Source: an uncultured Actinomycetes bacterium
Lineage (GTDB): Bacteria; Actinomycetota; Acidimicrobiia; Acidimicrobiales; RAAP-2
Reading direction: 5' to 3'
Length of the DNA: 64,000 bases
NCBI GenBank assembly: GCA_903871335.1
Contig: CAIQGE010000026.1
Coordinates: forward strand, 1 to 64,000
Made by a program: the position numbers and the translations under genes
Shown here: positions 1 through 64,000 of the stretch, piece after piece
Numbering within the stretch: the first letter of the stretch is position 1
How the letters are laid out: each line of letters opens with the position of its first letter
The notes under the pieces: model-generated
What the model saw: only the letters and a program-made list of their open reading frames with translations
Database searches by the model: none
Told to the model about the DNA's origin: nothing

Positions 1-128
1 ACAATCTCGCCAAACGCGTCAAGCGGGTGGCGTTCGGCTTCCGGTCCTTTCGCAACTACAGAATCCGTGCGTTGCTCTACGCCGGCAAGCCAAATTGGGA
101 TCTACTCGCGACGATCACACCACGCTGA
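1..128 (+). CDS. ISL3-family-like transposase, C-terminal fragment (5' part outside window)
   Basis: The reading frame is open from the left edge (first full codon at base 3) to a TGA at 126-128. The last 41 residues include the basic stretch VKRVAFGFRSFRNYRIR and end in ATITPR. This Phe/Arg-rich 'AFGFRxFxNYRxR' tail is typical of the C-terminus of ISL3-type DDE transposases, which move their insertion sequence by cut-and-paste. The catalytic residues lie outside the window, so activity cannot be judged. I did not identify a terminal inverted repeat just downstream. It could instead be a related DDE family. Confidence 0.6.
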   Translation, partial: NLAKRVKRVAFGFRSFRNYRIRALLYAGKPNWDLLATITPR

Positions 129-358
129 AGTCCGAAGCCCCACTTAAGTTGCGTTCCAATCAATTTTGAAGCGCGGACCCGAGAAACGTGTCTCTTCCTG
201 TACTGACACGACGAATGCACGGGACTAGGTTGCTCGTGGGGTCGCGGTGAGATCGTCGTCGAAGCGAGCCTCGCGGAGTGAACTCCAAGGAGAGGGAACT
301 CGTTGTGGCGCGCTATGGAAACGCGAGGTGAGTTGCTTCTCTCAACGTGAGGGGGTTG
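129..358. other. Non-coding spacer after the transposase end
   Basis: About 230 bp between the transposase stop and the DUF1800 start. It should contain the right end of the insertion sequence and the promoter of the following gene. I see no convincing gene, RNA or clear terminal repeat here. Confidence 0.4.
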
Positions 359-1663
359 ATGGTGGGAACGCTGGTCGAACAGCAGGTCGCGCATATCTGG
401 CGACGCATGGGCTTCGGTCCGACCGCCGCCGACTTGGATCACGGCGTCAAGGTGGGAACGGCGGCCCTCATTGAGGACCTCCTCACCCGCAAAATGACGA
501 CACCCGCGCAGTGGGCTTTTCCGGTCGCCACCGACTGGCAGGGGATGGTGGCGTATCTCGGTCGCCAATTCGAGTTGATGCGAAGTTCTCCGAATCCTCT
601 GCAGGAACGACTCGCGTGGATTCTCCAAGGAATCGTTGTCGTGGGGTTGTCGGACTCGGTGTCTTTTACCGAGCTGCGTGGTCACCTCGGACGCCTTCGC
701 CTGAACCCCATGGGCTCCTATACGCAACTCCTTCGTGACACGGCCATCATGCCCGCGATGATGCAGTACTTGAACGGCGACGAGAACAGCGCCGATCACC
801 CGAACCAGAACTACGCCCGCGAACTCATGGAGTTGTTCTCGCTCGGTCTCAAGAATCCCGTCACGGGCGTGCAGAACTACACCCAAGAGGACGTCGTGCA
901 GATTGCTCGCGCGCTCACGGGCTACACCTTCGACTGGAACACATCGACCATTTCATTCGACTCGTCGCAGTTCGACAACGGCAACAAAACCTTCTTCGGT
1001 GTCAATCACGGCAACGCCGGACTCAGTCAGGTGATCACCGCGATCAGTCAGCACCCGTCCTATAAGTACTTCGTCCCGGCCCGTCTCTATCGCGAGTTCA
1101 CGGGTCTCAACGCGCCACCGGCCACGTTGCAACAGCTCGGCAAACTGTGGGGCACGACCGGCGACCTGCGCGCGGTCGTCAGCGCGATCGTGAAGTCACC
1201 GGTATTTCTCTCCACCGCGTCGATGAACTCGAAGGTGAAAACCCCGGTCGAGTTACTGGTGAGCGGTGCTCGCGCTTACGGCTTTGATCTCACGTCGTCG
1301 GATTACGGCTGGCAACTCAGCACCTTCATGAATCAGCACCCCATGATGCCGCCGAACGTGTCGGGGTGGCCCACGGGTCGAATTTGGCTGAACGCGGGCG
1401 TGACCATGGGCTGGGGATCGATCGTCCAAGACTTCGCGTCCGCCTCGATCGCCTCCGGCAAGGGTCGCGTCACCGAGCTCTTGCAGAGCGCGAATAAGGC
1501 GACCGCTCCAACCGCCGCGATGCGACTGTGCGGGCTCGGCACCATGAGCGCGACGACGAGCAAGGCACTGAGTAGTTACGTGAATGCCAATACATGGAAT
1601 CGAGCCACCGCGGCGGGACTACTCGCGTTGGTTCTCGTTTCACCCGAGTTTGCGATCAATTGA
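359..1663 (+). CDS. DUF1800 domain-containing protein
   Basis: A 434-aa protein matching the DUF1800 family in length and in its RELMELFSLG signature followed by a tail ending in LVSPEFAIN. It begins VGTLVEQQVAHIWRRMGFGP, an N-terminal WRRxGFGP motif usual for the family. DUF1800 proteins are almost always encoded immediately before a DUF1501 protein, as here (10-bp gap). Their biochemical function is unknown; they are linked to secreted or surface processes. I chose ATG 359 over GTG 347 because a GAGGGGG sequence precedes it, though the spacing is short. Family call is firm; role is not known. Confidence 0.88.
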   Translation: MVGTLVEQQVAHIWRRMGFGPTAADLDHGVKVGTAALIEDLLTRKMTTPAQWAFPVATDWQGMVAYLGRQFELMRSSPNPLQERLAWILQGIVVVGLSDSVSFTELRGHLGRLRLNPMGSYTQLLRDTAIMPAMMQYLNGDENSADHPNQNYARELMELFSLGLKNPVTGVQNYTQEDVVQIARALTGYTFDWNTSTISFDSSQFDNGNKTFFGVNHGNAGLSQVITAISQHPSYKYFVPARLYREFTGLNAPPATLQQLGKLWGTTGDLRAVVSAIVKSPVFLSTASMNSKVKTPVELLVSGARAYGFDLTSSDYGWQLSTFMNQHPMMPPNVSGWPTGRIWLNAGVTMGWGSIVQDFASASIASGKGRVTELLQSANKATAPTAAMRLCGLGTMSATTSKALSSYVNANTWNRATAAGLLALVLVSPEFAIN

Positions 1664-1673
1664 GGGGACGAGC

Positions 1674-2942
1674 ATGACGATGGACCGCAGAACATTCTTG
1701 GCCCGCACGGGCGGACTTGCCGTAGTGGCCGGCAGTGGCTGGTGGGGACTCGACGTCCTCGGAGAGACTGGCACCCCCGCGGGGGCGGCCTCGGTGCGCA
1801 CGACGCCGTCGCTTCTGGTCGGCACGCCGATCATTGTGTACATCGATCTCCAAGGGGGCAACGACGCCGCCAACATGCTGATCAATCCCAATGACAAGTG
1901 GTACTACGACACCGCACAAGGTCACGGGGCGATCGCGGTGGCCGAAGGGGACCTTCTCCCACTGACCGGGACGCCGTACGCGCTGCACCCGTCACTGGCC
2001 TGGTTGGCCTCGCGCTACAACACCAACAATGACGTGGCGTTCGTTCGTGGCCCGGGAGAAAACGTGGTGAACGAGTTCTCTCACTTCGCCGCCATGCATT
2101 ACCGACAGGTCGCGTCCTTCACGGGTGCGGTGTTGTCGGGGTGGTTGGGTCGGTTCAACGACCTCCTCGCGCCGAACAATCCCTTCGCGTCGATTTCAAC
2201 CCAGGGTGTCCACCCCGCGCTCGTCGGGGCAACGACCTCCGTGTTGAGTGTGCCCAATATTCAATACTTCGACTTCAACGTCGGCTGGCAGTGGCAGAAC
2301 GATTGGTTGACGGCGTGGCAGGCCATGTCCGCACCGGGTTGGCCGGCGGGCTCGCTGACTCGTTCGGCCGAACTCAGCTTGAGCGACACCTTTCAGGCGC
2401 AGTCGACGATTTACAACACGTGGAACGACACGCTCAACGCGACGTTCGGCAGCGATCAGATCGGCCAGCAGTTGGCCCAAACGGCCATGATGATCTCCGC
2501 CGGGGTTCCCTCGCGCAGTTACGTGGCGACCTACGGGGGCTTTGATACTCACGGGGCGGAAGTTTCCGCGGAGCCGACTCTGTTCTCGCAGCTGGACGCG
2601 GCGCTGCAGGCGTTCTTTACGGCCATCGCTCATACGCCGCGCGCCAATGACGTCTTCGTCTACGTCTCCAGCGAATTCGGTCGTCAGCAGACCGCGAACG
2701 CGTCGCTCGGTTGTGACCACGGCCAGGCCGGCGTCGACATTCTGCTCGGTCCCAAAGTGAAGGGCGGCCTCTACGGCACCGCCCCGAACACGGATCCCGC
2801 GGCTCGTCTCGACGACGCGCTCGTGCCCACGGTGGACTTCCGCAGTGTGTACGCCACCATCCTGAATCACCTCTCCGGTAACACGGCGGTCAGCAAAGAG
2901 GTCCTTTTCGGCACCTACGAGGATCTCCACTGCTTCGCCTGA
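1674..2942 (+). CDS. DUF1501 family protein with Tat-type signal
   Basis: A 422-aa protein. The N-terminus MTMDRRTFLARTGGLAVVAG has the twin-arginine motif RRTFLA followed by a hydrophobic stretch, so export by the Tat pathway is likely. The body has the DUF1501 features DLQGGND near residue 63, GFDTHG in the middle and VYVSSEFGRQ towards the C-terminus, resembling sulfatase/alkaline-phosphatase-like folds. The start at 1674 places RR at residues 5-6; the longer in-frame N-terminus overlaps the DUF1800 gene and is rejected. It is the second gene of the conserved DUF1800-DUF1501 pair and is probably co-transcribed with it. Confidence 0.9.
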   Translation: MTMDRRTFLARTGGLAVVAGSGWWGLDVLGETGTPAGAASVRTTPSLLVGTPIIVYIDLQGGNDAANMLINPNDKWYYDTAQGHGAIAVAEGDLLPLTGTPYALHPSLAWLASRYNTNNDVAFVRGPGENVVNEFSHFAAMHYRQVASFTGAVLSGWLGRFNDLLAPNNPFASISTQGVHPALVGATTSVLSVPNIQYFDFNVGWQWQNDWLTAWQAMSAPGWPAGSLTRSAELSLSDTFQAQSTIYNTWNDTLNATFGSDQIGQQLAQTAMMISAGVPSRSYVATYGGFDTHGAEVSAEPTLFSQLDAALQAFFTAIAHTPRANDVFVYVSSEFGRQQTANASLGCDHGQAGVDILLGPKVKGGLYGTAPNTDPAARLDDALVPTVDFRSVYATILNHLSGNTAVSKEVLFGTYEDLHCFA

Positions 2943-3010
2943 ACGGCGGGGGAGTCCAACGTGATGGCCCAACTCCGCGATTGATCGAGCACTTCTACTC
3001 CGTGAATAGG

Positions 3011-3082
3011 TAGAATTAGAACTATCTAGGTCGTAACGGCGAACGTTACGGGCGGAGAAGAGTTAGAATTAGACCTGTTAGG
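3011..3082 (+). promoter_or_regulatory. Probable operator/promoter region of the hipBA-like pair
   Basis: Two near-identical direct copies of TAGAATTAGA followed by C-T-(T)-AGG lie at 3011-3030 and 3064-3082. Between them is a perfect inverted repeat, CGTAACG (3032-3038) and CGTTACG (3044-3050), separated by GCGAA. The array ends about 20 bp before the GTG of the HTH gene. HipB-type antitoxins repress their own operon through such sites, so autoregulation is the natural reading. It is inferred from position and symmetry only. Confidence 0.6.
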
Positions 3083-3102
3083 GCGGATATGGAGTGTAAA
3101 AG

Positions 3103-3423
3103 GTGGAAAAAAAGCCATTACAAACATCCGACGAGTGGGAAGCGACCCTTGGGGCCGACATTCGTCGCCTCCGCGTCGCTCGCCGCTACACACAGAACGA
3201 ATTGGCCGAGCGGGCCAACGTTTCCTTGAGTGCGCTCAAGAACTTAGAGGCGGGACGAGGTTCGAGTCTCGCCACCGTGGTGCGGGTGGCGAGGGCGTTG
3301 GAGCGAACCGAGTGGCTCTCGTCGTTCGCACCTGTTGAACCGCGCTTCAGTCCGATGGAGCTACTGCGTCAGAGCGCAGCGGAGCATCCTCGACGCGTGC
3401 GACACGGAGCGTCGACCTCGTGA
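3103..3423 (+). CDS. HipB-like XRE-family antitoxin/repressor
   Basis: A 106-aa protein with a Cro/C1 helix-turn-helix at about residues 16-65 (IRRLRVARRYTQNELAERAN, then SLSALKNLEAG). It has a C-terminal tail that in HipB-type antitoxins contacts the toxin. The GTG start at 3103 is in a purine-rich context. Its stop overlaps the GTG of the following HipA-like kinase by 4 nt (GTGA at 3420), so the two are translationally coupled as in hipBA. It probably binds the repeats at 3011-3082 to repress its operon and neutralises the downstream kinase. Confidence 0.85.
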   Translation: MEKKPLQTSDEWEATLGADIRRLRVARRYTQNELAERANVSLSALKNLEAGRGSSLATVVRVARALERTEWLSSFAPVEPRFSPMELLRQSAAEHPRRVRHGASTS

Positions 3424-4721
3424 CCTACGTGCCGGCCACCGTGTTGGAGGTGAGGGCCTGGGGGCGTCGGGTGGGCGCCGTCGCGCAGAATCCCCACTCC
3501 GGCTTCTACGCCTTCGAGTACGACGAGGAGTGGCGGCGTGGCGGCGTCGAACTCGCGCCCTTGCACATGCCGCTGAGTGATCGCGTCTACGAATTTCCCG
3601 AACTCGACGTCCGCACGTTCTACGGGCTACCGGCCCTGCTCGCCGACTCTCTCCCGGACCGATTCGGGAGTGCCCTCGTGACCGCGTGGATGAGTGATCA
3701 GGGTATCGACGCCGCCGACATCACGTCACTCGACCGGCTCGCCTACGCCGGCACTCGTGCACTCGGAGCCTTAAGTTTTCTGCCGCCGGCTGGTCCTTCG
3801 CTGGACCAGCCGAGTGTGATTCAAATCGCTCGTCTGGTGACCGCCGCGCGCTCGGCCCTGCGTGGCACATTGCGCGACGACGCCATTCACGATTCCCTCG
3901 CGGACCTGATCACGGTGGGCTCCTCGGCGGGTGGCGCGCGCGCCAAAGCGGTGATCGCGCTCAATCCGGACACCGACGAAATGCTGTCGGGTCAATTTCA
4001 CGCGCCCGAAGGTTTCGAGCAGTGGCTCATCAAGCTCGACGGCGTGGGTGACCCGGCGGCACCTGGCGCGGACCCGCTGTCGGACTCTCGCCCCTACGGC
4101 CGAGTGGAGTACGCCTATTACCTCATGGCCCGAGCCGCGGGTATTGACATGAGCCCGTCACGTCTCTTGCTCGAGGGACCTCGCGCGCACTTTCTCACGC
4201 GGCGCTTCGATCGTGGAGCGAATAATGAGCGCATTCACGCGGCCACCCTGTGCGCCCTCGCGCACCTGGATTACAACATGGCCCGGACCCACTCCTACGG
4301 GAGTTACTTCTTGACCGCGCGCGCCCTCGGTCTCGGCGCGAACGAGGCACGAGAGATCTTCCGGCGAGCCTTGTTCAACGTGGCGGGAGTGAATCGCGAC
4401 GATCACACGAAGAACGCGTCGTTTCTGCTCGCCGAACACGGCACCTGGCAACTCGCGCCCGCCTACGACATGACGCATTCCTACTGGGACGCCGAATGGG
4501 CCCAGGCACACCAGATGAGCGTGAACGGCAAGTTCCGCGATATCACGCTCGATGACTTTCGCGCGCTCGGTGATCAGCACGAGGTTCCCGCGTTGCGTTC
4601 CACGATTGATGACGTGAATGACGCCATTGACCACTGGCCCGACTTCGCGAAAGAGGCGCAGGTCGACACGGAGACGACGCGTAGGGTCGCCGCCGACATT
4701 GAGCGCTTTCGGCCTCGTTGA
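3420..4721 (+). CDS. HipA-like serine/threonine kinase toxin
   Basis: A 433-aa HipA-family kinase. The N-terminal subdomain (about residues 1-100) is followed by a Gly/Ser-rich nucleotide loop GSSAGGARAKA, a lysine motif WLIKLDG and ALFNVAGVNRDDHTKNAS near residue 320, in which RDDHxKN matches the catalytic loop. A metal-binding Asp sits in APAYDMTHS near residue 348. Escherichia coli HipA phosphorylates glutamyl-tRNA synthetase and induces persistence; the target here is unknown. All core kinase motifs are present and no frameshift is seen, so the toxin should be active. The antitoxin gene is immediately upstream. Confidence 0.88.
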   Translation: MTYVPATVLEVRAWGRRVGAVAQNPHSGFYAFEYDEEWRRGGVELAPLHMPLSDRVYEFPELDVRTFYGLPALLADSLPDRFGSALVTAWMSDQGIDAADITSLDRLAYAGTRALGALSFLPPAGPSLDQPSVIQIARLVTAARSALRGTLRDDAIHDSLADLITVGSSAGGARAKAVIALNPDTDEMLSGQFHAPEGFEQWLIKLDGVGDPAAPGADPLSDSRPYGRVEYAYYLMARAAGIDMSPSRLLLEGPRAHFLTRRFDRGANNERIHAATLCALAHLDYNMARTHSYGSYFLTARALGLGANEAREIFRRALFNVAGVNRDDHTKNASFLLAEHGTWQLAPAYDMTHSYWDAEWAQAHQMSVNGKFRDITLDDFRALGDQHEVPALRSTIDDVNDAIDHWPDFAKEAQVDTETTRRVAADIERFRPR

Positions 4722-4744
4722 GGTCCTAGGCCATTGGCGCAGCC

Positions 4745-5767
4745 TTAGTTCGCGCTCGCGGCGCGACAGGGAATCGACGTGCCCGCCGGCGCACCGTCGA
4801 CCTTTCGGTTGTCGCAGGTCACGACATTGTGCGTGCTCTCCGGTTGGGCGAACCAGATATCGGGACCAGTTCCGGCCACGGAGAGGACGTTGTTGCTCAC
4901 CACGTTGAATGATCCACTGCCTGAGGTGATCACGTGGGTCGCAATCGCGTAGGTGGGACCGTGCAGCACGGTCGCGTCGCGGACGGTCCAGTGGTTGCCC
5001 TTGATGTTGATGACTGACACGACATCCGATTCGAGCGCGCCGTCGAAGTGACCGCCGTCAATGAGGCCGTACGAGGTGCCTTCCTTGATGTCAACGCCCT
5101 CGGCCGTGGTGGCGAAACTCGCGTCGTCGCGTAACTCGTCATGAGTGCTCTCGTCGGGTGCGTCGTGTAGCCAATTCCGATGGGCGGTGCCGATGTAGAA
5201 ACCTTCGCCGAAATAGGGGTGCACGAGTCCGGTGTCGTGGACCACGCAATGTTCCACGAGATCAAAAGAGCTGTCGTTTCTCAGGTGAATTCCCTCATCG
5301 CCGACCTCGCCGACGTCGAGAGCATTCAGTGTGACGTCCTGTGAGCGGTCAACGACGACACCCTTTTGCCCGCCGCGAATCGTGAGACCACTCACACTCA
5401 CGTACGACGCGTGCGAAATGTGCAGCGTGTATCCGCTCTGAGTCGTCCCGCCGTCCAACACGGCGGACCTCGAGCCACAGATCTGAATCGGTGACGACGC
5501 GGTGCCGGACCTCGTCACGACGAAGTTCCCGCGGTAGGTGCCCGGGCGAAGGTCAATCACTTCTCCCGCGGTGGCGTTCGCCAGCGCTGCTGCGAGGTTC
5601 GCGCTACTGGCGACCTCGACGGTCGACGTTGGGCACGACACGGGTGACGTGGTGGGTGTGGTGGTCCTAGGTGGCACGGTCGTTCGTGTGGCGTGGATGA
5701 CGCTGAACGCGAGCACCACGATGACGGTGACGGCGAGGCCGCCACGAACCACACCCCGCGAGTTCAC
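4745..5767 (-). CDS. Secreted right-handed parallel beta-helix protein
   Basis: A 340-aa protein. It has an N-terminal hydrophobic segment (residues 8-25) and a Thr/Pro-rich linker. The remainder is a parallel beta-helix of the polysaccharide-lyase/pectate-lyase-like type: LRPGTYRGNFVV, then repeated short strands such as YVSVSGLTIRGGQKGVVV and a pattern of Asn/Ser ladders. It may bind or cleave an extracellular polysaccharide. Its GTG start overlaps the stop of the next upstream gene by 4 nt, so it is the last gene of the three-gene operon 8726->4745. No catalytic triad can be assigned by eye. Confidence 0.75.
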   Translation of the reverse strand: MNSRGVVRGGLAVTVIVVLAFSVIHATRTTVPPRTTTPTTSPVSCPTSTVEVASSANLAAALANATAGEVIDLRPGTYRGNFVVTRSGTASSPIQICGSRSAVLDGGTTQSGYTLHISHASYVSVSGLTIRGGQKGVVVDRSQDVTLNALDVGEVGDEGIHLRNDSSFDLVEHCVVHDTGLVHPYFGEGFYIGTAHRNWLHDAPDESTHDELRDDASFATTAEGVDIKEGTSYGLIDGGHFDGALESDVVSVINIKGNHWTVRDATVLHGPTYAIATHVITSGSGSFNVVSNNVLSVAGTGPDIWFAQPESTHNVVTCDNRKVDGAPAGTSIPCRAASAN

Positions 5768-7515
5768 AGCGTCACCGGATCTTCGTAGTCGACGCGGACG
5801 TCGTCAGGAGCGCCGGTCCGCCAGGGACGTCGGGCCACCCACGCCACCAAGAGGACACACAGGATGCCCAGCCACAAGAGGGTGGCGGGTCGTTCAACCT
5901 GTCGGATAAGAGGTGAGTTCAAACCCGCGCTCGACCACCCCGACTCGTCGTTACCGCGCACGACAGCGGATGGTCCGCTGAGTCGACTTTGATCGACGGC
6001 ACGAAATCCGTGCCCGGAAAAGATGTTCTCGGTCACGATGCTGCCGCCACTCGTCCCGGTGAGCGCCACCGCGAATCCCTCGGCTGTTTCGACGACGTTG
6101 TGCTCGATGGTCGCCGCCGAGTCGTGCAGAAAGAAACCACTCTGAGCTCGGAGCACGCGGTTATGGAGAATGGAGGCTTCGGTGACGTTGTTCAACAGAG
6201 AGATGCCGTGGTGAGCGGGTGCGTCCACTGTGTTGTTGGCCACCGTGATGAGTGACGACGGTCCGACGACCAGAATTCCCATCGCTCGCGAGGCGACATG
6301 AGCGTGGCGAACCTTGATGTCCACTCCACCGAAGACGGCGACGCCCGCGAAGCGATTATTCGTGGCCACGACGCCGTCAATAGCGTCGGAGCCGTAGTTG
6401 CCCCCGGGTGCACCTTGGCCGGTACCGTGCAGCGCACGACCGGAGACCACGAGGCCGAATCCGTCATTGCGAGATACGACGACGTTGGTCACCGTTTCGT
6501 TCGCGTCCGCGAGATCGAGAGCAATGCCGTTGGAACGGTTGTTGGAGGCTCGCACGTTCGTGACGAGGACGTTGCTCACGTTGTAGTGAAGATCGACACC
6601 CTCGAAGAGATTGTGGTGGAACGTGCCATCTGCGATCGTGCCGGCCAGAGAGTTGGTGACGTAGAGACCAACGGCGTCCGCGTCGACCTGTACGTGCTGG
6701 ACGTCGAGGGTCGCAAATGGCGAGGGCACCACCGTCGACGCAGCGCCTACGGCCGTCGACACGAATTGCACGCTCGAATACAGCGCAGACCGCTGGAGCC
6801 GGTGCAGGAGAACAGATGTGGGTTGTGAGGGAGGTTGGCCGAAACTAATGCTGGCGGTTCCGGTGGCGGCGAGTCCGCCCTCCGCGTCATCACCCGAGCC
6901 GAGGTGGGTGAGCGTGACGTGCGAGAAAAACATCGACCCGCCAATACTGCGGATGTAGGCGGCGGGGCCGCTGCGCTGGGCCGCGGCAGCGGTGCCGGTT
7001 CCGCTCACACCCGTCAGGGTCATCGCAGATCCCGGCGCGCCCGCCATTCGTAACGTTCCACCCAGGGAGACAATGGACGCCGTGGCGAGAGGATCGCTGA
7101 GCAGACCAACCGTGACTCCCGGGGCCACGAGCGACAATGTTGCGCCGGGAAGGACGACGAGGTTGCACGCCACCAGAACATGCCCGGGTGTGGTGAGGTG
7201 AATCTCCTTCGGAGCAAGCGTTTCGAGATCTCTCAATGTCCAAGGACGCGAGCGTTCGGGAAGGACGAGAGTGCGCGCGGTGCCCGCATCCACCCAGTAG
7301 GGGGCGCCAAATCGGCCGCCGAGGAGGCGTGCCAAGAACGCGAACTCCCGCACCGCCACGACGCGGGCAGTTTCTTCACGATGGAACACGCTGACGGTCG
7401 GCGTGGTCGCCGACGCCGAGTCGGTGGCGAGAAGAGGGGAGCAGGTGATCGCGAGAGCGAGTGCGCTGGCGACGGCCACGACGCGCGAAGGGCGGGTTCT
7501 CGAACGCCCTGTCAT
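5764..7515 (-). CDS. Secreted beta-helix repeat protein, probable carbohydrate epimerase/lyase-like
   Basis: A 583-aa protein from ATG 7515, with a signal peptide (SRVVAVASALALAITCSP) and a cleavage-like ASA near residue 36. An Arg/Leu/Val-rich region follows. From about residue 230 there are many right-handed beta-helix coils with NN and DG turns (ASNNRSNGIAL, TNNRFAGVAVFGG, VANNTVDAPAHHGIS), the mannuronan-epimerase/NosD-like pattern. A C-terminal hydrophobic segment (LLWLGILCVLLVAWVA) suggests membrane anchoring. Longer in-frame starts run into the upstream synthase, whereas ATG 7515 gives a 4-nt ATGA overlap with its stop. It probably modifies or helps export the polymer made by the GT2 enzyme. 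Confidence 0.78.
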   Translation of the reverse strand: MTGRSRTRPSRVVAVASALALAITCSPLLATDSASATTPTVSVFHREETARVVAVREFAFLARLLGGRFGAPYWVDAGTARTLVLPERSRPWTLRDLETLAPKEIHLTTPGHVLVACNLVVLPGATLSLVAPGVTVGLLSDPLATASIVSLGGTLRMAGAPGSAMTLTGVSGTGTAAAAQRSGPAAYIRSIGGSMFFSHVTLTHLGSGDDAEGGLAATGTASISFGQPPSQPTSVLLHRLQRSALYSSVQFVSTAVGAASTVVPSPFATLDVQHVQVDADAVGLYVTNSLAGTIADGTFHHNLFEGVDLHYNVSNVLVTNVRASNNRSNGIALDLADANETVTNVVVSRNDGFGLVVSGRALHGTGQGAPGGNYGSDAIDGVVATNNRFAGVAVFGGVDIKVRHAHVASRAMGILVVGPSSLITVANNTVDAPAHHGISLLNNVTEASILHNRVLRAQSGFFLHDSAATIEHNVVETAEGFAVALTGTSGGSIVTENIFSGHGFRAVDQSRLSGPSAVVRGNDESGWSSAGLNSPLIRQVERPATLLWLGILCVLLVAWVARRPWRTGAPDDVRVDYEDPVTL

Positions 7516-8726
7516 TCGAGGTCGGGCAACAAGGACGTAGCGAGTTGGCCTTCGCCACCCATGTGCGAGGACGACCGAGTCAACCAACCTTGGCGATTCA
7601 TGGTGACGATGGCGTAGGCCTTGAGGGGGATGGCGAGGAAGATGACGACGAGAGCGTAGAGCGGGAGCCACCAGATGTCGTGCGGTTGGCGCTTGAGGTG
7701 CGACCAACTACGAATCGCGCGACCCACGAGAACCCAGGTCACCGCGAGGATGATCGTGAGCGGATGGACAATATTGACCCGCGAGACGAGGTAGAGGAAC
7801 GACAAGCTCATCGTGACCGGGGTGAGCAAAATTTGGATCGCGGTGATCTGCGAGATGAAGGTCGTCCGCCAGAGCCAGCGGTGCCACATCGCGGTCAGGT
7901 ACGTGCGCGCCGAGTTGCGTCCCCAACGCACGCGCTGACGAACGAAGCCACGAAAGGTCGCCGGGAACATGGAGTGCGCGTGGGCGGAGGACTGGTGAAC
8001 CGTCGAGAGACCCTGGGCGAGAATGAGCCACGTCAGACGCCCGTCGTCACCGGCGACACACTTCTTACCGAGGAAGGTCTCGTTCTCGAGTTCATCCACC
8101 ACCGGGAGAACCGCGCTGCGTCGATACGCCGCCGTGCGTCCCGAGATGCAAATGACGCCCCCGTGTCGACTCATGGTCGGCACGTAGTCGTAGTAGCGCA
8201 GATCCATCATCCAGTCCGCGAGACGACGCCAGACGCTCGACGTGCGCTGGTAGACGTGTTGCTGGGTGCCGACCGCACCGACCTTCGGATCAGCGAAGGG
8301 CATCTGGATGGCCGCGAGCAGCCCCTCGTCCCACATCGTGTCCGAATCCGAGAGAACGATGATCTCCGACGTCGCCTCTCGAATACCCACACCCATGGCC
8401 GAGCGCTTGCCCTGGTGGCGGAAGATGATGGGTCGCAGGCGGGGATCGCTCACCGTCGCCAGCGCCTCCTGACACTCGACGTCGTCAATATCGACCACCA
8501 CCAGAATCTCCGTTGGTTCGGCGGCGAGCCACGTCGCGAGGCACATCATGAGGATTTCGGGGTCCTCGCGATAGCTCGGGACCACCACCGAGGTCGTGGT
8601 GCGGAAATCGTTCTCGACGGGTCGGGTGCGGTGGGAGGTGATGATTCGGTAGACCCACAGACCCCACAGCGCGGCCCCCACCAGACCCATGGGCACGTAG
8701 GCGCTCCATTGCGTTGTTGCGATCAT
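7512..8726 (-). CDS. Membrane glycosyltransferase, family GT2 (hyaluronan/chitin-synthase-like)
   Basis: A 404-aa processive-type GT2. There is an N-terminal TM helix (residues 10-28), then the GT-A domain with VVPSYRED at 48-54, DSD at 127-129 (metal/UDP-sugar binding), GDD at 226-228 and RQRVRW at 263-268, the Q/RxxRW motif of synthases. Three or four TM helices follow (about 290-385). It should transfer sugars from a nucleotide donor to a growing polysaccharide and pass the chain through the membrane. It heads an operon with two beta-helix proteins, and the second synthase is divergent from it. The product cannot be named from sequence. Confidence 0.87.
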   Translation of the reverse strand: MIATTQWSAYVPMGLVGAALWGLWVYRIITSHRTRPVENDFRTTTSVVVPSYREDPEILMMCLATWLAAEPTEILVVVDIDDVECQEALATVSDPRLRPIIFRHQGKRSAMGVGIREATSEIIVLSDSDTMWDEGLLAAIQMPFADPKVGAVGTQQHVYQRTSSVWRRLADWMMDLRYYDYVPTMSRHGGVICISGRTAAYRRSAVLPVVDELENETFLGKKCVAGDDGRLTWLILAQGLSTVHQSSAHAHSMFPATFRGFVRQRVRWGRNSARTYLTAMWHRWLWRTTFISQITAIQILLTPVTMSLSFLYLVSRVNIVHPLTIILAVTWVLVGRAIRSWSHLKRQPHDIWWLPLYALVVIFLAIPLKAYAIVTMNRQGWLTRSSSHMGGEGQLATSLLPDLE

Positions 8727-8864
8727 CGAGTGCGGGCCTTTGGCGCGGCCCCCATTGCGTGAGGGGCGGACTCAGGTAAATATAGATCACGCGGGTGTGT
8801 AGAATTCGGGCTTTGGCGTGCAGTTACGCCCCGGTGAACTTCGAGAGTGAAAGGGGCTTGGTGG

Positions 8865-11144
8865 ATGGTTGACTCGTTGCGCTCCACGTCGGCGCGCACC
8901 TCGGGCCCGACCCGGGGTGCGATCACTCCGCCCGCTTCTCGCAGCTTGCCCCGTCTCATCGGTCTCGGTCGACTGGGGCTTCTGCTCGCCGGATCGGCGT
9001 GGGTGGTTTTTCTCTTCGGACTGATCTTCGGCACCTTCGGCGACACGCACTGGGGGAACACTCGCTGGGCCCTCGAGGCGACCGGCTACGCGATCATCGT
9101 CACCTTGATGCTCATGTCAACGTCGGCCTACCTGGTCGCACGTGGTGGGTATCTCCACCGCGTTGGTCGCAGGGCCCTCACTCCACGTGCGGAGCTTGAG
9201 GCGTACTTCCTCGACCACCAGCCGACCGCGACGGTACTGATTCCTTCGTATCGCGAGGAGCCTCGCGTCATCTTGCAAACCATGATGTCCGCGGCTCTGC
9301 AAGAATTCCCGTCCAAGCGCGTGGTCCTCTTGATTGACGATCCCGCGAATCCAACCGAACCCCACAACATCGAACTTCTCGAAGGTGCGCGCCGCGTGCC
9401 TCTCGAGATTCAACGAATCCTCGCCAACCCGCGGCGGCGCTTCGAGGAATCACGTGATCGCACCGCAGCGCTAATTGCCGAGGGACGACCGGAGCCCTCG
9501 CCGGATGACCTCGTTCGACTCAGCGAGGACTTCGCCCACGCGGCTGCGTGGCACGAACAGTTGGCCGAGCGCTGGCAGTGCTACGACCACACCGACGAAT
9601 TCTTCGTCGAGCACGTCCTACGTGAACAGTCGGTGTCACTCCAGAAGGTCGCGAATGCGCTCGTCGAAGCGGTCGCGTCGCACCAGACGATGTCCTGGCG
9701 TCGCTACCGGCAACTGCTCCAGCGTCTCGTGTCCATTTTCTCGGTCGAACTGTCGAGTTTCGAACGCAAGAGTTTCCCGGTGCTCAATCACGAACCCAAC
9801 AAGGCCATGAACCTGAACAGCTACTTGGGTCTCATGGGATCGAGTTACGTGACCCACGAGACGGCCGAAGGAACCCTGCTCTACCGCTGCGGCACCAATG
9901 ACGCGGCGGCGACGATGCACGCGCCGCGCACGGACTACGTCGTGACCCTGGACGCCGACAGCGTTCTTCTTCCCGAGTACTGCTTGCGCATCGTGCACTT
10001 GATGGAGCAACCCGAGCACGCCAAAGTCGGCGTCGCGCAGACGCCGTATTCCTCGTATCCGGATGCGCCGAGTCGCGTGGAGCGCATGGCGGGTGCGACG
10101 ACGGACCTCCAGTACATGTTGCACGTCGGCATGTGCCACTACGACGCCGCCTTCTGGGTGGGCGCCAACGCGGTGCTGCGCATGGACGCCATTGAGGAAC
10201 TCCGTCGCGTCGAGGGTCACGGGCAACTGGTGGCCCGGTTCCTGGCGGACCGCACGCCGATTGAGGACACCGAGTCCACACTCGATCTTACGATGCGAGG
10301 GTGGTCGATCTTCAACTACCCGGCCCGACTCGCCTACAGCTGCAGCCCCCCGGACTTCGGTGCGCTCACCATTCAGCGTCAGCGCTGGAGTAACGGCGGA
10401 CTGGTTATTCTCCCGAAGCTCGCCGCCCACCTGCGCGCCCGACGCCAGCGCGACGAGAAGGTTCGCTCGGCCGAAGTACTCCTTCGTGCGAACTACTTGG
10501 CGTCCATCGCGTGGACGACGGCGGGACTTCTCGTTCTGCTCGCGTATCCCTTTACCAACACGGTCCTGCTCGCCCTCGTCATCGTGATGAGCTTGCCCTA
10601 TTTCCTGGTGATGTCGAGTGACCTGCACCACTTGGGGTACCGGCGACTCGACGTACTGAGAATCTACGGATTCAACCTCATCATGCTGCCGGTCAATGCC
10701 TCGGGCGTTCTGCAGTCGCTGCAACAACTGGTCACCGGGTCCAAGTCGGTCTTCCGGCGAACTCCGAAGATCTCGTCGCGCACCGTGGCACCGGCCAGTT
10801 TCGTGATTCTGGCCTGGATCATCGTCGTTGGTTCCGCCCTCATGATGATTCTCAATTTTCACGATCACCGCAACCTGTCCGCCACCTTCGCCGCTATCAA
10901 TCTGGTGCTGGCGGCCGCCTCCGTCGTGAGCCTCATCGGAATCCGTCACTCGATCACGGACGTCTGGGTGGCCATTCGGGGATTCATCTTCGTGCCGGTC
11001 GCCACCACGACGACGGCGACCGAAGAACCAAGCGATACGTGGGCGGGCATCCTCTTCGACGGTCGTGACGAAAAGCCTCGTCCCGCGCAATCCCGTATCT
11101 TCGAAGACCCCGAAGATCTTCTCGGTGAGTCCGTGAGCGCGTGA
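8865..11144 (+). CDS. Large membrane glycosyltransferase, family GT2 (cellulose-synthase-like)
   Basis: A 759-aa protein. Two N-terminal TM helices precede the GT-A domain: VLIPSYREEP near residue 124, LDADS near 362, an IEDTEST motif near 465 and QRQRWSNGG near 503. At least five TM helices make up the C-terminus. An insertion of about 200 residues, rich in acidic and basic residues, separates the first Asp region from DADS and is longer than in typical cellulose synthases. I chose ATG 8865 because AAAGGGG lies 7 nt upstream; GTG 8847 lacks a site. The next gene overlaps its stop by 4 nt. It probably makes a beta-linked exopolysaccharide with the GH18-like partner. Confidence 0.87.
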   Translation: MVDSLRSTSARTSGPTRGAITPPASRSLPRLIGLGRLGLLLAGSAWVVFLFGLIFGTFGDTHWGNTRWALEATGYAIIVTLMLMSTSAYLVARGGYLHRVGRRALTPRAELEAYFLDHQPTATVLIPSYREEPRVILQTMMSAALQEFPSKRVVLLIDDPANPTEPHNIELLEGARRVPLEIQRILANPRRRFEESRDRTAALIAEGRPEPSPDDLVRLSEDFAHAAAWHEQLAERWQCYDHTDEFFVEHVLREQSVSLQKVANALVEAVASHQTMSWRRYRQLLQRLVSIFSVELSSFERKSFPVLNHEPNKAMNLNSYLGLMGSSYVTHETAEGTLLYRCGTNDAAATMHAPRTDYVVTLDADSVLLPEYCLRIVHLMEQPEHAKVGVAQTPYSSYPDAPSRVERMAGATTDLQYMLHVGMCHYDAAFWVGANAVLRMDAIEELRRVEGHGQLVARFLADRTPIEDTESTLDLTMRGWSIFNYPARLAYSCSPPDFGALTIQRQRWSNGGLVILPKLAAHLRARRQRDEKVRSAEVLLRANYLASIAWTTAGLLVLLAYPFTNTVLLALVIVMSLPYFLVMSSDLHHLGYRRLDVLRIYGFNLIMLPVNASGVLQSLQQLVTGSKSVFRRTPKISSRTVAPASFVILAWIIVVGSALMMILNFHDHRNLSATFAAINLVLAAASVVSLIGIRHSITDVWVAIRGFIFVPVATTTTATEEPSDTWAGILFDGRDEKPRPAQSRIFEDPEDLLGESVSA

Positions 11145-12727
11145 GCGTTCTGCCTCGCGTCGAGTCCGCGTCGCCCTCGGGCGTGACGGAACGTCTCAGT
11201 TACTCACGAGCGAGTTTCGTGATGGTCCTCGTCATCATGGCGGTCTTCGGTACGGGCGTGGGCCTGTGGAAGTTCTCGGTCGCGATGGCGACGCCCGCCG
11301 GCGTGGCGACGATCAAGACATCAACCTGGTACGCGCCCTACGTGGACGTGACCCTGCCTCCGACTTACAACTTCCAGGACACCACTCAGGTAGGCGCGAA
11401 CAACGTCGTGCTCGGCTTCGTCGTGGGTGGGGGCAGCAACGGTTGCACGCCTCTGTGGGGTGGGTCGTACAACTTCCAGCAGGCCGCTTTGAAATTGGAC
11501 CTCGATCGTCGCATCGTGCGTCTTCGCCAGGCGGGGGGAGACGTGGTCGTCTCCTTCGGAGGCGCCGTCAACACGGAACTCGCGTCCTCGTGCACCGACA
11601 CGGTGGCCTTGGCGCAGGCGTACTCGTCGGTGATTGATCACTACGGGGTATCGACCATTGACTTCGACCTCGAGGGCAAGAATCTCACCGACATTCCCGC
11701 GGGGGTTCGTCGCGCGCACGCCCTCGCGGCGATCGAGGGCAGCGAGCGAGCTCGCGGGGAGCAACTGAATGTCTGGGTGACTCTCGGGGTGACCCCCGCC
11801 GGCCTGCCGGCGGATGAAATCACGGCGCTCGACCAACTGCTCACTGCTCGCGTGCAATTGGCTGGCGTCAATCTTCTGACGATGAACTATGGAGCCTCGC
11901 GGCCGTCCAGCCAATCGATGTCGGACGCCTCCATGTCGGCCTTGCGCGCGAGTGCCGGTCAGATCAACCAGCTGTATCAGGCTTACGGCGTGCACTTGTC
12001 AACCAAGGAACTCCACCGCATGCTCGGCATTACGCCCATGATCGGTCAGAACAGCGTGCTGACGGACAAATTCTCCCTGGCTGATGCGACGACCTTCTAT
12101 AACGAGGCGTTGAGCTACGGCGTGGGTCGCCTCTCGATGTGGTCACTCAATCGCGATACACCATGTGGTGGCAACGCGAATCAGTCCATTGCGAGCAACT
12201 GGTGCAGCGGGGTCATTCAAGAACCCCTCGCGTTCTCTCATCTTTTCGCGTCCGACACCGTCTCGTTACCCTCGAGCAAGTTGCCGCGTTCGACGACCTT
12301 GCTCGGGTGGTCGGACACCGCCGTGCTCGGACACGCGCCCTATGACCCGTGGCGTCAGCTACGCGAATACGTGCCCGGCGCTCGAGTTGTCTGGGATGGA
12401 CAGGTGTATCAAGCCAAGTGGTGGAACGTCGGACAAGTCCCCGACGCCGTCGTCGCGCACCCGTGGGATTCGCCCTGGGTCGTACTCGGTCCCGTTCTCC
12501 CCGACGAGGCGACCACCACGACGGTGCCCGTTGGCACGGCGCCACAGTGGGTCTCCTCGACGAATTACAGCTACGGCACGCGCGTTGAGCGACACGGGAT
12601 TATTTACACGGCGCAGTGGCAGAACCAAGGATTCGATCCCGCGTCGGATCCGGACAACACGTGGCAAAATCCGTGGACCCCGCTGTCACCCGCACCGGGG
12701 AGCGATTACGCCGGTGCAAATTTGTGA
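11141..12727 (+). CDS. Secreted GH18-like protein with two chitin-binding-type modules
   Basis: A 528-aa protein. An uncleaved or signal-anchor TM lies at residues 26-46, followed by a TIM-barrel GH18-type domain with IDFDLEG near residue 172, giving the DxDxE catalytic signature in which the Glu is the acid. From about residue 400 there are two CBM5/12-like modules (QVYQAKWWNVGQVP and IIYTAQWQNQGFDP with surrounding Trp), joined by a TTTTVPVG linker. It probably hydrolyses or edits N-acetylglucosamine-containing polymer. It overlaps the stop of the synthase by 4 nt (GTGA). The substrate could equally be a non-chitin glycan. Confidence 0.82.
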   Translation: MSVLPRVESASPSGVTERLSYSRASFVMVLVIMAVFGTGVGLWKFSVAMATPAGVATIKTSTWYAPYVDVTLPPTYNFQDTTQVGANNVVLGFVVGGGSNGCTPLWGGSYNFQQAALKLDLDRRIVRLRQAGGDVVVSFGGAVNTELASSCTDTVALAQAYSSVIDHYGVSTIDFDLEGKNLTDIPAGVRRAHALAAIEGSERARGEQLNVWVTLGVTPAGLPADEITALDQLLTARVQLAGVNLLTMNYGASRPSSQSMSDASMSALRASAGQINQLYQAYGVHLSTKELHRMLGITPMIGQNSVLTDKFSLADATTFYNEALSYGVGRLSMWSLNRDTPCGGNANQSIASNWCSGVIQEPLAFSHLFASDTVSLPSSKLPRSTTLLGWSDTAVLGHAPYDPWRQLREYVPGARVVWDGQVYQAKWWNVGQVPDAVVAHPWDSPWVVLGPVLPDEATTTTVPVGTAPQWVSSTNYSYGTRVERHGIIYTAQWQNQGFDPASDPDNTWQNPWTPLSPAPGSDYAGANL

Positions 12728-12762
12728 TGGTGCAGTTCTTGAACAACGACCACGAGGTCACA

Positions 12763-15276
12763 ATGAAGGAGAAGGCGTTGACGAATCCCCTCAAGAAGCG
12801 GGCGCGTGTCACGCGCACGCTCGGACGGTTCACGGCGGTTGCGCTCGGCGTGGCGGTGCTTACACCCGTCACGGCGAACGTTGCGGGCGCACAGAACCTG
12901 CCCACCCACCCCATGATCATGGTCTCCACCGGTGAACTCACGACCTGTGCCGTCACTGGTGCCGGACACGCGGTGTGTTTCGGACTCGATCACGACGGTG
13001 AACTCGGCGACGGGGGAACCGCGAACTCGAACTACCCCGTTGTCGTCAAGGGCGTTGGTGGCAGCGGTGATCTCTCGAATGTCGTCTCGCTGTCGACGGG
13101 CTTCTTTAGTTCCTGTGCGGTACTGGCTGATACGTCGGTCGTCTGCTGGGGCATGAACGACCACGGACAGCTCGGTGACGGAACGACCAAAGGTTCCTCC
13201 ACGCCCGTACGAGTAAAGGGTGTGGGCGGAACGGGCACGCTCTCCGGTGTGCGCTCGGTGTCCGTTGGCCACCAGTCGGCGTGCGCCCTGTTGACCTCCG
13301 GCGGCGTCGTCTGTTGGGGATACAACGATCACGGCCAGCTCGGCGACGGTTCCCTGCAGAGTTCCTCGGTACCGGTCGCGGTCAATGACACGACGGGCAT
13401 CAATAATCTCTCCGGGGCCAGCCAGATCTCCGTTGGTTTCGACGAAGGTTGCGTGGTCCTGAGTGACGCCAGCGTCCAGTGTTGGGGCATCAACAGTTAC
13501 GGCGAACTCGGAAATCAGACGACCAAGGAATCAGCGTTGCCCGTGGATGTCGCCGGCGTGTCGACCAGCACCTTGAGCAATGTTGTCCAAGTCGCTGTCG
13601 GTTACTTCTCCGTGTGTGCGCTGCTGAGCGACCAGAGTGTCGTGTGCTGGGGCGAGAACGGGTACGGGCAGCTCGGCAACAATTCAACTTCTCCGAGCTC
13701 GCGCCCTGTCGCGGTGGTCGGTGTTGGTGGCTCGGGCACTCTGTCCAACGTGAAGGACATCGCCGCTGAGGGTAAGACGGCGTGTGCGGTGGTCGGCACG
13801 AATGTTGCGTGTTGGGGTAATGGCACCCAGGGTGAACTCGGCAACGGCACGACGTCATCGTCGCTGACCCCCGTACTGGCTTTCGGCGTGACCGGTTCGG
13901 GCACCCTGGCTGGTGCGACCCAGGTGGACACGAGTTTTGGCGGGACCACGTGTGCGTTGCTCGACATCACTCAAGTTCGTTGCTGGGGTGAGAACGGTGT
14001 CGGAGAGATCGGTCGCTCCGGCGCGTCGAACACCACCGTGCCGGCCGCGAGTCGCGGCGTGCTCGGAGTGAGTCTCCTGATTTTGGCGGCCAGTCCGCAG
14101 GCCCCGAACGTCGAGGCGACGCCCGGTGACGAGTCGGCCCAGGTCGACGTGTCGGTGGCCTTCGACGGTGGATCGCCGATCACCTCGTATTCGGTGACGG
14201 CGGTCGACAAGACGAACGCGAGCCGTGGTGGTCAACACGTCACGTCGTCCTCGAGTCCCGCGACGGTGAACGGACTGAACAACGGCGACACCTACGTTTT
14301 TGACGTCACCGCCATCAACGATCTCGGGACGTCTCCCGTCGGCACCAGCAACTCGGTCATTCCGGCGGGCAAGCCCGGTGCGGCCACGTCGGTCACCGCC
14401 TTGCGTCACAACGGAGGACTCGTCGTGCGCTTCGCGGCTGCTCGTCCCAACGGCCGAGCGGTATCGAACTACGAGGTGACCGTGGTCGACCTCGATAACA
14501 ATGCCGTGCCGAACGTGATTGCGGATGGAGCCTCGAGCCCCGTGAACGTGCCCTCGGTGACCCAGGGTGATCGCTTGCAGGTGACCATTGTCGCGACAAA
14601 CTCCGTCGGTGACGGCCCCGCCAGTACTCCCGTTGTCGTTCTGGCGCTCGGACTGCCGGGCGGACCCGACGTCGTGAGCAATGTCTCGGCCATCACCACC
14701 CTCGTGTCGTCGAGTGCCTCGGTGGGCATTTTCGCCATGAATTCTTCGGAACTCTCCAGCACCATGGCGGCGCAGGTTCACTCATGGGCGAAGAGCATCG
14801 CTCACGCGGAGACCAGCTTGACCGTGAGTTGGCAGGCACCCGCCAGCCCCGGACGTTCCGCGGTGACGAGCTATCTCGCAACCGCGTTCCCGAGTGGCAA
14901 GCACTGCGTGAGCACCACGACGTCGTGCGTCATCACGGGGCTGCGATCAACGACTCATTACAACGTCACGGTGATTGCGCGCAGCGCGGTCGGTACCTCG
15001 GTCCCGGTCAGCTCGTCCGTGGTCGCACCGTCCATTGGCATAATCCACCTCGTGGGATACGCCGAAGCCGGCGCCAAGCCGGAGCACTTGCACCAGTTGA
15101 CGCTCGATCGAGCGAAGTCGGTCGAAGCGGCACTCCTCAGTGCACTGCACGCCCTCCACGTCGCCGCGCCGACCATCACTGTCGCCGGTGGCGGTGCTAC
15201 CAACTTCGTGGGCGGTAAGCCGGACACCGATGCGGACCGCCGAGTGGTGGCGACGTTGTCGCTGCCGCGCGCGTAG
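12763..15276 (+). CDS. Surface protein: RCC1 beta-propeller, fibronectin type III, OmpA-like tail
   Basis: An 837-aa protein. The signal peptide runs to about residue 43 (ATANVAGAQ-like). Seven RCC1-type blades follow (residues 50-430), each carrying a Cys pair: a Cys in CAV/CALL about nine residues before a CWG or CFG, then GELG/GQLG. Two to three fibronectin type III domains (about 440-760; GDTYVFDVTAIND, THYNVTVIARSAVG) come next. The last 75 residues (RAKSVEAALL, GGATNF, DADRRVVATL) resemble the OmpA/MotB peptidoglycan-binding domain. I chose ATG 12763 for its signal peptide and the GAGG site; ATG 12727 would prepend 12 residues. It follows the GH18-like gene closely and may be co-transcribed. 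Confidence 0.83.
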   Translation: MKEKALTNPLKKRARVTRTLGRFTAVALGVAVLTPVTANVAGAQNLPTHPMIMVSTGELTTCAVTGAGHAVCFGLDHDGELGDGGTANSNYPVVVKGVGGSGDLSNVVSLSTGFFSSCAVLADTSVVCWGMNDHGQLGDGTTKGSSTPVRVKGVGGTGTLSGVRSVSVGHQSACALLTSGGVVCWGYNDHGQLGDGSLQSSSVPVAVNDTTGINNLSGASQISVGFDEGCVVLSDASVQCWGINSYGELGNQTTKESALPVDVAGVSTSTLSNVVQVAVGYFSVCALLSDQSVVCWGENGYGQLGNNSTSPSSRPVAVVGVGGSGTLSNVKDIAAEGKTACAVVGTNVACWGNGTQGELGNGTTSSSLTPVLAFGVTGSGTLAGATQVDTSFGGTTCALLDITQVRCWGENGVGEIGRSGASNTTVPAASRGVLGVSLLILAASPQAPNVEATPGDESAQVDVSVAFDGGSPITSYSVTAVDKTNASRGGQHVTSSSSPATVNGLNNGDTYVFDVTAINDLGTSPVGTSNSVIPAGKPGAATSVTALRHNGGLVVRFAAARPNGRAVSNYEVTVVDLDNNAVPNVIADGASSPVNVPSVTQGDRLQVTIVATNSVGDGPASTPVVVLALGLPGGPDVVSNVSAITTLVSSSASVGIFAMNSSELSSTMAAQVHSWAKSIAHAETSLTVSWQAPASPGRSAVTSYLATAFPSGKHCVSTTTSCVITGLRSTTHYNVTVIARSAVGTSVPVSSSVVAPSIGIIHLVGYAEAGAKPEHLHQLTLDRAKSVEAALLSALHALHVAAPTITVAGGGATNFVGGKPDTDADRRVVATLSLPRA

Positions 15277-15731
15277 GACAACACCACCCACGGGAGAATG
15301 AACGACTACGCCATTGGTGACGTCGGTGTTCGAGGCCGTCCGTCGGTGCGAGAGCACCGCTCAAATCTCCATTGAAGCTTTGCCCAGGGACGACGGGCAC
15401 GGTGACCTTCAGACGTGTTGATGCCCACTCAGGTATCAGCATGTCTGAAGATGGTCGGGCGAACCTCATGATGACGAGCCAATCGCTAGAACCGCGACTG
15501 GCTAATTGGGATCTTCGGAAATGAGCGGGGTCGGGCGCTCGCGACAGCAAGCACCGAGCGCTAGAACGGACTTCTGGGTACCCCACCCATCCGGCGGTCG
15601 GGGACACCCCGGGACATAACCCACGCAGAACGTCGTCCCAGTCGGGTCACGCCTGGTCGCAGACATCTAGCGGATTCTTGTTGATTATGTGAATTTCCAC
15701 ATAATCATGTCTATTTCGATAGACTTGACTC
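15277..15731. other. 455-bp intergenic region upstream of the AAA ATPase
   Basis: No supported gene. Short frames on both strands lack a start site or a recognisable family. The base composition falls towards AT near the downstream gene, and a perfect palindrome lies at 15682-15707. The region may be the left border of an acquired segment carrying the ATPase, but I see no attachment repeat or integrase. Confidence 0.45.
15682..15707. promoter_or_regulatory. Perfect 10-bp inverted repeat upstream of the AAA ATPase
   Basis: TGATTATGTG (15682-15691) and CACATAATCA (15698-15707) are exact inverse complements separated by AATTTC. The site is AT-rich in otherwise GC-rich DNA and ends 24 bp before the ATG at 15732. 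It looks like an operator for a dimeric regulator. No regulator gene is adjacent. Confidence 0.6.
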
Positions 15732-16913
15732 ATGGACCCGCGTACAAACCCCTACTCGCCCGGAGCCGGAGTACGTCCCGTGGAGCTCGTGGGGCGAGAT
15801 GAGCAGATCGAGTCTTTCGAGATCGTTCGTTCTCGAGCGGAGGCCGGCCGGCACGCTCAGAGCATCGTCTTCTATGGGCTCCGTGGTGTCGGGAAGACGG
15901 TCCTCCTCAATGAGCTCTATTCCAACGCCCTTAGAGCAGGTTGGATCGCTGCGAAGATCGAAGCTGATCTCGGGTCGGATCGCATTCCTTTCCGAAACCA
16001 GGTGGCGGCCGCACTAAACCAGGCGCTTCGACAGACTCAAGCACGAGGTGTTCCTGGCCGGTTCGTCGCAAGGGTGCTGCGGACTTTCAGGTCCTTCTCG
16101 CTGACTGCCTCACCCGATGGTTCGTTTTCAGTGGGGATCGATGTCGATCCCGAACGAGGTCGGGCTGACACCGGCTCAATCTTGGCTGACCTGAGTGACT
16201 TGGCGATCGACTTGGCTGAGGCGGCAAAGGAGCTGGGAGTTGGCTCAGTCCTCTTCATCGATGAGATGCAGCATCTGTCTGTCGAGGAGCTCGGAGCTGT
16301 CTGCCAAGCGTCGCATGAGGCCAGTCAACGTCAGTTGCCATTCTTCGTGATCGGCGCAGGGCTTCCGAACCTCCCTGGATTGCTCGCCGAAGCGAAGTCC
16401 TATTCCGAGCGTCTCTTCAACTACGCAAGGATCGATCGGTTGAACGACCAGGATGCACACGCTGCGCTCGTCCTCCCCGCACGAGACGAAGGCGTCGAGT
16501 GGAACGCAGACGGTGCCGCGGTGGTACTCAACGCGTCGGGCGGATACCCTTACTTCATTCAGCAGTTCGGGCAGACGACCTGGAATGCGGCTGTGGCATC
16601 TCCAATCAATGAGGTTGACGCAGCAGCTGGAGTGCGCGAAGGATGGGCTCTCCTCGACGTGGGCTTCTTTCGGGCGCGATGGGAACGTGCCACGCCCGCG
16701 GAACGTGACTACCTAGGCGCAATGGCGGAGGACGGCGACGGACCAAGCTCGACGGGTGAGATCGCTAATCGACTGAGTAAGAAGGCCACGTCACTTGGAC
16801 CAACTCGAGCGGGTCTGATCTCCAAGGGGCTTGTGTACGCGCCCGAGCACGGTCTCATCGCTTTCACAGTTCCAGGCATGGCCAACTTCATAAGTAGGCA
16901 AGTCCGGCACTAG
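15732..16913 (+). CDS. AAA-type ATP-binding protein (ORC/Cdc6-like AAA_16 type)
   Basis: A 393-aa P-loop ATPase. Walker A is GLRGVGKT at residues 49-56, Walker B VLFIDE at 173-178, and the region after residue 330 (EIANRLSKKATSLGPTRAGL) reads like a winged-helix domain. Such proteins are common in actinobacteria as orphans of unknown role. The base usage (GATC-rich, fewer CGC/CTC) differs slightly from neighbours, and the upstream palindrome and lack of partner suggest an acquired gene. The function is unknown: possibly nucleic-acid remodelling, defence or replication-linked. Confidence 0.8.
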   Translation: MDPRTNPYSPGAGVRPVELVGRDEQIESFEIVRSRAEAGRHAQSIVFYGLRGVGKTVLLNELYSNALRAGWIAAKIEADLGSDRIPFRNQVAAALNQALRQTQARGVPGRFVARVLRTFRSFSLTASPDGSFSVGIDVDPERGRADTGSILADLSDLAIDLAEAAKELGVGSVLFIDEMQHLSVEELGAVCQASHEASQRQLPFFVIGAGLPNLPGLLAEAKSYSERLFNYARIDRLNDQDAHAALVLPARDEGVEWNADGAAVVLNASGGYPYFIQQFGQTTWNAAVASPINEVDAAAGVREGWALLDVGFFRARWERATPAERDYLGAMAEDGDGPSSTGEIANRLSKKATSLGPTRAGLISKGLVYAPEHGLIAFTVPGMANFISRQVRH

Positions 16914-16970
16914 ATGTCGTTGACCTTCTCGGGTCCATTGGTGCCTCGCTCTCGGCGGTAGGTGATGGCA

Positions 16971-17213
16971 TCAGGTGGGGCCTCGTCTCGTTGCGATCAT
17001 CCAGACCGCGCATCCAAAGCCGACCAGACCGAAGACGGCGCCTAGGTAGACAGCCGCTCCAGCCAGCAGGCCAAAGCTTCTGCAGCCAGTCACGGCGAAG
17101 GGGATTGCGGCGACCAGACCGGGCCAGAATCCCGTTTGGCGTCGAACGCATCGCAGGTAGACCAGAGGGCTCCGATTCGGCCACTTTGCGTACCAAGATC
17201 GCTCAAGCGTCAC
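16971..17213 (-). CDS. Small hypothetical membrane protein
   Basis: An 80-aa frame from GTG 17213. Two hydrophobic segments (residues 29-45 and 47-74, e.g. AAVYLGAVFGLVGFGC) and a basic N-terminus make it a plausible two-helix membrane protein. No ribosome-binding site is strong, and no family is recognised. It sits alone between the ATPase and the esterase, so a chance frame is possible. Confidence 0.4.
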   Translation of the reverse strand: MTLERSWYAKWPNRSPLVYLRCVRRQTGFWPGLVAAIPFAVTGCRSFGLLAGAAVYLGAVFGLVGFGCAVWMIATRRGPT

Positions 17214-17312
17214 GTCTGAGGAAAGAGCCGTTCAGGAGCAGTTGCACACCTAGTTACAGACAAACATTACGCATCGGCACGCGCGGCAGAAGTGCCGTTC
17301 CGGGGCAGGCAA

Positions 17313-18347
17313 CTACCGCACGGCGAAGTCAGCGAGGTCGCGCGCCGTGCTGGCTGTGATCTCGGGGCAGACGATCGGAATGAGTTCGGTCGCGTGCATC
17401 GTGCCGAGCACCACGCGGCCTCGTGCGGCGACTCCGGCCGCGAGAAGGAGTCGGTAGAACGCGATGCCCTCATCACGCAGGGGATCGCATTCGTTCACGC
17501 TGATCACGGTCGGGGGGAATCCGCTCACGTGCTCGGTGGCGGCGAACAGGGGCCACGCTTCAGGATCCTCGTTCTCGTAGGCCTCCGGTCCATACCCCAT
17601 ATAGGTCTGATTGGAGTGGAGCTCTAGGAAGATTCCGTTGTTCTCGATGGAGCTCGGAAGATCTTCGCGGGGGTACTTGCCCGCAATATAAGGGCACAGC
17701 GCGTAGAAGCCTTTGACGAGACCGAGGTCGCCTTCGCGCTGCAGCCGCAGTCCGACGGCGAGGGTGAGGTTCCCGCCACCACTCTCACCGGCGACCGTGA
17801 TCTGGCTCGCGTCGACGCCAAATTCGCTCGGGTGTTCGTGGACGTACCGAAGACCGGACAGACAATCATTCAGCCCGCCCGGGTAGGGCGCGAGGTCGCC
17901 GGACGTTGATGGTTGCACTGAATTTCGGAAATCGGGCATCACCACGACGAGACCATGATGAGCGAGGATCTTGCCCCACGCGCGGTAATTCCCGAGCGTG
18001 CAGGACATGGTGGCCATCCCTCCACCGTGGATGTAATAGACGCACGGGAGCACGCGGTCATCGTCGGGACGGATCACTTGGAGGGGTATCTGATTCCCGT
18101 CGGGTTCGCTGCGAATTGTGATGGTACTGACGCGCAGCCCATCTTGAGGCACCACCTCGTCAGTGTCCATGCCGTCGGTGATTTGACGCAGCAGATCCGC
18201 TGCGGCGAGTGCTTCGGGAGAATTGGCGGCGGCAATCATGTCCTCGCGACTCTCGACGTCCCGCGGTGCACCCATGGGGGCGAAGAGGGGAAGGAGGGCC
18301 TTGACACGTGGGTCGAGACGGGGGTCGGTGTCGGGGTTGTATGCCAT
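17313..18347 (-). CDS. Alpha/beta hydrolase, hormone-sensitive-lipase family esterase
   Basis: A 344-aa esterase. It has the oxyanion motif HGGG near residue 108 and the nucleophile Ser in GESGGG near 187. The Asp in NECDPLRDEG and the His in GTMHATEL near the C-terminus complete the triad. This order is that of family IV (HSL) carboxylesterases, which hydrolyse short acyl esters. It is cytoplasmic (no signal seen). I chose ATG 18347, with GTG 18350 directly before it. It reads away from the regulatory RNA at 18451 and is not obviously linked to its neighbours. Confidence 0.85.
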   Translation of the reverse strand: MAYNPDTDPRLDPRVKALLPLFAPMGAPRDVESREDMIAAANSPEALAAADLLRQITDGMDTDEVVPQDGLRVSTITIRSEPDGNQIPLQVIRPDDDRVLPCVYYIHGGGMATMSCTLGNYRAWGKILAHHGLVVVMPDFRNSVQPSTSGDLAPYPGGLNDCLSGLRYVHEHPSEFGVDASQITVAGESGGGNLTLAVGLRLQREGDLGLVKGFYALCPYIAGKYPREDLPSSIENNGIFLELHSNQTYMGYGPEAYENEDPEAWPLFAATEHVSGFPPTVISVNECDPLRDEGIAFYRLLLAAGVAARGRVVLGTMHATELIPIVCPEITASTARDLADFAVR

Positions 18348-18450
18348 CACGTCACCATAGATTCCGTCGCCCGCGTGGTGGATGACTGTGCCTCACGCGA
18401 CCCGTGGCTCGGTGCTCGGGCGCGGTCGGAACGCGGTAGGTTGCAGATAC

Positions 18451-18550
18451 GCCACGATTTCTCGTGGCCGTGAGACGCCAGGTTCGGGTCGGACGATCTA
18501 GACGATTGTCGCCCGTTCGGGCAGGACGCCTCCTTTTTCAAAGGAATTGC
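18451..18550 (+). promoter_or_regulatory. Structured leader RNA, copy 1 of 3 (unknown class)
   Basis: In order: hairpin GCCACGA-TTTC-TCGTGGC (18451-18468); conserved core from GAGACGCCAGG at 18472, including hairpin GACGATC-TAGAC-GATTGTC (18493-18510 region) and the tetraloop hairpin GCCC-GTTC-GGGC (18511-18522); second GACGCC; then TCCTTT (18531-18536) pairing with AAAGGA (18540-18545), which is the ribosome-binding site of ATG 18551. Copies 2 and 3 have the same core to within a few bases, but their 5' hairpins differ in sequence. The arrangement predicts translational control of the Cys/His-rich protein. No known riboswitch family is recognised. Confidence 0.75.
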
Positions 18551-18844
18551 ATGTCCCACTGTTGTCACAACGACGCTCACGCGACGCCCGAGCTTTCGGC
18601 CGGTGCCTGTTGTTCGACCCTCCCGCGACGTCCGGTCGCCTCGTGTTGTTCGACGCCCGAACACCACGGTGCGGGTCCTTCCTGCAGCCATCACGAGGGT
18701 CATCACGACCACCACGACGTTCAACCGCACCACCCTGAACCGGGAGTCAGCGCTCCGCCACTACGGATTCTGGACGAGCGGCTCGCGCGCGGTGAGATGA
18801 CGATCGAGGACTACACCGCCCGCAAGGCCATCCTCGCTCCATAA
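18551..18844 (+). CDS. Cys/His-rich small protein with C-terminal SHOCT domain
   Basis: A 97-aa protein. The N-terminal 60 residues hold three Cys pairs (SHCCHND, GACCSTL, ASCCSTP), a further Cys and runs of His (SHHEGHHDHHD), suggesting binding of several metal ions. Residues about 72-97 (LRILDERLARGEMTIEDYTA) match a SHOCT module, a short C-terminal oligomerisation domain. I chose ATG 18551 because it is preceded by AAGGA that lies in the leader RNA hairpin; the upstream in-frame extension reads through that RNA and is not conserved as protein in the other copies. A metal storage/trafficking role is possible but inferred. Confidence 0.75.
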   Translation: MSHCCHNDAHATPELSAGACCSTLPRRPVASCCSTPEHHGAGPSCSHHEGHHDHHDVQPHHPEPGVSAPPLRILDERLARGEMTIEDYTARKAILAP

Positions 18845-18946
18845 CGCAGTATCAGTCGCAGTGTCGCCGGAAGTCGACCACTTCCCACAGTCTCGAACGC
18901 GGGGCGGCAACGAGGCCGTTCCCGCGTTCGCAGAGCGGAGAGAACA

Positions 18947-19636
18947 ATGAACATTCTTATGGTGATGACCTCACACGACGAACTCGGTACCACCGGTCGC
19001 AAGACCGGTGTGTGGCTCGACGAATTCGCCCAGCCCTATTACGACATGATCGACGGAGGCGCCACCGTGACCCTCGCATCCCCGTACGGGGGTCGCCCGC
19101 CGATCGACCCGGCGAGCGAGGTCCCGAGCGCTCTCACGAACGCCACCGCTCGCTTCGCCGGCGACACCGTGGCCCAAGGCGCCTTCCATCACACCGAGCC
19201 CCTCATGGACATGCACGCCAATCACTTCGGCGCGGTGTTCTACTGCGGAGGGCACGGACCACTGTGGGACTTGGTTGACAACGTGTTCTCCTTGTCACTA
19301 CTCCAAGCCTTCGCGGCCAGTGAGAAGCCCATCGCGGCGGTGTGCCACGGACCAATGGTGCTGAAGAACGTGCGCCTCTCCACCGGGGCCATCTTCTTGA
19401 CCGGTCGCCACGTGACGGGATTCTCGAATTCGGAAGAAGAAGCCGTGGGGCTTGCTGACATCGTTCCGGAATCCCTCGAGAACGCGATGATCGCACGTGG
19501 GGCCACCTATTCCAAAGGCGCCATTGATTTTCAGCCCTACGTCGTCGTTGACGGCACGCTCATCACGGGTCAGAACCCGGCGTCGTCGGGACCGGTCGCC
19601 ATGACGCTGCTCGAGATGATGGCCGTGCGTCACTAA
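18947..19636 (+). CDS. DJ-1/PfpI family protein (Hsp31/glyoxalase III-like)
   Basis: A 229-aa protein with the DJ-1 catalytic set: a Glu in TGVWLDEF (E26), GGHGPLWDL at 101-109 and the nucleophilic Cys in AVCHGP (C133, followed by His). TGVWLDEF and GGHGxxWDL are characteristic of the Hsp31-like clade, whose members act as holdase chaperones or glutathione-independent glyoxalases removing methylglyoxal. The ATG at 18947 follows an AGAGAAC site. It lies about 100 bp after the SHOCT protein and 58 bp before the DksA-like gene, so the three may form a stress operon under the leader RNA. Confidence 0.87.
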   Translation: MNILMVMTSHDELGTTGRKTGVWLDEFAQPYYDMIDGGATVTLASPYGGRPPIDPASEVPSALTNATARFAGDTVAQGAFHHTEPLMDMHANHFGAVFYCGGHGPLWDLVDNVFSLSLLQAFAASEKPIAAVCHGPMVLKNVRLSTGAIFLTGRHVTGFSNSEEEAVGLADIVPESLENAMIARGATYSKGAIDFQPYVVVDGTLITGQNPASSGPVAMTLLEMMAVRH

Positions 19637-19693
19637 CGACGCCACCAACAGATCACGCACAACGAGGCGTACGAAGAGAACCAGGAGAAGACC

Positions 19694-20065
19694 ATGAATG
19701 AAACCATTGCCCGCACTCGCGTGTCCGATGAGATCGTGTCGTTGCGACGCTTGATTGCAGAGACCCAAGAGGACAGCGTGGACCGCCACCGCTTCGAAGA
19801 AGAACAGGGCGACGCGACCGACCGCGCGGAACCTCTCACCTCCGAGCAAGGCACGGACGCAATTCTCGAGAGCCTGCACCAACGACTGCACGCATTGGAA
19901 CGCGCCGAACGGCGCCTCAATGACGGAACCTACGGTCGCTCCTTGCGCAGCGGGACTGTCATCAGCGACGAACGCCTGGAGGCGGATCCCGCGGCCGAGC
20001 TCACCGTCGCCGAGGCCCAGGATGATCAGCCCAACGCCGCCAATGAGCGCGCCGACGAAATTTAG
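19694..20065 (+). CDS. DksA/TraR-like protein lacking all zinc-finger cysteines
   Basis: A 123-aa protein. A helical N-terminal half precedes a DksA-type signature: LNDGTYGRSLRSGTVISDER followed by LEADPAAELTVAEAQ. In the DksA/TraR family the corresponding positions are GTYGxCxxCGxxIxxxRLxAxPxxxxCxxC; here they are S, S, T and E, and the protein has no Cys at all. It may keep the RNA-polymerase secondary-channel fold without zinc or have another function. The ATG at 19694 has AGGAGAA upstream. Its stop overlaps the stop of the convergent P-type ATPase. Confidence 0.8.
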   Translation: MNETIARTRVSDEIVSLRRLIAETQEDSVDRHRFEEEQGDATDRAEPLTSEQGTDAILESLHQRLHALERAERRLNDGTYGRSLRSGTVISDERLEADPAAELTVAEAQDDQPNAANERADEI

Positions 20066-22731
20066 GTCCCGGCGTTCGCTACCGGTACCGTCGCGCCGGT
20101 AGCGAGGCGCGCCTTCGTGCGTGCCACGCGCCGGGCGTGCACGGCCTTGTGCACTGCGTCGCAGGCCAACATGATCGGGAGTCCGGCGACGGCGAGAGCC
20201 CAGCCGAACAGCGGCGGCGCCGCCTGTCCGAGCACGCGGGCCGCCGGCGCAATGAATTCCAGGCAACCCAACAAGATGAGTGCGACGGCGACACCGGCGA
20301 GCAGAGTGCGGTTGGTGAACCAGCCGAGTGCGCCCGGCCACTGCGTGGCGCTGCGGCAGGCGAAGGCCACGCCGATCTGACAGAACACGACCGTCGCGAA
20401 CGCCGCCCCGGACGCTTCAGCCACGACGTGACCGGTCGGAAACGAAGAGCCGACGTGCCAGCCCGCGTGGACGAGCACGAGCAAAAAGACGAGGACTTCG
20501 AGGGCGGATTCGAGTGGACCGAGGACGACGAAGGCACGAAACAGAACTCGTGTATCGATGAGGTGCCGCCCGAACAGGGGAGTATCGACATTCCCTTTCC
20601 CCCGTCGCTCGACCCCGAGGGCCAATGCGGGAACCACGTCGACGCCGAGATCGAAGCACAAAATCTGCAGGACGCCCAGCACGAGGGGGAAGCGACCTCC
20701 ACTGAGGGCCCACAGGACAAACGGGGCGAGCTCGGCCATATTGCACACGAGGTGGTACGTGAGAAATCGCCGCATATTCGCGAACGTCACGCGTCCGAGG
20801 GTCACGGCGGCCACGATGGTGCCGAAGTCGTCGTCGAGGAGCACCAGGTCCGCGGCCGCTCGTGCGACGTCCGTTCCCGACTTGCCCATCGCGACGCCGA
20901 TGTCGGCGGCGTGGAGGGCCGGACCATCATTGACGCCGTCACCCGTCATGGCCACGACGTGGTGGCGCTGTTGCAGCGCGTGGGCGATACGTAACTTGTC
21001 CTCGGGCGTGACCCGGCTCAACACCACACCGTCAGGCTGATCGACGAGTTGTCCGAGAGCCGTGAGGTCTTGTGGCAGGTCCGCTCCGGCAATGGCGTCC
21101 ACCTCGCCGCGGGTGAGTCCCACTTCGCGCGCGATGGCGCTGGCGGTGCGAGCATTGTCGCCCGTCAACATGGCAACACGAATGCCGGCTCGACGACACG
21201 CCGCGAGCGCCTCCTTCACGCCCACGCGCGGCGGGTCCTCGATGGCCACGAGTCCGAGAAGAACGAGGCCGGTTTCGACACTCTCCGCGGTGAGGCTACC
21301 GGTGTGGATTGTTCCCTCCGCGATCGCAATCACGCGTAGTCCGCGCCCGGTCATCTCCGACACGGCGTCCTCGGCACCCGGTGCAGCCCCGCACCGGGGC
21401 ACTACGCTCTCCGGCGCCCCCTTGGTATAGGAGTGACCGCCGGCAACGACCGTCATCATGCGGCGGTGGGCGTCAAAGGCAAACGTGTGCGTGCGGTTCC
21501 CGTCGGCCACGAGCGCGTCGACGTCAATGTCCAACCGGTGCGCGAGCGTGGCGATCGCGGCCTCGAGAGATTCGCCCTCGGGCACCCACACACCGTCTCG
21601 CAACACCGTGAGATCATCCGAGCACAGCACGCCCGCCGTCGCGAGAACTTTGGCGGCCGCCGTCGCCTCACTCGTGCCGTCGACCCGTCCCGTGGGGTCG
21701 TATCCGTCGCCGTGAACGAGGAGCGTTCCCCGCGGAGTCCAGACCTCGCGCACGGACATTTGGTTCGACGTGAGTGTGCCGGTCTTGTCGGTGCAGATGA
21801 ACGTCGTGGAGCCCAGGGTCTCAACGGATTCCAAGTGGCGCACGAGGGCGTGACGATGGACCATTTCTTGGGCCGCGGCGGCGAGGGAGAGCGTGACCGT
21901 GGGGAGGAGTCCTTCGGGTACCAGGGCGACGGTCACGCCCACGGCGAACAGGAAACCGTGTCGCGCACTTCCCCCGAGGAGCACCGACAACACAAAGAAG
22001 CTGGTCCCAATGCCGACGGCGAGGAGTGCGATGGTGCGTACGATGCGAGTGAGTTCGTGCTGCAACGGACTCACCGGACGCTTGCCCTCCTGGGTGAGGA
22101 CGGCGAGCGAGGCGAGCTTGGTGCCGACTCCCGTGGCAACGACGACCGCCGTCGCCTCACCCTTGGTGACGTAGCAACCAGCGAACAAAGTGTCGCCGAT
22201 CGACGATTCCTCCGGCACACTCTCGCCACTGAGTAACGAGGTGTCAACAGTGAGCGACTCGCTGGTCACGACCGTCATGTCGGCCGACACGCGATCGCCG
22301 GCGTGCAACAGCACGAGGTCGCCGACCACGAGTTCGGTGGCGGGAATGTCCACGTTGGCCCCGTCTCGTTGGACGGTGGTGTGTTCCGGGAGGAGTTCGT
22401 TCAATTTCTCCGCGGCGTGCTCGGCCCGAAATTCCTGGACGAAGGCGAAGGTGCCGTTGACGACAATGACGACGAAGATCGCAACGCCGAGTTGCGGCAT
22501 CCCCGCCACAATCGAGAGGGCTCCCGCCACCCACAACATCAGCGCGAAGAAGTGGAAGAGTTGCGCCGCGAACTGTCGCCACATGGGAGTTTGCCGCACG
22601 CTCGGCATGCGGTTGGGTCCGTCGCGACGGAGAATGTCGGCGGCCGCGAGAGCGGTCAATCCGTGGACGTCGTCACGTGGGCGACGGGGCTTCGGAGGTG
22701 TCCCCGCGGCCGTGGGTGATGGGTCAGTCAC
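20062..22731 (-). CDS. P-type cation-transporting ATPase (P2/Ca2+-Na+ type)
   Basis: An 889-aa P-type ATPase. An N-terminal cation_ATPase_N region precedes the actuator loop with TSLLSGESVPEE. The TM4 motif VALVPEGLLP (PEGL, typical of P2 ATPases), the phosphorylation site DKTGTLTS near residue 313, the hinge TGDGVNDGPAL and at least eight hydrophobic segments follow. No CPx or N-terminal heavy-metal domain is present, so Ca2+, Na+/K+ or H+ is likelier than Cu/Zn. I chose GTG 22731 because it overlaps the arcC stop by 8 nt; the longer frame runs through arcC. It is the last gene of the arginine-deiminase operon, an unusual partner. Confidence 0.88.
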   Translation of the reverse strand: MTDPSPTAAGTPPKPRRPRDDVHGLTALAAADILRRDGPNRMPSVRQTPMWRQFAAQLFHFFALMLWVAGALSIVAGMPQLGVAIFVVIVVNGTFAFVQEFRAEHAAEKLNELLPEHTTVQRDGANVDIPATELVVGDLVLLHAGDRVSADMTVVTSESLTVDTSLLSGESVPEESSIGDTLFAGCYVTKGEATAVVVATGVGTKLASLAVLTQEGKRPVSPLQHELTRIVRTIALLAVGIGTSFFVLSVLLGGSARHGFLFAVGVTVALVPEGLLPTVTLSLAAAAQEMVHRHALVRHLESVETLGSTTFICTDKTGTLTSNQMSVREVWTPRGTLLVHGDGYDPTGRVDGTSEATAAAKVLATAGVLCSDDLTVLRDGVWVPEGESLEAAIATLAHRLDIDVDALVADGNRTHTFAFDAHRRMMTVVAGGHSYTKGAPESVVPRCGAAPGAEDAVSEMTGRGLRVIAIAEGTIHTGSLTAESVETGLVLLGLVAIEDPPRVGVKEALAACRRAGIRVAMLTGDNARTASAIAREVGLTRGEVDAIAGADLPQDLTALGQLVDQPDGVVLSRVTPEDKLRIAHALQQRHHVVAMTGDGVNDGPALHAADIGVAMGKSGTDVARAAADLVLLDDDFGTIVAAVTLGRVTFANMRRFLTYHLVCNMAELAPFVLWALSGGRFPLVLGVLQILCFDLGVDVVPALALGVERRGKGNVDTPLFGRHLIDTRVLFRAFVVLGPLESALEVLVFLLVLVHAGWHVGSSFPTGHVVAEASGAAFATVVFCQIGVAFACRSATQWPGALGWFTNRTLLAGVAVALILLGCLEFIAPAARVLGQAAPPLFGWALAVAGLPIMLACDAVHKAVHARRVARTKARLATGATVPVANAGT

Positions 22732-23662
22732 GCGAAGGGCCCTCTCGTCGATGATCCTCAGGCCCCACCCACGTGCCCGTGACGCCCGCGAGAAGGTCGC
22801 CCGCGTCGGCGAGACGACCAATGAGGGTCGGGCGCCCTGTTCGTTCGCTAAAGCTGCACGCGGCTGACACCTTGGGGCCCATGGATCCATCCGGAAAGCT
22901 CATGGTGCGCAGTTGCGCCGGCGTGGCGTACGAAATCGGTCGTTCGGCGGGGGTGCCGAAGTCGTGCATGACGGCGGCGACGTCCGTGAGAAGTACGAGC
23001 GCGTCGACGTGGAGGAGTTCGGCGAGTAGAGCGGCCGCGAGGTCCTTGTCAATGACGCCCTCGACGCCACTCAACACGCCACGATCGTCCCGCGTCACCG
23101 GAATCCCGCCACCACCGCTGCACACGACGAGGGCTCGCGACGCGAGCAAGAGTTGAATGAGGGGCAACTGCGGGAATGAGCGTGGCGCGGGAGACGGCAC
23201 CACGCGACGCCACGACGAGCCGTCGGGTGACATCGTCCATCCGAACGTGAGAGTCAGTCTCTGTGCGTCCACCTGGCTGTAGATCGGGCCGATGAACTTG
23301 GTCGGATGAGCAAAGGCCGGATCGCGAGGGTCGACGACGGTTTGGGAGAGCACGGTCGCCACCACGCGCTCCGGCAGTGCGTTGTTGAGCGCTTGGAGCA
23401 AGAGATACCCAATCATTCCTTGCGATTCGGCCCCCAGAATGTCGAGGGGATAGGGGGTCGGGAGATCCCGGTCGCGCGCCGATTCCGTGGCGAGAAGTCC
23501 GACCTGCGGTCCATTGCCGTGCGTGAGAACCACGTCGTGTTCGTGGAGCAGGGGCGCGAGATGTTCAATGGCGACGGCCACGTGCGCGCGTTGGCGCGCC
23601 GCGGTAGCGGGCTCGCCACGCTCCAGGAGTGCGTTGCCGCCGATCGCTACGAGGAGACGCAC
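22724..23662 (-). CDS. arcC: Carbamate kinase
   Basis: A 312-aa carbamate kinase: N-terminal [16 protein letters not shown] (GGNA motif, residues 8-11), HGNGPQVG near residue 50, CSGGGGIPV near 180, EGVIDKDLAA with a catalytic Lys, and GSMGPKV near 270. It transfers phosphate from carbamoyl phosphate to ADP, giving ATP, CO2 and NH3, the energy-yielding last step of the arginine deiminase pathway. It overlaps the upstream transcarbamylase gene by 16 nt. All catalytic residues look intact, unlike the homologue at 46137. Confidence 0.93.
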   Translation of the reverse strand: MRLLVAIGGNALLERGEPATAARQRAHVAVAIEHLAPLLHEHDVVLTHGNGPQVGLLATESARDRDLPTPYPLDILGAESQGMIGYLLLQALNNALPERVVATVLSQTVVDPRDPAFAHPTKFIGPIYSQVDAQRLTLTFGWTMSPDGSSWRRVVPSPAPRSFPQLPLIQLLLASRALVVCSGGGGIPVTRDDRGVLSGVEGVIDKDLAAALLAELLHVDALVLLTDVAAVMHDFGTPAERPISYATPAQLRTMSFPDGSMGPKVSAACSFSERTGRPTLIGRLADAGDLLAGVTGTWVGPEDHRREGPSRD

Positions 23663-24684
23663 GGGTTCGTCACCGTCGCCACCATCAGAGCCTTGATGGT
23701 ATGGAGTCGGTTCTCGGCTTGGTCGAAGACGAGCGAGGCGGGAGATTCAAAAACGTCGTCGGTGATCTCGAGTGCCGTCACGCCGTACGCGGCGTGCATC
23801 TGGCGGCCGAGTTCGGTCGCGACGTCGTGGAGAGCCGGCAGACAGTGCATGACCTTGACCGCGGGATTGTTGGTCGCGACCACGAGGGCCTTGTTGATCT
23901 GGTAGGGGATCATCTGCGTGATGCGCTCCTGCCACTTGTCCGTCGTCTCACCCATCGAGACCCACACGTCGGTGTAGAGAATGTCCGCGCCGCGAACGAG
24001 ACCAGTGTCGTCACTCACGCTTACCGAACCCCCCGAGAGAGCCGCGAGTCGGTGAGCGCGATGTCGCACCGACTCCTCCGGCGCTCGCGACGCGGGGCCG
24101 ATGAGACGTACGTCCATGCCGAGTAGAGCCCCGGTCACGAGAAGTGATTGCGCGGTGTTGTTCTGGGTGTCGCCAAGGAAACACACGGTCAGTTCGGACA
24201 CTTTCTTGTCGACGTGATCCTTCATCGTGAGCACGTCAGCCAGCATTTGGGTGGGGTGCCACGAATCGCTCAAACCGTTCCATACGGGCACGCCCGCGTA
24301 CTGCGCCAACGTCGCGACCACGTCGTGGCGGAAGCCGCGATGCTCGATGCCGTCGAACATGCGTCCGAGCACTCGAGCGGCGTCCTTCGCTGATTCCCCG
24401 AAACCGAGGTGGGAGTCACCGGGACCGAAATAGGTCACGTGCGCTCCCTGGTCGTGCGCTCCGACTTCGAAGGCCGAACGTGTGCGAGTGGAGACCTTTT
24501 CGAAGATGAGCGCGATGTTGCGACCACTGAGGAGCTGGACTTCGCGGTTCTCGCGCTTGGCGGCGCGAAGGTCCTTGGCCAAATGAACCAGGAAGAGAAA
24601 CTCCGCCTTGGTCAAGTCGTCGGGCGCCAGCAGACTTCGTCCACGAAGTTGCCGCATCATCTCGGGATCGGGGAGCAGTTTCAT
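23647..24684 (-). CDS. arcB: Ornithine carbamoyltransferase (catabolic type by context)
   Basis: A 345-aa transcarbamylase. The carbamoyl-phosphate loop [10 protein letters not shown] is at residues 61-70, [10 protein letters not shown] and the ornithine-binding loop follow, and the HCLPALHD motif is near 285. The enzyme interconverts citrulline plus phosphate with ornithine plus carbamoyl phosphate. It lies between arcA and arcC and overlaps arcA by 4 nt, so a catabolic role is likely; sequence alone cannot exclude a biosynthetic argF role. The length matches OTC enzymes (330-345 aa). Confidence 0.92.
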
Positions 24685-25937
24685 GCCGCGTCTCGCACGA
24701 GGGGACAGGTCATACAGCGAGGACCGCCGCGACCACGACCGAGTTCGCTACCGGCGATGGTGACGACCTCGATCCCGTGTTCGCGCAGCATGGTGTTGGT
24801 CGCGACATTGCGCTCATATCCCATGACGACCCCGGGAGAGAGGGCCAGGTAATTCGTGCCGTCGTCCCACTGTTCGCGTTGCGCGGCCCGGATGTCCTCG
24901 TCCGTGCTCAGTACTCGCAGCACGTCGGTGCCCATCGCGCGAGCGAGCGAGCGCCAGAGGTCCTTATTCGCCGTGACCAGCAGGTCGTCGGCGTTGCCGG
25001 CGCGCAGCGTCCAACTTCGTAATTCCGTGCCGACGAAGGGGTAGAGAATGAAGGTGTTAACGGCAACCATGGACATCACCGTGTCGAGGTGCATATAGGC
25101 GTGGCTATGAGGCAATTCCACCGCGATCACGGTCGTGGCTTGACCCGTGTGGAACAGCGCCCGCGCGACGGCTTCGATGGCCATGGGCGTGGTGCGTTCG
25201 CCCATGCCAATCAGGACCGTGCCATTCCCCACGACGTGGACGTCACCACCTTCGAGGGTGGCGCCGGCGTAACCCTCGTCGCGATCGCCGTAGAGGGTCG
25301 GAAACGTACTCGCGGCGAACAGCGGGTGGAAGTTGTAGATGGCTCGCGTATGCAGCGTCTCGCGTTGCCGGGCGCGCATCGCCATGGGGTTCATGGTCAC
25401 TCCGCCGTAGAGCCAGCACGAATTGTCGCGCTGGAACAGGTGATTGGGCAGCGGTGAGAGAACAAAGTCATCGGGACGCCAGGTGTCCCAGGTCAGGCTG
25501 CGGGGGTGATGCGGAGCGAGATCGCTCTTGACGATCCCGCCAATCAGATAGCTCGCGAGTTCGGGGCCATTGAGTCCGTCGAGCAATTCGCGCACAATCG
25601 GAGACAGCGACGTACCAAAACGTTCCTTTGTACAAAGTCGGTCGAGGACGAAGTCCCGGCCCTCGCGCATGTCGAGAGTGGTGGCGAGCAGATCGGCGTA
25701 GTAGAGAACCTCCACGTCCTTGTCGCGCAGCGCCAGGACGAACGCGTCGTGTTCGTCCTGGGCTTTGCTCACCCACATCACGTCGTCAAAGAGTAAGTCC
25801 GTGATGTTCTCGGGTGTGAGTCGTGTGAGCTCGAGTCCGGGTCGGTGGACGACGGCGAGACGGAGGGTACCCACTTCGGAGTACACCCCGAAACTGGCCG
25901 CGGTGCGCTCGGGCGGGATGGTGAGCAGGCTGGTCAT
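24681..25937 (-). CDS. arcA: Arginine deiminase
   Basis: A 418-aa enzyme. It has [19 protein letters not shown] at the N-terminus, EGGDVHVVG with a catalytic Glu/Asp pair in the middle, [12 protein letters not shown] (His and Asp) and the nucleophile Cys408 in GGPRCMTCP near the C-terminus. It hydrolyses arginine to citrulline and ammonia, the first step of the ADI pathway. I chose ATG 25937 because it overlaps the permease stop by 4 nt (ATGA); the longer frame has no family support. It is cytoplasmic. Confidence 0.94.
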
Positions 25938-27352
25938 GATGCGGTCTCCGATGTTGGGGGATTGAGGTCGATGGGTGAGGCAATGGCCCCTCGCCGTTGG
26001 CGTAGGCCGTTCAGTACCGCGTATCCCACGAGGCCGATCAGGATCACGAGGAGGGCCTGATAGACGACTTGGTAGCCCGAAGCGAAGGTGACCCACAGCG
26101 AGAAGAGCACCGACGTGACGGCGATCGAAAGGTCGCGAGCGAGTTGCCAACCGTCGACCGCGCGACGACGCGACACGAGGAACGTCAATTGGGCAATGGC
26201 GGAAAAGAAGTAGGGGATCGCGACGGTCACGACCGTCAGATCGACGAGATAGGTGAAGATCGTGAGTCCCGAGCTCGACGTATAGCGCCACAGCATGAGC
26301 AGCGAGGGCAGGGCCGTGCCGACCACAATGCCGAACCACGCGGTGCCGTTGCGGTCACTCCAGGTGAACGCCTGCGGGAAAAGTCCATCGCTCGCAATAG
26401 CTCGCGAGGTCTCCGTCACGATCAAGGTCCAACTCAACAACGCACCAATGCCGGAGATGACGGCGAGTCCGGCAATGAATCGACCGGCCCACGCTTGATG
26501 GGGAAAAATCGCCTCGAAGGCGTTGACGAAGGGGGATCCGGTGGCAGCCAGGGTGCGGTGATTGACGAGACCCATGACGGCCGCGGTGACGAGAACATAG
26601 AGCAGGGCGCTGATGCCCGTGCCCATGACGGACGCCCGCAACACGTTTCGTCGGGGGTCGCGGACGCGTCGTGCGGTAATGGCGGCCGCTTCGACGCCAA
26701 TGAAACTGAACAGGGCGACGCCAGCCGCGATGCCGATGGCGCTGTAGAGACTGCCGCCGGAGGCATTCCACGGTCCAAAGTTGTCCGTTTTCACAAAGAA
26801 CCAACCAATGACGCCGACAAAGGCGAGAGGCACAAACTTGAGAACGACCGTGACATTCTGAAACCACGCCATCTGACGGATGCCGACGAGATTGATGACG
26901 GCCGGCACCCACAGACCCACGAGCGCGATGGCCCAATTGGTCAGTCCCGCCGGATGGCTGAAGTTGAACAAGGCGTCGACGTAGAAAACCCAGGACGCCA
27001 CGATGGCCGCATTGCCGGCCCAGGACTGGATCCAGTAACACCAGCCGACGAGGTAGCCGGCGAAATCGCCAAATTCGTGTCGCGCGTAGGCGTACACACC
27101 ACCGTCGCTGTTCGGAATACGTCGGGTGAGTTGCCCAAAGAGGACCGCCAGCAAAAGCGCCCCGATAGCGATGACGGCCAGAACAACGATGCCCATGGTG
27201 CCGGCTCCGGCGATGACGGCGGGCATCGTAAAGACACCCGTTCCCACGATGCTGCTGATCACGAGCGACGTGGCCGAAGTCAGGCCGAGGGCGTGTGCCT
27301 TGGCGTTCTCTCGGGACGAACGCGTGGCGGCGTGGACGGGGCCCGAAGTCAT
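25934..27352 (-). CDS. arcD: APC-family amino acid permease, probable arginine/ornithine antiporter
   Basis: A 472-aa membrane protein of the amino acid-polyamine-organocation superfamily. [19 protein letters not shown] is the TM1 unwound GTGVF motif, and about 12 hydrophobic helices follow. Position at the head of arcABC supports arginine-ornithine exchange. Substrate assignment is from context. The inverted repeat at 27451-27475 sits upstream. The gene symbol is a context-based label. Confidence 0.8.
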
Positions 27353-27450
27353 AGGGGACCGTCAGTGGGAACCACGACGACGATTGATGTCAACATTGCG
27401 CACACCTCAGTGACTGGGGTCACCGAGGTTCGGAGTGACAGAACGGAATC

Positions 27451-27475
27451 GCGTTACCGGATTAGATGGTAACGC
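27451..27475. promoter_or_regulatory. Inverted repeat upstream of the arginine deiminase operon
   Basis: GCGTTACC (27451-27458) and GGTAACGC (27468-27475) are perfect inverse complements with a 9-nt spacer. A further GTTACC lies at 27484-27489. The site is about 100 bp before the permease start, as expected for an operator. It resembles the CGTAACG/CGTTACG repeat at 3032. Which regulator binds is unknown; I saw no FNR-like or clear ArgR box. Confidence 0.55.
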
Positions 27476-27562
27476 GTTTTCAAGTTACCACCTTCATTGG
27501 AACTTCCCCGTTCGGCGTTTCGTGGAGATGCGAGTTGATGTAGGCCTCGATGTGGTCCTGTA

Positions 27563-27604
27563 GCCGGATTTAGGGAGAGAGGCTCAGGCCGGACTCCGAG
27601 AGGG
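27563..27604 (+). repeat. Left inverted repeat of the AbiE-like island
   Basis: Starts GCCGGATTTAGGGAGAG, continues GCTCAGGCCGG and ends TCCGAGAGGG. The inverse complement of 29601-29640 matches except for one A/T, a 2-nt insertion (AG), two mismatches after GCCGG and the last base. Confidence 0.8.
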
Positions 27605-27798
27605 CTCGATCGTCAAGCCCTCGCTGTCGGGTCGCGCACAGGGCTTCGGCAACATGACACGCACCAAACGTCTGTTGGATCTGATGGTGCTTAGAGCCGA
27701 CGGCGTCTTCGACCTCTTCGCATCACGAGGCCGATACCTATGGCAACAGGGCGATCAGATCCCTGCTCATGGGCTATCGAGGCGTCCCTCTTGGGTAA

Positions 27799-27853
27799 GT
27801 ACAAGTTTCCTGACAAAAAGAAAGCCTGCTGCGTTTTGTCAGGTACCTTGTAC
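27799..27853. promoter_or_regulatory. Large perfect inverted repeat, probable AbiEi operator
   Basis: GTACAAG (27799-27805), three bases, CCTGACAAAA (27809-27818), a 15-nt spacer, then TTTTGTCAGG (27834-27843), three bases and CTTGTAC (27847-27853). Both arms are exact complements. It ends three bases before the AbiEi GTG start. AbiEi-type antitoxins are known to repress their operon at paired inverted repeats, so autoregulation is likely. Confidence 0.72.
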
Positions 27854-27856
27854 AGC

Positions 27857-28651
27857 GTGCAACGTGATGACCTAATCCTTCGTGAGCTCCATCGAACGGC
27901 AGCCGACGCCGGTCGACGGGGTATCTCCATCCCTTCGGAAGATCTGGCCGCACTCCTGAGGATTGCCCCGAGTCGAGCAGCCGCTCAGAAGGCGGTCCAG
28001 TGGCTGGTCCAGTCCGGACGAGTCGTTCGAGTGCGAAAGGACCTCCTCGTCCTGCCGGAGGCCACTGGCCACCTCGTCGTGGACATGGTTGATCTGGTCG
28101 ACGCTGTCGCCCGTCGGCCATACCTGATCACCGCCGGGCGCGCCCTCGAGCACTACGACCTCACCGACCAGCACTTCTTCGGCCTGTCCGTGCTCACGAC
28201 CGATCAGATTGAGCCCCTGAAGTTTCGAGGACAGACGGCCAAATTTTTCCAGACGAGCCCGGAACACATCTGGGGAGCGGGTCGAGGGTCCGGTCCGAGG
28301 CATGCGCTGCCTGAGCGAGCGATCGTCGACTCACTGAACCACCCCCGATACGGCGTCTCGTTGAGCCAGACCATTGATGCTCTGCTGATGGCCTCTGATC
28401 GAGAACCGAAGTTCCTCGATCGGCTTCACCGGACGGTTGTTCGATGCAACTCTCCAGCAGCTGCTCGGCGCGTCGGTCTAGTTGTCGAGCGGTTCCTCGG
28501 ATCCGAGGCAGCAGCCCCGTTCCAAGACCTGATCGGACAGAACCGATCACCAGTGCTCATGCGGCCACGGGGCAAGAGCGAAGGTGAGCTTGACGCTACG
28601 TGGCGGGTCAACGTGAACGCGCTGCTCGAGCCCGAACGAGTGCGGGCGTGA
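27857..28651 (+). CDS. AbiEi-like antitoxin/transcriptional repressor of a type IV toxin-antitoxin system
   Basis: A 264-aa protein. The N-terminus (MQRDDLILRELHRTA, then LAALLRIAPSRAAAQKAVQWLVQSGRVVRVR) reads as a winged helix-turn-helix, and the LVVD and RPYLITAGRALEHYDL region matches AbiEi antitoxins. AbiEi represses its operon and protects against AbiEii. I chose GTG 27857 because it directly follows the palindrome and aligns with the start of the HTH domain; the longer frame runs back through the operator. Its stop overlaps the downstream toxin frame (GTGA at 28648). Confidence 0.8.
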   Translation: MQRDDLILRELHRTAADAGRRGISIPSEDLAALLRIAPSRAAAQKAVQWLVQSGRVVRVRKDLLVLPEATGHLVVDMVDLVDAVARRPYLITAGRALEHYDLTDQHFFGLSVLTTDQIEPLKFRGQTAKFFQTSPEHIWGAGRGSGPRHALPERAIVDSLNHPRYGVSLSQTIDALLMASDREPKFLDRLHRTVVRCNSPAAARRVGLVVERFLGSEAAAPFQDLIGQNRSPVLMRPRGKSEGELDATWRVNVNALLEPERVRA

Positions 28652-29454
28652 GTCCCTCTCAACTGCGCCGCCAGTGGGGGAGCTCGAGTGAGCTCATGGA
28701 CCTGCTCGAAGCGATGCCGTGAGGTTCGGTCGTCGCCGTCCGTGACTTCGCACTCCTCACCCTGGCTGGGCAGTTGGCGATGAAGTTCCAGGGAGAGCTG
28801 GCATTCAAGGGAGGCTTCGTGCTGCGCCATGCGCACGGCGTGCACCGCGTCAGCAGGGACGTTGACGCAACGCGTCATTCTCCCGCCAAGCACAAGTTCG
28901 ACGCAGACGAGGTTGCTCAGGCCATTCGCGACGCGAGCATCCACAACGTCGTTCGGTTCCAGCCCGAGGCGACTACGACTGACTCCTCCAAGAGCCTGGA
29001 CTTTGACCACGTCGATGTCATCGGCACGGACTTCCCCAAAAGCAAGGTGCAGGTCGAGGTGAGCTACCGCGAAGCGCTGATCGACGAACCGGAGATTGCG
29101 AACATCGGCACCCCGTTCTACGCGCCTTTCGAGATACTCACCTTGACGAAGGAGGAGATGGCCGCGGAGAAGCTCCGCGCTATCGCTCAACGTCTGCGAA
29201 CGACTGACCTGGCGGATCTTGCGTGGCTTCTGTCGGCGACGCGGGACAGCGACGACCACATCGCTGAGATGGCGGTCGAGAAGTTCAAGCTCGTGAGCGC
29301 TGGCCGCGAAAACAAGCTCAAGCGAGTCGAGAGCCGCCTCGCTGAGATGGCGGAATCGTACGACAATGAGGTCCCCTTGTTGTTCCCCGCGGCCCCTTCC
29401 TACAACGACGCTATGGCGGTAGTCGCGCCACGTCTGAAGAGGCTGGTCCCGTAG
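28648..29454 (+). pseudogene. AbiEii-like nucleotidyltransferase toxin, interrupted by an in-frame TGA
   Basis: The frame that opens at GTG 28648, overlapping AbiEi by 4 nt, runs 24 codons and then hits TGA at 28720-28722. It continues in the same frame to 29454 as DFALLTLAGQLA, FKGGFVLRH, SRDVDAT and EKLRA, the DUF1814/AbiEii nucleotidyltransferase pattern (GGFVLR plus DxD). The full-length protein would be about 268 aa. Unless read through, translation must begin inside at TTG 28774 (or ATG 28780), losing the first 40 residues. The toxin is therefore probably inactive, though a sequencing error could also explain the stop. Confidence 0.75.
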
Positions 29455-29600
29455 CCGGCTCCGGGCACGAGTTCTTGAACATTGAGTAGTCCACGACGGG
29501 GTACGACTCCGGGCACTGAGCACCACCCCAGATGCAAGTGGTCCCAGGGTTTGGGCTGCGTGCCGTGCGCTGCCGCCTGCTTGCTCGAGCCCCGCTCGGG

Positions 29601-29640
29601 TCCTCTCGGAAGCCGGCCTGAGCCTCTCCCTAATTCCGGC
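29601..29640 (-). repeat. Right inverted repeat of the AbiE-like island
   Basis: Read on the minus strand it starts GCCGGAATTAGGGAGAG, continues GCTCAGGCCGG and ends TCCGAGAGGA, matching the left repeat. Confidence 0.8.
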
Positions 29641-29855
29641 CGCTGGGCCACTTCGAGGACTACATCAACTCGCATCTCCACTAAACGCGGAACGGAGGAA
29701 CTTCGAACCGCACGCGAGTTCGGAATCGTTGACGTCGCGGCGAATGTGTTGAATCTCCTCATTGCCGTATTGGCCGACCGCGATGTCCACACACCGTCGG
29801 GGTGTCACGAGGGAGGACGTTGCAGGTCTCGGCGTGGCGGCGGAGCGCCGCGAGT

Positions 29856-29879
29856 GATGCGTACAGTGAGGTACGCATC
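29856..29879. promoter_or_regulatory. Perfect 9-bp inverted repeat before the YbjQ-like cluster
   Basis: GATGCGTAC (29856-29864), spacer AGTGAG, GTACGCATC (29871-29879). It lies 14 bp before GTG 29894, overlapping the ribosome-binding region (GAGAGGGG). It could be an operator or a 5' UTR hairpin. Confidence 0.55.
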
Positions 29880-29893
29880 GAGAGGGGTTGAGG

Positions 29894-30244
29894 GTGGCGA
29901 GTCTTGTCGTCGAGGGTGACCAACTGGTCGTCCGGTTGAGTACGGCCGAGCACCTCGAATCTCTCCGGGGGGACGTGAGCGTGCCCTTGTCGTCCGTGCG
30001 GTCCGTCGAGATTCTCGAGAACGCGATGGGCGCCATCCACGGCATTCGGTTCGGCACGGGGGTGCCGGGGATTCTGGCGGTGGGGACTTTTACGTCGCCG
30101 TCAACGCGCATCTTTGGCGTCGTTCATCACGCCGAACGTCGGGGAGTGCGCGTCACGCTCATTGATGCCGAATTTGACGAACTCGTCATTAGTTGTCGAG
30201 ATCCCGAAGGCGTTGCGGGCAGTCTTCCGGTCCCCCCTGCATGA
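29894..30244 (+). CDS. Hypothetical protein, beta-rich, first gene of the YbjQ-like cluster
   Basis: A 116-aa protein of unknown function: LVVEGDQLVVRLSTAEHLES, PLSSVRSVEILENAMGAIHG and IFGVVHHAERRGVRVTLID give alternating short strands and a central helix, resembling small bacterial PH-like domains. I chose GTG 29894 because GAGGGG precedes it by about 7 nt. It is 71 bp upstream of the next gene of the same cluster. Its role is unknown. Confidence 0.65.
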   Translation: MASLVVEGDQLVVRLSTAEHLESLRGDVSVPLSSVRSVEILENAMGAIHGIRFGTGVPGILAVGTFTSPSTRIFGVVHHAERRGVRVTLIDAEFDELVISCRDPEGVAGSLPVPPA

Positions 30245-30315
30245 CGTGGGCGGAACGGTGACGCTCCAGTGCCGTGTGCGCCAGCCGCGAACGGCTCGCT
30301 TGTAGAGTCGGATCA

Positions 30316-30714
30316 ATGTCTCCACTCGATGATTCGTACGATCTCGCCGTCGCCGCGGCGTCGTTGCGCGCGAGTTCTGGTGATCTCCACGCTCTCCTGC
30401 GCTCGCTCAGTGAATTGTTGGCGGACGCATTGGGTGATCGACTGCACGTGGAACGTGCCGGCGGGCTCTTTCGTAAGTCGGACAAGATTGCCTCGGTGCG
30501 CGTGACGCTGTCCGGGGATCAATTCGACGCCGTTATGGAGGGCACCACCGTACGGTGCAGTGTCGGGCACTTCTCGGGCGGCATCAAGATCCGCAGCGAA
30601 AGCATGGCGATGGAAGATTGGCTTGTTCGCCTCCTTCAGGAATTGCAAAAAGAAGCGGCCCACAATGCCGCCGCGCAGAACGCGCTCGAAAACATTGTTA
30701 TCGGAGGACACTGA
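30316..30714 (+). CDS. Hypothetical protein of the YbjQ-like cluster
   Basis: A 132-aa protein: an N-terminal helical half (ASLRASSGDLHALLRSLSELL), a beta-rich centre (VRVTLSGDQFDAVMEG) and a C-terminal helix (LQELQKEAAHNAAAQ). No family recognised. I chose ATG 30316, as upstream starts lack support. Its TGA shares one base with the ATG of the next gene (30714), so they are translationally coupled. Confidence 0.7.
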   Translation: MSPLDDSYDLAVAAASLRASSGDLHALLRSLSELLADALGDRLHVERAGGLFRKSDKIASVRVTLSGDQFDAVMEGTTVRCSVGHFSGGIKIRSESMAMEDWLVRLLQELQKEAAHNAAAQNALENIVIGGH

Positions 30715-31511
30715 TGGCGAACGAGAAGAGTGATCTACCCGAAGCAACCGGCCACCGGCTCGAAGAACTCGAAAAGGGCCTATTCACGTCCGATCTCTCG
30801 GTCAATGAATTCCTCCTCGTCAAGGAAGCTGGCTTTCATCCCGTTGGCTTCGTGATGGGGTCATCGATTTATCACATTGGTATTCAAACGAGAAAGTGGG
30901 GTCAAAGTCAGGAACTCACGAAACTGACCGAGGCCATGTATAACGCTCGTGAACTCGCGATGACTCGCATGGAGGAAGAAGCGGCCGAGCTGGGCGCCGA
31001 CGGTGTTGTCGGCGTGCGTCTCGACGTCAACTACTACGAGTGGGGTTCTGACGCGGCGGAGTTCATTGCCGTGGGTACCGCGGTCAAGGCCGAAGACGGC
31101 GTGTCGCGACTGAATGCCCTCGGCAAGCCGTTCACCAGCGACCTCTCGGGTCAAGACTTTTGGACGCTCAACCAAACGGGGTACGCCCCGCAGGGACTCG
31201 TGATGGGGACGTGCGTGTACCACATTGCTCACCGCGGACTGGGGGCAACTCTGGGTTCCGCCGGCAAGAACGTCGAGCTGCCGAACTTCACTCAGGCCCT
31301 CTACGAAGCGCGCGAGTTGGCGATGACGCGCATGCAGGACGAGGCGAATCGTCTCGGAGCGTCCGGCATTGTCGGGGTGCGTCTCGAAGAGAAGTCGCAC
31401 CAGTGGGGTTCACACACCATTGAATTCTTGGCGCTCGGCACCGCAGTCGACAAGACCGGAGCCCCTCTCACACTCACGCGCCCGACGACGATCATTTCGC
31501 TGGATAACTAG
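30714..31511 (+). CDS. YbjQ/UPF0145-like protein, two domains (tandem copy A)
   Basis: A 265-aa protein with two repeats. Repeat one: KGLFTSDLSVNEFLL, GFHPVGFVMGSSIYHIG, ELAMTRMEEEAAELGADGVV. Repeat two: KPFTSDLSGQDFW, GLVMGTCVYHIA, ELAMTRMQDEANRLGASGIV. These are the core features of the YbjQ (heavy-metal-binding-like) fold. Function in this fused form is unknown. The start is fixed by the overlap with the preceding gene; the stop overlaps the next GTG at 31511. Confidence 0.78.
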   Translation: MANEKSDLPEATGHRLEELEKGLFTSDLSVNEFLLVKEAGFHPVGFVMGSSIYHIGIQTRKWGQSQELTKLTEAMYNARELAMTRMEEEAAELGADGVVGVRLDVNYYEWGSDAAEFIAVGTAVKAEDGVSRLNALGKPFTSDLSGQDFWTLNQTGYAPQGLVMGTCVYHIAHRGLGATLGSAGKNVELPNFTQALYEARELAMTRMQDEANRLGASGIVGVRLEEKSHQWGSHTIEFLALGTAVDKTGAPLTLTRPTTIISLDN

Positions 31512-32407
31512 TGACGAGCGAACCGACCGACCTGCCGGAAGCGGCCGAACGGCGAATGGCGTCCGGAGCGTTTTCCTCGGGGCTGAGCGTGGCGGACTTC
31601 GCGGCGTGCTTGGAAATGGGGCTCGAACCGGTTGGTTTCGCGCAAGGATTCTGCGCGATGCAGTGGAGTCCGTTGGGTTCCACGATGTCCACAGCGATGT
31701 CACCATCCCGATCGAGCAGTGGGGGTGGCTACAACGAAACGTTCACCTGCCCGCACGGCTTCGTGTCGAACGATCACCGTCAGTGGGGCCAGAACTATGA
31801 ACAGACCTGGTACGAATCAGCGTGGCGCACGGGATTCGACGCGGCCCTCCAGCGAATGGTGGAAGAGGCGACCGAAGCGGGTGCGCACGGTGTCGTGGGT
31901 GTTGTTGATTCCCAGCACGTCATGGGCGACGGGTATCTCCTCGAATTCCACTTGAGCGGCACGGCGGTCAAAGTTCCCGGGGCTCCCGCGCTGCAGCAGG
32001 CACCCTTTACGACGTATCTCGCCGGTCAGCGCTTGGCGAAGGTGATCGAGGCGGGGTTCGCTCCCGTCGGTGTCATTGCGACACTCTCGTCGGTGCGTAT
32101 GTGGCCCTACTGCATCACCGAATACCAAATGCACGGAACGGGACTGTCGATGTACGGATCGGGCGTTTCGTCCTCGGAAGTCGATCAGGTCGTCACTGCC
32201 AAGACGCGGAGCCGTCAGATTGCCCGAGAAGCGGCGCGTCGATCACTGCACGGCGATTCACTGCACGGCGCTCGCGTCACCATCAGCGAACGTGAATACG
32301 GTCAGGGCGAGATCGATTATCACACGGTGATTCGGGGCAATCGGATTCGGCGGTTTCAGGATTTCGTCGCCCTGCCTGTTCCTCAACCCACGGTGCGACT
32401 CTCGTGA
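31511..32407 (+). CDS. YbjQ/UPF0145-like protein, two domains, divergent (tandem copy B)
   Basis: A 298-aa protein with the same two-domain plan (GAFSSGLSVADFAA then GFAQGFCAMQW; PFTTYLAGQRLAKV then VGVIATLSSVRMW) but weaker matches and an insertion with GGGYNETFTCPHG. It probably binds a partner rather than acting as an enzyme. It starts at GTG 31511 on the last base of the preceding stop. Its end overlaps the next gene by 4 nt. Confidence 0.74.
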   Translation: MTSEPTDLPEAAERRMASGAFSSGLSVADFAACLEMGLEPVGFAQGFCAMQWSPLGSTMSTAMSPSRSSSGGGYNETFTCPHGFVSNDHRQWGQNYEQTWYESAWRTGFDAALQRMVEEATEAGAHGVVGVVDSQHVMGDGYLLEFHLSGTAVKVPGAPALQQAPFTTYLAGQRLAKVIEAGFAPVGVIATLSSVRMWPYCITEYQMHGTGLSMYGSGVSSSEVDQVVTAKTRSRQIAREAARRSLHGDSLHGARVTISEREYGQGEIDYHTVIRGNRIRRFQDFVALPVPQPTVRLS

Positions 32408-33246
32408 GTGGACTTACCCCAACGAACGGAGACTTCGATCTCCCCAGCGCCATGAGAGCGGCCCTCGCCGCGTACAGCGGGGGCCCCGGTTCGGGCAAGG
32501 GCACAACCTCGGACCTTTCAATGGACGAAGAACTCAATTTGCACTCCATTGGTTGGGAGCCCGTCGAGTTCGTGAGTGGACTATCGGTCTATTCCACGCC
32601 ACCGATGACCTGGACCTGGGGCCAGGGAGAGATTTCGGCGGCCTCGTATTCGCACCAACAAGCCTTCTCTACCGCCATGGCCCGACTCCACCGCGAAGCG
32701 GCCGCCGCGGGCGCGCACGGCGTCGTGGGGGTGGAGGTAGAGCGCACTATTCACGCGTCGCACACCGAAATTTCCCTGATGGGAACCGCGGTGCGCCCGG
32801 TGGGTTCCGCGCCCATTGACGCCGAACGCGTCTTCACCTCTGACCTGTCGGCGCGTGACTTCACGTTGTTGATGGTCGCGGGTTGGGAACCGTTGGGTCT
32901 CGCGGCGGGAGCGTCCTTCGTCTTTGCACCACGCCGCTCGATGGGTGCAGTTCTTAGTCAGCAGACGCAAAATGTCGAACTGACGAATTTCACCGAAGCG
33001 ATGTACTCCGCGCGCGAGACAGCAATGGAACGGATGCAGTCCGCCGCCCTCGCGATGCACGGGACCGGTGTCGTTGAGGTCAAAGTGTTCGAAGGTCCGA
33101 TGTACTTTGCGTCGCACGCCGTCGGCTTCACCGCGTGGGGCACGGTGGTGCGACTGCGCGAAGATGAACACCGGCGTGTGTCACCCACCATGGTCGTCTC
33201 AGTGGACGACGACGATGTGCTGTTCCGCGCCGAGACGCTCGGCTAG
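32404..33246 (+). CDS. YbjQ/UPF0145-like protein, two domains (tandem copy C)
   Basis: A 280-aa protein. Repeat one: TTSDLSMDEELNL, PVEFVSGLSVYSTP, REAAAAGAHGVV. Repeat two: VFTSDLSARDFTLL, PLGLAAGASFVFAP, ERMQSAALAMHGTGVV. Third tandem paralogue in a row. GTG 32404 overlaps the stop of copy B (GTGA). It is more similar to copy A than to B. Confidence 0.76.
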   Translation: MSGLTPTNGDFDLPSAMRAALAAYSGGPGSGKGTTSDLSMDEELNLHSIGWEPVEFVSGLSVYSTPPMTWTWGQGEISAASYSHQQAFSTAMARLHREAAAAGAHGVVGVEVERTIHASHTEISLMGTAVRPVGSAPIDAERVFTSDLSARDFTLLMVAGWEPLGLAAGASFVFAPRRSMGAVLSQQTQNVELTNFTEAMYSARETAMERMQSAALAMHGTGVVEVKVFEGPMYFASHAVGFTAWGTVVRLREDEHRRVSPTMVVSVDDDDVLFRAETLG

Positions 33247-33295
33247 TCCGTCGTTGAAGGATCGGTCGCGAGGGTCGTTGGATGATGTGGGTGAC

Positions 33296-33937
33296 GTGAG
33301 CTTGTCGGACGATGACAGCCACGCCTTGGGGATCCCCCACGAGTGGCGGCAGAACTGGACCACGTCGAGCCACGCGCACTATGGCGAGTTAATCGACGTG
33401 AGCACGCGCACAATCTGGCTGTCGTGTGAACCCATGTCGCCGAGTGACTTCGAACAGCTCACGCCACCAATTGGTTTTGAAAAGTCGGGTGTCGGGCGCA
33501 CGGTGCACGACGCCGCCGTCTTTTTGCGCTCGCCCGGTGCGAGCACGAATGGTCCACTGGAGACCATGATGGTCGAAGGCCGCGAGTTCGCCTTCGTGGC
33601 ACAGCCGGGACGGGGTTCGATGAGCGCTCCGAACGTCTTCCTCGTCGACGTGGAAAAACACCATCGCGTGCTCTATCGCGCGGGACGAGTCGTCGAAGTG
33701 CTTCGCGATGAATGCGGTACTGACCTCGTTCTCCAGATCACCGAGGCGCAACGACCGGGGAGCGTCAACGTCAACGAGCGACTCCTCCCGCAGGGGTGGA
33801 CGTCACGGTTCGTGACCTTCAGCGTCACGACGGTGCTCGACGTGTCCTCACCGGCGCGCATTGCATCATTTTCGAACGGCCACGTCTTTCACGGTCCCGT
33901 GGTGGTGCCGGAGACGTCGTCGGAATCGGCCTACTGA
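33296..33937 (+). CDS. Hypothetical protein downstream of the YbjQ-like cluster
   Basis: A 213-aa protein with alternating strands (VHDAAVFLRSPG, FAFVAQPGRGSM, VVPETSSESAY). No family recognised. The frame continues upstream, overlapping copy C; I chose GTG 33296 for lack of overlap, with weak support for a ribosome-binding site. It is probably the last gene of the same transcript. Confidence 0.6.
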   Translation: MSLSDDDSHALGIPHEWRQNWTTSSHAHYGELIDVSTRTIWLSCEPMSPSDFEQLTPPIGFEKSGVGRTVHDAAVFLRSPGASTNGPLETMMVEGREFAFVAQPGRGSMSAPNVFLVDVEKHHRVLYRAGRVVEVLRDECGTDLVLQITEAQRPGSVNVNERLLPQGWTSRFVTFSVTTVLDVSSPARIASFSNGHVFHGPVVVPETSSESAY

Positions 33938-34362
33938 CCCATCGGCGTGGCGATCATCCACCGGATGCCGAAACGATCCAAGCAAACCGACCAGTAGGAG
34001 CCCCAGGGCTGGTCCGCCGGGGCCTGCTCTTCGGTACCCGCAGCGAGTCCGGCGAAGAGACGGTCGACTTCTTCCTTGGTGTCAACTTCGATCATGATCG
34101 TCGTGTTGTTACCAATGCGACATTCCATACCCATTGACGAGAGCATGTCGGTGGCCATCAGGACGTGGCCGTTGGTGATTTCGAGTTCCATATGCATGAT
34201 GCGCTGGGCGTCGTCGGCGGAGAGCTCCGGTCCTCCCGGCATGGGCATGTCACCGAAACGAACGAAGGGACCAACGAACGAGGTTCCGAAGAGGTCGCGA
34301 TAGTGAGTGAATGCTTCCTCGGTAGTGCCTTGAAAGTTGAGGTAGGTGCAAACGCGGGCCAC
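33931..34362 (-). CDS. VOC-family (PhnB-like glyoxalase/bleomycin-resistance fold) protein
   Basis: A 143-aa protein of the PhnB-like VOC type: YLNFQGTTEEAFTHYRDLFG at the start, MHMELEITNGHVLMA in the middle and a C-terminal DRFGIRWMI. These small proteins bind a metal ion or small hydrophobic ligand; the substrate is unknown. It overlaps the stop of the convergent gene by 7 nt. Confidence 0.85.
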   Translation of the reverse strand: MARVCTYLNFQGTTEEAFTHYRDLFGTSFVGPFVRFGDMPMPGGPELSADDAQRIMHMELEITNGHVLMATDMLSSMGMECRIGNNTTIMIEVDTKEEVDRLFAGLAAGTEEQAPADQPWGSYWSVCLDRFGIRWMIATPMGQ

Positions 34363-34487
34363 GGGTGTCTCCGTTCAGAAAGGGAATCGCCGAAGTGTAG
34401 GAGATGGACGGGCACGGCGTTCTGTGGCGGTGTGGCGTCTCTCGCGCACTTAGCGAGACGCGTGCGGATGGGTACTCTGGTCACCTC

Positions 34488-35093
34488 ATGAACGCGGTAC
34501 TCGCCGGTCTTCTCACCGGCCTCTCTCTCATTGTCGCGATCGGGGCGCAAAACGCCTACGTACTCCGTCTCGGTCTCACGCGGACGTACGTGGGTCTGGC
34601 CGTTGTGATCTGTGGTGTCTCCGACGTGGTCTTGATTTTCGCTGGTGTGGCCGGCATTGGTGGCATCGTCCATCAATTTCCGGGGGTGCTGAGTGCCCTC
34701 AAGATCGTGGGCACCCTGTACCTGCTTTTCTACGGCCTGCGCTGTTTTTGGCGCGCTCGACGTCCCGAGACCCTGCTGCCAACGGACCTTGCTCGAACAA
34801 CGCGTTCGAAAGTACTTCTGACCACCCTGGCCTTCACTTTCCTTAACCCCCACGTCTACCTGGACACGGTTTTGTTGCTGGGATCGATTGGGAATCAGTT
34901 CCATGCCGATCGATGGTTGTTTGCTGTCGGTGCGAGTGTCTCGTCAATCCTGTGGTTCTCCGTCCTCGGATTTGGTGCGAGGTCGGCGGCACGCCTCATG
35001 TCGCGTCCGGTCACGTGGCGAATCCTGGACGTCGGTATTGGTGTGGTCATGGTGGTCGTGGCCATCAAGATTTCACGAACACACGTGTCGTAG
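34488..35093 (+). CDS. LysE/ArgO-family amino acid exporter
   Basis: A 201-aa membrane protein with six hydrophobic segments. The LysE signature is GLSLIVAIGAQNAYVLRLGL in TM1, with FLNPHVYLDTVLL near the second half. LysE-family members export lysine, arginine or other basic amino acids. I chose ATG 34488; the upstream in-frame extension lacks a hydrophobic pattern. It reads away from the VOC gene. Confidence 0.84.
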   Translation: MNAVLAGLLTGLSLIVAIGAQNAYVLRLGLTRTYVGLAVVICGVSDVVLIFAGVAGIGGIVHQFPGVLSALKIVGTLYLLFYGLRCFWRARRPETLLPTDLARTTRSKVLLTTLAFTFLNPHVYLDTVLLLGSIGNQFHADRWLFAVGASVSSILWFSVLGFGARSAARLMSRPVTWRILDVGIGVVMVVVAIKISRTHVS

Positions 35094-35169
35094 CCGATAT
35101 CGCCCCACTGATGAACCCCTACACGTCATGGCTTTCGATGGAATCGTTTCGTGGAGCCACTCTGCGGTC

Positions 35170-35709
35170 CTAGGTGCGAGAACGCGCCGTGGGCCGTGAC
35201 GAACCATGAAGGCGATGGTGATATTTCTGGGACTCCACCTGAAGGGCAAGCCATTCGAAGTGTTGCCAGAGAAACGCCCGATCTTCCGCATCGATTCTTT
35301 CGTCCCGTAGGGCCTTGCAGACCTGAAAGCACCGATACGCAGAATTTCCGTAAAACTCAATACCGAGTCGCCGAGGAATGATTCGTTCTCTGATGAGAAG
35401 GCCATATGCGTCAAAGGACTGACCGACATGTTCAACGGCGAACTTCAAATCCTCGGGCCACTGCGAGACAGTGGGCCTCAGGGCCATGGTGACATCGGAA
35501 TGCTCCGGCAGGCCGAGTTCGAACGGCGCGTTTAACACCCGAGCACGGAGATTTCTCATCTCGGGCGATGCGAGTTCTGTTCGGATGAGGAGAAATGTTT
35601 GGCCGGTCAGCGCTCGACGGCTCACCATGATCTGCCACGCCATAGCGATCAAGGTGAACAAGAGGACGACGAGAGTGAGGGACGTGACGTTGTCCTTGAG
35701 CCACTCCAC
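35170..35709 (-). CDS. Hypothetical membrane-anchored protein (DUF4760-like)
   Basis: A 179-aa protein. One N-terminal TM helix (residues 10-30) is followed by a helical cytoplasmic domain containing LRPTVSQWPEDLKF and QHFEWLALQV. The layout recalls DUF4760-type proteins. The function is unknown. GTG 35709 is the only supported start. Confidence 0.55.
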   Translation of the reverse strand: MEWLKDNVTSLTLVVLLFTLIAMAWQIMVSRRALTGQTFLLIRTELASPEMRNLRARVLNAPFELGLPEHSDVTMALRPTVSQWPEDLKFAVEHVGQSFDAYGLLIRERIIPRRLGIEFYGNSAYRCFQVCKALRDERIDAEDRAFLWQHFEWLALQVESQKYHHRLHGSSRPTARSRT

Positions 35710-35782
35710 GCCTTCAAGATAGCCATCTCTACGTACGCTCTGCGGGAGTTGCGCTCACGAAGTGGGGGCAGCGAACGTGGGT

Positions 35783-36655
35783 CTACGTCGACCACAGTTC
35801 GCTGCCCCCAATCACGAAGATGGCCAGACAGCCAAGACCCGAGATGATCGCGAGACGCCACGCCAATCGCGCGGCACCACGCGCACCCGCGACCGCGACC
35901 GCGACGTTGAGAAAAGTCACCGCAACGGCCATCGTGAACGAAGCTACGTGCCGGTGGGAGAGAACGGCGGTAATCCAGGCGGCGGCGAGGAGCGCCAGAG
36001 TGCCGAGGTCGAGAGACCATCGTGCTCCGCATCGTTGGGGAAGACCCCGCACGCCCGTGGCGCGATCGTCGTCAATATCGACGACGGCATTAATGAAGTG
36101 AGCGCCCACACCGATCAACGCCGTGACCACCATCACCGCGGGTCGCGGCCACGAGTGACCGGGCAGGCCCAACGTCACGAAGGCGGGGAGCAGACCGAAG
36201 GAAATCGCGTAGGGGAGGGGGCTCCACGGTCCCAACTTGAAACGACGGTTGTACTGGTACGCGACAAACACGGCGACGAGGTGCACAGTCGCCGCGCGCC
36301 AGCCCGACAGCAGCGACAGCGGAACACAGAGCGCGAAGGCAATTCGTGACGCCGTGACGAGGTCCTCGCGAGAGACCAGTCCCGCAACAACGGGTTTGCT
36401 GGTCCGGTGGACCGCACGATCTCGCTCCGCGTCGAGCGCGTCATTCGACCAACCCACGGCACACTGGCCCGACAGGACCGCTGCTGCCACCCAACACGAC
36501 CCGACGCCTCGTCCGGCGACCACCGCGAGAAGTGTCGTGGCGCCCGTGACGGCGAGCGTCGGTCCCAGATGCGTGGCGAGGACGAGTCCGCGCAGACTCG
36601 GTCGCGCAGTGGTGCGCGCGAGGTCGGTGCGATCAGACGGGAACGACTCCTTCAT
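35783..36655 (-). CDS. UbiA-family prenyltransferase
   Basis: A 290-aa integral membrane protein. The first Asp-rich motif NDALDAERD is at 71-79, the second DIDDDRATG near residue 193, and about eight TM helices flank them. These bind a prenyl diphosphate through Mg2+. Members prenylate quinone or other aromatic rings or make polyprenyl-linked lipids. The length and topology fit MenA/UbiA-type enzymes. The acceptor cannot be assigned and no partner genes are adjacent. Confidence 0.82.
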   Translation of the reverse strand: MKESFPSDRTDLARTTARPSLRGLVLATHLGPTLAVTGATTLLAVVAGRGVGSCWVAAAVLSGQCAVGWSNDALDAERDRAVHRTSKPVVAGLVSREDLVTASRIAFALCVPLSLLSGWRAATVHLVAVFVAYQYNRRFKLGPWSPLPYAISFGLLPAFVTLGLPGHSWPRPAVMVVTALIGVGAHFINAVVDIDDDRATGVRGLPQRCGARWSLDLGTLALLAAAWITAVLSHRHVASFTMAVAVTFLNVAVAVAGARGAARLAWRLAIISGLGCLAIFVIGGSELWST

Positions 36656-36951
36656 AGGGCTAACTTTCGCTCACGCGTCATGGGCGAGAATCTCAGTGAG
36701 TCGATCGGCGTGAGAATGACGAGCCCATTCCTCGAACGCATTGTGCACCACTCACGGGGAGACTTAAAACGCCGTGGATGTCGTGTTGCGAGTTCGATCA
36801 ACTCAGCCTAGAGAACCTTGGTTCGAACCGACGAGGTCCGAAGCGCGAGAGTTCATCGCTCATTAACGAAATTGTGGCCAATGTTTGACAGTATGGCTGT
36901 TGAGGTGAGTGAATAGGGCATCTCATTACACAGCGGGGAAGAGGAGTGGGC
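36656..36951. other. Divergent region upstream of the pyrimidine catabolism operon
   Basis: About 300 bp without a gene. A TTGACA at 36885-36890 is a plausible -35; TGAATA at 36910-36915 would be the -10 with a long 19-nt spacer. GGGGAAGAGGAG before ATG 36952 is the ribosome-binding site. Confidence 0.4.
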
Positions 36952-37794
36952 ATGGCAGACGTGATTCGCGCGGCATTGGTGCAGGCGAAGTGGACCGGTG
37001 CGAAGGACTCAATGATCGACGCGCACGAAAAATTTGCGCGTGACGCGGCGAGCCAGGGAGCACAAGTGATCTGCTTCCAGGAACTTTTCTACGGCCCCTA
37101 CTTCTGTCAGGTGCAGGACGCCTCCTTTTACGAATACGCCGAAGCGGTGCCCGAAGGACCTACGGTGCAGCGCTTCATGGCTCTCGCCAAGGAGCTGAAG
37201 ATGGTGATGGTCCTGCCGATCTACGAACTCGAACAGGAGGGTGTTCTCTATAACACCGCCGCGGTGATCGACGCCGACGGTACGTATCTCGGGAAGTATC
37301 GCAAGACCCACATTCCGCAGGTCAAGGGCTTCTGGGAAAAGTTCTACTTCCGTCCCGGAAACTTGGGCTACCCGATCTTCGACACCGCAGTTGGTCGCAT
37401 TGGCGTTTATATCTGTTACGACCGACACTTCCCGGAAGGTTGGCGCGCGCTGGGCTTGGCGGGCGCCAAGATCGTCTTCAATCCGTCGGCCACGAGTCGC
37501 GGGCTGTCGGCCTATCTCTGGCAACTCGAACAGCCCGCCTCGGCGGTCGCGAACGAATACTTCGTCGGGGCGATCAACCGTGTGGGTATTGAGGATCTGG
37601 GTGACAATGACTTCTACGGTCAGACCTACTTCGTCAACCCGCGCGGTCAATTCGTGGGCGAGGTCGCATCGACGAACGACGAGGAACTCATCGTGCGCGA
37701 CCTGGACATGAATCTCCTCCAAGAAGTGCGCGAACAGTGGGCCTTCTATCGTGATCGTCGTCCGGACCAGTACGGCCCACTCACCGAGGCCTAA
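36952..37794 (+). CDS. Beta-ureidopropionase/N-carbamoyl-amidohydrolase (nitrilase superfamily)
   Basis: A 280-aa carbon-nitrogen hydrolase with the Glu-Lys-Cys triad E44 (FQELFYG), K118 (GKYRKTHIPQ) and C155 (YICYDRHF). Close relatives hydrolyse N-carbamoyl-beta-alanine or N-carbamoylputrescine, releasing NH3 and CO2. The next gene encodes a dihydropyrimidinase, which yields N-carbamoyl-beta-amino acids, so beta-ureidopropionase is the better call. GTG 36946 is upstream, but ATG 36952 has the better spacing from GAGGAG. Confidence 0.87.
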   Translation: MADVIRAALVQAKWTGAKDSMIDAHEKFARDAASQGAQVICFQELFYGPYFCQVQDASFYEYAEAVPEGPTVQRFMALAKELKMVMVLPIYELEQEGVLYNTAAVIDADGTYLGKYRKTHIPQVKGFWEKFYFRPGNLGYPIFDTAVGRIGVYICYDRHFPEGWRALGLAGAKIVFNPSATSRGLSAYLWQLEQPASAVANEYFVGAINRVGIEDLGDNDFYGQTYFVNPRGQFVGEVASTNDEELIVRDLDMNLLQEVREQWAFYRDRRPDQYGPLTEA

Positions 37795-37803
37795 GGAGTA
37801 CTG

Positions 37804-39216
37804 ATGGCGAAGACTCTGATTAAGAACGGTCGTGTCGTCTCGACGACGGGAGTCGTCAATTACGACCTCCTGATCGAGGGAGAAACGATCGCCGCGCTCG
37901 GCGCTCCGGGTCATTTCGGCGATCTCGAAGCGACGTGCGAACGCGTGATTGACGCAAAGGGCAAGTACGTCTTACCCGGTGGCATCGACGTTCACACTCA
38001 CATGGAGTTGCCCTTTGGTGGCACGCACGCCTCCGACACGTTCGCGACCGGCACCGTAGCGGCCGCGTGGGGTGGGACGACCAGCATCATCGACTTCGCC
38101 GTCCAACGGACCGGGGAGCGAGTGCATGACGGACTCGCCGCGTGGCACGCGAAAGCTGATGGCCAGTGCGCAATTGATTACGGCTTCCACATGATCATCG
38201 GTGGTGTTGACGAGGATTCACTATCGGCCATGCGCGATCTCACGGAGAACGAAGGAATCACGAGCTTCAAGTTGTTCATGGCCTATCCCGGCGTCTTCTA
38301 CTCCGACGACGGACAGATCCTGCGCGCCATGCAAACGGCGTCGGAGATTGGCTCCATGATCATGATGCACGCCGAAAATGGACCGGCGATTGACGTGCTG
38401 GTGGCCCAGGCCCTGGCGCGCGGCGAAACGGATCCCCGCTACCACTCCCTCACGCGTCCCGTGGAGATGGAAGAAGAGGCGACCTTTCGGGCGATCATGT
38501 TGGCGAAGGTGGCCAAAGCGCCGCTCTACATCGTGCACATGAGCGCCAAGGAGGCCGTCGAAGCGGTGGCCGGAGCCCGTGGGCGTGGGGCCAACGTGTT
38601 CGGCGAGACCTGCCCGCAGTACCTATACCTGAGCTTAGAAGAGCACTTGTCGAAGGCGGGTTTCGACGGCGCGGCCTACGTCTGCTCAACGCCACTGCGT
38701 GCGCACGCCGAAGGCCACCAGGAGGCGTTGTGGAATTACTTACGCACCAATGACCTCTCGGTCGTCTCCACCGACCACTGTCCGTTCTGCATGAAGGGTC
38801 AAAAGGATCTCGGACTGGGCGACTTCTCGAAGATCCCGAACGGCATTGGTTCGGTCGAGCACCGCATGGACCTCCTGTACCAGGGAGTCGTGACCGAAGA
38901 GATTTCCGTGGAGCGATGGGTGGAGATCTGCTCGACGACGCCCGCGCGCATGTTCGGTCTCTACCCGCAAAAAGGTGCACTGCTGCCGGGTTCGGACGCC
39001 GACGTCGTGATCTACGACCCGAATGGCGTGACCGACATCAGCGCCACCACGCACCACATGAACATGGACCACTCGGCCTACGAGGGGATCCACGTGGATG
39101 GTCGTGTTGATACGGTGCTCTCGCGGGGGAACGTCATCATCGAAGACGACACGTTCAAGGGTCGTGCGGGACACGGTCGTTACCTCAAGCGCGGGTTGAG
39201 CCAGTACCTGTTGTAA
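37804..39216 (+). CDS. Dihydropyrimidinase/hydantoinase
   Basis: A 470-aa cyclic amidohydrolase. The metal-binding His pair is H64/H66 in GGIDVHTHMELPFG, the carbamylated Lys is K156 in ITSFKLFMAYPG, and an HMSAKEAVEAV stretch plus DHCPF near residue 320 complete the dinuclear site. It opens dihydrouracil/dihydrothymine or hydantoin rings. It sits 9 bp after the ureidopropionase with AAGGAG ahead of ATG. Confidence 0.91.
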   Translation: MAKTLIKNGRVVSTTGVVNYDLLIEGETIAALGAPGHFGDLEATCERVIDAKGKYVLPGGIDVHTHMELPFGGTHASDTFATGTVAAAWGGTTSIIDFAVQRTGERVHDGLAAWHAKADGQCAIDYGFHMIIGGVDEDSLSAMRDLTENEGITSFKLFMAYPGVFYSDDGQILRAMQTASEIGSMIMMHAENGPAIDVLVAQALARGETDPRYHSLTRPVEMEEEATFRAIMLAKVAKAPLYIVHMSAKEAVEAVAGARGRGANVFGETCPQYLYLSLEEHLSKAGFDGAAYVCSTPLRAHAEGHQEALWNYLRTNDLSVVSTDHCPFCMKGQKDLGLGDFSKIPNGIGSVEHRMDLLYQGVVTEEISVERWVEICSTTPARMFGLYPQKGALLPGSDADVVIYDPNGVTDISATTHHMNMDHSAYEGIHVDGRVDTVLSRGNVIIEDDTFKGRAGHGRYLKRGLSQYLL

Positions 39217-39269
39217 GAAGACCTCGGACGCATCGCCACATCGCGTCGATCAAGGAGTAAAGGAATCAC

Positions 39270-40271
39270 ATGGACTTTGGTGTCGTTTTACAGACCAACC
39301 CACCCGCCTCGCGCGTCATTGAACTCGCCGTGGAAGCCGAGAACGCGGGATTTGACTACGTGTGGACCTTTGATAGTCACATCTTGTGGGAGGAACCCTT
39401 CGTCATCTACAGCCAGATCCTGGCCCAGACGAAGAACGTCATCGTGGGCCCGATGGTCACCAATCCCGCGACTCGAGATTGGACCGTGACGGCGAGTTTG
39501 TTTGCGACACTCAACGAGATGTTCGGTAATCGCACGGTGTGCGGTATTGGTCGTGGCGACTCCGCGGTTCGCGTGGCGAAAGGTAAGCCCACGTCCATCG
39601 CGACGTTGCGCGAATCCATCCACGTCATCCGTGAACTCGCCAACGGCCGCGAGGTCGAATACAACGGCTCGCAGCTCGTCTTCCCCTGGGGGTTGTCGAG
39701 TTCGCTGGAGGTGTGGGTCGCCGCCTATGGTCCCAAGGCCCTGGCACTCGCTGGCGAGGTGGGGGACGGCTTCATCCTGCAACTGGCGGACGTCGATATC
39801 GCGAAGTGGATGATTACCTCGGTTCGCGAAGCGGCGGAGAAGGCGGGTCGCGATCCCAGCGACATCACGTTCTGCGTGGCCGCCCCGGCGTACGTGGGAG
39901 ACGACCTGTCTCATCAGAGAGATCAGTGCCGGTGGTTCGGGGGGATGGTCGGCAACCATGTGGCCGACATCGTGGAGCGCTACGGGGCCGACGGAAGCTC
40001 CGTCGTGCCCGCGGCTCTCACTGAATACATCAAGGGGCGTCAGGGCTACGACTACAAAGAGCACGGTCGAGCCGGCAACACGCATACCGAGTTCGTCTCC
40101 GACGACATCGTTGATCGATTCTGTCTTCTCGGTTCCGCCAGCGACCACCTCGCCAAGATTGAAGAGTTGCGCTCGATCGGTGTTGATCAATTCGCGGCGT
40201 ACCTGCAGCACGACGGTATTGATCAAACTCTCGCGGCGTATCGCGACGTTATTCTTCCGGCCGCCCGTTAA
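39270..40271 (+). CDS. LLM-class flavin- or F420-dependent oxidoreductase
   Basis: A 333-aa TIM-barrel luciferase-like oxidoreductase: MDFGVVLQTNPPASRVIELA, TFDSHILWEEPFVIYSQIL, GPMVTNPATRDWTVTASLFA and FGNRTVCGIGRGDSAVRVA. The CPS_4043-like subfamily (F420-dependent by annotation) is linked to pyrimidine/hydantoin degradation clusters, which matches its place after dihydropyrimidinase. The cofactor cannot be decided from sequence. It starts at ATG 39270 with GGAG upstream. It may act on an uracil-derived substrate. Confidence 0.8.
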   Translation: MDFGVVLQTNPPASRVIELAVEAENAGFDYVWTFDSHILWEEPFVIYSQILAQTKNVIVGPMVTNPATRDWTVTASLFATLNEMFGNRTVCGIGRGDSAVRVAKGKPTSIATLRESIHVIRELANGREVEYNGSQLVFPWGLSSSLEVWVAAYGPKALALAGEVGDGFILQLADVDIAKWMITSVREAAEKAGRDPSDITFCVAAPAYVGDDLSHQRDQCRWFGGMVGNHVADIVERYGADGSSVVPAALTEYIKGRQGYDYKEHGRAGNTHTEFVSDDIVDRFCLLGSASDHLAKIEELRSIGVDQFAAYLQHDGIDQTLAAYRDVILPAAR

Positions 40272-40429
40272 GGTTTTCGTCAGGTAGCACATAGATCCTC
40301 TCTTCTCACGAAGTTCTTAGAAATTCCGGAGGCACGACTTAGAGAGTCTTCGTAACGTGTCATTTCGTCGCGGGGAGGCGGGAACGCAATGATTCTCTTC
40401 GCCGCGTCACCCCTACGGAGAGGAATGTT

Positions 40430-41032
40430 GTGAAGAACAAGAAGTTGTTGATGGTGGGCGCCGCTGTCGTGGTGGTGGTGGCAGTGGTCGTGGGCGTGCT
40501 CGTGAGTTCTTCGAGTTCGAAGACGACGACGCTGTCGCTGAAGGGTACCTGCGGTGCCCTGACCAAATCGGTGGTGGTCGCGGACGGATTCACCAACGCC
40601 AGTGGACCGACGATCACGAAGTACGACTACAACAATCTCAATGCGAATGCGGCGAACTCCCTCGGCACGACGATTGATTTCGGCAAGGGTGCCTTAGTCG
40701 TCGCCTGCGTGAGCCCCTCGGACATCGCGAAGCTCTCAGCCTCCGCGCAGGCCGCCGGCAAACCGACGATGACCGCCCAGCAGTACATGGACTACATGGT
40801 GGCGCAGTCCGCTGGAGCCATGACGGCAACGCCGGTTGGCGGCGTGACGGACTACCTCGACTTCGGTAACGGCAAGGAAGACGGACTTGGTTCGACCGCG
40901 ACGGCAACGAGTGTTCGCCTCGACGCGTGGGTCGCGAACAAGTTCATCATCCTGACCTTCATCCACCCCGCGTCAGCCACACCGAGTGCCGCGTTGCTGA
41001 ACTTCATCACGACAACGCAGACCGTTCTCTAG
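40430..41032 (+). CDS. Secreted/membrane-anchored protein of unknown function
   Basis: A 200-aa protein. The N-terminus MKNKKLLMVGAAVVVVVAVV is a strong signal-anchor, followed by a Ser/Thr stretch and a soluble domain with two widely spaced Cys (KGTCGAL, VVACVSP). No family recognised. The function is unknown. Preceded by GAGAGGAATGTTGTG, giving GTG 40430 as the start. Confidence 0.68.
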   Translation: MKNKKLLMVGAAVVVVVAVVVGVLVSSSSSKTTTLSLKGTCGALTKSVVVADGFTNASGPTITKYDYNNLNANAANSLGTTIDFGKGALVVACVSPSDIAKLSASAQAAGKPTMTAQQYMDYMVAQSAGAMTATPVGGVTDYLDFGNGKEDGLGSTATATSVRLDAWVANKFIILTFIHPASATPSAALLNFITTTQTVL

Positions 41033-41039
41033 TCCGTGT

Positions 41040-41074
41040 CGCCGGCGCCGAGGCGTGACCCTCAGGCGCCGGCG
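41040..41074. terminator. Bidirectional hairpin terminator
   Basis: CGCCGGCGCC (41040-41049) and GGCGCCGGCG (41065-41074) are exact complements flanking a 15-nt loop. It separates the stop at 41032 from the convergent amidohydrolase stop at 41062. No T-run, so efficiency is uncertain. Confidence 0.6.
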
Positions 41075-42258
41075 CTACGGGCGAGAGCGACGGCGGCGTA
41101 GAGCGCGATGCCCGTGGCCATGGCGGACTCGTCGATGATCATTCGATTGGAGTGATTCGGAGCGACGTCCTTCAGCGACACACCGTCGGGGCACGTCCCG
41201 AGGAACGCCATTGCTCCGGGAACTTGCTCCAGGACGTAGCTGAAGTCCTCGGCACCCATCACGGGATTCGGCATGTCGAGGACTCGGCCGTCGCCCACCA
41301 GTTCTTGTGCGACCTGTCGCACCCACTCCGCCACCGCGGTGTCGTTGACGGTGACGGGGAATCCCGGAACGAGGCCAAAATCCACGGTGAGCCCGTGCGC
41401 GGTGGCGATCCCTTTGGCGACGCGCTCAATTTCCTGTTGGACGAACACACGATTACGTGACGAGACGGTCCGAATCGTTCCGCGTATATGCGCTATTTCG
41501 GGAATGACGTTATTCGTGGTCCCGGAGGTGATGGTGCCGACGGTGACGACGGCTGGGTCGAAGACATCCACCTTGCGAGTCACCAATGACTGCAGGGCGA
41601 GCACGATCTCGCAGGCGACCGGTATGGGGTCGAGCGCGTGGTGCGGCATCGACGCGTGCCCTCCTTTGCCAATGACGTCGATGGAGAAGACATCGGCCGA
41701 GGCGAGGAGTGTGCCCCCCTTGGTCGCGATCATGGAACTCGGCATCCCGGGCGTTTGGTGGATCGCGAAGGCGAGGTCGACGCCCTCGTCGCCCAGCACA
41801 CCCTCCTCCAGCATGAAACGAGCACCGTGAAAGCCCTCTTCGCCGGGTTGAAACATGAAGATCACGCGACCGGAAAGTTCCTTCTCCCGTGCACGTAGGA
41901 GCCGCGCCGCGCCAACCAGCATCGCCACGTGGGCGTCGTGTCCGCACGCGTGCATCGCGCCCTCGACGGTGCTGGCGTAGTCGAGTCCCGTGTCCTCCGG
42001 CATCGGCAGGGCGTCCATGTCCCCACGCAGCAGAACGGTGGGTCCGGGTCGTCCCGTTTCCAAGACCGCCGTCACGCTCGTGAGGGCGCTGCCCAGGGTG
42101 ATGTTGAGTTCGAGGCCCGCGAGCGCGTCGAGGATCACCCGCTGCGTACGTGGCAGTTGTAGTCCGAGTTCGGGGTGGGCGTGGAGGTCGCGACGAAGAG
42201 AGATGGCGTCGTCGACGAGGTCGCGAGCTTCGGGCAATAATTTGGACACATCAGTCAT
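41062..42258 (-). CDS. M20-family amidohydrolase (hippurate/N-acyl-amino acid hydrolase-like)
   Basis: A 398-aa M20D-type metallo-amidohydrolase. HACGHDAHVAMLVGAARLL (His/Asp metal ligands), FQPGEEGFHGARFML (Glu), and GKGGHASMPHHALDPI in the dimerisation domain are visible. Such enzymes hydrolyse N-acyl or N-benzoyl amino acids. The specificity is unknown. It reads convergently with the preceding gene. Confidence 0.88.
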   Translation of the reverse strand: MTDVSKLLPEARDLVDDAISLRRDLHAHPELGLQLPRTQRVILDALAGLELNITLGSALTSVTAVLETGRPGPTVLLRGDMDALPMPEDTGLDYASTVEGAMHACGHDAHVAMLVGAARLLRAREKELSGRVIFMFQPGEEGFHGARFMLEEGVLGDEGVDLAFAIHQTPGMPSSMIATKGGTLLASADVFSIDVIGKGGHASMPHHALDPIPVACEIVLALQSLVTRKVDVFDPAVVTVGTITSGTTNNVIPEIAHIRGTIRTVSSRNRVFVQQEIERVAKGIATAHGLTVDFGLVPGFPVTVNDTAVAEWVRQVAQELVGDGRVLDMPNPVMGAEDFSYVLEQVPGAMAFLGTCPDGVSLKDVAPNHSNRMIIDESAMATGIALYAAVALARSAGA

Positions 42259-42311
42259 GATCGCAGCGTAACCCTGGCCCCGTGATGGTGTCGTGAGGTG
42301 CGAAGGTCGCC

Positions 42312-44207
42312 TCAGCCCACCGTCAGGGACACCCCCGCGTCACTCACGGCAAACACGCCGGTGCCCTTCATCGTCACACTGCCGGCACCGGTCGATGACA
42401 ACGTGGTCGTGGCCGCGGCATTGTCACCACCGTGAACGACCACCATCACCGAACGCGGAACGCCGTTGGCGAGACTCACGATCGTGGAGGTCACGCCCCG
42501 GGCGTTGACGGTCGTGCGCGACGCGGTGGCGACGGAGAGGGCAACGGGTGACGCGTGGTAGGTGACTCCGGCCGCGACAGATTGCGCCGTGATCACGTAC
42601 TGGTTGGAGCGAAGCGAGCCGAGAAGGGCGATGCATTCACCGAACGCATTCGCGACGCACGTGGCCGAGACCGTGCTCGCGCGCACGGTGACCGACGCCC
42701 GCGGTGCGGCGTGCGCCACGTACACGGCCGTGCTGGTCGCGGCGAGTTCGACGGGAAAGGCGGTGTTCACCCCAAAGGAGGTTGACGGGCTCGCGAAGAG
42801 GATGCCGGTGGTGGAGGCGGGGAGTGAATTACCGACCGCGTTGTGCGCCACGATCGACACCGTCTCTGGTGCGTCGTTGGGAACGCCACTGAGTACGCAC
42901 GACGTCGTCGTGGATTGACAGGACTGGCCGGTGCTGTCGCTCACGACATAGGCGTCAATGGGGTCGCCACCGCTTTCACTCGCGGGTTCGGCTGTCCAGT
43001 GGGCACTGAGTTGTCCATTGCCGGGCGTGACCGTGAGACCGGTTGGCGCATTGGGCACATCGGTGCCCGTGGTTGCGACGATCGGAAGAAACGGGGACGT
43101 CTGCGACCCCGCCGCCACGCAGACGTTGGCGGCGAAACACTGGGTGGCGCTGAAGGTTCCTTGTCCCCCGGGTGTCGTTGAAGAACTCGCCCCCGACCAC
43201 ATACCATTGTCGAAACTCACGCTGAGGGGTTCGTTGGAGATCGACGTAAAGCCCACCGCAACGCAGTGGTTGGTGTCGACGCAACTAATTCCGCTCAACA
43301 CGTGGCCTCGCCCCAGTGATGGTTGGGAGGTGGGAACGCTCCACACACCGTGGAGGCCCACCGCGACGGTGGCGAAACCAACGGCGAAGCACGTCGTTGT
43401 TGACGGACAACTCACGCCCGAGAGGGCCACCGTGCCGCTGACGGACACGACCGATTGCCACACACCGTTGACTTCTCGAAGCACGGCGCCCACGGTGCGA
43501 CTCGCCACGACGGTCGTGCCGACCGCCACACAGTTCACGCTGTCCGAGCAGGTCACCGCGGCGAGGCCATCATTGGGGTCGTTCCCGGCCCTTACGGCCT
43601 CGGCGCTCCAATCTTGTCGGGCCATGCTCTGGGTGACGTAGTCACCATTGGTATTACTGCCGACGGCGGTGCAGTGATTGTTGTCCACACAGCTCACGGC
43701 GTTGAAGTAGGCGTCACCCGAATCGGCGGTCAGGACTCGCAGGGTCCAGATGCCGTTGCTCCAGACTCCGACCAGCGGGAAACGCGCCGATCCATTCGTG
43801 GTGGTGCCACCGGCGACGCCCACGGCCACACACGTCGTGCTCGTCGGACAACTCACGCTGCGGAAGTTCCCGCGAATCGACGTGAGAGTGGCATCGGTGA
43901 TGTCCACGGTGGTGGCGGAGTTCCAGACACTGTTGGACTCGAACGCGACGAGGGGGAGCGACGTTGACGAGCCGCCGACAGCGACGCACGTGGTGGGCGT
44001 GGCACAACTGATCGAAGAAAATTCACCACTGGGGCTGGAGGTTGGGATCACTTGAGCAAAATTGAATCCCGGCGTCACCGCACCCGCGTCAGGTGTGGCG
44101 ACGGCGATAACAGCAGTCAGGACCAGAGCGACTGACCACGCGAGACGGCGGGGTCGAGCGCGGTACGCGTACCGAGAAGTGATGGTGGCTGAGGGTGACG
44201 CGAACAT
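42312..44207 (-). CDS. Surface-exposed Cys-repeat protein with fibronectin type III domain
   Basis: A 631-aa protein. A signal peptide (residues 20-42, LAWSVALVLTAVIAVATPDAGA) is followed by seven repeats with SC-x6-CVAVG motifs (ISCATPTTCVAVG, VSCPTSTTCVAVG, VSCVDNNHCTAVG, VTCSDSVNCVAVG, VSCPSTTTCFAVG, ISCVDTNHCVAVG, TQCFAANVCVAAG). Each Cys pair is probably a disulphide of a beta-propeller blade. One FnIII domain (PNAPTGLTVTPGNGQ) and a Thr/Ala/Val-rich C-terminal region follow. Its role is likely adhesion or structural. ATG 44207. Confidence 0.75.
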   Translation of the reverse strand: MFASPSATITSRYAYRARPRRLAWSVALVLTAVIAVATPDAGAVTPGFNFAQVIPTSSPSGEFSSISCATPTTCVAVGGSSTSLPLVAFESNSVWNSATTVDITDATLTSIRGNFRSVSCPTSTTCVAVGVAGGTTTNGSARFPLVGVWSNGIWTLRVLTADSGDAYFNAVSCVDNNHCTAVGSNTNGDYVTQSMARQDWSAEAVRAGNDPNDGLAAVTCSDSVNCVAVGTTVVASRTVGAVLREVNGVWQSVVSVSGTVALSGVSCPSTTTCFAVGFATVAVGLHGVWSVPTSQPSLGRGHVLSGISCVDTNHCVAVGFTSISNEPLSVSFDNGMWSGASSSTTPGGQGTFSATQCFAANVCVAAGSQTSPFLPIVATTGTDVPNAPTGLTVTPGNGQLSAHWTAEPASESGGDPIDAYVVSDSTGQSCQSTTTSCVLSGVPNDAPETVSIVAHNAVGNSLPASTTGILFASPSTSFGVNTAFPVELAATSTAVYVAHAAPRASVTVRASTVSATCVANAFGECIALLGSLRSNQYVITAQSVAAGVTYHASPVALSVATASRTTVNARGVTSTIVSLANGVPRSVMVVVHGGDNAAATTTLSSTGAGSVTMKGTGVFAVSDAGVSLTVG

Positions 44208-44397
44208 GATCTGCCTTTGATAACGGGACTCTACGGAACCTATCGGACACTACCGAGATACCAACGACGCCACGATTGTCGGGGTCCACGTGAGGTTCGC
44301 AAGGCGGGCCGCAGAAGTACCTAGGGTGGAGGTGAACGTAGTTGGAGTCTGATCCTCGCTCCGGGTGAGCCGAACCCTTTTGTTTGGCGGAACGCGA

Positions 44398-45438
44398 ATG
44401 ATCATGCCGAACACCTCGACCTACCACCTTCCCGCTGCACCCTTTGCTCGGCTGCAACCAGACGTCCCGATTGCCCGTCGACCCTGGTGGCGTCCCGCGC
44501 TCCTGGGCGTCGGAGGGAGTTTGCTCGCACTGGTCATTGTGGTGAGTACCACCTCCGTCGCCTCCGCCGCGCCGACGGATGTCAATCTGGCGACCGCCAC
44601 GCCCTTTGCGGTTCTCGCGGGCTCCACCATCTCGAACACGGGTCCGACCACGATCGCCGGAAGCGTCGGTCTCTCGCCGGGTTCTGCGGTCACGGGCTTT
44701 CCTCCCGGGATCGTGACTGCGGGCACGACCCACGTCGCCGACGCCGTGGCGTTGCAGGCAAAAAACGATCTCACCGCTGCTTTCGTCGACGCGGCGGCAC
44801 GAACGCCGTTTTCGACCACCACCAGCGACCTCGCCGGACAGAATCTGGTCCCGGGTGTCTATAAGGCGCCCTCCTCGATGGGACTGACGGGCTCGGTGAC
44901 GTTGAATGGTGGTGGGGACGCCAACGCGGTGTTCATCTTCATCGCGGGCTCGACGCTCATCACGAGCTCCAGCAGTCGGGTCGTCCTCACGAATGCCACG
45001 CAGGCCTGTCACGTCTACTGGGTCGTGGGCAGTTCTGCGACCCTCGGGACCGGTTCGAACTTCGTGGGCACCATTCTCTCCCTCACGTCCATCACGGCGA
45101 CATCGGGCGTCACCGTCGACGGCCGACTTCTCGCTCGCAACGGCGCCGTCACCTTGGATGACGACGTCATCACCCGTCCCCTGTGCAGCACGGTGGCGAC
45201 CACGACCGTTCCCGGCGGTGGTACAACGACAGTTCCCGGCGGCGGCACCACCACGGTGCCCGGCGGCAGCACCATTCCCCACGGGGCACCTGGTACCGGC
45301 TTCGGCGGAGCACTTCCAAGGACACACCCGCTCCTGCTGTGGGGTGCCGGCGTTGCCGCCGCGGCGGCGGTCGTGACGGCGAGCGTTGCCACGCGGCGTC
45401 AGCGTGTGTTGCGTCGTGCCTCGAATCGTTCTGAATGA
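44398..45438 (+). CDS. DUF3494 ice-binding-like adhesin with sortase-type C-terminal signal
   Basis: A secreted protein of about 346 aa. A signal segment (LLALVIVVSTTSVASA) is followed by a DUF3494 beta-helix domain (ATDVNLATATPFAVLAGSTI, VADAVALQAKNDLTAAF). Then come three TTVPGGG repeats and a C-terminus GGALPRTHPLLLWGAGVAAAA with an RRQRVLRR tail: LPRTH replaces canonical LPxTG, followed by a hydrophobic stretch and positive residues. The next gene is a sortase (4-nt overlap). DUF3494 members bind ice or act as adhesins; the substrate is unknown. GTG 44365 is an alternative start; ATG 44398 is favoured by the upstream GGCGGA. Confidence 0.78.
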   Translation: MIMPNTSTYHLPAAPFARLQPDVPIARRPWWRPALLGVGGSLLALVIVVSTTSVASAAPTDVNLATATPFAVLAGSTISNTGPTTIAGSVGLSPGSAVTGFPPGIVTAGTTHVADAVALQAKNDLTAAFVDAAARTPFSTTTSDLAGQNLVPGVYKAPSSMGLTGSVTLNGGGDANAVFIFIAGSTLITSSSSRVVLTNATQACHVYWVVGSSATLGTGSNFVGTILSLTSITATSGVTVDGRLLARNGAVTLDDDVITRPLCSTVATTTVPGGGTTTVPGGGTTTVPGGSTIPHGAPGTGFGGALPRTHPLLLWGAGVAAAAAVVTASVATRRQRVLRRASNRSE

Positions 45439-46109
45439 GTACCAAGGGGCTGCACGCTCCCAGAACGCCTGATGGCACCACGGTGCCCCGTGTTGTTCGT
45501 TCGCGGCCACTGTCGTGGTGGTGGCTGTTGCTTCTGGTCTTTGCCCTGGTCGCCATCGCCCTCTTCGCGAACGGCACCGGGGGACCTCAGGCCTTGCCAC
45601 CGCCGGTCTCGGTCACGTCCAGTACGACACCGCTCGCCGATGTCGCCACCACGCATTTCCTCACTCGCTCGCAACCTCTGGTCGTGCGAATCCCCACGCT
45701 CGGCGTGCGAGCCCGCATCATCAATCTCGACCTCGCCCGAGACGGAACGGTGCAGGTGCCGAACAACATCGTCGACGTCGGGTGGTACGACCGGGGGCCG
45801 ACACCGGGCCAGGTCGGCAACGCGGTCCTCCTCGGGCACGTTGATTCCTTTCGTGGTCCGGGGGTGTTCTTTGCGCTGCGGACCTTGGTGGCGGGAGACC
45901 GGATCACGGTCACTCGTGCCGACGCGCACGTGGCGACATTTGTCGTGACGACCGTGCGGCAATATGCCAAAACGATGTTCCCCGACCAACTCGTCTACGG
46001 CAATCACGGTGTCAGTGCCCTGATCTTGGTGACGTGCGGTGGGGTCTTCAACCGTCGAACGGGGCACTACGAATCGAATGTGGTCGTGTCGTCGGTCCTG
46101 TCCTCCTGA
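45435..46109 (+). CDS. Class E/F-type sortase
   Basis: A 224-aa sortase. It has an N-terminal TM anchor (about residues 25-45) and a beta-barrel domain with His135 in LLGHVDSFRG and the nucleophile Cys in LVTCGGVFNRRTG near residue 200. The Arg two residues after the Cys block (NRR) is the usual third residue. Sortases cleave a sorting signal and attach the protein to peptidoglycan. It overlaps the DUF3494 adhesin by 4 nt and probably acts on it. ATG 45435 overlaps its stop. Confidence 0.85.
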   Translation: MSTKGLHAPRTPDGTTVPRVVRSRPLSWWWLLLLVFALVAIALFANGTGGPQALPPPVSVTSSTTPLADVATTHFLTRSQPLVVRIPTLGVRARIINLDLARDGTVQVPNNIVDVGWYDRGPTPGQVGNAVLLGHVDSFRGPGVFFALRTLVAGDRITVTRADAHVATFVVTTVRQYAKTMFPDQLVYGNHGVSALILVTCGGVFNRRTGHYESNVVVSSVLSS

Positions 46110-46122
46110 GCTTCCGCGGACG

Positions 46123-46150
46123 TCGTCCTCGCGTCTTTACGCGTGGACGA
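46123..46150. terminator. Bidirectional hairpin terminator
   Basis: CGTCC-T-CGCGT-CTTT-ACGCG-T-GGACG (46124-46149), with one T-T mismatch, lies between the sortase stop (46109) and the convergent gene whose stop it partly covers. No U-tract on either strand, so strength is uncertain. Confidence 0.6.
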
Positions 46151-47030
46151 GCGTTCCGCAGTGACCCGCGAGGACCGCTTCGGCCTGGTCGAGAGGACCA
46201 ATCATGGCGGGTCGACCCGTGGACTCGACGAATCGAGCCGCGGCCTCGATGGTGGACCGGGCGTGGGGGACGCTGTGGGCGAGACCTCGCAGGGTCTCAG
46301 GAACCACATCGCGGATACCGTCGCGCCCTGGTGGGGTGTTGAGAACGTAGTCGTCACCACCCAACAGCAAGAGGACGTCGGCCTCCACGGCGCTCGCGAG
46401 GTAGGACGCTGCCAGTTCTCGTCGCACGATGGCGTCAATGCCCCGCAGGTGACCGTTCTCGTCACGCAAGACCGGAATACCACCATTTCCCGCACAGATC
46501 ACCAGTGTGCCTATGTCCACCAAGTGTTTGATGCTCGGCAACTCGCAAATTCCGACGGGATCGAGAGCGGGGACGACCCGGCGAAGCGCCGCGCCGTCGG
46601 TGCGCACGTGCCAGCCACGATCCACTTCGAGACGATGCGCCGTTGAGGCCGCGAGCGCCGGACCGACAAAGACGTCCGGCTCATGAAAGGCGGGGTCGGA
46701 GGCGGACACCTCGGTCTGGGTCAACAGACTCACCACGTGTGTCTCGGGCAAGCTCACGGCGAACGCCTGGGCTAAGTAGTACCCCATCACCCCTTGGGTT
46801 TGCGCACTGGCGAGATCCAAGGTGAAGGGGATTTCGCTGTCGTAGGCGAAGGGGGAGGGATCGGGAGGATTCATGGCCACGTGACCATGGGTGATGAGGA
46901 GATCGTGATGCTCGGCGATCGAAAACACGCTCGCGAGTGAGTGGCGAACTCGTTCACACGGCGCGATACCGCGATAGGCATCCGCGAGAGGCAGAAGCGC
47001 GTCACCGGCGATGGCGAGGGTTACTAACAC
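46137..47030 (-). CDS. Degenerate carbamate-kinase homologue (second copy)
   Basis: A 297-aa amino-acid-kinase-fold protein aligning end to end with carbamate kinase (tail CGTLVHA matches the GTxV end). Key motifs are altered: GGNA is AGDA near residue 8, HGNGPQVG is HGHVAMNPP, VIDKD has become IVRRE (Lys lost), and the GSMGPKV region is HSVPHARS. It still has CAGNGGIPV and AMIGPLDQAEAVLAG. It could be a sensor/regulatory pseudokinase. I chose GTG 47030 because it starts at the fold and overlaps a short upstream ORF; the longer frame has no start support. Confidence 0.78.
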   Translation of the reverse strand: MLVTLAIAGDALLPLADAYRGIAPCERVRHSLASVFSIAEHHDLLITHGHVAMNPPDPSPFAYDSEIPFTLDLASAQTQGVMGYYLAQAFAVSLPETHVVSLLTQTEVSASDPAFHEPDVFVGPALAASTAHRLEVDRGWHVRTDGAALRRVVPALDPVGICELPSIKHLVDIGTLVICAGNGGIPVLRDENGHLRGIDAIVRRELAASYLASAVEADVLLLLGGDDYVLNTPPGRDGIRDVVPETLRGLAHSVPHARSTIEAAARFVESTGRPAMIGPLDQAEAVLAGHCGTLVHA

Positions 47031-47071
47031 GACCGACCATTCGCGGTGGTAGCAAGTGGGAGACGGGACAT
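47024..47071 (-). CDS. Possible 15-aa leader ORF upstream of the carbamate-kinase-like gene
   Basis: ATG 47071 to TAG (last base 47024), 15 residues (MSRLPLATTANGRSC), with GAGGAG 4 nt upstream. Its stop overlaps the GTG 47030 of the kinase-like gene, which otherwise has no ribosome-binding site. This would make the downstream start depend on translation of the leader. Conservation has not been checked. Confidence 0.4.
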   Translation of the reverse strand: MSRLPLATTANGRSC

Positions 47072-47257
47072 GGCACTCCTCGAGGGAATTCACGTCGCCG
47101 GGGTCTGGGGCAACAATATTGATCGGACACGTACGTGCCGAGGGGGGTGGTTTGCCCCTGTGCTCGCACTGTAGTCCCACCACGGCGCGCCGCACTCCTT
47201 GACGAAGGGGATGAAGTCCTGTTTGCTCGGGGCCCTACGACCGTTACGATGCGTGAA

Positions 47258-47361
47258 GGAGGGAATTGCTCCCTCCGCTTGAGACGCCAGGTTCGGGTCG
47301 GACGATCTAGACGATTGTCGCCCGTGCGGGCTCGACGCCTCCCGTGTCCTGGAGGGTCCCT
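47258..47361 (+). promoter_or_regulatory. Structured leader RNA, copy 2 of 3
   Basis: Hairpin GGAGGGA-ATTGC-TCCCTCC (47258-47276), 4 nt, the conserved core from GAGACGCCAG at 47281 with GACGATC/GATTGTC stem and the GCCC-GTGC-GGGC hairpin, a second GACGCC, then CCTCC (47338-47342) pairing with the GGAGG at 47351-47355. That GGAGG is the ribosome-binding site of ATG 47362. Only the tetraloop third base, a short linker and the 3' tail differ from copies 1 and 3. It would control the 61-aa peptide and the glycan operon behind it. Confidence 0.75.
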
Positions 47362-47547
47362 ATGTTTCCGTCTCGTTCGTCGTCGCCAATGATCACCGCC
47401 TCACCCACGTCCGCTCCCGCATCGTGGCGACGCTCACTACAGCGAACGCCGTCGGCCCTGTGGTCCGCGGTCATTGCGATGACGACCATCGCCATCGTGC
47501 TCGATTCGCGCTTCGTGGCGCGCACGGTGTCTCGACGTGGCGCATGA
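47362..47547 (+). CDS. Small membrane peptide at the head of the glycan operon
   Basis: A 61-aa protein: Ser/Pro-rich start, basic segment (SWRRSLQRTPS), then one TM-like helix (ALWSAVIAMTTIAIVLD) and a basic tail. The start is fixed by the RNA-covered GGAGG. Its TGA overlaps the ATG of the glycosyltransferase (ATGA at 47544), so its translation probably drives the following gene. No homologue recognised; it may be a regulatory leader peptide. Confidence 0.65.
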   Translation: MFPSRSSSPMITASPTSAPASWRRSLQRTPSALWSAVIAMTTIAIVLDSRFVARTVSRRGA

Positions 47548-48689
47548 ACGCGTCCCCCTACGTCGTGATCGTGAGCAGCGCACCCCCGACCCCGTGTGGT
47601 CTCGCCACGTTCACCGCGGCCCTGCGACGAGCTCTCGTGCGACAAGGCGCGCGCGTGGGCATCGTTCGCGTCCAAAGTGTCAGTGATTCCCCGGTCGACC
47701 CAAGCGACGACATCGACGTCATTGGAACCTTCACCGAAGCCTCCGCGCCCACCATTGAGCGTTTGCGGGTCCTCCTCGATCAAGCGGACCTCGTTCTCGT
47801 GCAGCACGAATACGGCCTCTACGGTGGTCGCGACGGTGATGAAATTCTCGAATTGCTGCGTGTCGTTCGCGCGCCGGTGATTGCGATCTTGCACACCATC
47901 CTGCCGCGACCGACGGCCCACCAGGCGACGATCCTCAACGAGGTCATGCAGTGTGCGGACCGGGTGGTCGTGATGACCCAGGCCGCTCGTGCCACGATCG
48001 CCGAAATCTTCGACGCCGGCACGACGCCGGTTGACGTCATTCCTCACGGCGGCCAGGTTGTCCCGCGCCGGCCGCTTATGCGCCGCTCGGTGCGTCCGAT
48101 GTTGTTGACCTGGGGGCTCCTCGGACCCGGGAAGGGGATTGAGTGGGTGATTGACGCACTCGCGGACCTTCGTGATCTGCAGCCGACGCCGCTCTACGTG
48201 GTGGCCGGACGTACGCACCCCAAAGTCCTGGAACACGAAGGCGAGGCCTACCGTCGCAGTCTCGAACGACGCGTCGTGCAACGAGGCGTTGGTGAGATGG
48301 TCGTCTTCGACGACACCTATCGCTCCCTATCGTCGCTGCACGACTTGATTGACCAAGCTGACGTGGTGGTGCTGCCCTACGACTCCACGGATCAGGCGAC
48401 GTCCGGTGTGCTCGTTGACGCCGTGGCCGCGGGGAAGCCCGTGGTCGCGACGGCCTTCCCGCACGCCGTGGAACTACTGATTCCCGACGCCGGCGTGGTC
48501 GTGCGTCACCGCAGTCCGCGCGCACTCAGCGACGCTCTGCGCCGCACACTGGAAGAGCCGGGACTGCTCGAGGCGTTAGGAGATGGCGCTCGACGTCGGG
48601 CTCCCGCCCTGAGTTGGGACAGTGTGGCTGCGGCGTACCTCGCCCTGGCGAGTGACGTTACCTGTGAGCAGAACGCGGTGGTCGCGTGA
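47544..48689 (+). CDS. Glycosyltransferase, GT4-type (GT-B fold)
   Basis: A 381-aa enzyme. The N-terminal Rossmann part has VSSAPPTPCGLATFT and QHEYGLYGGRDGD; the C-terminal part has LLGPGKGIEWVIDAL and PYDSTDQATSGVLVDAVAAG (the E/Gx7 type region, here Asp). It transfers sugar from a nucleotide donor, retaining configuration. With the following toroid and GH130 proteins it forms a glycan-building or recycling unit. Substrate unknown. It overlaps the next gene by 4 nt. Confidence 0.85.
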   Translation: MNASPYVVIVSSAPPTPCGLATFTAALRRALVRQGARVGIVRVQSVSDSPVDPSDDIDVIGTFTEASAPTIERLRVLLDQADLVLVQHEYGLYGGRDGDEILELLRVVRAPVIAILHTILPRPTAHQATILNEVMQCADRVVVMTQAARATIAEIFDAGTTPVDVIPHGGQVVPRRPLMRRSVRPMLLTWGLLGPGKGIEWVIDALADLRDLQPTPLYVVAGRTHPKVLEHEGEAYRRSLERRVVQRGVGEMVVFDDTYRSLSSLHDLIDQADVVVLPYDSTDQATSGVLVDAVAAGKPVVATAFPHAVELLIPDAGVVVRHRSPRALSDALRRTLEEPGLLEALGDGARRRAPALSWDSVAAAYLALASDVTCEQNAVVA

Positions 48690-49699
48690 GCACCGTCCGC
48701 CCCGGCCCGTCGCACTTGATCAACCTGTCGACGGCGCTCGGCACCTTCGAGCACGCGCGATACGCCACGCCCCGAGAAGAACACGGCTACTGCGTTGATG
48801 ACGTCGCCCGCGTCGCGGTGTTTATCGCGCGTGAACCCGAGTCGGAACCGTTATGGGAACTCGCTCGACGTTCCCTGCGTTTTCTCGCCCGTTCACTCAA
48901 TGAGGGCGGTTGGTGTCGGAATCGCTGTAGCGCACAAGGAGTGTGGCACGGTCCCTTCACGAACGACGACTGCTGGGGTCGATTGTTGTGGGCGGCGGGA
49001 ACTACGGTCGCTCGCAGTTCGGACGATGAGAGCGTCGCGTTGGCCCGCGACATTTTCGCCACCGCTGTTGGTGTGCGTTCACCATGGCCCCGCGCCATGG
49101 CTTTCGGTGCCCTCGGGGCCACCGACGTGTTGGCGATCGATCCCAAGAACGCCGGCGCTCGCGCCTTTGTCACGGCCGCCGGTGAATGTTTGGACCGACC
49201 GGTGCAGTCCGTGGAGTGGTTTTGGCCGGAGTCGCGACTCACGTACGCGAACGCGGTGCTACCGGAGGCGTTGTTGGCCGTGGGTGAAGCACTCGGGAAC
49301 GGGGCGCGCAGCGAACGAGCTCTGGCGCAGTTGCGATGGCTTCTGTCGCACGAGATGATCGACGGCATTGTGGTGCCCACGCCGGTGGGCGGGCTCGGAC
49401 CGGACGATCATCACCCCCGCTTCGACCAACAACCCATTGAAGTCGCCGCGCTCGCTGACGCGTGCGCTCGGGCCTACGAGGTCACGCGCGACGACGTCTT
49501 TGCCGATGGACTCACGGCGGCCATTGCCTGGTTTCACGGGGCTAATAGTTTGTCGGTTCCCATGTTTGACGCCGTCACCGGGGGTGGGTACGACGGACTG
49601 ACCGTGAGTGGACCGAATCAGAATCAAGGTGCAGAGTCCACGCTCGCGATGCTGATGACTATGCAATACGCCAGCGTCGTGGTGGGGGTGTCGCGGTGA
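48686..49699 (+). CDS. (alpha/alpha) toroid-type protein linked to glycosyltransferase
   Basis: A 337-aa protein with helical repeats (EEHGYCVDDVARVAV, NRCSAQGVWHGPF, DDCWGRLLWAAGT, RFDQQPIEVAALADACARAY). The pattern matches six-helical-hairpin glycosidase/glycosyltransferase-associated proteins that often sit between a GT4 and a GH130. The catalytic role is unknown. GTG 48686 overlaps the GT stop, and its own stop overlaps the next gene (GTGA). Confidence 0.74.
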   Translation: MSTVRPGPSHLINLSTALGTFEHARYATPREEHGYCVDDVARVAVFIAREPESEPLWELARRSLRFLARSLNEGGWCRNRCSAQGVWHGPFTNDDCWGRLLWAAGTTVARSSDDESVALARDIFATAVGVRSPWPRAMAFGALGATDVLAIDPKNAGARAFVTAAGECLDRPVQSVEWFWPESRLTYANAVLPEALLAVGEALGNGARSERALAQLRWLLSHEMIDGIVVPTPVGGLGPDDHHPRFDQQPIEVAALADACARAYEVTRDDVFADGLTAAIAWFHGANSLSVPMFDAVTGGGYDGLTVSGPNQNQGAESTLAMLMTMQYASVVVGVSR

Positions 49700-51186
49700 A
49701 CGAAGTCCCCGTCGCGCATCGCTCGGCGTACCGCCAGTATCCCGACGTGGGTCGCGTCGTGGCGCGCTTGTTCATACCAGGTCAGGAACTCACCGGCGGA
49801 AGCGAGGCGCGCACCGCCAGCACCGTGGCTCGCGTGCTCGCGTTGGAGCACCCGATCGTGGTGGCGTCCCTCACCGATCTCTACGACCGGTTTCGACATC
49901 GTCACGAGGATATCGAGGGTCTCTTTGATCGTCACGCGCAGCGCGTCATTGATTACGTCGACGGTTCTCCCCTGACCGCAGAGCACCGTCAGTTGTTGGG
50001 TGCGGTCTTCACCCACGAATTCGCCCTCGAGGGAGCGGCGGTGTGCAACCCGAGTCTCGTCGCTCACCCGGATCAAACGGCGCTGCCGTCGGGCACCCTG
50101 CGGGTGGTGATGTCCTACCGAGCCATTGGCGAAGGCCACATCTCGTCGCTGTGTTTTCGAAGTGGCGTCATTGATGAACACGGCAGCTTCACCATCGATG
50201 CGCCCGTGGCGTTTCCCGTCATCGCCACGACGCGCGCGGGTGTCATTGATCGCGAGATCGTGCATTGTTTGCTCCGTGACCGGGGTTGTGACGGACCCAC
50301 GGCCGCCTCGGTTCTCGACCGCCTACCGGAACAATTCACGGGGGACGAATTAGAAGCCGCCCTCGTCCACGGCGCAGAACAGAGCGACACGCGGGTCAAC
50401 GTGGCCGAGACGGCCGCATTGCTACGCACGATTGCCCCTTTGTTCTACCAGGCGGACTTCGCTCCCGACGTCGATCTGTCGCGTCGGGTGTTGTGGCCCG
50501 CGACCATTGCCGAGGCTCGCGGTATGGAGGACGCTCGCTTCGTCCAGATCACGGTCAACGGCAGCCCGCTCTACCGGGCCTCCTATACGGCCTTTGACGG
50601 GGCGGCCGTGAGCCAGCAGGTGCTAACGACGTCTGACTTTGTTCACTTCACCTCCGCTCCGCTCACCGGTCTTGGCGCACAGAACAAGGGAATGGCCTTC
50701 TTTCCCCGACCGGTCGGAGGACGCTTTCGCGCGCTCTCACGGCACGATCGCGAGTCGAACGTGCTCGTAAGTTCGGACTCCGAGCATTGCTGGGACGAAA
50801 CGGCTCTCCTACAGATCCCCGAGAGTGAGTGGGAACTCATCCAGTTGGGAAATTGCGGTTCGCCGCTCGAAGTCCCGGGCGGGTGGCTCGTTCTCACGCA
50901 CGGTGTGGGTCCGATGCGTACCTACAGCCTCGGGGCAATTCTCTTGGATCTCGAGGATCCCTCCCGCGTGCGGGCGTATCTTCCGGGCCCGCTCATGGTC
51001 GCGACGCCGAGAGAACAAGACGGGTACGTGCCGAACGTCCTCTACTCCTGTGGCTCGCTGATTCACGCCGGGATTCTCCACGTCGTTTTCGGTATTGCGG
51101 ATCAATCCATTGGTCACGCGATCGTGAACGTCGACGAATTGCTCGCGGCGTTGGTCGAAACCGATGACGAGTACTCGCACTTCTAG
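49696..51186 (+). CDS. GH130-type glycoside phosphorylase/hydrolase
   Basis: A 496-aa protein with a five-bladed-propeller GH130 pattern: NPSLVAHP, GMEDARFVQI, RASYTAFDG, GNCGSPLEVPGGWL, THGVGPMRTYSLGAIL, YVPNVLYSCG. GH130 enzymes phosphorolyse or hydrolyse beta-mannosides. The Asp of the GxEDARF motif is the usual catalytic residue. It is likely to act on the product of the adjacent GT4. The N-terminal 100 residues are extra to the catalytic domain. Confidence 0.85.
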   Translation: MNEVPVAHRSAYRQYPDVGRVVARLFIPGQELTGGSEARTASTVARVLALEHPIVVASLTDLYDRFRHRHEDIEGLFDRHAQRVIDYVDGSPLTAEHRQLLGAVFTHEFALEGAAVCNPSLVAHPDQTALPSGTLRVVMSYRAIGEGHISSLCFRSGVIDEHGSFTIDAPVAFPVIATTRAGVIDREIVHCLLRDRGCDGPTAASVLDRLPEQFTGDELEAALVHGAEQSDTRVNVAETAALLRTIAPLFYQADFAPDVDLSRRVLWPATIAEARGMEDARFVQITVNGSPLYRASYTAFDGAAVSQQVLTTSDFVHFTSAPLTGLGAQNKGMAFFPRPVGGRFRALSRHDRESNVLVSSDSEHCWDETALLQIPESEWELIQLGNCGSPLEVPGGWLVLTHGVGPMRTYSLGAILLDLEDPSRVRAYLPGPLMVATPREQDGYVPNVLYSCGSLIHAGILHVVFGIADQSIGHAIVNVDELLAALVETDDEYSHF

Positions 51187-51345
51187 AGTCATCCCTCCGT
51201 GTCGAGGTCGCACCTTCGATGTTCTCGGACGCGAGCGTCGCGAGGGGTGTAGGTTGGCTACGTCGCACCATGGTGGTGCAGATGAAGACCGACAAGGTCT
51301 TTCGTCGCTCTGGAACGCCGGTGACATCCATTTAAAGGAGTCGTC

Positions 51346-52032
51346 GTGTTGTCTTTTACCAAGAGCCCACTCGTGATGTTGGTCTCGCCCATTGGCCAAA
51401 GTGAGCCGTGGGAACTAACACCCTTTGGCGGCAAAGTGCGCTGCACGCCGTCGCTGCGACGAGAACCCGAAGCCCGGTTCGACGATGATCGCCCCGTTCT
51501 TTTGCTGAGCGACTGGGGCTATCTCGACGGCATTCCCGTGAGCGGTGCGATCGATGCCGTTCAACCCGCCCTGGCCTCACGCGAGACACGCGGTCCACCG
51601 CGATCGGATGTGGTGTTGCTGCTGCCCATGTCGGTCATGCCCCTGTTGGCCACACTGCGCGCTCGGGCAACTTCCGGGGATGCCGGTGGCGATGATCCCT
51701 TACGTTACGAGGACTGGTGCGCCGTGTGGCCGCACTACGTCGGTACCGATGGCGGCGCGATGTCGTTTCTGCAGAGTGCCAATTCGCGACACGCGTGCGG
51801 TGGGAGTTTTCTACCGGTCGCCGGTTCACGTCGCTACGTCTACGGCAGTTTGCCCGGCGACGTCAGTCCGCTGCCGCTCGTGTACCCGTCGCCCCCGTTC
51901 GTCGACGCCGCACTGCGAGTACCAGAGGCCGTTCGACTCGACAACATCACGGTCGCGGGACGACAGTTGGGTGATGGTGCGCGAGACGAGTCCTGGCCGC
52001 CGGTGTGGCTACCAACGGTGTTCGCCGACTAG
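51346..52032 (+). CDS. Hypothetical protein of unknown family
   Basis: A 228-aa protein. AAAGGAG precedes GTG 51346 by 6 nt, so expression looks real. Parts are Pro/Arg-rich (SRETRGPPRSD), with a short LLLPMSVMPLLATL and several aromatic loops. No motif is recognised. Upstream is a short hairpin GCACCA-TGG-TGGTGC (51265-51279). It may belong to the downstream end of the glycan operon but starts 160 bp later. Confidence 0.68.
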   Translation: MLSFTKSPLVMLVSPIGQSEPWELTPFGGKVRCTPSLRREPEARFDDDRPVLLLSDWGYLDGIPVSGAIDAVQPALASRETRGPPRSDVVLLLPMSVMPLLATLRARATSGDAGGDDPLRYEDWCAVWPHYVGTDGGAMSFLQSANSRHACGGSFLPVAGSRRYVYGSLPGDVSPLPLVYPSPPFVDAALRVPEAVRLDNITVAGRQLGDGARDESWPPVWLPTVFAD

Positions 52033-52784
52033 CGCTTCGTCTCGACGCGTGAGGAATGGGGCCGTGGCGCGTCGAGCTCTTCGGGAGAGAGTTCACCCGT
52101 CACGAGGGATCGAGCAACGTCGGTTAAGCGGAGGTTGTGGTTGCGAGAGTGTGCACGAAGGCGGTCGAACGCCTCGTCCATGTTGCAGTTCGTGGCTTGT
52201 CCGACAATGCCTTTGGCTTGTTCGATAATGATGCGACTGTTGAGCGCATTACTCAATTGATCATTCAACATCCGCGCGTCCAGGGCCGTTTGGTGTTGCA
52301 ATAATGCAATGGTTGCCACGTCCGCCAAGCCCTGCGCGAGAATGACGTCCTCGTCACTGAGGACTCCTTCTTCGGTGCGGAACAAATTGAGAGCCCCAAC
52401 GGTTCGCCCTCGCAGTCGCAGCGGCATACAGTGCACCGAGTGGAAGCCAAAAGCGAGGGCCTGAGGGGTGAACAAGGGCCAGCGATCGTCGTTGGCGTGC
52501 AGGGCGTGATTGATAATGGCCTTCCCGTCGCGGAAGCAGTCCACGCACGGTCCCTCGTTGGCCTGGAGTTGAAAAAGCTCCAGAATGCGCATGGACTCAA
52601 TCGACGACGCGACGTATTGCAACTCGCCGCCGGGCGAGGCGAGCATGACGCCAGCGGCGTCGACGTCAAAGGTTTCCACACACCGGGCAGATAACGTCGT
52701 GAGCAAATCGATGATGTCGAAGTTGTCAACGAGGTTGTCCGCCAGTTCGACCAACGTTGCGATGACGCGTGACTCCCTGGGCAT
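52029..52784 (-). CDS. GAF-ANTAR antitermination regulator
   Basis: A 251-aa protein. The GAF domain (about 10-160) contains VDAAGVMLASPGGELQYVAS and VHCMPLRLRGRTVGALNLFR. A C-terminal ANTAR domain (about 180-235) contains RIIIEQAKGIVGQATNCNMDE and HNLRLTDVARSLV. ANTAR domains bind two-hairpin RNAs and prevent termination. GAF may sense a ligand. ATG 52784 is chosen over TTG 52787. It is convergent with the previous gene (4-nt overlap) and 66 bp from the second GAF-ANTAR gene. Confidence 0.88.
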   Translation of the reverse strand: MPRESRVIATLVELADNLVDNFDIIDLLTTLSARCVETFDVDAAGVMLASPGGELQYVASSIESMRILELFQLQANEGPCVDCFRDGKAIINHALHANDDRWPLFTPQALAFGFHSVHCMPLRLRGRTVGALNLFRTEEGVLSDEDVILAQGLADVATIALLQHQTALDARMLNDQLSNALNSRIIIEQAKGIVGQATNCNMDEAFDRLRAHSRNHNLRLTDVARSLVTGELSPEELDAPRPHSSRVETKR

Positions 52785-52850
52785 CAATCCACCAATCTGT
52801 TAGGGATGACGTGCGGCGGAGCGGGGTCTGGGCGAGCCGACATCACTATT

Positions 52851-53594
52851 TTACTGCACAGAACCATCATCCGACTTTCTCGTGATCCATTGCGCCCGTA
52901 ATGGATCGTAGGTGAGACGACGTTCGACAATCTGTCGAGCAATCGAAGCGGCCGTATTGCCCTGCGTGTAGGCGTGCGCTCGCACCAGCAGGAGGGCGTC
53001 GGTGATGGACAGGCCCGCCTGCACCGAAATCATGCCGGCGGCCTGGTGAACGACAAAATCGAACGTGGCGTTGTCTTCGAGTTCGTGGGCGATCTCCGCC
53101 GGCGCTGCCCCCGCTTGGGTGGCCAGAATGGTGCGGGACAACACCGAGGCCAGTAGGTGGCCGTCGGTCGACTGATCACCCGTGAGTTCGCCCGGCGTGT
53201 CGCGAGAGAACACGAGCGCCCCGAGGTGCACGACACCGAGTCGGAGCGGAAAACCAAAGAGGGCTCCCGCACCCGTCTCACTCGCGAGGGGCGCGTAGCT
53301 CGGCCACCGTCGCCACGAGTCGGCGACGAGCTCGGGTTCATTGATGACGTCACCGCTCGTGCGCACACTGTGACAGGGGCCTTCGCCCACGGTGGCCTCC
53401 AGTTCGAAGAGGGTTCGCACGCGGGGTGTGCTCGCGCACAAGAGGGTCGTCGTGGCGTCGGAGGCGAACAACCCAATACCCGCGCCGTCAAGATTCGTCA
53501 CGTGAGCGGCGACACCGCACCACGAGATCGACGCTTCATGCTCCTTGGCGTCACGAAGCGCGTGCAGGATCGTGATCAAGCGGTCAGACGGCAC
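52851..53594 (-). CDS. GAF-ANTAR regulator, second copy
   Basis: A 247-aa protein. GAF-type core (LDGAGIGLFASDATTTLL, EGPCHSV, GFPLRLGVVHLGALVF) then ANTAR-type helices (FDFVVHQAAGMISVQAGLS and YTQGNTAASIARQIVE). It has the same plan as its neighbour but is divergent in sequence. GTG 53594 fits the domain edge; a longer frame to TTG 53675 exists. It ends 66 bp before the first copy and sits 180 bp from leader RNA copy 3, which it might bind. Confidence 0.84.
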   Translation of the reverse strand: MPSDRLITILHALRDAKEHEASISWCGVAAHVTNLDGAGIGLFASDATTTLLCASTPRVRTLFELEATVGEGPCHSVRTSGDVINEPELVADSWRRWPSYAPLASETGAGALFGFPLRLGVVHLGALVFSRDTPGELTGDQSTDGHLLASVLSRTILATQAGAAPAEIAHELEDNATFDFVVHQAAGMISVQAGLSITDALLLVRAHAYTQGNTAASIARQIVERRLTYDPLRAQWITRKSDDGSVQ

Positions 53595-53772
53595 GTACGG
53601 ACGTCCGGACGGGTTCGCTGGCGATCGAAGAATGGTTGAGCACGAGAGGTCTCCATTGCATCTGGGGACGCTCAACGAGGACTTGGTTCAGCGTGGTACG
53701 ACGAAGGTCAGCCTAGTGATCTTTGAGAAAACAACGCGGATGGAAACGGGGGCGAGTGGGTATGTTGGAGAG

Positions 53773-53872
53773 GTGAGGAAATTCCCCTCACGTTGAGACG
53801 CCAGGTTCGGGTCGGACGATCTAGACGATTGTCGCCCGTACGGGCTCGACGCCTCCTTTTTGTGGAGGTTTC
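53773..53872 (+). promoter_or_regulatory. Structured leader RNA, copy 3 of 3
   Basis: Hairpin GTGAGG-AAATTCC-CCTCAC (53773-53791), the conserved core from GAGACGCC at 53795, with GACGATC/GATTGTC stem and GCCC-GTAC-GGGC hairpin, then CCTCC (53852-53856) pairing with GGAGG (53864-53868), the ribosome-binding site of ATG 53873. It is the third copy of the same element, lying downstream of two divergent GAF-ANTAR genes. Confidence 0.75.
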
Positions 53873-54043
53873 ATGTACCCGTTTCTCTCTCTGCCGGCGT
53901 CGACGTCCATGACGCCCACACAATTAGACGTCATCCCCGGGGACGTAGTGAACCCGAGTGATGCGGACGGAGCCCTCGCACTCACGGAGGATTTCAGTAG
54001 TGACGTCGTCGTGACGGACACCCCCGATGTACCTGCGTCATGA
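53873..54043 (+). CDS. 56-aa protein under leader RNA copy 3
   Basis: MYPFLSLPASTSMTPTQLDV followed by an acidic tail (DADGALALTEDFSSD). No family recognised; start fixed by the RNA-covered GGAGG. It may be a small protein or simply a leader ORF. Confidence 0.5.
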   Translation: MYPFLSLPASTSMTPTQLDVIPGDVVNPSDADGALALTEDFSSDVVVTDTPDVPAS

Positions 54044-54114
54044 GATGCGCTTGGGAGATGAGCGCTTTCAAGCCTCGCTCCGCCGACTTCGCGACATGGG
54101 AGAGGGGGTGAAAA

Positions 54115-54312
54115 ATGAAGAAGACCAAAACTCTGTCGATCACGGTTCCCGAGGGAACCGACGAGACGCCGACACACGGTGGTACCGCCGTGGGTCACGT
54201 CAGCTTGGTGAGTGAAGTCAAGCCGGACCGCATCAGTGATGCGATCTCGGAAGTGAAAGAAGACGTCAAGCACGTCGAAGAAAAGATCAAGAAATCCCTG
54301 AAGAAGTTGTAG
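54115..54312 (+). CDS. Small helical protein of unknown function
   Basis: A 65-aa protein: MKKTKTLSITVPEGTDE, then an amphipathic C-terminal helix (AISEVKEDVKHVEEKIKKSL). GAGAGGGGGTGAAAA precedes ATG 54115, a good ribosome-binding site. It lies 71 bp after the 56-aa ORF and probably shares its transcript. No family is recognised. Confidence 0.62.
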   Translation: MKKTKTLSITVPEGTDETPTHGGTAVGHVSLVSEVKPDRISDAISEVKEDVKHVEEKIKKSLKKL

Positions 54313-54319
54313 TTCCTCC

Positions 54320-54336
54320 TTGCCGCGCGGCGGCAA
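54320..54336. terminator. Bidirectional hairpin terminator
   Basis: TTGCCGC (54320-54326), loop GCG, GCGGCAA (54330-54336), flanked by AGTT/AACT. It lies between the convergent stops at 54312 and 54337, so it may serve both. Confidence 0.6.
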
Positions 54337-55356
54337 CTAGAACTTCTGGCGTTTTTGAAGAAGTCTCGTCAGTGACCAGATGCAGACGGGCGACAAGGCT
54401 CGGCGCGAGTAGGCCACGAACAATGGCTGAATCTCGTTCGGGGCGAGTTTGGTGCGAAACGCGTTGATGCCACGGAAACGGAAACTGCGGTCAAAGTTCC
54501 TCAAGATCATCTTGCCGATTGGACCGAGATGCGGGTTACCGGCTCCGCCGTCCTCGGGAGACCACAGGGGGAGTGGTCCATTGGACAATCGCGTGAATCC
54601 TTCGTGACGCAACGCGACGATCGATTCGGCGATGGCACCTTCGAGGGCTCCGCGCACGGCGTCGGGTCGACGTACGATGTCTTGGAGGTACCACGAGGTG
54701 TCATTCACTCTGGTGAGTGTCGCCGACGCCACCGCGACGCCTCCATCGTCAGCGACAAAGTAGCGACGGTGTTCGCTCAATTCGGTGAAATCATTGCGCA
54801 AGAACGATTCGGTTCGCCGTTCTTCTCGCTCCTTCTTCCACGCTTCCTCCAGCGAATCGAGGTGTTGATGGTCCTCAGCGTTCTGACGGGGGAACGCTTC
54901 GCGCCAGGTGACGCCGCACCGACGGGCGTGGTTGATGGCGAGACGAAGTTTCTCGCGACGCGAACCACGAAGATCGAAGTCGGGTAGATCAATGAAGGTT
55001 TCGTGTCCCACCCAGAGCGAACGCAGACCGTGGGCGGTGGCGTGATGAGCGGTCGACGAATCACATTGGAGTACGAAGAGGCCGCGGCGACGAGAGCGGG
55101 CGTAGTCCACCAGGAGTGTCATTATTTCCTCCTCACGCTCGGGCGAGCACACCGGGCCTCGCCAGGCGAGTATGCAGCGGGGGGACTCGAGAAAGAAAAC
55201 AAAACCATCCTTCGCCGAGGAGAACAGCACTCGCCACGGGTCCGGTCCGAGCACGCTGAAGTGTCCCGCCAGTGAACCGTGGCGCAAAAGGATGTCAGCA
55301 ACGAGTTCGGAGTAGGCGTGCGCGTAAGGTGCTGCGGGCGTTCTCGTCGTTGGCAT
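54337..55356 (-). CDS. DUF2156-type (MprF-like) acyltransferase-fold protein
   Basis: About 339 aa. The DUF2156/GNAT-like features include SRREKLRLAINHARRCGVTWREA, EEAWKKEREERRTESFL and FRFRGINAFRTKLAPN. Homologous domains of MprF transfer Lys or Ala from tRNA to lipids; the membrane half is absent. Function unknown, possibly aminoacyl-tRNA-dependent modification. ATG 55356 is my choice; GTG 55398 gives 14 more residues. Ribosome-binding site is weak for both. Confidence 0.7.
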   Translation of the reverse strand: MPTTRTPAAPYAHAYSELVADILLRHGSLAGHFSVLGPDPWRVLFSSAKDGFVFFLESPRCILAWRGPVCSPEREEEIMTLLVDYARSRRRGLFVLQCDSSTAHHATAHGLRSLWVGHETFIDLPDFDLRGSRREKLRLAINHARRCGVTWREAFPRQNAEDHQHLDSLEEAWKKEREERRTESFLRNDFTELSEHRRYFVADDGGVAVASATLTRVNDTSWYLQDIVRRPDAVRGALEGAIAESIVALRHEGFTRLSNGPLPLWSPEDGGAGNPHLGPIGKMILRNFDRSFRFRGINAFRTKLAPNEIQPLFVAYSRRALSPVCIWSLTRLLQKRQKF

Positions 55357-55457
55357 TAGGCGCTGACTGTAGGCGCTGTGGCGAATGAACGGAACCACCG
55401 AAGAGTCAACAAAATTCGTAGAAAAGATTTCCCTATCTTCGTGTTGTGAATTCGCTG

Positions 55458-55478
55458 ACGTTGACTTAAGGTCGACGT
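55458..55478. promoter_or_regulatory. Near-perfect palindrome upstream of the TetR gene
   Basis: ACGTTGAC-TTAAG-GTCGACGT (55458-55478), 7 of 8 positions complementary. It lies 22 bp before ATG 55501, as expected for a TetR autoregulatory operator that might also govern the deoC operon. Confidence 0.5.
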
Positions 55479-55500
55479 AAGGAACGAAAGGGGGCTGGTG

Positions 55501-56163
55501 ATGGCCACCACCCTCAAGGGGGACACCACCAAGTTGCGTGTCCTGGCCGCAGCGGTCGATGAACTTCGAGAAGTGGGTCCTTCCCGTCTTCGGTTACAGG
55601 GCGTCGCAGAACGTGCGGGAGTGACAATTTCGACGGTGGCGAATATCTTTGCCGGTCGCGAAAGCCTGATTGCTGCCGCGATCGTGACGCGGGTTTCTCA
55701 GATCAGCGACGGATTGTTCGAAGAAACCCTCGGGATCATGGAGGGCAATCGCGCGTGTCCCGCCACATTGGTACAGCACATCGCCGACCCTCATCAGGTG
55801 CGTGCTCGCACCGAGTCGCGCAAGGAGTTTGTTGCGCTGGCCGCGATGGCTACGTCAAATGACGCCGCCTCACGAGCGGTAGCGGCGATCACTTTGCACC
55901 ATCGCACGCGACTTCTCGCTATCGGCGAGGATCTGTACGAGCAAGGCCTCCTGGCCAAGGGTGTGACGCCTCGCATGTTTATTCGCGTCTATATGGGTCT
56001 TCTCTATGGTCAGACCGTCTTCGAAGACCGGGGCGGCTACGAGGTGGGCGATGATGAATGGTCCGACACGATGCGCATCGTGGTGACCAGCCTTTTTGCG
56101 CCCCACGCGATGTCAGCGGGGCATCATCTGGCCGCGGGCGTGACGGAATCGTCGGACTCCTAG
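55501..56163 (+). CDS. TetR-family transcriptional regulator
   Basis: A 220-aa protein. The N-terminal HTH (LAAAVDELREVGPSRLRLQG, then AERAGVTISTVANIFAGRESL) is followed by a helical ligand-binding domain. GAAAGGGGG precedes ATG 55501. It sits 60 bp from deoC and most likely regulates the nucleoside operon; ligand unknown. Confidence 0.85.
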   Translation: MATTLKGDTTKLRVLAAAVDELREVGPSRLRLQGVAERAGVTISTVANIFAGRESLIAAAIVTRVSQISDGLFEETLGIMEGNRACPATLVQHIADPHQVRARTESRKEFVALAAMATSNDAASRAVAAITLHHRTRLLAIGEDLYEQGLLAKGVTPRMFIRVYMGLLYGQTVFEDRGGYEVGDDEWSDTMRIVVTSLFAPHAMSAGHHLAAGVTESSDS

Positions 56164-56223
56164 CGCGGGCGTTTTCACGCTACGCGTCGCGCCCACCCCA
56201 GTTGCCGGGCGAGTCTTGGTAGC

Positions 56224-57234
56224 GTGGCCAACGTGGTGACACTCCCTCTTTGCTCGCAATCGTCGCCGTCGTCGACCGGTGCCGACATCGTGTTCGGCGC
56301 CCCCCATCAGCCGTCTCGGATCGGTAGCGAGACGGAACTTCGGGTGGCTCTTGGGGGCCTGAGTGGGGTCGACACGGTCGGCGCCAACGCACGTGTCGCG
56401 TCGCTCGGCACGCGTTCGCTCAAGCAAGGAACCAAGCGCGCGCTCCTTGATCTCGCCATCACCATGATCGATTTGACGACGCTCGAAGGAAACGACACGC
56501 CGGGCAAGGTGCGCTCCCTGTGCGCCAAGGCCCTTCGCCCTGATCCGAGTGACCCGACTGTGCCGTCGGTCGCCGCGGTCTGTGTCTACCCGGACCTCGT
56601 GTCCCTGGCGCGCACCACGCTCGGTGACTCGTCGGTTGCGGTCGCGTCCGTGGCGACGGCTTTTCCGTCGGGTCGCGCCTCCATGAACGTGAAATTGGCC
56701 GACGTACGCGAGGCGGTGGCGGCCGGAGCCAATGAAATCGACATGGTGATCGATCGCGGCGCCTTCCTCTCCGGACGGTGGGGTCTCGTCTTCGACGAGA
56801 TCGTCGCGGTGAAAGAAGCGTGCGGTTCGGCGCACCTCAAGGTGATTCTGGAGACTGGTGAGCTCGTGACATTGGACAATGTCCGTCGCGCCAGTTGGTT
56901 GGCCATGCTCGCCGGTGCCGATTTCATCAAGACCTCGACCGGAAAAGTGCCCGTCGCCGCGACGCCGCCCGTGGTGCTCGTGATGCTCGAAGCCGTCCGC
57001 GACTTCGCGGAGGACACCGGCGTGCTCATTGGCGTGAAGGCGGCCGGAGGTATCCGCACGGCCAAGGACGCACTCAAGTACTTGGTGATCGTCAACGAGA
57101 CGGCCGGTTCAGCGTGGTTGACGCCGGATCTCTACCGTTTCGGCGCTTCGTCGTTACTTAATGATCTTCTGATGCAGCGCGCCAAGCAGAAGAGTGGCGC
57201 CTACGTTCGACCCGACCGTTTTAGTGGAGACTGA
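56224..57234 (+). CDS. deoC: Deoxyribose-phosphate aldolase
   Basis: A 336-aa aldolase: ITMIDLTTLEGNDTPGKV (family Asp), VCVYPDLV, FIKTSTGKV with the Schiff-base Lys near residue 233, and GVKAAGGIRT with a second Lys near 271. It splits 2-deoxyribose-5-phosphate to glyceraldehyde-3-phosphate and acetaldehyde. Longer than Escherichia coli DeoC because of about 75 N-terminal residues. The following aldehyde dehydrogenases would take acetaldehyde onwards. Confidence 0.9.
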   Translation: MANVVTLPLCSQSSPSSTGADIVFGAPHQPSRIGSETELRVALGGLSGVDTVGANARVASLGTRSLKQGTKRALLDLAITMIDLTTLEGNDTPGKVRSLCAKALRPDPSDPTVPSVAAVCVYPDLVSLARTTLGDSSVAVASVATAFPSGRASMNVKLADVREAVAAGANEIDMVIDRGAFLSGRWGLVFDEIVAVKEACGSAHLKVILETGELVTLDNVRRASWLAMLAGADFIKTSTGKVPVAATPPVVLVMLEAVRDFAEDTGVLIGVKAAGGIRTAKDALKYLVIVNETAGSAWLTPDLYRFGASSLLNDLLMQRAKQKSGAYVRPDRFSGD

Positions 57235-57236
57235 CT

Positions 57237-58706
57237 ATGAGCGAACTGCAACACCAGAGTTGGTCGCGACTCAACGACCTCGAATACGCTCCGGCGCCCG
57301 AATCGGCCTCCATCGCTCGGCTACGCGATAGCTACGGACTCTTCATCGACGGAAAATTCTCTGATCCGGGTAGTCATTCTCAATTCGTCACGCTCAATCC
57401 GGCCACCGAAAAGCCACTCGCGACCGTTGCCGCGGGGTCATCGGCCGACGTGTCCCGGGCGGTCATTTCCGCTCGGCGTGCGTACGACCAGGTGTGGTCG
57501 AACATGCCCGGAAAAGAGCGGGCGAAATACCTTTTCCGCATTGCCCGACTGATCCAAGAACGAGCCCGCGAGCTCGCGGTCGTGGAAACCTTGGATAACG
57601 GAAAGCCGATTAGGGAGTCCCGCGACGTCGACATTCCGCTCGCGGCGGCCCACTTCTTCTATTACGCCGGCTGGGCGGACAAATTGGATCACGCGGGGTT
57701 TGGACCGAATCCCCAGCCCCTTGGCGTTGCGGGGCAGATCATTCCGTGGAACTTCCCGCTCCTGATGGCGGCGTGGAAGCTCGCTCCGGCGTTGGCGGCG
57801 GGTAATACGTGTGTTCTCAAGCCCGCGGAAACCACGCCCTTGAGTGCGCTGATTCTGGCGGAAATTCTCCAACAGGCCGACTTGCCGCCCGGAGTAGTCA
57901 ATATCGTGACCGGCGACGGAGCAACGGGTGCGGCACTGGTGTCGCACCCCGGCATTGACAAGATTGCGTTCACCGGTTCGACCGAGGTGGGTCGCCGCAT
58001 CCAGCGCGAACTCGCTCCGTCGGGTACTCATCTCACGTTGGAACTCGGCGGCAAGGGCGCCAATATTGTTTTTGAGGACGCACCCATCGATCAAGCCATC
58101 GAGGGCATCATCGACGGCATTTTCTTCAATCAGGGTCACGTCTGCTGCGCGGGCTCTCGACTCCTCGTTCAGGAGTCGGTCGCGAGCGACGTGCAGCGGC
58201 GACTCATTCGTCGTGTGGAGCAACTGCGCGTCGGCGATCCAATGGACAAGAACACCGACGTGGGCGCGATCAATTCAGCCGAACAATTGTCTCGCATCAA
58301 CGAACTTGTCGACGCCGGTGTGGCCGAGGGCGCGACACGTTATTCCAATTCGTGCGATGTCCCGGACGCCGGCTACTGGTTCAACCCAACCGTGTTCACT
58401 GAGGTATCCCAAACGCACCGAATCGCGCGCGAGGAGATTTTTGGTCCCGTCCTCTCGGTTCTCACCTTCCGCACGCCCGAAGAAGCGGTGGCCAAGGCCA
58501 ATAACACCCAGTACGGGTTGGCGTGTGGCGTGTGGAGTGAAAAGGGGAGCCGCACGTTGTGGGTCGCCGAGCGCCTGCGCGCGGGAGTGATCTGGTCCAA
58601 CACGTACAACAAGTTCGATCCGACGAGTCCCTTCGGGGGAGTTCGTGAGTCGGGATTCGGTCGCGAGGGTGGCCGCCACGGTCTGGAGGCGTACCTCAAT
58701 GTCTAA
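57237..58706 (+). CDS. Aldehyde dehydrogenase
   Basis: A 489-aa NAD(P)-dependent aldehyde dehydrogenase. IIPWNFPLLMAAWKLAPALA binds cofactor, LELGGKGAN holds the general-base Glu near residue 267 and HVCCAGSR the nucleophilic Cys near 303. The probable substrate is acetaldehyde from DeoC or a related aldehyde. It starts 3 bp after the deoC stop with GGAG upstream. Confidence 0.92.
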   Translation: MSELQHQSWSRLNDLEYAPAPESASIARLRDSYGLFIDGKFSDPGSHSQFVTLNPATEKPLATVAAGSSADVSRAVISARRAYDQVWSNMPGKERAKYLFRIARLIQERARELAVVETLDNGKPIRESRDVDIPLAAAHFFYYAGWADKLDHAGFGPNPQPLGVAGQIIPWNFPLLMAAWKLAPALAAGNTCVLKPAETTPLSALILAEILQQADLPPGVVNIVTGDGATGAALVSHPGIDKIAFTGSTEVGRRIQRELAPSGTHLTLELGGKGANIVFEDAPIDQAIEGIIDGIFFNQGHVCCAGSRLLVQESVASDVQRRLIRRVEQLRVGDPMDKNTDVGAINSAEQLSRINELVDAGVAEGATRYSNSCDVPDAGYWFNPTVFTEVSQTHRIAREEIFGPVLSVLTFRTPEEAVAKANNTQYGLACGVWSEKGSRTLWVAERLRAGVIWSNTYNKFDPTSPFGGVRESGFGREGGRHGLEAYLNV

Positions 58707-59565
58707 TGAGCGACTCGACGTACGAAAGACCTACAAGTTGTTGATCAATGGCGCATTCCCACGTTCGGAATCGGGGCGCAGCTACGAAGTGACGTCCAGT
58801 GCGGGAGCGTTCCTCGGGAACGTGTCGTGGGCGTCACGCAAGGACGTGCGCGAGGCCGTGATCGCGGCGCGTGCTGCTCTTTCCAAATGGTCGGGGGCCA
58901 CCGCCTACAACCGGGGTCAGGTGCTCTACCGGATCGCCGAGATGATGGAGTCGCGTCGCGACGAATTCGCGGCCTACGTCGCGGCGAGCGAGTCGCTCAA
59001 TGACCGTGAATCGCAGTCCGTGGTCAACGAGACCATTGATCGCATCGTGTGGTACGCCGGATGGACGGACAAGGTCGCTCAAGTCCTGGGTGGCACCAAT
59101 CCGGTGGCCGGCCCCTTCTTCAATTTCTCGATTCCCACGCCGACGGGCGTGATCGGCGTTCTCGCGCCGCAAGATTCCTCGCTGCTCGGTTTTGTGTCGT
59201 CGGTCCTGCCCGCGCTGGCCGTCGGCAACACCGTCGTCGCCGTCTCTTCCGAAAGGCGCCCGATTCCAGCTGTTCTTCTCGGCGAGATCACCGCCACCGC
59301 TGATGTTCCCGCGGGCGTGCTCAATATTCTCTCGGGCGTCGCCAGCGAACTCGGTCCGGTACTGGCGACACACGAAGATGTGGACGGTCTCGATCTGACG
59401 GGCGCCGGCGACCTCGCTGGAACATTGGCCGCTGACGCCGCGACGTCGATCAAGCGTGTGTTTCGACCCACGGCACTGGACCTCGATTGGTCGGCGTCAC
59501 CGGGAACGCGTCGTCTTCGGGCTTTCGTGGAGACCTCGACGGTGTGGCACACCGTGGGTCAATAG
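58699..59565 (+). CDS. Aldehyde-dehydrogenase-like protein lacking the catalytic domain
   Basis: A 288-aa protein from ATG 58699, 8 nt inside the preceding gene. It covers the NAD-binding half of the family (GAFLGNVSWASRKDVREAV, IPTPTGVIGVLAPQDSSLLG, PALAVGNTVV) but ends before the Glu and Cys motifs. Such short partners are commonly encoded after deoC-linked dehydrogenases in actinobacteria and may form a heteromer. It is not an obvious frameshift remnant, as the tail SASPGTRRLRAFVETS has its own pattern. Confidence 0.82.
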   Translation: MSNERLDVRKTYKLLINGAFPRSESGRSYEVTSSAGAFLGNVSWASRKDVREAVIAARAALSKWSGATAYNRGQVLYRIAEMMESRRDEFAAYVAASESLNDRESQSVVNETIDRIVWYAGWTDKVAQVLGGTNPVAGPFFNFSIPTPTGVIGVLAPQDSSLLGFVSSVLPALAVGNTVVAVSSERRPIPAVLLGEITATADVPAGVLNILSGVASELGPVLATHEDVDGLDLTGAGDLAGTLAADAATSIKRVFRPTALDLDWSASPGTRRLRAFVETSTVWHTVGQ

Positions 59566-59592
59566 TTCGCACTTCATTCTGCAGGAGGAATC

Positions 59593-60417
59593 ATGACCAT
59601 CGACAACGCGTACGCCACCGCTCAACGTGCCGCCGACGAACTTCGGAGTCGGTGCGGTGTGGATGCATTCGACGTAGCCGTCGTCCTCGGATCAGGGTGG
59701 AAGGAAGCGTCCGAGACGATGGGCTCACCCCTCGGTGAGGTGGCCACCACGGACCTACCGGGCTTCGTGAAGCCCACCGTGCCAGGTCACCAAGGTCGCA
59801 TCTTCGCCCTCAACGTGGGTGGCAAGAGTGTGGCCATGATCTCCGGTCGGGTACATCTCTACGAGGGCAATACGGCGGCGAATGTCGCTCACCCCGTACG
59901 TACCGCAATCCTGGCGGGGGCGCGCACGGTGGTCTTAACGAATGCGGCGGGCAGTATTGACCCCGACCACGGTCCGGGCACCGTTGTCACGATTGCGGAC
60001 CACCTCAATCTCACCGCCACCTCGCCCATGGAGGGTGACCTACCGCCGGACGGATTTGGTTCACGATTCGTGGACCTCTCCAATCTCTACGACGCCGAGG
60101 CGCGAGCGACGATTGCGCGACTGGCGCCGGGTACGCCCGAGGGTGTCTACGCCGGCCTGCGCGGTCCTCACTACGAGACGCCCGCCGAAATTCGCATGCT
60201 GCGAACCATGGGTGCGTCATTAGTCGGCATGTCGACGGTGCTCGAAGCCATTTCCGCTCGACACCTCGACGCTCGCGTCGTGGGACTCAGTCTGGTGACT
60301 AATTACGCGGCGGGAGTATCGGCGGCGCCGCTCAATCACCTCGAAGTCCTCGACGCCGGTCGCGACGCCGCCCGTGGTTTGTCCGACCTCATGGCGACCT
60401 TGCTACCCGCTTTGTAA
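59593..60417 (+). CDS. Purine-nucleoside phosphorylase (trimeric type)
   Basis: A 274-aa enzyme: VVLGSGWKEA, GHQGRIFAL, SGRVHLYEGN (His of the phosphate/ribose site) and VLTNAAGSI. It splits purine nucleosides with phosphate to base plus (deoxy)ribose-1-phosphate. GCAGGAGGAATCATG gives a strong start. It sits before the phosphosugar mutase that converts ribose-1-phosphate to the 5-phosphate. Confidence 0.92.
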   Translation: MTIDNAYATAQRAADELRSRCGVDAFDVAVVLGSGWKEASETMGSPLGEVATTDLPGFVKPTVPGHQGRIFALNVGGKSVAMISGRVHLYEGNTAANVAHPVRTAILAGARTVVLTNAAGSIDPDHGPGTVVTIADHLNLTATSPMEGDLPPDGFGSRFVDLSNLYDAEARATIARLAPGTPEGVYAGLRGPHYETPAEIRMLRTMGASLVGMSTVLEAISARHLDARVVGLSLVTNYAAGVSAAPLNHLEVLDAGRDAARGLSDLMATLLPAL

Positions 60418-60419
60418 CG

Positions 60420-62093
60420 ATGGACGACCTCGCTACGACGGTCCGCGACTGGATTGCCGCCGATCCTGATCCCGCCACTCGCCGGGAGCTCGAAGATCTC
60501 CTCGCGATTGGTAACAGCGACGAACTCGCTCGGCGCTTTGATGCACCGCTGCGCTTCGGTACCGCCGGACTTCGCGGTCACGTCGAGGCGGGTCCCGGAG
60601 GAATGAACCGGTTGACGGTTCGTCGCGCGACGCAGGGAGTTGCTGGTTGGCTGCGCGCGATGGGGCCTGAAATGGTCGCCCGTGGCGTCGTCGTCGGACG
60701 AGATGCTCGTCGAGGTTCCGAGGATTTCAACGACGAAGTTGTCGCCGTATTGCTCGGCGCGGGAATCCCCGTCTTTGAGATGCCGCGACCGTTGCCGACA
60801 CCTCTCGTGGCCTTCGCGGTGCGCGGCCTACACGCGGCCGCGGGCATCATGATCACCGCGAGCCACAATCCGCCCGACGACAACGGCTACAAGCTCTACG
60901 ACCACGACGGCGCACAAATCATCCCCCCGCACGACGAGATTGTCGAAGTTGGCATGCGTGATGCCGGGGAACCCGTCCTCGGGGCTCGTGGCAGTGACCT
61001 GCACCAGCATTTGGGTCACGACATCGTCGACGCGTACGTGGCGCACATGGCCGCGAACCACGGTCTTTCAACACCGAGTGCGCTTCGCATTGCCTACACC
61101 CCGCTGCACGGCGTCGGGGGCGAGACGGCCACAGCTCTTCTCAACCGGTCGGGGTTCCGTCACGTGGACATCACCACAACCCAGTTCCAGCCGGATCCGG
61201 CGTTTCCAACCTTGCCCTTCCCGAATCCTGAAGAACCAGGCGCTCTCGACCACGTCATGGCCGTCGCGACGGCTGCGAACGCCGATCTGGTCATTGCCAA
61301 TGACCCCGACGCCGATCGACTGGGTGCCGCGATTCCCACCGCTACGGGAGAATGGCGAGCCTTGCGCGGCGACGAGATCGGCTGGCTACTCGGGGCGGCC
61401 ACGCTCCGGCGTGGCGTGGCGGACGGCGACGTGATCGCGACGACGATCGTGTCGTCGTCAATGTTGTCGCGTATGGCGGCCGTGGCCGGGGTGCCATTTT
61501 CTGAGACACTCACGGGATTCAAATGGATTTCGCGAGCGGGCTGGTCCGCGGGCGGATCACTCGCCTTCGGGTACGAAGAAGCACTCGGGTACGCGGTCGA
61601 TCCGGCGGTCGCGGACAAGGACGGAATGTCCGCCGCGGTCGTGCTGGCGCGACTCGCCCACGAGCTCTCGCTGGAGGGCCGCACGCTGGGCGACCTCTTG
61701 GATGATCTCGCCTGCGAACATGGCGTGCACGCTGTTGACGCACTCACGGTGCGCTACAGCGGGGCAAACTACGCGGCCGTCATCGCGGCGAGCCTGGCTC
61801 GTCTCCGCTCCGCACCACCCGAATCTCTCGGTGGACTCGGCGTCAGCGAGGTGGTGGACCTCGCCACGGGTCTTCACGGTCTACCGCCGACCGAAGGTCT
61901 CTTGCTGCGACTCGGTGAGCGTGGTCGGGTGGTGGTTCGTCCCTCGGGCACCGAGCCCAAACTGAAGAGCTACCTCGAGGTCACCTCCGCGCCCCTCCAG
62001 CGAGACGATTTGGCGACGCGACGCGACGACACGTCACGCCTGCTGGCCGCGGTGAAAGAAGATCTCGGCCGCGTACTGCAGGCGACGACTTAG
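60420..62093 (+). CDS. Phosphosugar mutase (phosphopentomutase/phosphoglucomutase type)
   Basis: A 557-aa alpha-D-phosphohexomutase-family enzyme: catalytic Ser148 in ITASHNPPDDNGYK, metal loop NDPDADRLGAA, ETLTGFKWI sugar-binding loop and RPSGTEPKLK phosphate-binding loop. The metal-binding loop has DxDxDR. By context it converts (deoxy)ribose-1-phosphate to the 5-phosphate. It starts 3 bp after PNP. Confidence 0.88.
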   Translation: MDDLATTVRDWIAADPDPATRRELEDLLAIGNSDELARRFDAPLRFGTAGLRGHVEAGPGGMNRLTVRRATQGVAGWLRAMGPEMVARGVVVGRDARRGSEDFNDEVVAVLLGAGIPVFEMPRPLPTPLVAFAVRGLHAAAGIMITASHNPPDDNGYKLYDHDGAQIIPPHDEIVEVGMRDAGEPVLGARGSDLHQHLGHDIVDAYVAHMAANHGLSTPSALRIAYTPLHGVGGETATALLNRSGFRHVDITTTQFQPDPAFPTLPFPNPEEPGALDHVMAVATAANADLVIANDPDADRLGAAIPTATGEWRALRGDEIGWLLGAATLRRGVADGDVIATTIVSSSMLSRMAAVAGVPFSETLTGFKWISRAGWSAGGSLAFGYEEALGYAVDPAVADKDGMSAAVVLARLAHELSLEGRTLGDLLDDLACEHGVHAVDALTVRYSGANYAAVIAASLARLRSAPPESLGGLGVSEVVDLATGLHGLPPTEGLLLRLGERGRVVVRPSGTEPKLKSYLEVTSAPLQRDDLATRRDDTSRLLAAVKEDLGRVLQATT

Positions 62094-63190
62094 GCTTCGG
62101 TCTCCAAGGCGAGCGCGGCGTAGCCGGGCTTGATGATCGTGTTGATGATCTCGAGTCGTTGATCGAAGGGGTCAAACGCACTCTTCATGGCGTTGAGCGT
62201 CATCCACTGAATATCGTCCAAGGTCCAATCGAAGGCCTTGGCGCACACGTCGAACTCGCTCGTGAGGGAGATGCCACTCATGAGGCGATTGTCCGTATTC
62301 ATGGTGACGCGGAAGCGCAGTCGCTTGAGCAGGTCGATGGGGTGTTCCTCAATGGACTTCGCCGCTCCCGTGTGTACGTTCGACGTCGGGCACAGTTCGA
62401 GCGGCACGCGGCGGTCACGCACGAGGGACGCGAGTCGGCCGAGGTCGTGCGTGCCGTCGCCTCGCTCACGAATGTCGTCCACGATGCGCACGCCGTGTCC
62501 GAGACGTTCGGCGCTGCACCACTGGAGCGCCTCCCAAATGCTCGGGAGCCCGAAGGCCTCGCCCGCGTGCAAGGTGATGTGAAAGTTCTCGCGCTGTACG
62601 TACTGAAAAGCATCCAGGTGTTGCGTCGGTGGAAATCCCTTTTCCGGGCCCGCGACATCGAAACCCGCGACACCCTGGTCACGGTGACGCACCGCTAGTT
62701 CGGCGATTTCCAAACTCCGCGCGGCTTGGCGCATGGCGGACAGGAGGGCGCGAACAACAATGGGGTGACCTTCGGCCGCCGCGAGGGCGGAGCCGTGGGC
62801 GAAACCTTCGAGGACCGTTTCGACGATCTCGTCAAGGAGGAGACCTTGATTGGTGTGCAACTCGGGAGCGAAGCGAACTTCGGCATAGACAACGCCGTCG
62901 CGCGCGAGATCGAGGGCGGCTTCACTGGCGACGCGGTGGAGCGATTCGCGCGTCTGCATGACGGCGGTGGTGTGGGCGAAGCCCGCGAGATAACGAACGA
63001 GGTCGGTGTCGGGCTCGTCGGCCACGAACCAGCGCCCGAGCTCCTCTGGATCCGACGTGGGTAGGCCCTGGTAGTTGGCCGCGTCGGCGAGTTCAATGAT
63101 GGTTGACGGACGAAGTCCACCGTCGAGATGGTCGTGCAGGAGGACTTTCGGTGCGCGTCGGATGGTTTCGGTGCTTACAACGTGTGACAT
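62090..63190 (-). CDS. add: Adenosine deaminase
   Basis: A 366-aa metal-dependent deaminase: HDHLDGG (H19/H21) at the N-terminus, LHAGEAFG with metal His, LGHGVRI with another and NTDNRLMSGI. It hydrolyses (deoxy)adenosine to (deoxy)inosine and ammonia, feeding PNP. It is on the opposite strand to the mutase with a 4-nt overlap of stops. Confidence 0.9.
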   Translation of the reverse strand: MSHVVSTETIRRAPKVLLHDHLDGGLRPSTIIELADAANYQGLPTSDPEELGRWFVADEPDTDLVRYLAGFAHTTAVMQTRESLHRVASEAALDLARDGVVYAEVRFAPELHTNQGLLLDEIVETVLEGFAHGSALAAAEGHPIVVRALLSAMRQAARSLEIAELAVRHRDQGVAGFDVAGPEKGFPPTQHLDAFQYVQRENFHITLHAGEAFGLPSIWEALQWCSAERLGHGVRIVDDIRERGDGTHDLGRLASLVRDRRVPLELCPTSNVHTGAAKSIEEHPIDLLKRLRFRVTMNTDNRLMSGISLTSEFDVCAKAFDWTLDDIQWMTLNAMKSAFDPFDQRLEIINTIIKPGYAALALETEA

Positions 63191-63223
63191 AACGAAAGGC
63201 TAGTCACCGCACGGGGCATATGA

Positions 63224-64000
63224 CTAGGACTTCGCCACTCGTTCGATGAGCAGGGGAGTCGGTGAGGCTGCCTGGTCGCTGATCACAAACGCATCACGCA
63301 GGGCCTCGCGGCCCAGCGCCAAATGTGCTTCGTCATCGGCGTGCAACTCGAATAACGGCTGGCCTTGTTCCACGATGTCGCCCTCGCGAACGAGTGTGAG
63401 GACCCCGGCGGCAGTCGACACGGCGTCCTCCTTGCGCGCTCGGCCCGCTCCTAAGCGCCAGGCGGCCACGCCGACTTCAAAGGCGTCAATCGACGTCACA
63501 ATGCCGTCACGAGTTGCCACGAGTTCCTCACGCTGTGCCGCGACGGGCATGACCGCATCGGGGTCACCGCCCTGTGCTGCAATCATGTCGCGATACACGC
63601 GGTACGCCGAGCCATCAGCCAATTTCTCGGCGGGATCAACGTCGATTCCCACGAGCGCGACCATTTCGCGGGCGAGGGCCAGCGTGAGATCGATGATGTC
63701 CTGCGGACCACCACCCGTCAGGACCTCGACTGACTCCGTCACTTCGAGGCCGTTTCCCGCCGCGCGGCCGAGCGGGGCGTCCATCGCGGTCAATTGGGCG
63801 ACGGTCTTGACACCGTGGCCTTCTCCGAGGGCCACCATCGTGCGGGCGAGCTCGCTCGCGCGCTCACGGGTCTTCATGAACGCGCCGCGTCCGACCTTGA
63901 CGTCGAGGAGGAGCGCCCCTGTGCCCTCCGCGATCTTCTTCGACATGATGGACGCTGAAATCAGGGGAATGGATTCAACCGTGCCGGTCACGTCGCGAAG
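63224..64000 (-). CDS. Thymidine/pyrimidine-nucleoside phosphorylase, C-terminal part (runs off right edge)
   Basis: Open to the window end on the minus strand. It contains LISASIMSKKIAEG, LDVKVGRGAFMKT, the phosphate-binding KTRERASELAR and DAPLGRAAGNGLEV, a DeoA/pyrimidine-nucleoside phosphorylase pattern. It splits thymidine and deoxyuridine to base and deoxyribose-1-phosphate. The N-terminal part is outside, so length cannot be judged. It completes the nucleoside block. Confidence 0.86.
   Translation of the reverse strand, partial: LRDVTGTVESIPLISASIMSKKIAEGTGALLLDVKVGRGAFMKTRERASELARTMVALGEGHGVKTVAQLTAMDAPLGRAAGNGLEVTESVEVLTGGGPQDIIDLTLALAREMVALVGIDVDPAEKLADGSAYRVYRDMIAAQGGDPDAVMPVAAQREELVATRDGIVTSIDAFEVGVAAWRLGAGRARKEDAVSTAAGVLTLVREGDIVEQGQPLFELHADDEAHLALGREALRDAFVISDQAASPTPLLIERVAKS

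Follow-up and report, generated by a model that had tools for sequence, protein, structure and literature searches.

Translational riboswitches are built around a compact aptamer core, the 3' strand of their P1 stem can hide the ribosome site, and one family may stand before several genes. The riboswitches for cyclic dinucleotides, GEMM for c-di-GMP and ydaO for c-di-AMP, are examples of one RNA class that serves a wide and mixed regulon. ANTAR target RNAs are defined by a motif of two hexaloops with A1 and G4 in two papers (PMC8934654, PMC8164766); the latter describes actinobacterial targets as often overlapping the ribosome site, and the former includes some mycobacterial ANTAR-linked stem-loops that depart from the classical motif.

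The leader RNA described here resembles translational (Shine-Dalgarno-sequestering) riboswitches in its compact conserved core, in a predicted alternative pairing between P1 and the ribosome site, and in standing before several genes. However, it differs from the known ones in that its targets are functionally mixed and no Rfam class matches it. With the cyclic-dinucleotide riboswitches it has in common the wide, mixed set of genes behind one RNA; it is unlike them in matching no Rfam family and in the ligand-making genes of its carriers, discussed below. Like the actinobacterial ANTAR targets in PMC8164766, it lies at the ribosome site with ANTAR genes nearby, whereas it has no dual A1/G4 hexaloops beyond chance and is instead a single long hairpin closed by a stem. 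The main text of that paper does not contain the string Acidimicrobi.

Three copies of a conserved core in one genome

The window (the whole stretch of DNA analysed, 64,000 nt) contains three copies of a 62-nt core, all on the plus strand (Table 1). The original prediction had placed the same core at these three sites, and its coordinates held; the copies share their first 44 nt without a single difference. When the copies are compared they vary only where it had said, namely at the third base of the GTNC tetraloop (T, G and A), in the 2-base linker after GGGC (AG, TC and TC) and in the 3' tail. With up to 3 mismatches allowed, a 22-nt piece of the core matched 3 times in the window and never in 100 dinucleotide shuffles, and a 44-mer of the core matched exactly 3 times in the 2.23-Mb genome. 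The element proposed for copy 1 spans 18451-18550, from the 5' hairpin through the base preceding the ATG at 18551. Each core was also said to be preceded by a hairpin of unrelated sequence (P0) and to end in a hairpin over the ribosome-binding site; both are present at all three copies and fold when computed.

Table 1. Features of the three leader copies and of the genes around them (window coordinates).
Feature	Coordinates	Strand	Evidence or remark
-10-like box TAGGTT, copy 1	18437..18442	+	TAnnnT pattern
5' hairpin P0, copy 1, GCCACGA/TCGTGGC	18451..18468	+	folding; stability vs shuffles
Leader RNA core, copy 1	18472..18533	+	sequence match, covariation
P1, copy 1	18472-18477 with 18527-18532	+	
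P2 lower, copy 1	18485-18489 with 18511-18515	+	
P2 upper, copy 1	18492-18498 with 18504-18510	+	
Anti-Shine-Dalgarno hairpin TCCTTT/AAAGGA, copy 1, overlaps P1 3' strand	18531..18545	+	folding
97-aa Cys/His-rich SHOCT-domain protein, target of copy 1	18551..18844	+	Pfam PF09851 7.4e-7
DJ-1/PfpI protein, next gene after copy 1	18947..19636	+	Pfam PF01965 2.3e-10
-10-like box TACGAT, copy 2	47245..47250	+	TAnnnT pattern
5' hairpin P0, copy 2	47258..47276	+	folding
Leader RNA core, copy 2	47281..47342	+	sequence match
Anti-Shine-Dalgarno hairpin CCTCCC/GGAGGG, copy 2	47338..47356	+	folding
61-aa small ORF behind copy 2, hydrophobic stretch, ATGA overlap with next gene	47362..47547	+	
GT4-type glycosyltransferase	47544..48689	+	Pfam PF00534 1.5e-17 (query from earlier in-frame start 47424)
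337-aa protein, conserved in GT4/GH130 operon	48686..49699	+	without Pfam or NCBIfam match
GH130-family protein	49696..51186	+	Pfam PF04041 1.1e-21
GAF-ANTAR protein, divergent from copy 3	52029-52787	-	PF03861 2.3e-17; possible trans-acting partner
274-aa protein, degenerate ANTAR domain, adjacent	52851-53675	-	PF03861 0.0093, below cut-off; home-made profile 3.2e-16
-10-like box TATGTT, copy 3	53761..53766	+	TAnnnT pattern
5' hairpin P0, copy 3	53773..53791	+	folding
Leader RNA core, copy 3	53795..53856	+	sequence match
Anti-Shine-Dalgarno hairpin CCTCC/GGAGG, copy 3	53852..53868	+	folding
56-aa small ORF behind copy 3	53873..54043	+	
65-aa ORF, after 56-aa ORF of copy 3	54115-54312	+	

Distribution and novelty

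On the evidence of sequence comparison, the leader is a real cis-acting RNA family of the Acidimicrobiales that had previously gone uncatalogued. Searched by BLAST, 14 of 61 genomes of relatives gave a match, all from the same genus and with this genome counted; one of them (G015) was later judged false, and L017, likewise judged false, was dropped before the counts. Covariance models were then built from 21 copies (R1), 61 rows (R2) and 96 rows (R3). R1 gave 61 matches in 44 of the 99 genomes of the genus. R3 found the leader strongly in 45 of them, or 48 when three weak matches are included. Throughout an order-wide sample, R2 at E up to 0.01 detected the leader in 38/397 genomes and 27/204 genera, and R3 at E up to 0.001 in 39/397 genomes and again 27/204 genera, some of them weakly. 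The four weakest order matches (L160, L161, L163 and L164) are unlike the family and were dropped. Outside the order, weak matches occurred in 8 of 396 genomes of the phylum (E 5.7e-4 to 0.009), where chance would give about four. A scan of viral contigs with one 21-mer returned no match.

A pattern scan of named records yielded 46 loci: 24 titled Acidimicrobi-, 5 Ilumatobacter-, 1 Desertimonas flava SYSU D60003, 12 with other actinobacterial names and 4 with something else. These last four are two Acidobacteria SM_70_13, Mycobacterium sp. bog_759 and one Planctomycetota, and are possibly mislabelled bins; the record titled Planctomycetota (L185) fits the pattern and fails the covariance model. 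Taken together, these titles point to the Acidimicrobiales as the order concerned. In D. flava the leader copy (L210) precedes the operon of GT4, 337-aa protein and GH130 genes that also follows copy 2. Since this named strain carries a copy, the question of the ligand is accessible at the bench.

The counts below refer to 60 copies of the genus and to a second set of 65 copies that the order search and named records supplied, mostly from other families (L158 is from the same genus). Of the 46 pattern loci, 28 were carried forward and the others were judged copies of genomes already included; among the 41 matches of that further search, L179 (a copy of L108) and the marginal L168 and L170-L174 were also left out. 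Nine loci that are malformed, marginal or outside the order (L111, L160, L161, L163, L164, L166, L167, L169 and L190) are excluded from the counts of positions, folding, hexaloops and genes, and L077, at a contig end, is absent from counts that depend on upstream sequence, which therefore run to 59 instead of 60. One sample comprised 100 sources, with some near-duplicates left out.

The original prediction recognised no published class in the leader, and Rfam agrees: with Rfam 15 at gathering thresholds, only tRNAs were found in the window, in 7 loci of the genus (3 from this genome) and in 15 loci mostly from other families. When the cut-off was relaxed to E 10, the leader of copy 1 alone had no match, and that of L196 had two chance matches, far below threshold, to eukaryotic RNA families. 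With nothing beyond tRNAs and chance matches, a known Rfam class was ruled out as the identity of the leader. The prediction had also named two findings that would count against it, a match to a known Rfam family and homologues without compensatory changes; no such match appeared, and homologues elsewhere do show compensatory changes. Among the matches listed for open-licence papers on RNAs of Acidimicrobi or Ilumatobacter and on riboswitch candidates, no title or abstract describes the leader, and the main text of two structured-RNA surveys (PMC11109978, PMC6429828) contains neither Acidimicrob nor Ilumatobacter.

Conservation and structure of the core

The core appears to be under purifying selection. 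Compared with genome G006, copy 1 is identical at 62/62 positions and copy 2 at 97%, with 54-67% identity in the 60 nt on either side of the cores and about 65-75% in four genes of the two operons, except for one 56-nt stretch at 82%.

The core is modelled as a long hairpin, P2 (upper part GACGAUC/GAUUGUC), within a short closing stem, P1 (GAG.CG/CG.CUC). The upper part of P2, a hairpin already present in the original prediction, is firmly supported as a conserved helix. In tree-aware simulations with 109 distinct rows, two of its pairs outscore every other pair of columns (E 0.013 and 0.093), its summed score exceeds that of 150/150 simulations, and 92% of cells pair; the same two pairs are best with 90 rows (E 0.05 and 0.083). 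Support for P1, which the original prediction had missed, is moderate. Its summed score exceeds 147/150 tree-aware simulations and 98% of cells pair, with no single pair significant alone; among 57 distinct genus rows, A-U has replaced G-C at the first pair in 13, with G-U as an intermediate in 6. The lower part of P2 pairs in 96% of cells and is not significant alone (27/150 simulations reach its score), and a stem of GCC 8-10 with GGC 51-53 is uninformative because it hardly varies (96% of cells pair; 77/150 simulations).

Shuffle tests of P1 and P2 together point the same way. Among 57 distinct genus rows, 43 cells had changed on both sides against 10.8 expected (0/500 shuffles). This test and another gave 0/500 on three of five measures, the remaining measures giving 7 and 68 in one test and 6 and 2 in the other, and a further test, on an alignment with one junk row, gave 0/500 on all five. 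These controls are less strict than the tree-aware ones, as they ignore relatedness and the alignments are partly fitted to the model. The junk row (L111, wrong strand) is included in alignment A6, model R3 and that one shuffle test; both L111 rows were removed for the 90-row covariation.

The GCCC-GUNC-GGGC hairpin (P3) of the original prediction can be drawn, but as a conserved helix it finds no support. In the genus, 95% of its cells pair over 20 distinct rows, but 128/500 shuffles equal that; across 109 distinct rows 82.5% pair, and 53/150 tree-aware simulations reach its covariation score. In a single case, L091, three positions have changed and P2 lower and P3 both still pair. As far as the sequence tells, then, what stood of the original prediction is a leader RNA acting on translation and belonging to no published class; what fell was the GCCC/GGGC hairpin.

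Two further candidates were discarded. A conserved leader peptide is incompatible with a one-base deletion that breaks the shared frame in L079, L080, L082, L083 and L087, and with loops that differ by several bases. An extension of P1 (CUUGG before and CYGAG after the core) fits 29/65 second-set copies by a loose pattern, and is not claimed because a copy's own pairing was no stronger than permuted pairing (3093/5000).

Three near-identical copies within 35 kb, with none elsewhere in the genome, might also suggest a repeated DNA element, either a mobile repeat or an operator, in place of an RNA. We already disfavour this reading and hold it to be the least probable of all those considered: in another species (L058) copies 1 and 2 precede the same kinds of genes with diverged flanks, the copies sit between a -10-like box and a start codon in the direction of the gene, and in L100 and L105 the upper part of P2 has been replaced by a quite different, unrelated sequence that still pairs. 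That the conserved strand serves as the pairing target of a trans-acting small RNA is also very improbable. Several genes per genome do share one conserved sequence, and a conserved 17-mer with up to 3 mismatches has 15 near matches on the minus strand of the genome, compared to 4 for a reversed control. However, the best of these has 2 mismatches, the 44-mer has no minus-strand match, and in P2 it is the pairing, not the sequence, that has been conserved. The excess is also there on the plus strand (19 vs. 6, three being the leaders), so base composition may explain the near matches.

Position in the transcript and proposed switch

Most copies lie before a coding region, with exceptions. A TAnnnT box, usually followed by G, stands 20-50 nt upstream of the core in 56/59 genus copies and 40/65 second-set copies, whereas by our estimate chance would place one in that range in about one copy in five. 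In the genus, the stretch of 26 nt upstream of the core folds with a mean of -7.4 kcal/mol, compared to -3.5 kcal/mol when shuffled (z < -1 in 45/59), and the sequence of this P0 hairpin varies between copies. The second set shows no such trend (z < -1 in 14/65 for the 20 nt before the core), and its box lies nearer the core. Downstream of the core, at about 15-35 nt, there is usually a start codon with a Shine-Dalgarno sequence; it is some 53 nt away in L106-L108, L151 and L158, and in some copies there is none within range.

The transcript would start just before or at the leader and, in this genus, open with the variable and probably protective P0 hairpin, followed by the conserved core. 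The unpaired bases of the core are among its most conserved and cluster in the strands around P1; the binding pocket would be made of those between P1 and P2. The CUCC opposite the Shine-Dalgarno sequence shares bases with the 3' strand of P1 (CGCCUC), so that P1 and the Shine-Dalgarno hairpin would be mutually exclusive: the last bases of this strand (CUC or CUCC) could pair alternatively with the Shine-Dalgarno sequence, which follows within a few bases. By prediction the unbound RNA keeps the ribosome site hidden (OFF), and binding of a partner would close P1 and free the site (ON). We consider it probable that the leader family controls the translation start of stress-type genes in this way, ON when bound and OFF when alone; the transcript start, the direction of the switch, the partner and any effect on expression are what we infer.

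Folding was computed for 53/60 genus and 59/65 second-set copies, leaving aside those without a recognisable Shine-Dalgarno sequence, with too little sequence or with unread bases. Forcing P1, rather than leaving its 5' strand unpaired, had a median cost of 6.2 kcal/mol in the genus and 4.2 kcal/mol in the second set. The Shine-Dalgarno sequence paired with the P1 3' strand at a probability above 0.5 in 42/53 and 31/59 copies, respectively, and P1 itself exceeded 0.5 in 0/112. Since P1 is costly and stays below 0.5 in all 112 copies, the RNA alone is predicted to be OFF, and P1, if real, needs a partner. A bound partner could explain the low probability of P1 in these models, and the absence of P1 could do so too.

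In the second set, each copy's Shine-Dalgarno sequence and its own opposing strand gave stronger pairing than all 5000 permutations. For the genus, own pairing was no better than permuted (946/5000), as CUCC complements any good Shine-Dalgarno sequence; the permutations ignore relatedness. In several copies both strands have changed together (CCTTC with GAAGG in L071 and L072, CGCC with GGCG in L096, CGCCG with CGGCG in L134). P1 and the exclusive pairing are supported, but more weakly than P2.

Genes behind the leader

Up to four open reading frames starting within 2.6 kb downstream were counted for the 60 genus and 65 second-set copies; each BLAST cluster of genes was named from one or a few of its members. 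Parts of the GT4, 337-aa and GH130 operon follow 27/60 genus and 22/65 second-set copies. The other recurrent targets, given in the same order, are zinc alcohol dehydrogenase (8/60 and 1/65), DJ-1 (7/60 and 0/65), DoxX (5/60 and 0/65), ice-binding protein (4/60 and 1/65, with PF11999 for one representative), a 40-aa basic protein (3/60 and 5/65), an ABC ATPase (2/60 and 4/65), ANTAR-domain genes (1/60 and 2/65) and HlyIII (0/60 and 5/65). By these annotations the targets are a stress-type mixture of many unrelated functions, not one pathway, and they do not point to a single metabolite. If the proposed switch is right, an order of mostly uncultured actinobacteria would coordinate a stress regulon through one uncatalogued RNA switch, and the regulon would point at the signal sensed and at the uncharacterised GT4/337-aa/GH130 operon.

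The 337-aa protein is the usual partner of the GT4 and GH130 genes behind the leader and is likely an unnamed carbohydrate enzyme; it has no Pfam match at 0.001 and no NCBIfam match at 0.01. It is present in 57/99 genus genomes, which by hand count are 35/45 of those strongly positive for the leader and 22/54 of the others. Because this marker also occurs in genomes without a strong leader match, the operon can do without the leader.

An RNA thermometer or cold-stress leader, in which temperature alone would decide how far the Shine-Dalgarno hairpin gives way to open forms, is improbable. The ice-binding-like targets would fit it, as would several carrier records titled palsa, fen, bog or by a lake. 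However, the majority of targets are not cold genes, and a thermometer does not need the conserved unpaired bases that are among the most conserved of the core.

Candidate partners

A small molecule or ion is somewhat more likely than a protein to be the partner, given the clustering of conserved bases in the unpaired strands around P1. We tentatively propose a new riboswitch class restricted to the Acidimicrobiales. It would sense a general stress signal directly, either a metabolite or an ion and probably neither c-di-AMP nor c-di-GMP, and would switch on the translation of an entire stress regulon: the GT4/GH130 glycan operon together with the genes for zinc alcohol dehydrogenase, DJ-1, GAF-ANTAR, ice-binding and membrane proteins. 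Diadenylate cyclase was found in 0/99 genus genomes by a search whose control found it in 11/14 named genomes. A GGDEF domain is absent from 9/45 leader-positive genus genomes, this one included; these are drafts, 7/9 of them at least 90% complete. Therefore, neither c-di-AMP nor c-di-GMP is a likely ligand within the genus, and a riboswitch for either was rejected there, as diadenylate cyclase is absent from the carriers and GGDEF from some of them.

A leader bound by a protein is rather unlikely in comparison; its best candidate regulator would be the GAF-ANTAR protein pair encoded beside many copies, with the ANTAR protein closing P1, or holding the OFF form, when GAF senses stress. Using a home-made profile, an ANTAR-domain gene was found in the fetched stretch, usually about 4.5 kb on each side, for 17/61 genus copies and 5/39 order-search rows (two of these rows being one locus), whereas about 1% is expected by our arithmetic from some two ANTAR genes per 2.2-Mb genome. 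In L137 the leader directly precedes an ANTAR-domain gene, and behind the leaders of L063 and L141 the first clear genes are of this kind, after a small or uncertain open reading frame, as self-regulation would give. By hand count, at least two ANTAR matches occur in 31/45 strongly leader-positive and 18/54 other genus genomes. However, 14/45 leader-positive genomes have only one ANTAR match, ANTAR genes occur in 97/99 genus genomes whether or not the leader is present, the 17 neighbours include several with a common gene arrangement and so are not independent cases, and the genes could merely belong to the same stress island.

The canonical ANTAR target was rejected, as dual A1/G4 hexaloops occur only at chance level (4/59 genus and 2/65 other leaders, compared to 3.9 and 2.4 when shuffled); the three window copies lack even a single A1/G4 hexaloop hairpin. 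The non-classical mycobacterial stem-loops of PMC8934654 leave room for a protein partner, and if that partner is the GAF-ANTAR protein, the leader would be an ANTAR target unlike the dual-hexaloop kind.

Neighbouring genes and clustered copies

The pair of GAF-ANTAR and 274-aa proteins seen next to copy 3 recurs beside many leader copies. In L106 (4240), L107, L108 and L158 the conserved 40-aa basic protein stands behind the leader, apparently with a separate hairpin over its ribosome site. Three leader copies lie within about 2.5 kb in L130 (7421-9452) and in L196 (1546-4053; titled Ilumatobacter sp.), and in both, two of the three are back to back and divergent. Beside the operon of copy 1, a row of genes on the minus strand (20062-24684), which we take to encode a P-type cation ATPase and carbamate-kinase-like and ornithine-carbamoyltransferase-like proteins, looks like an energy-stress or hypoxia island. 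On the plus strand, 12616-15276 presumably encodes a long protein, apparently secreted, that combines repeated RCC1-like blades with fibronectin-like parts.
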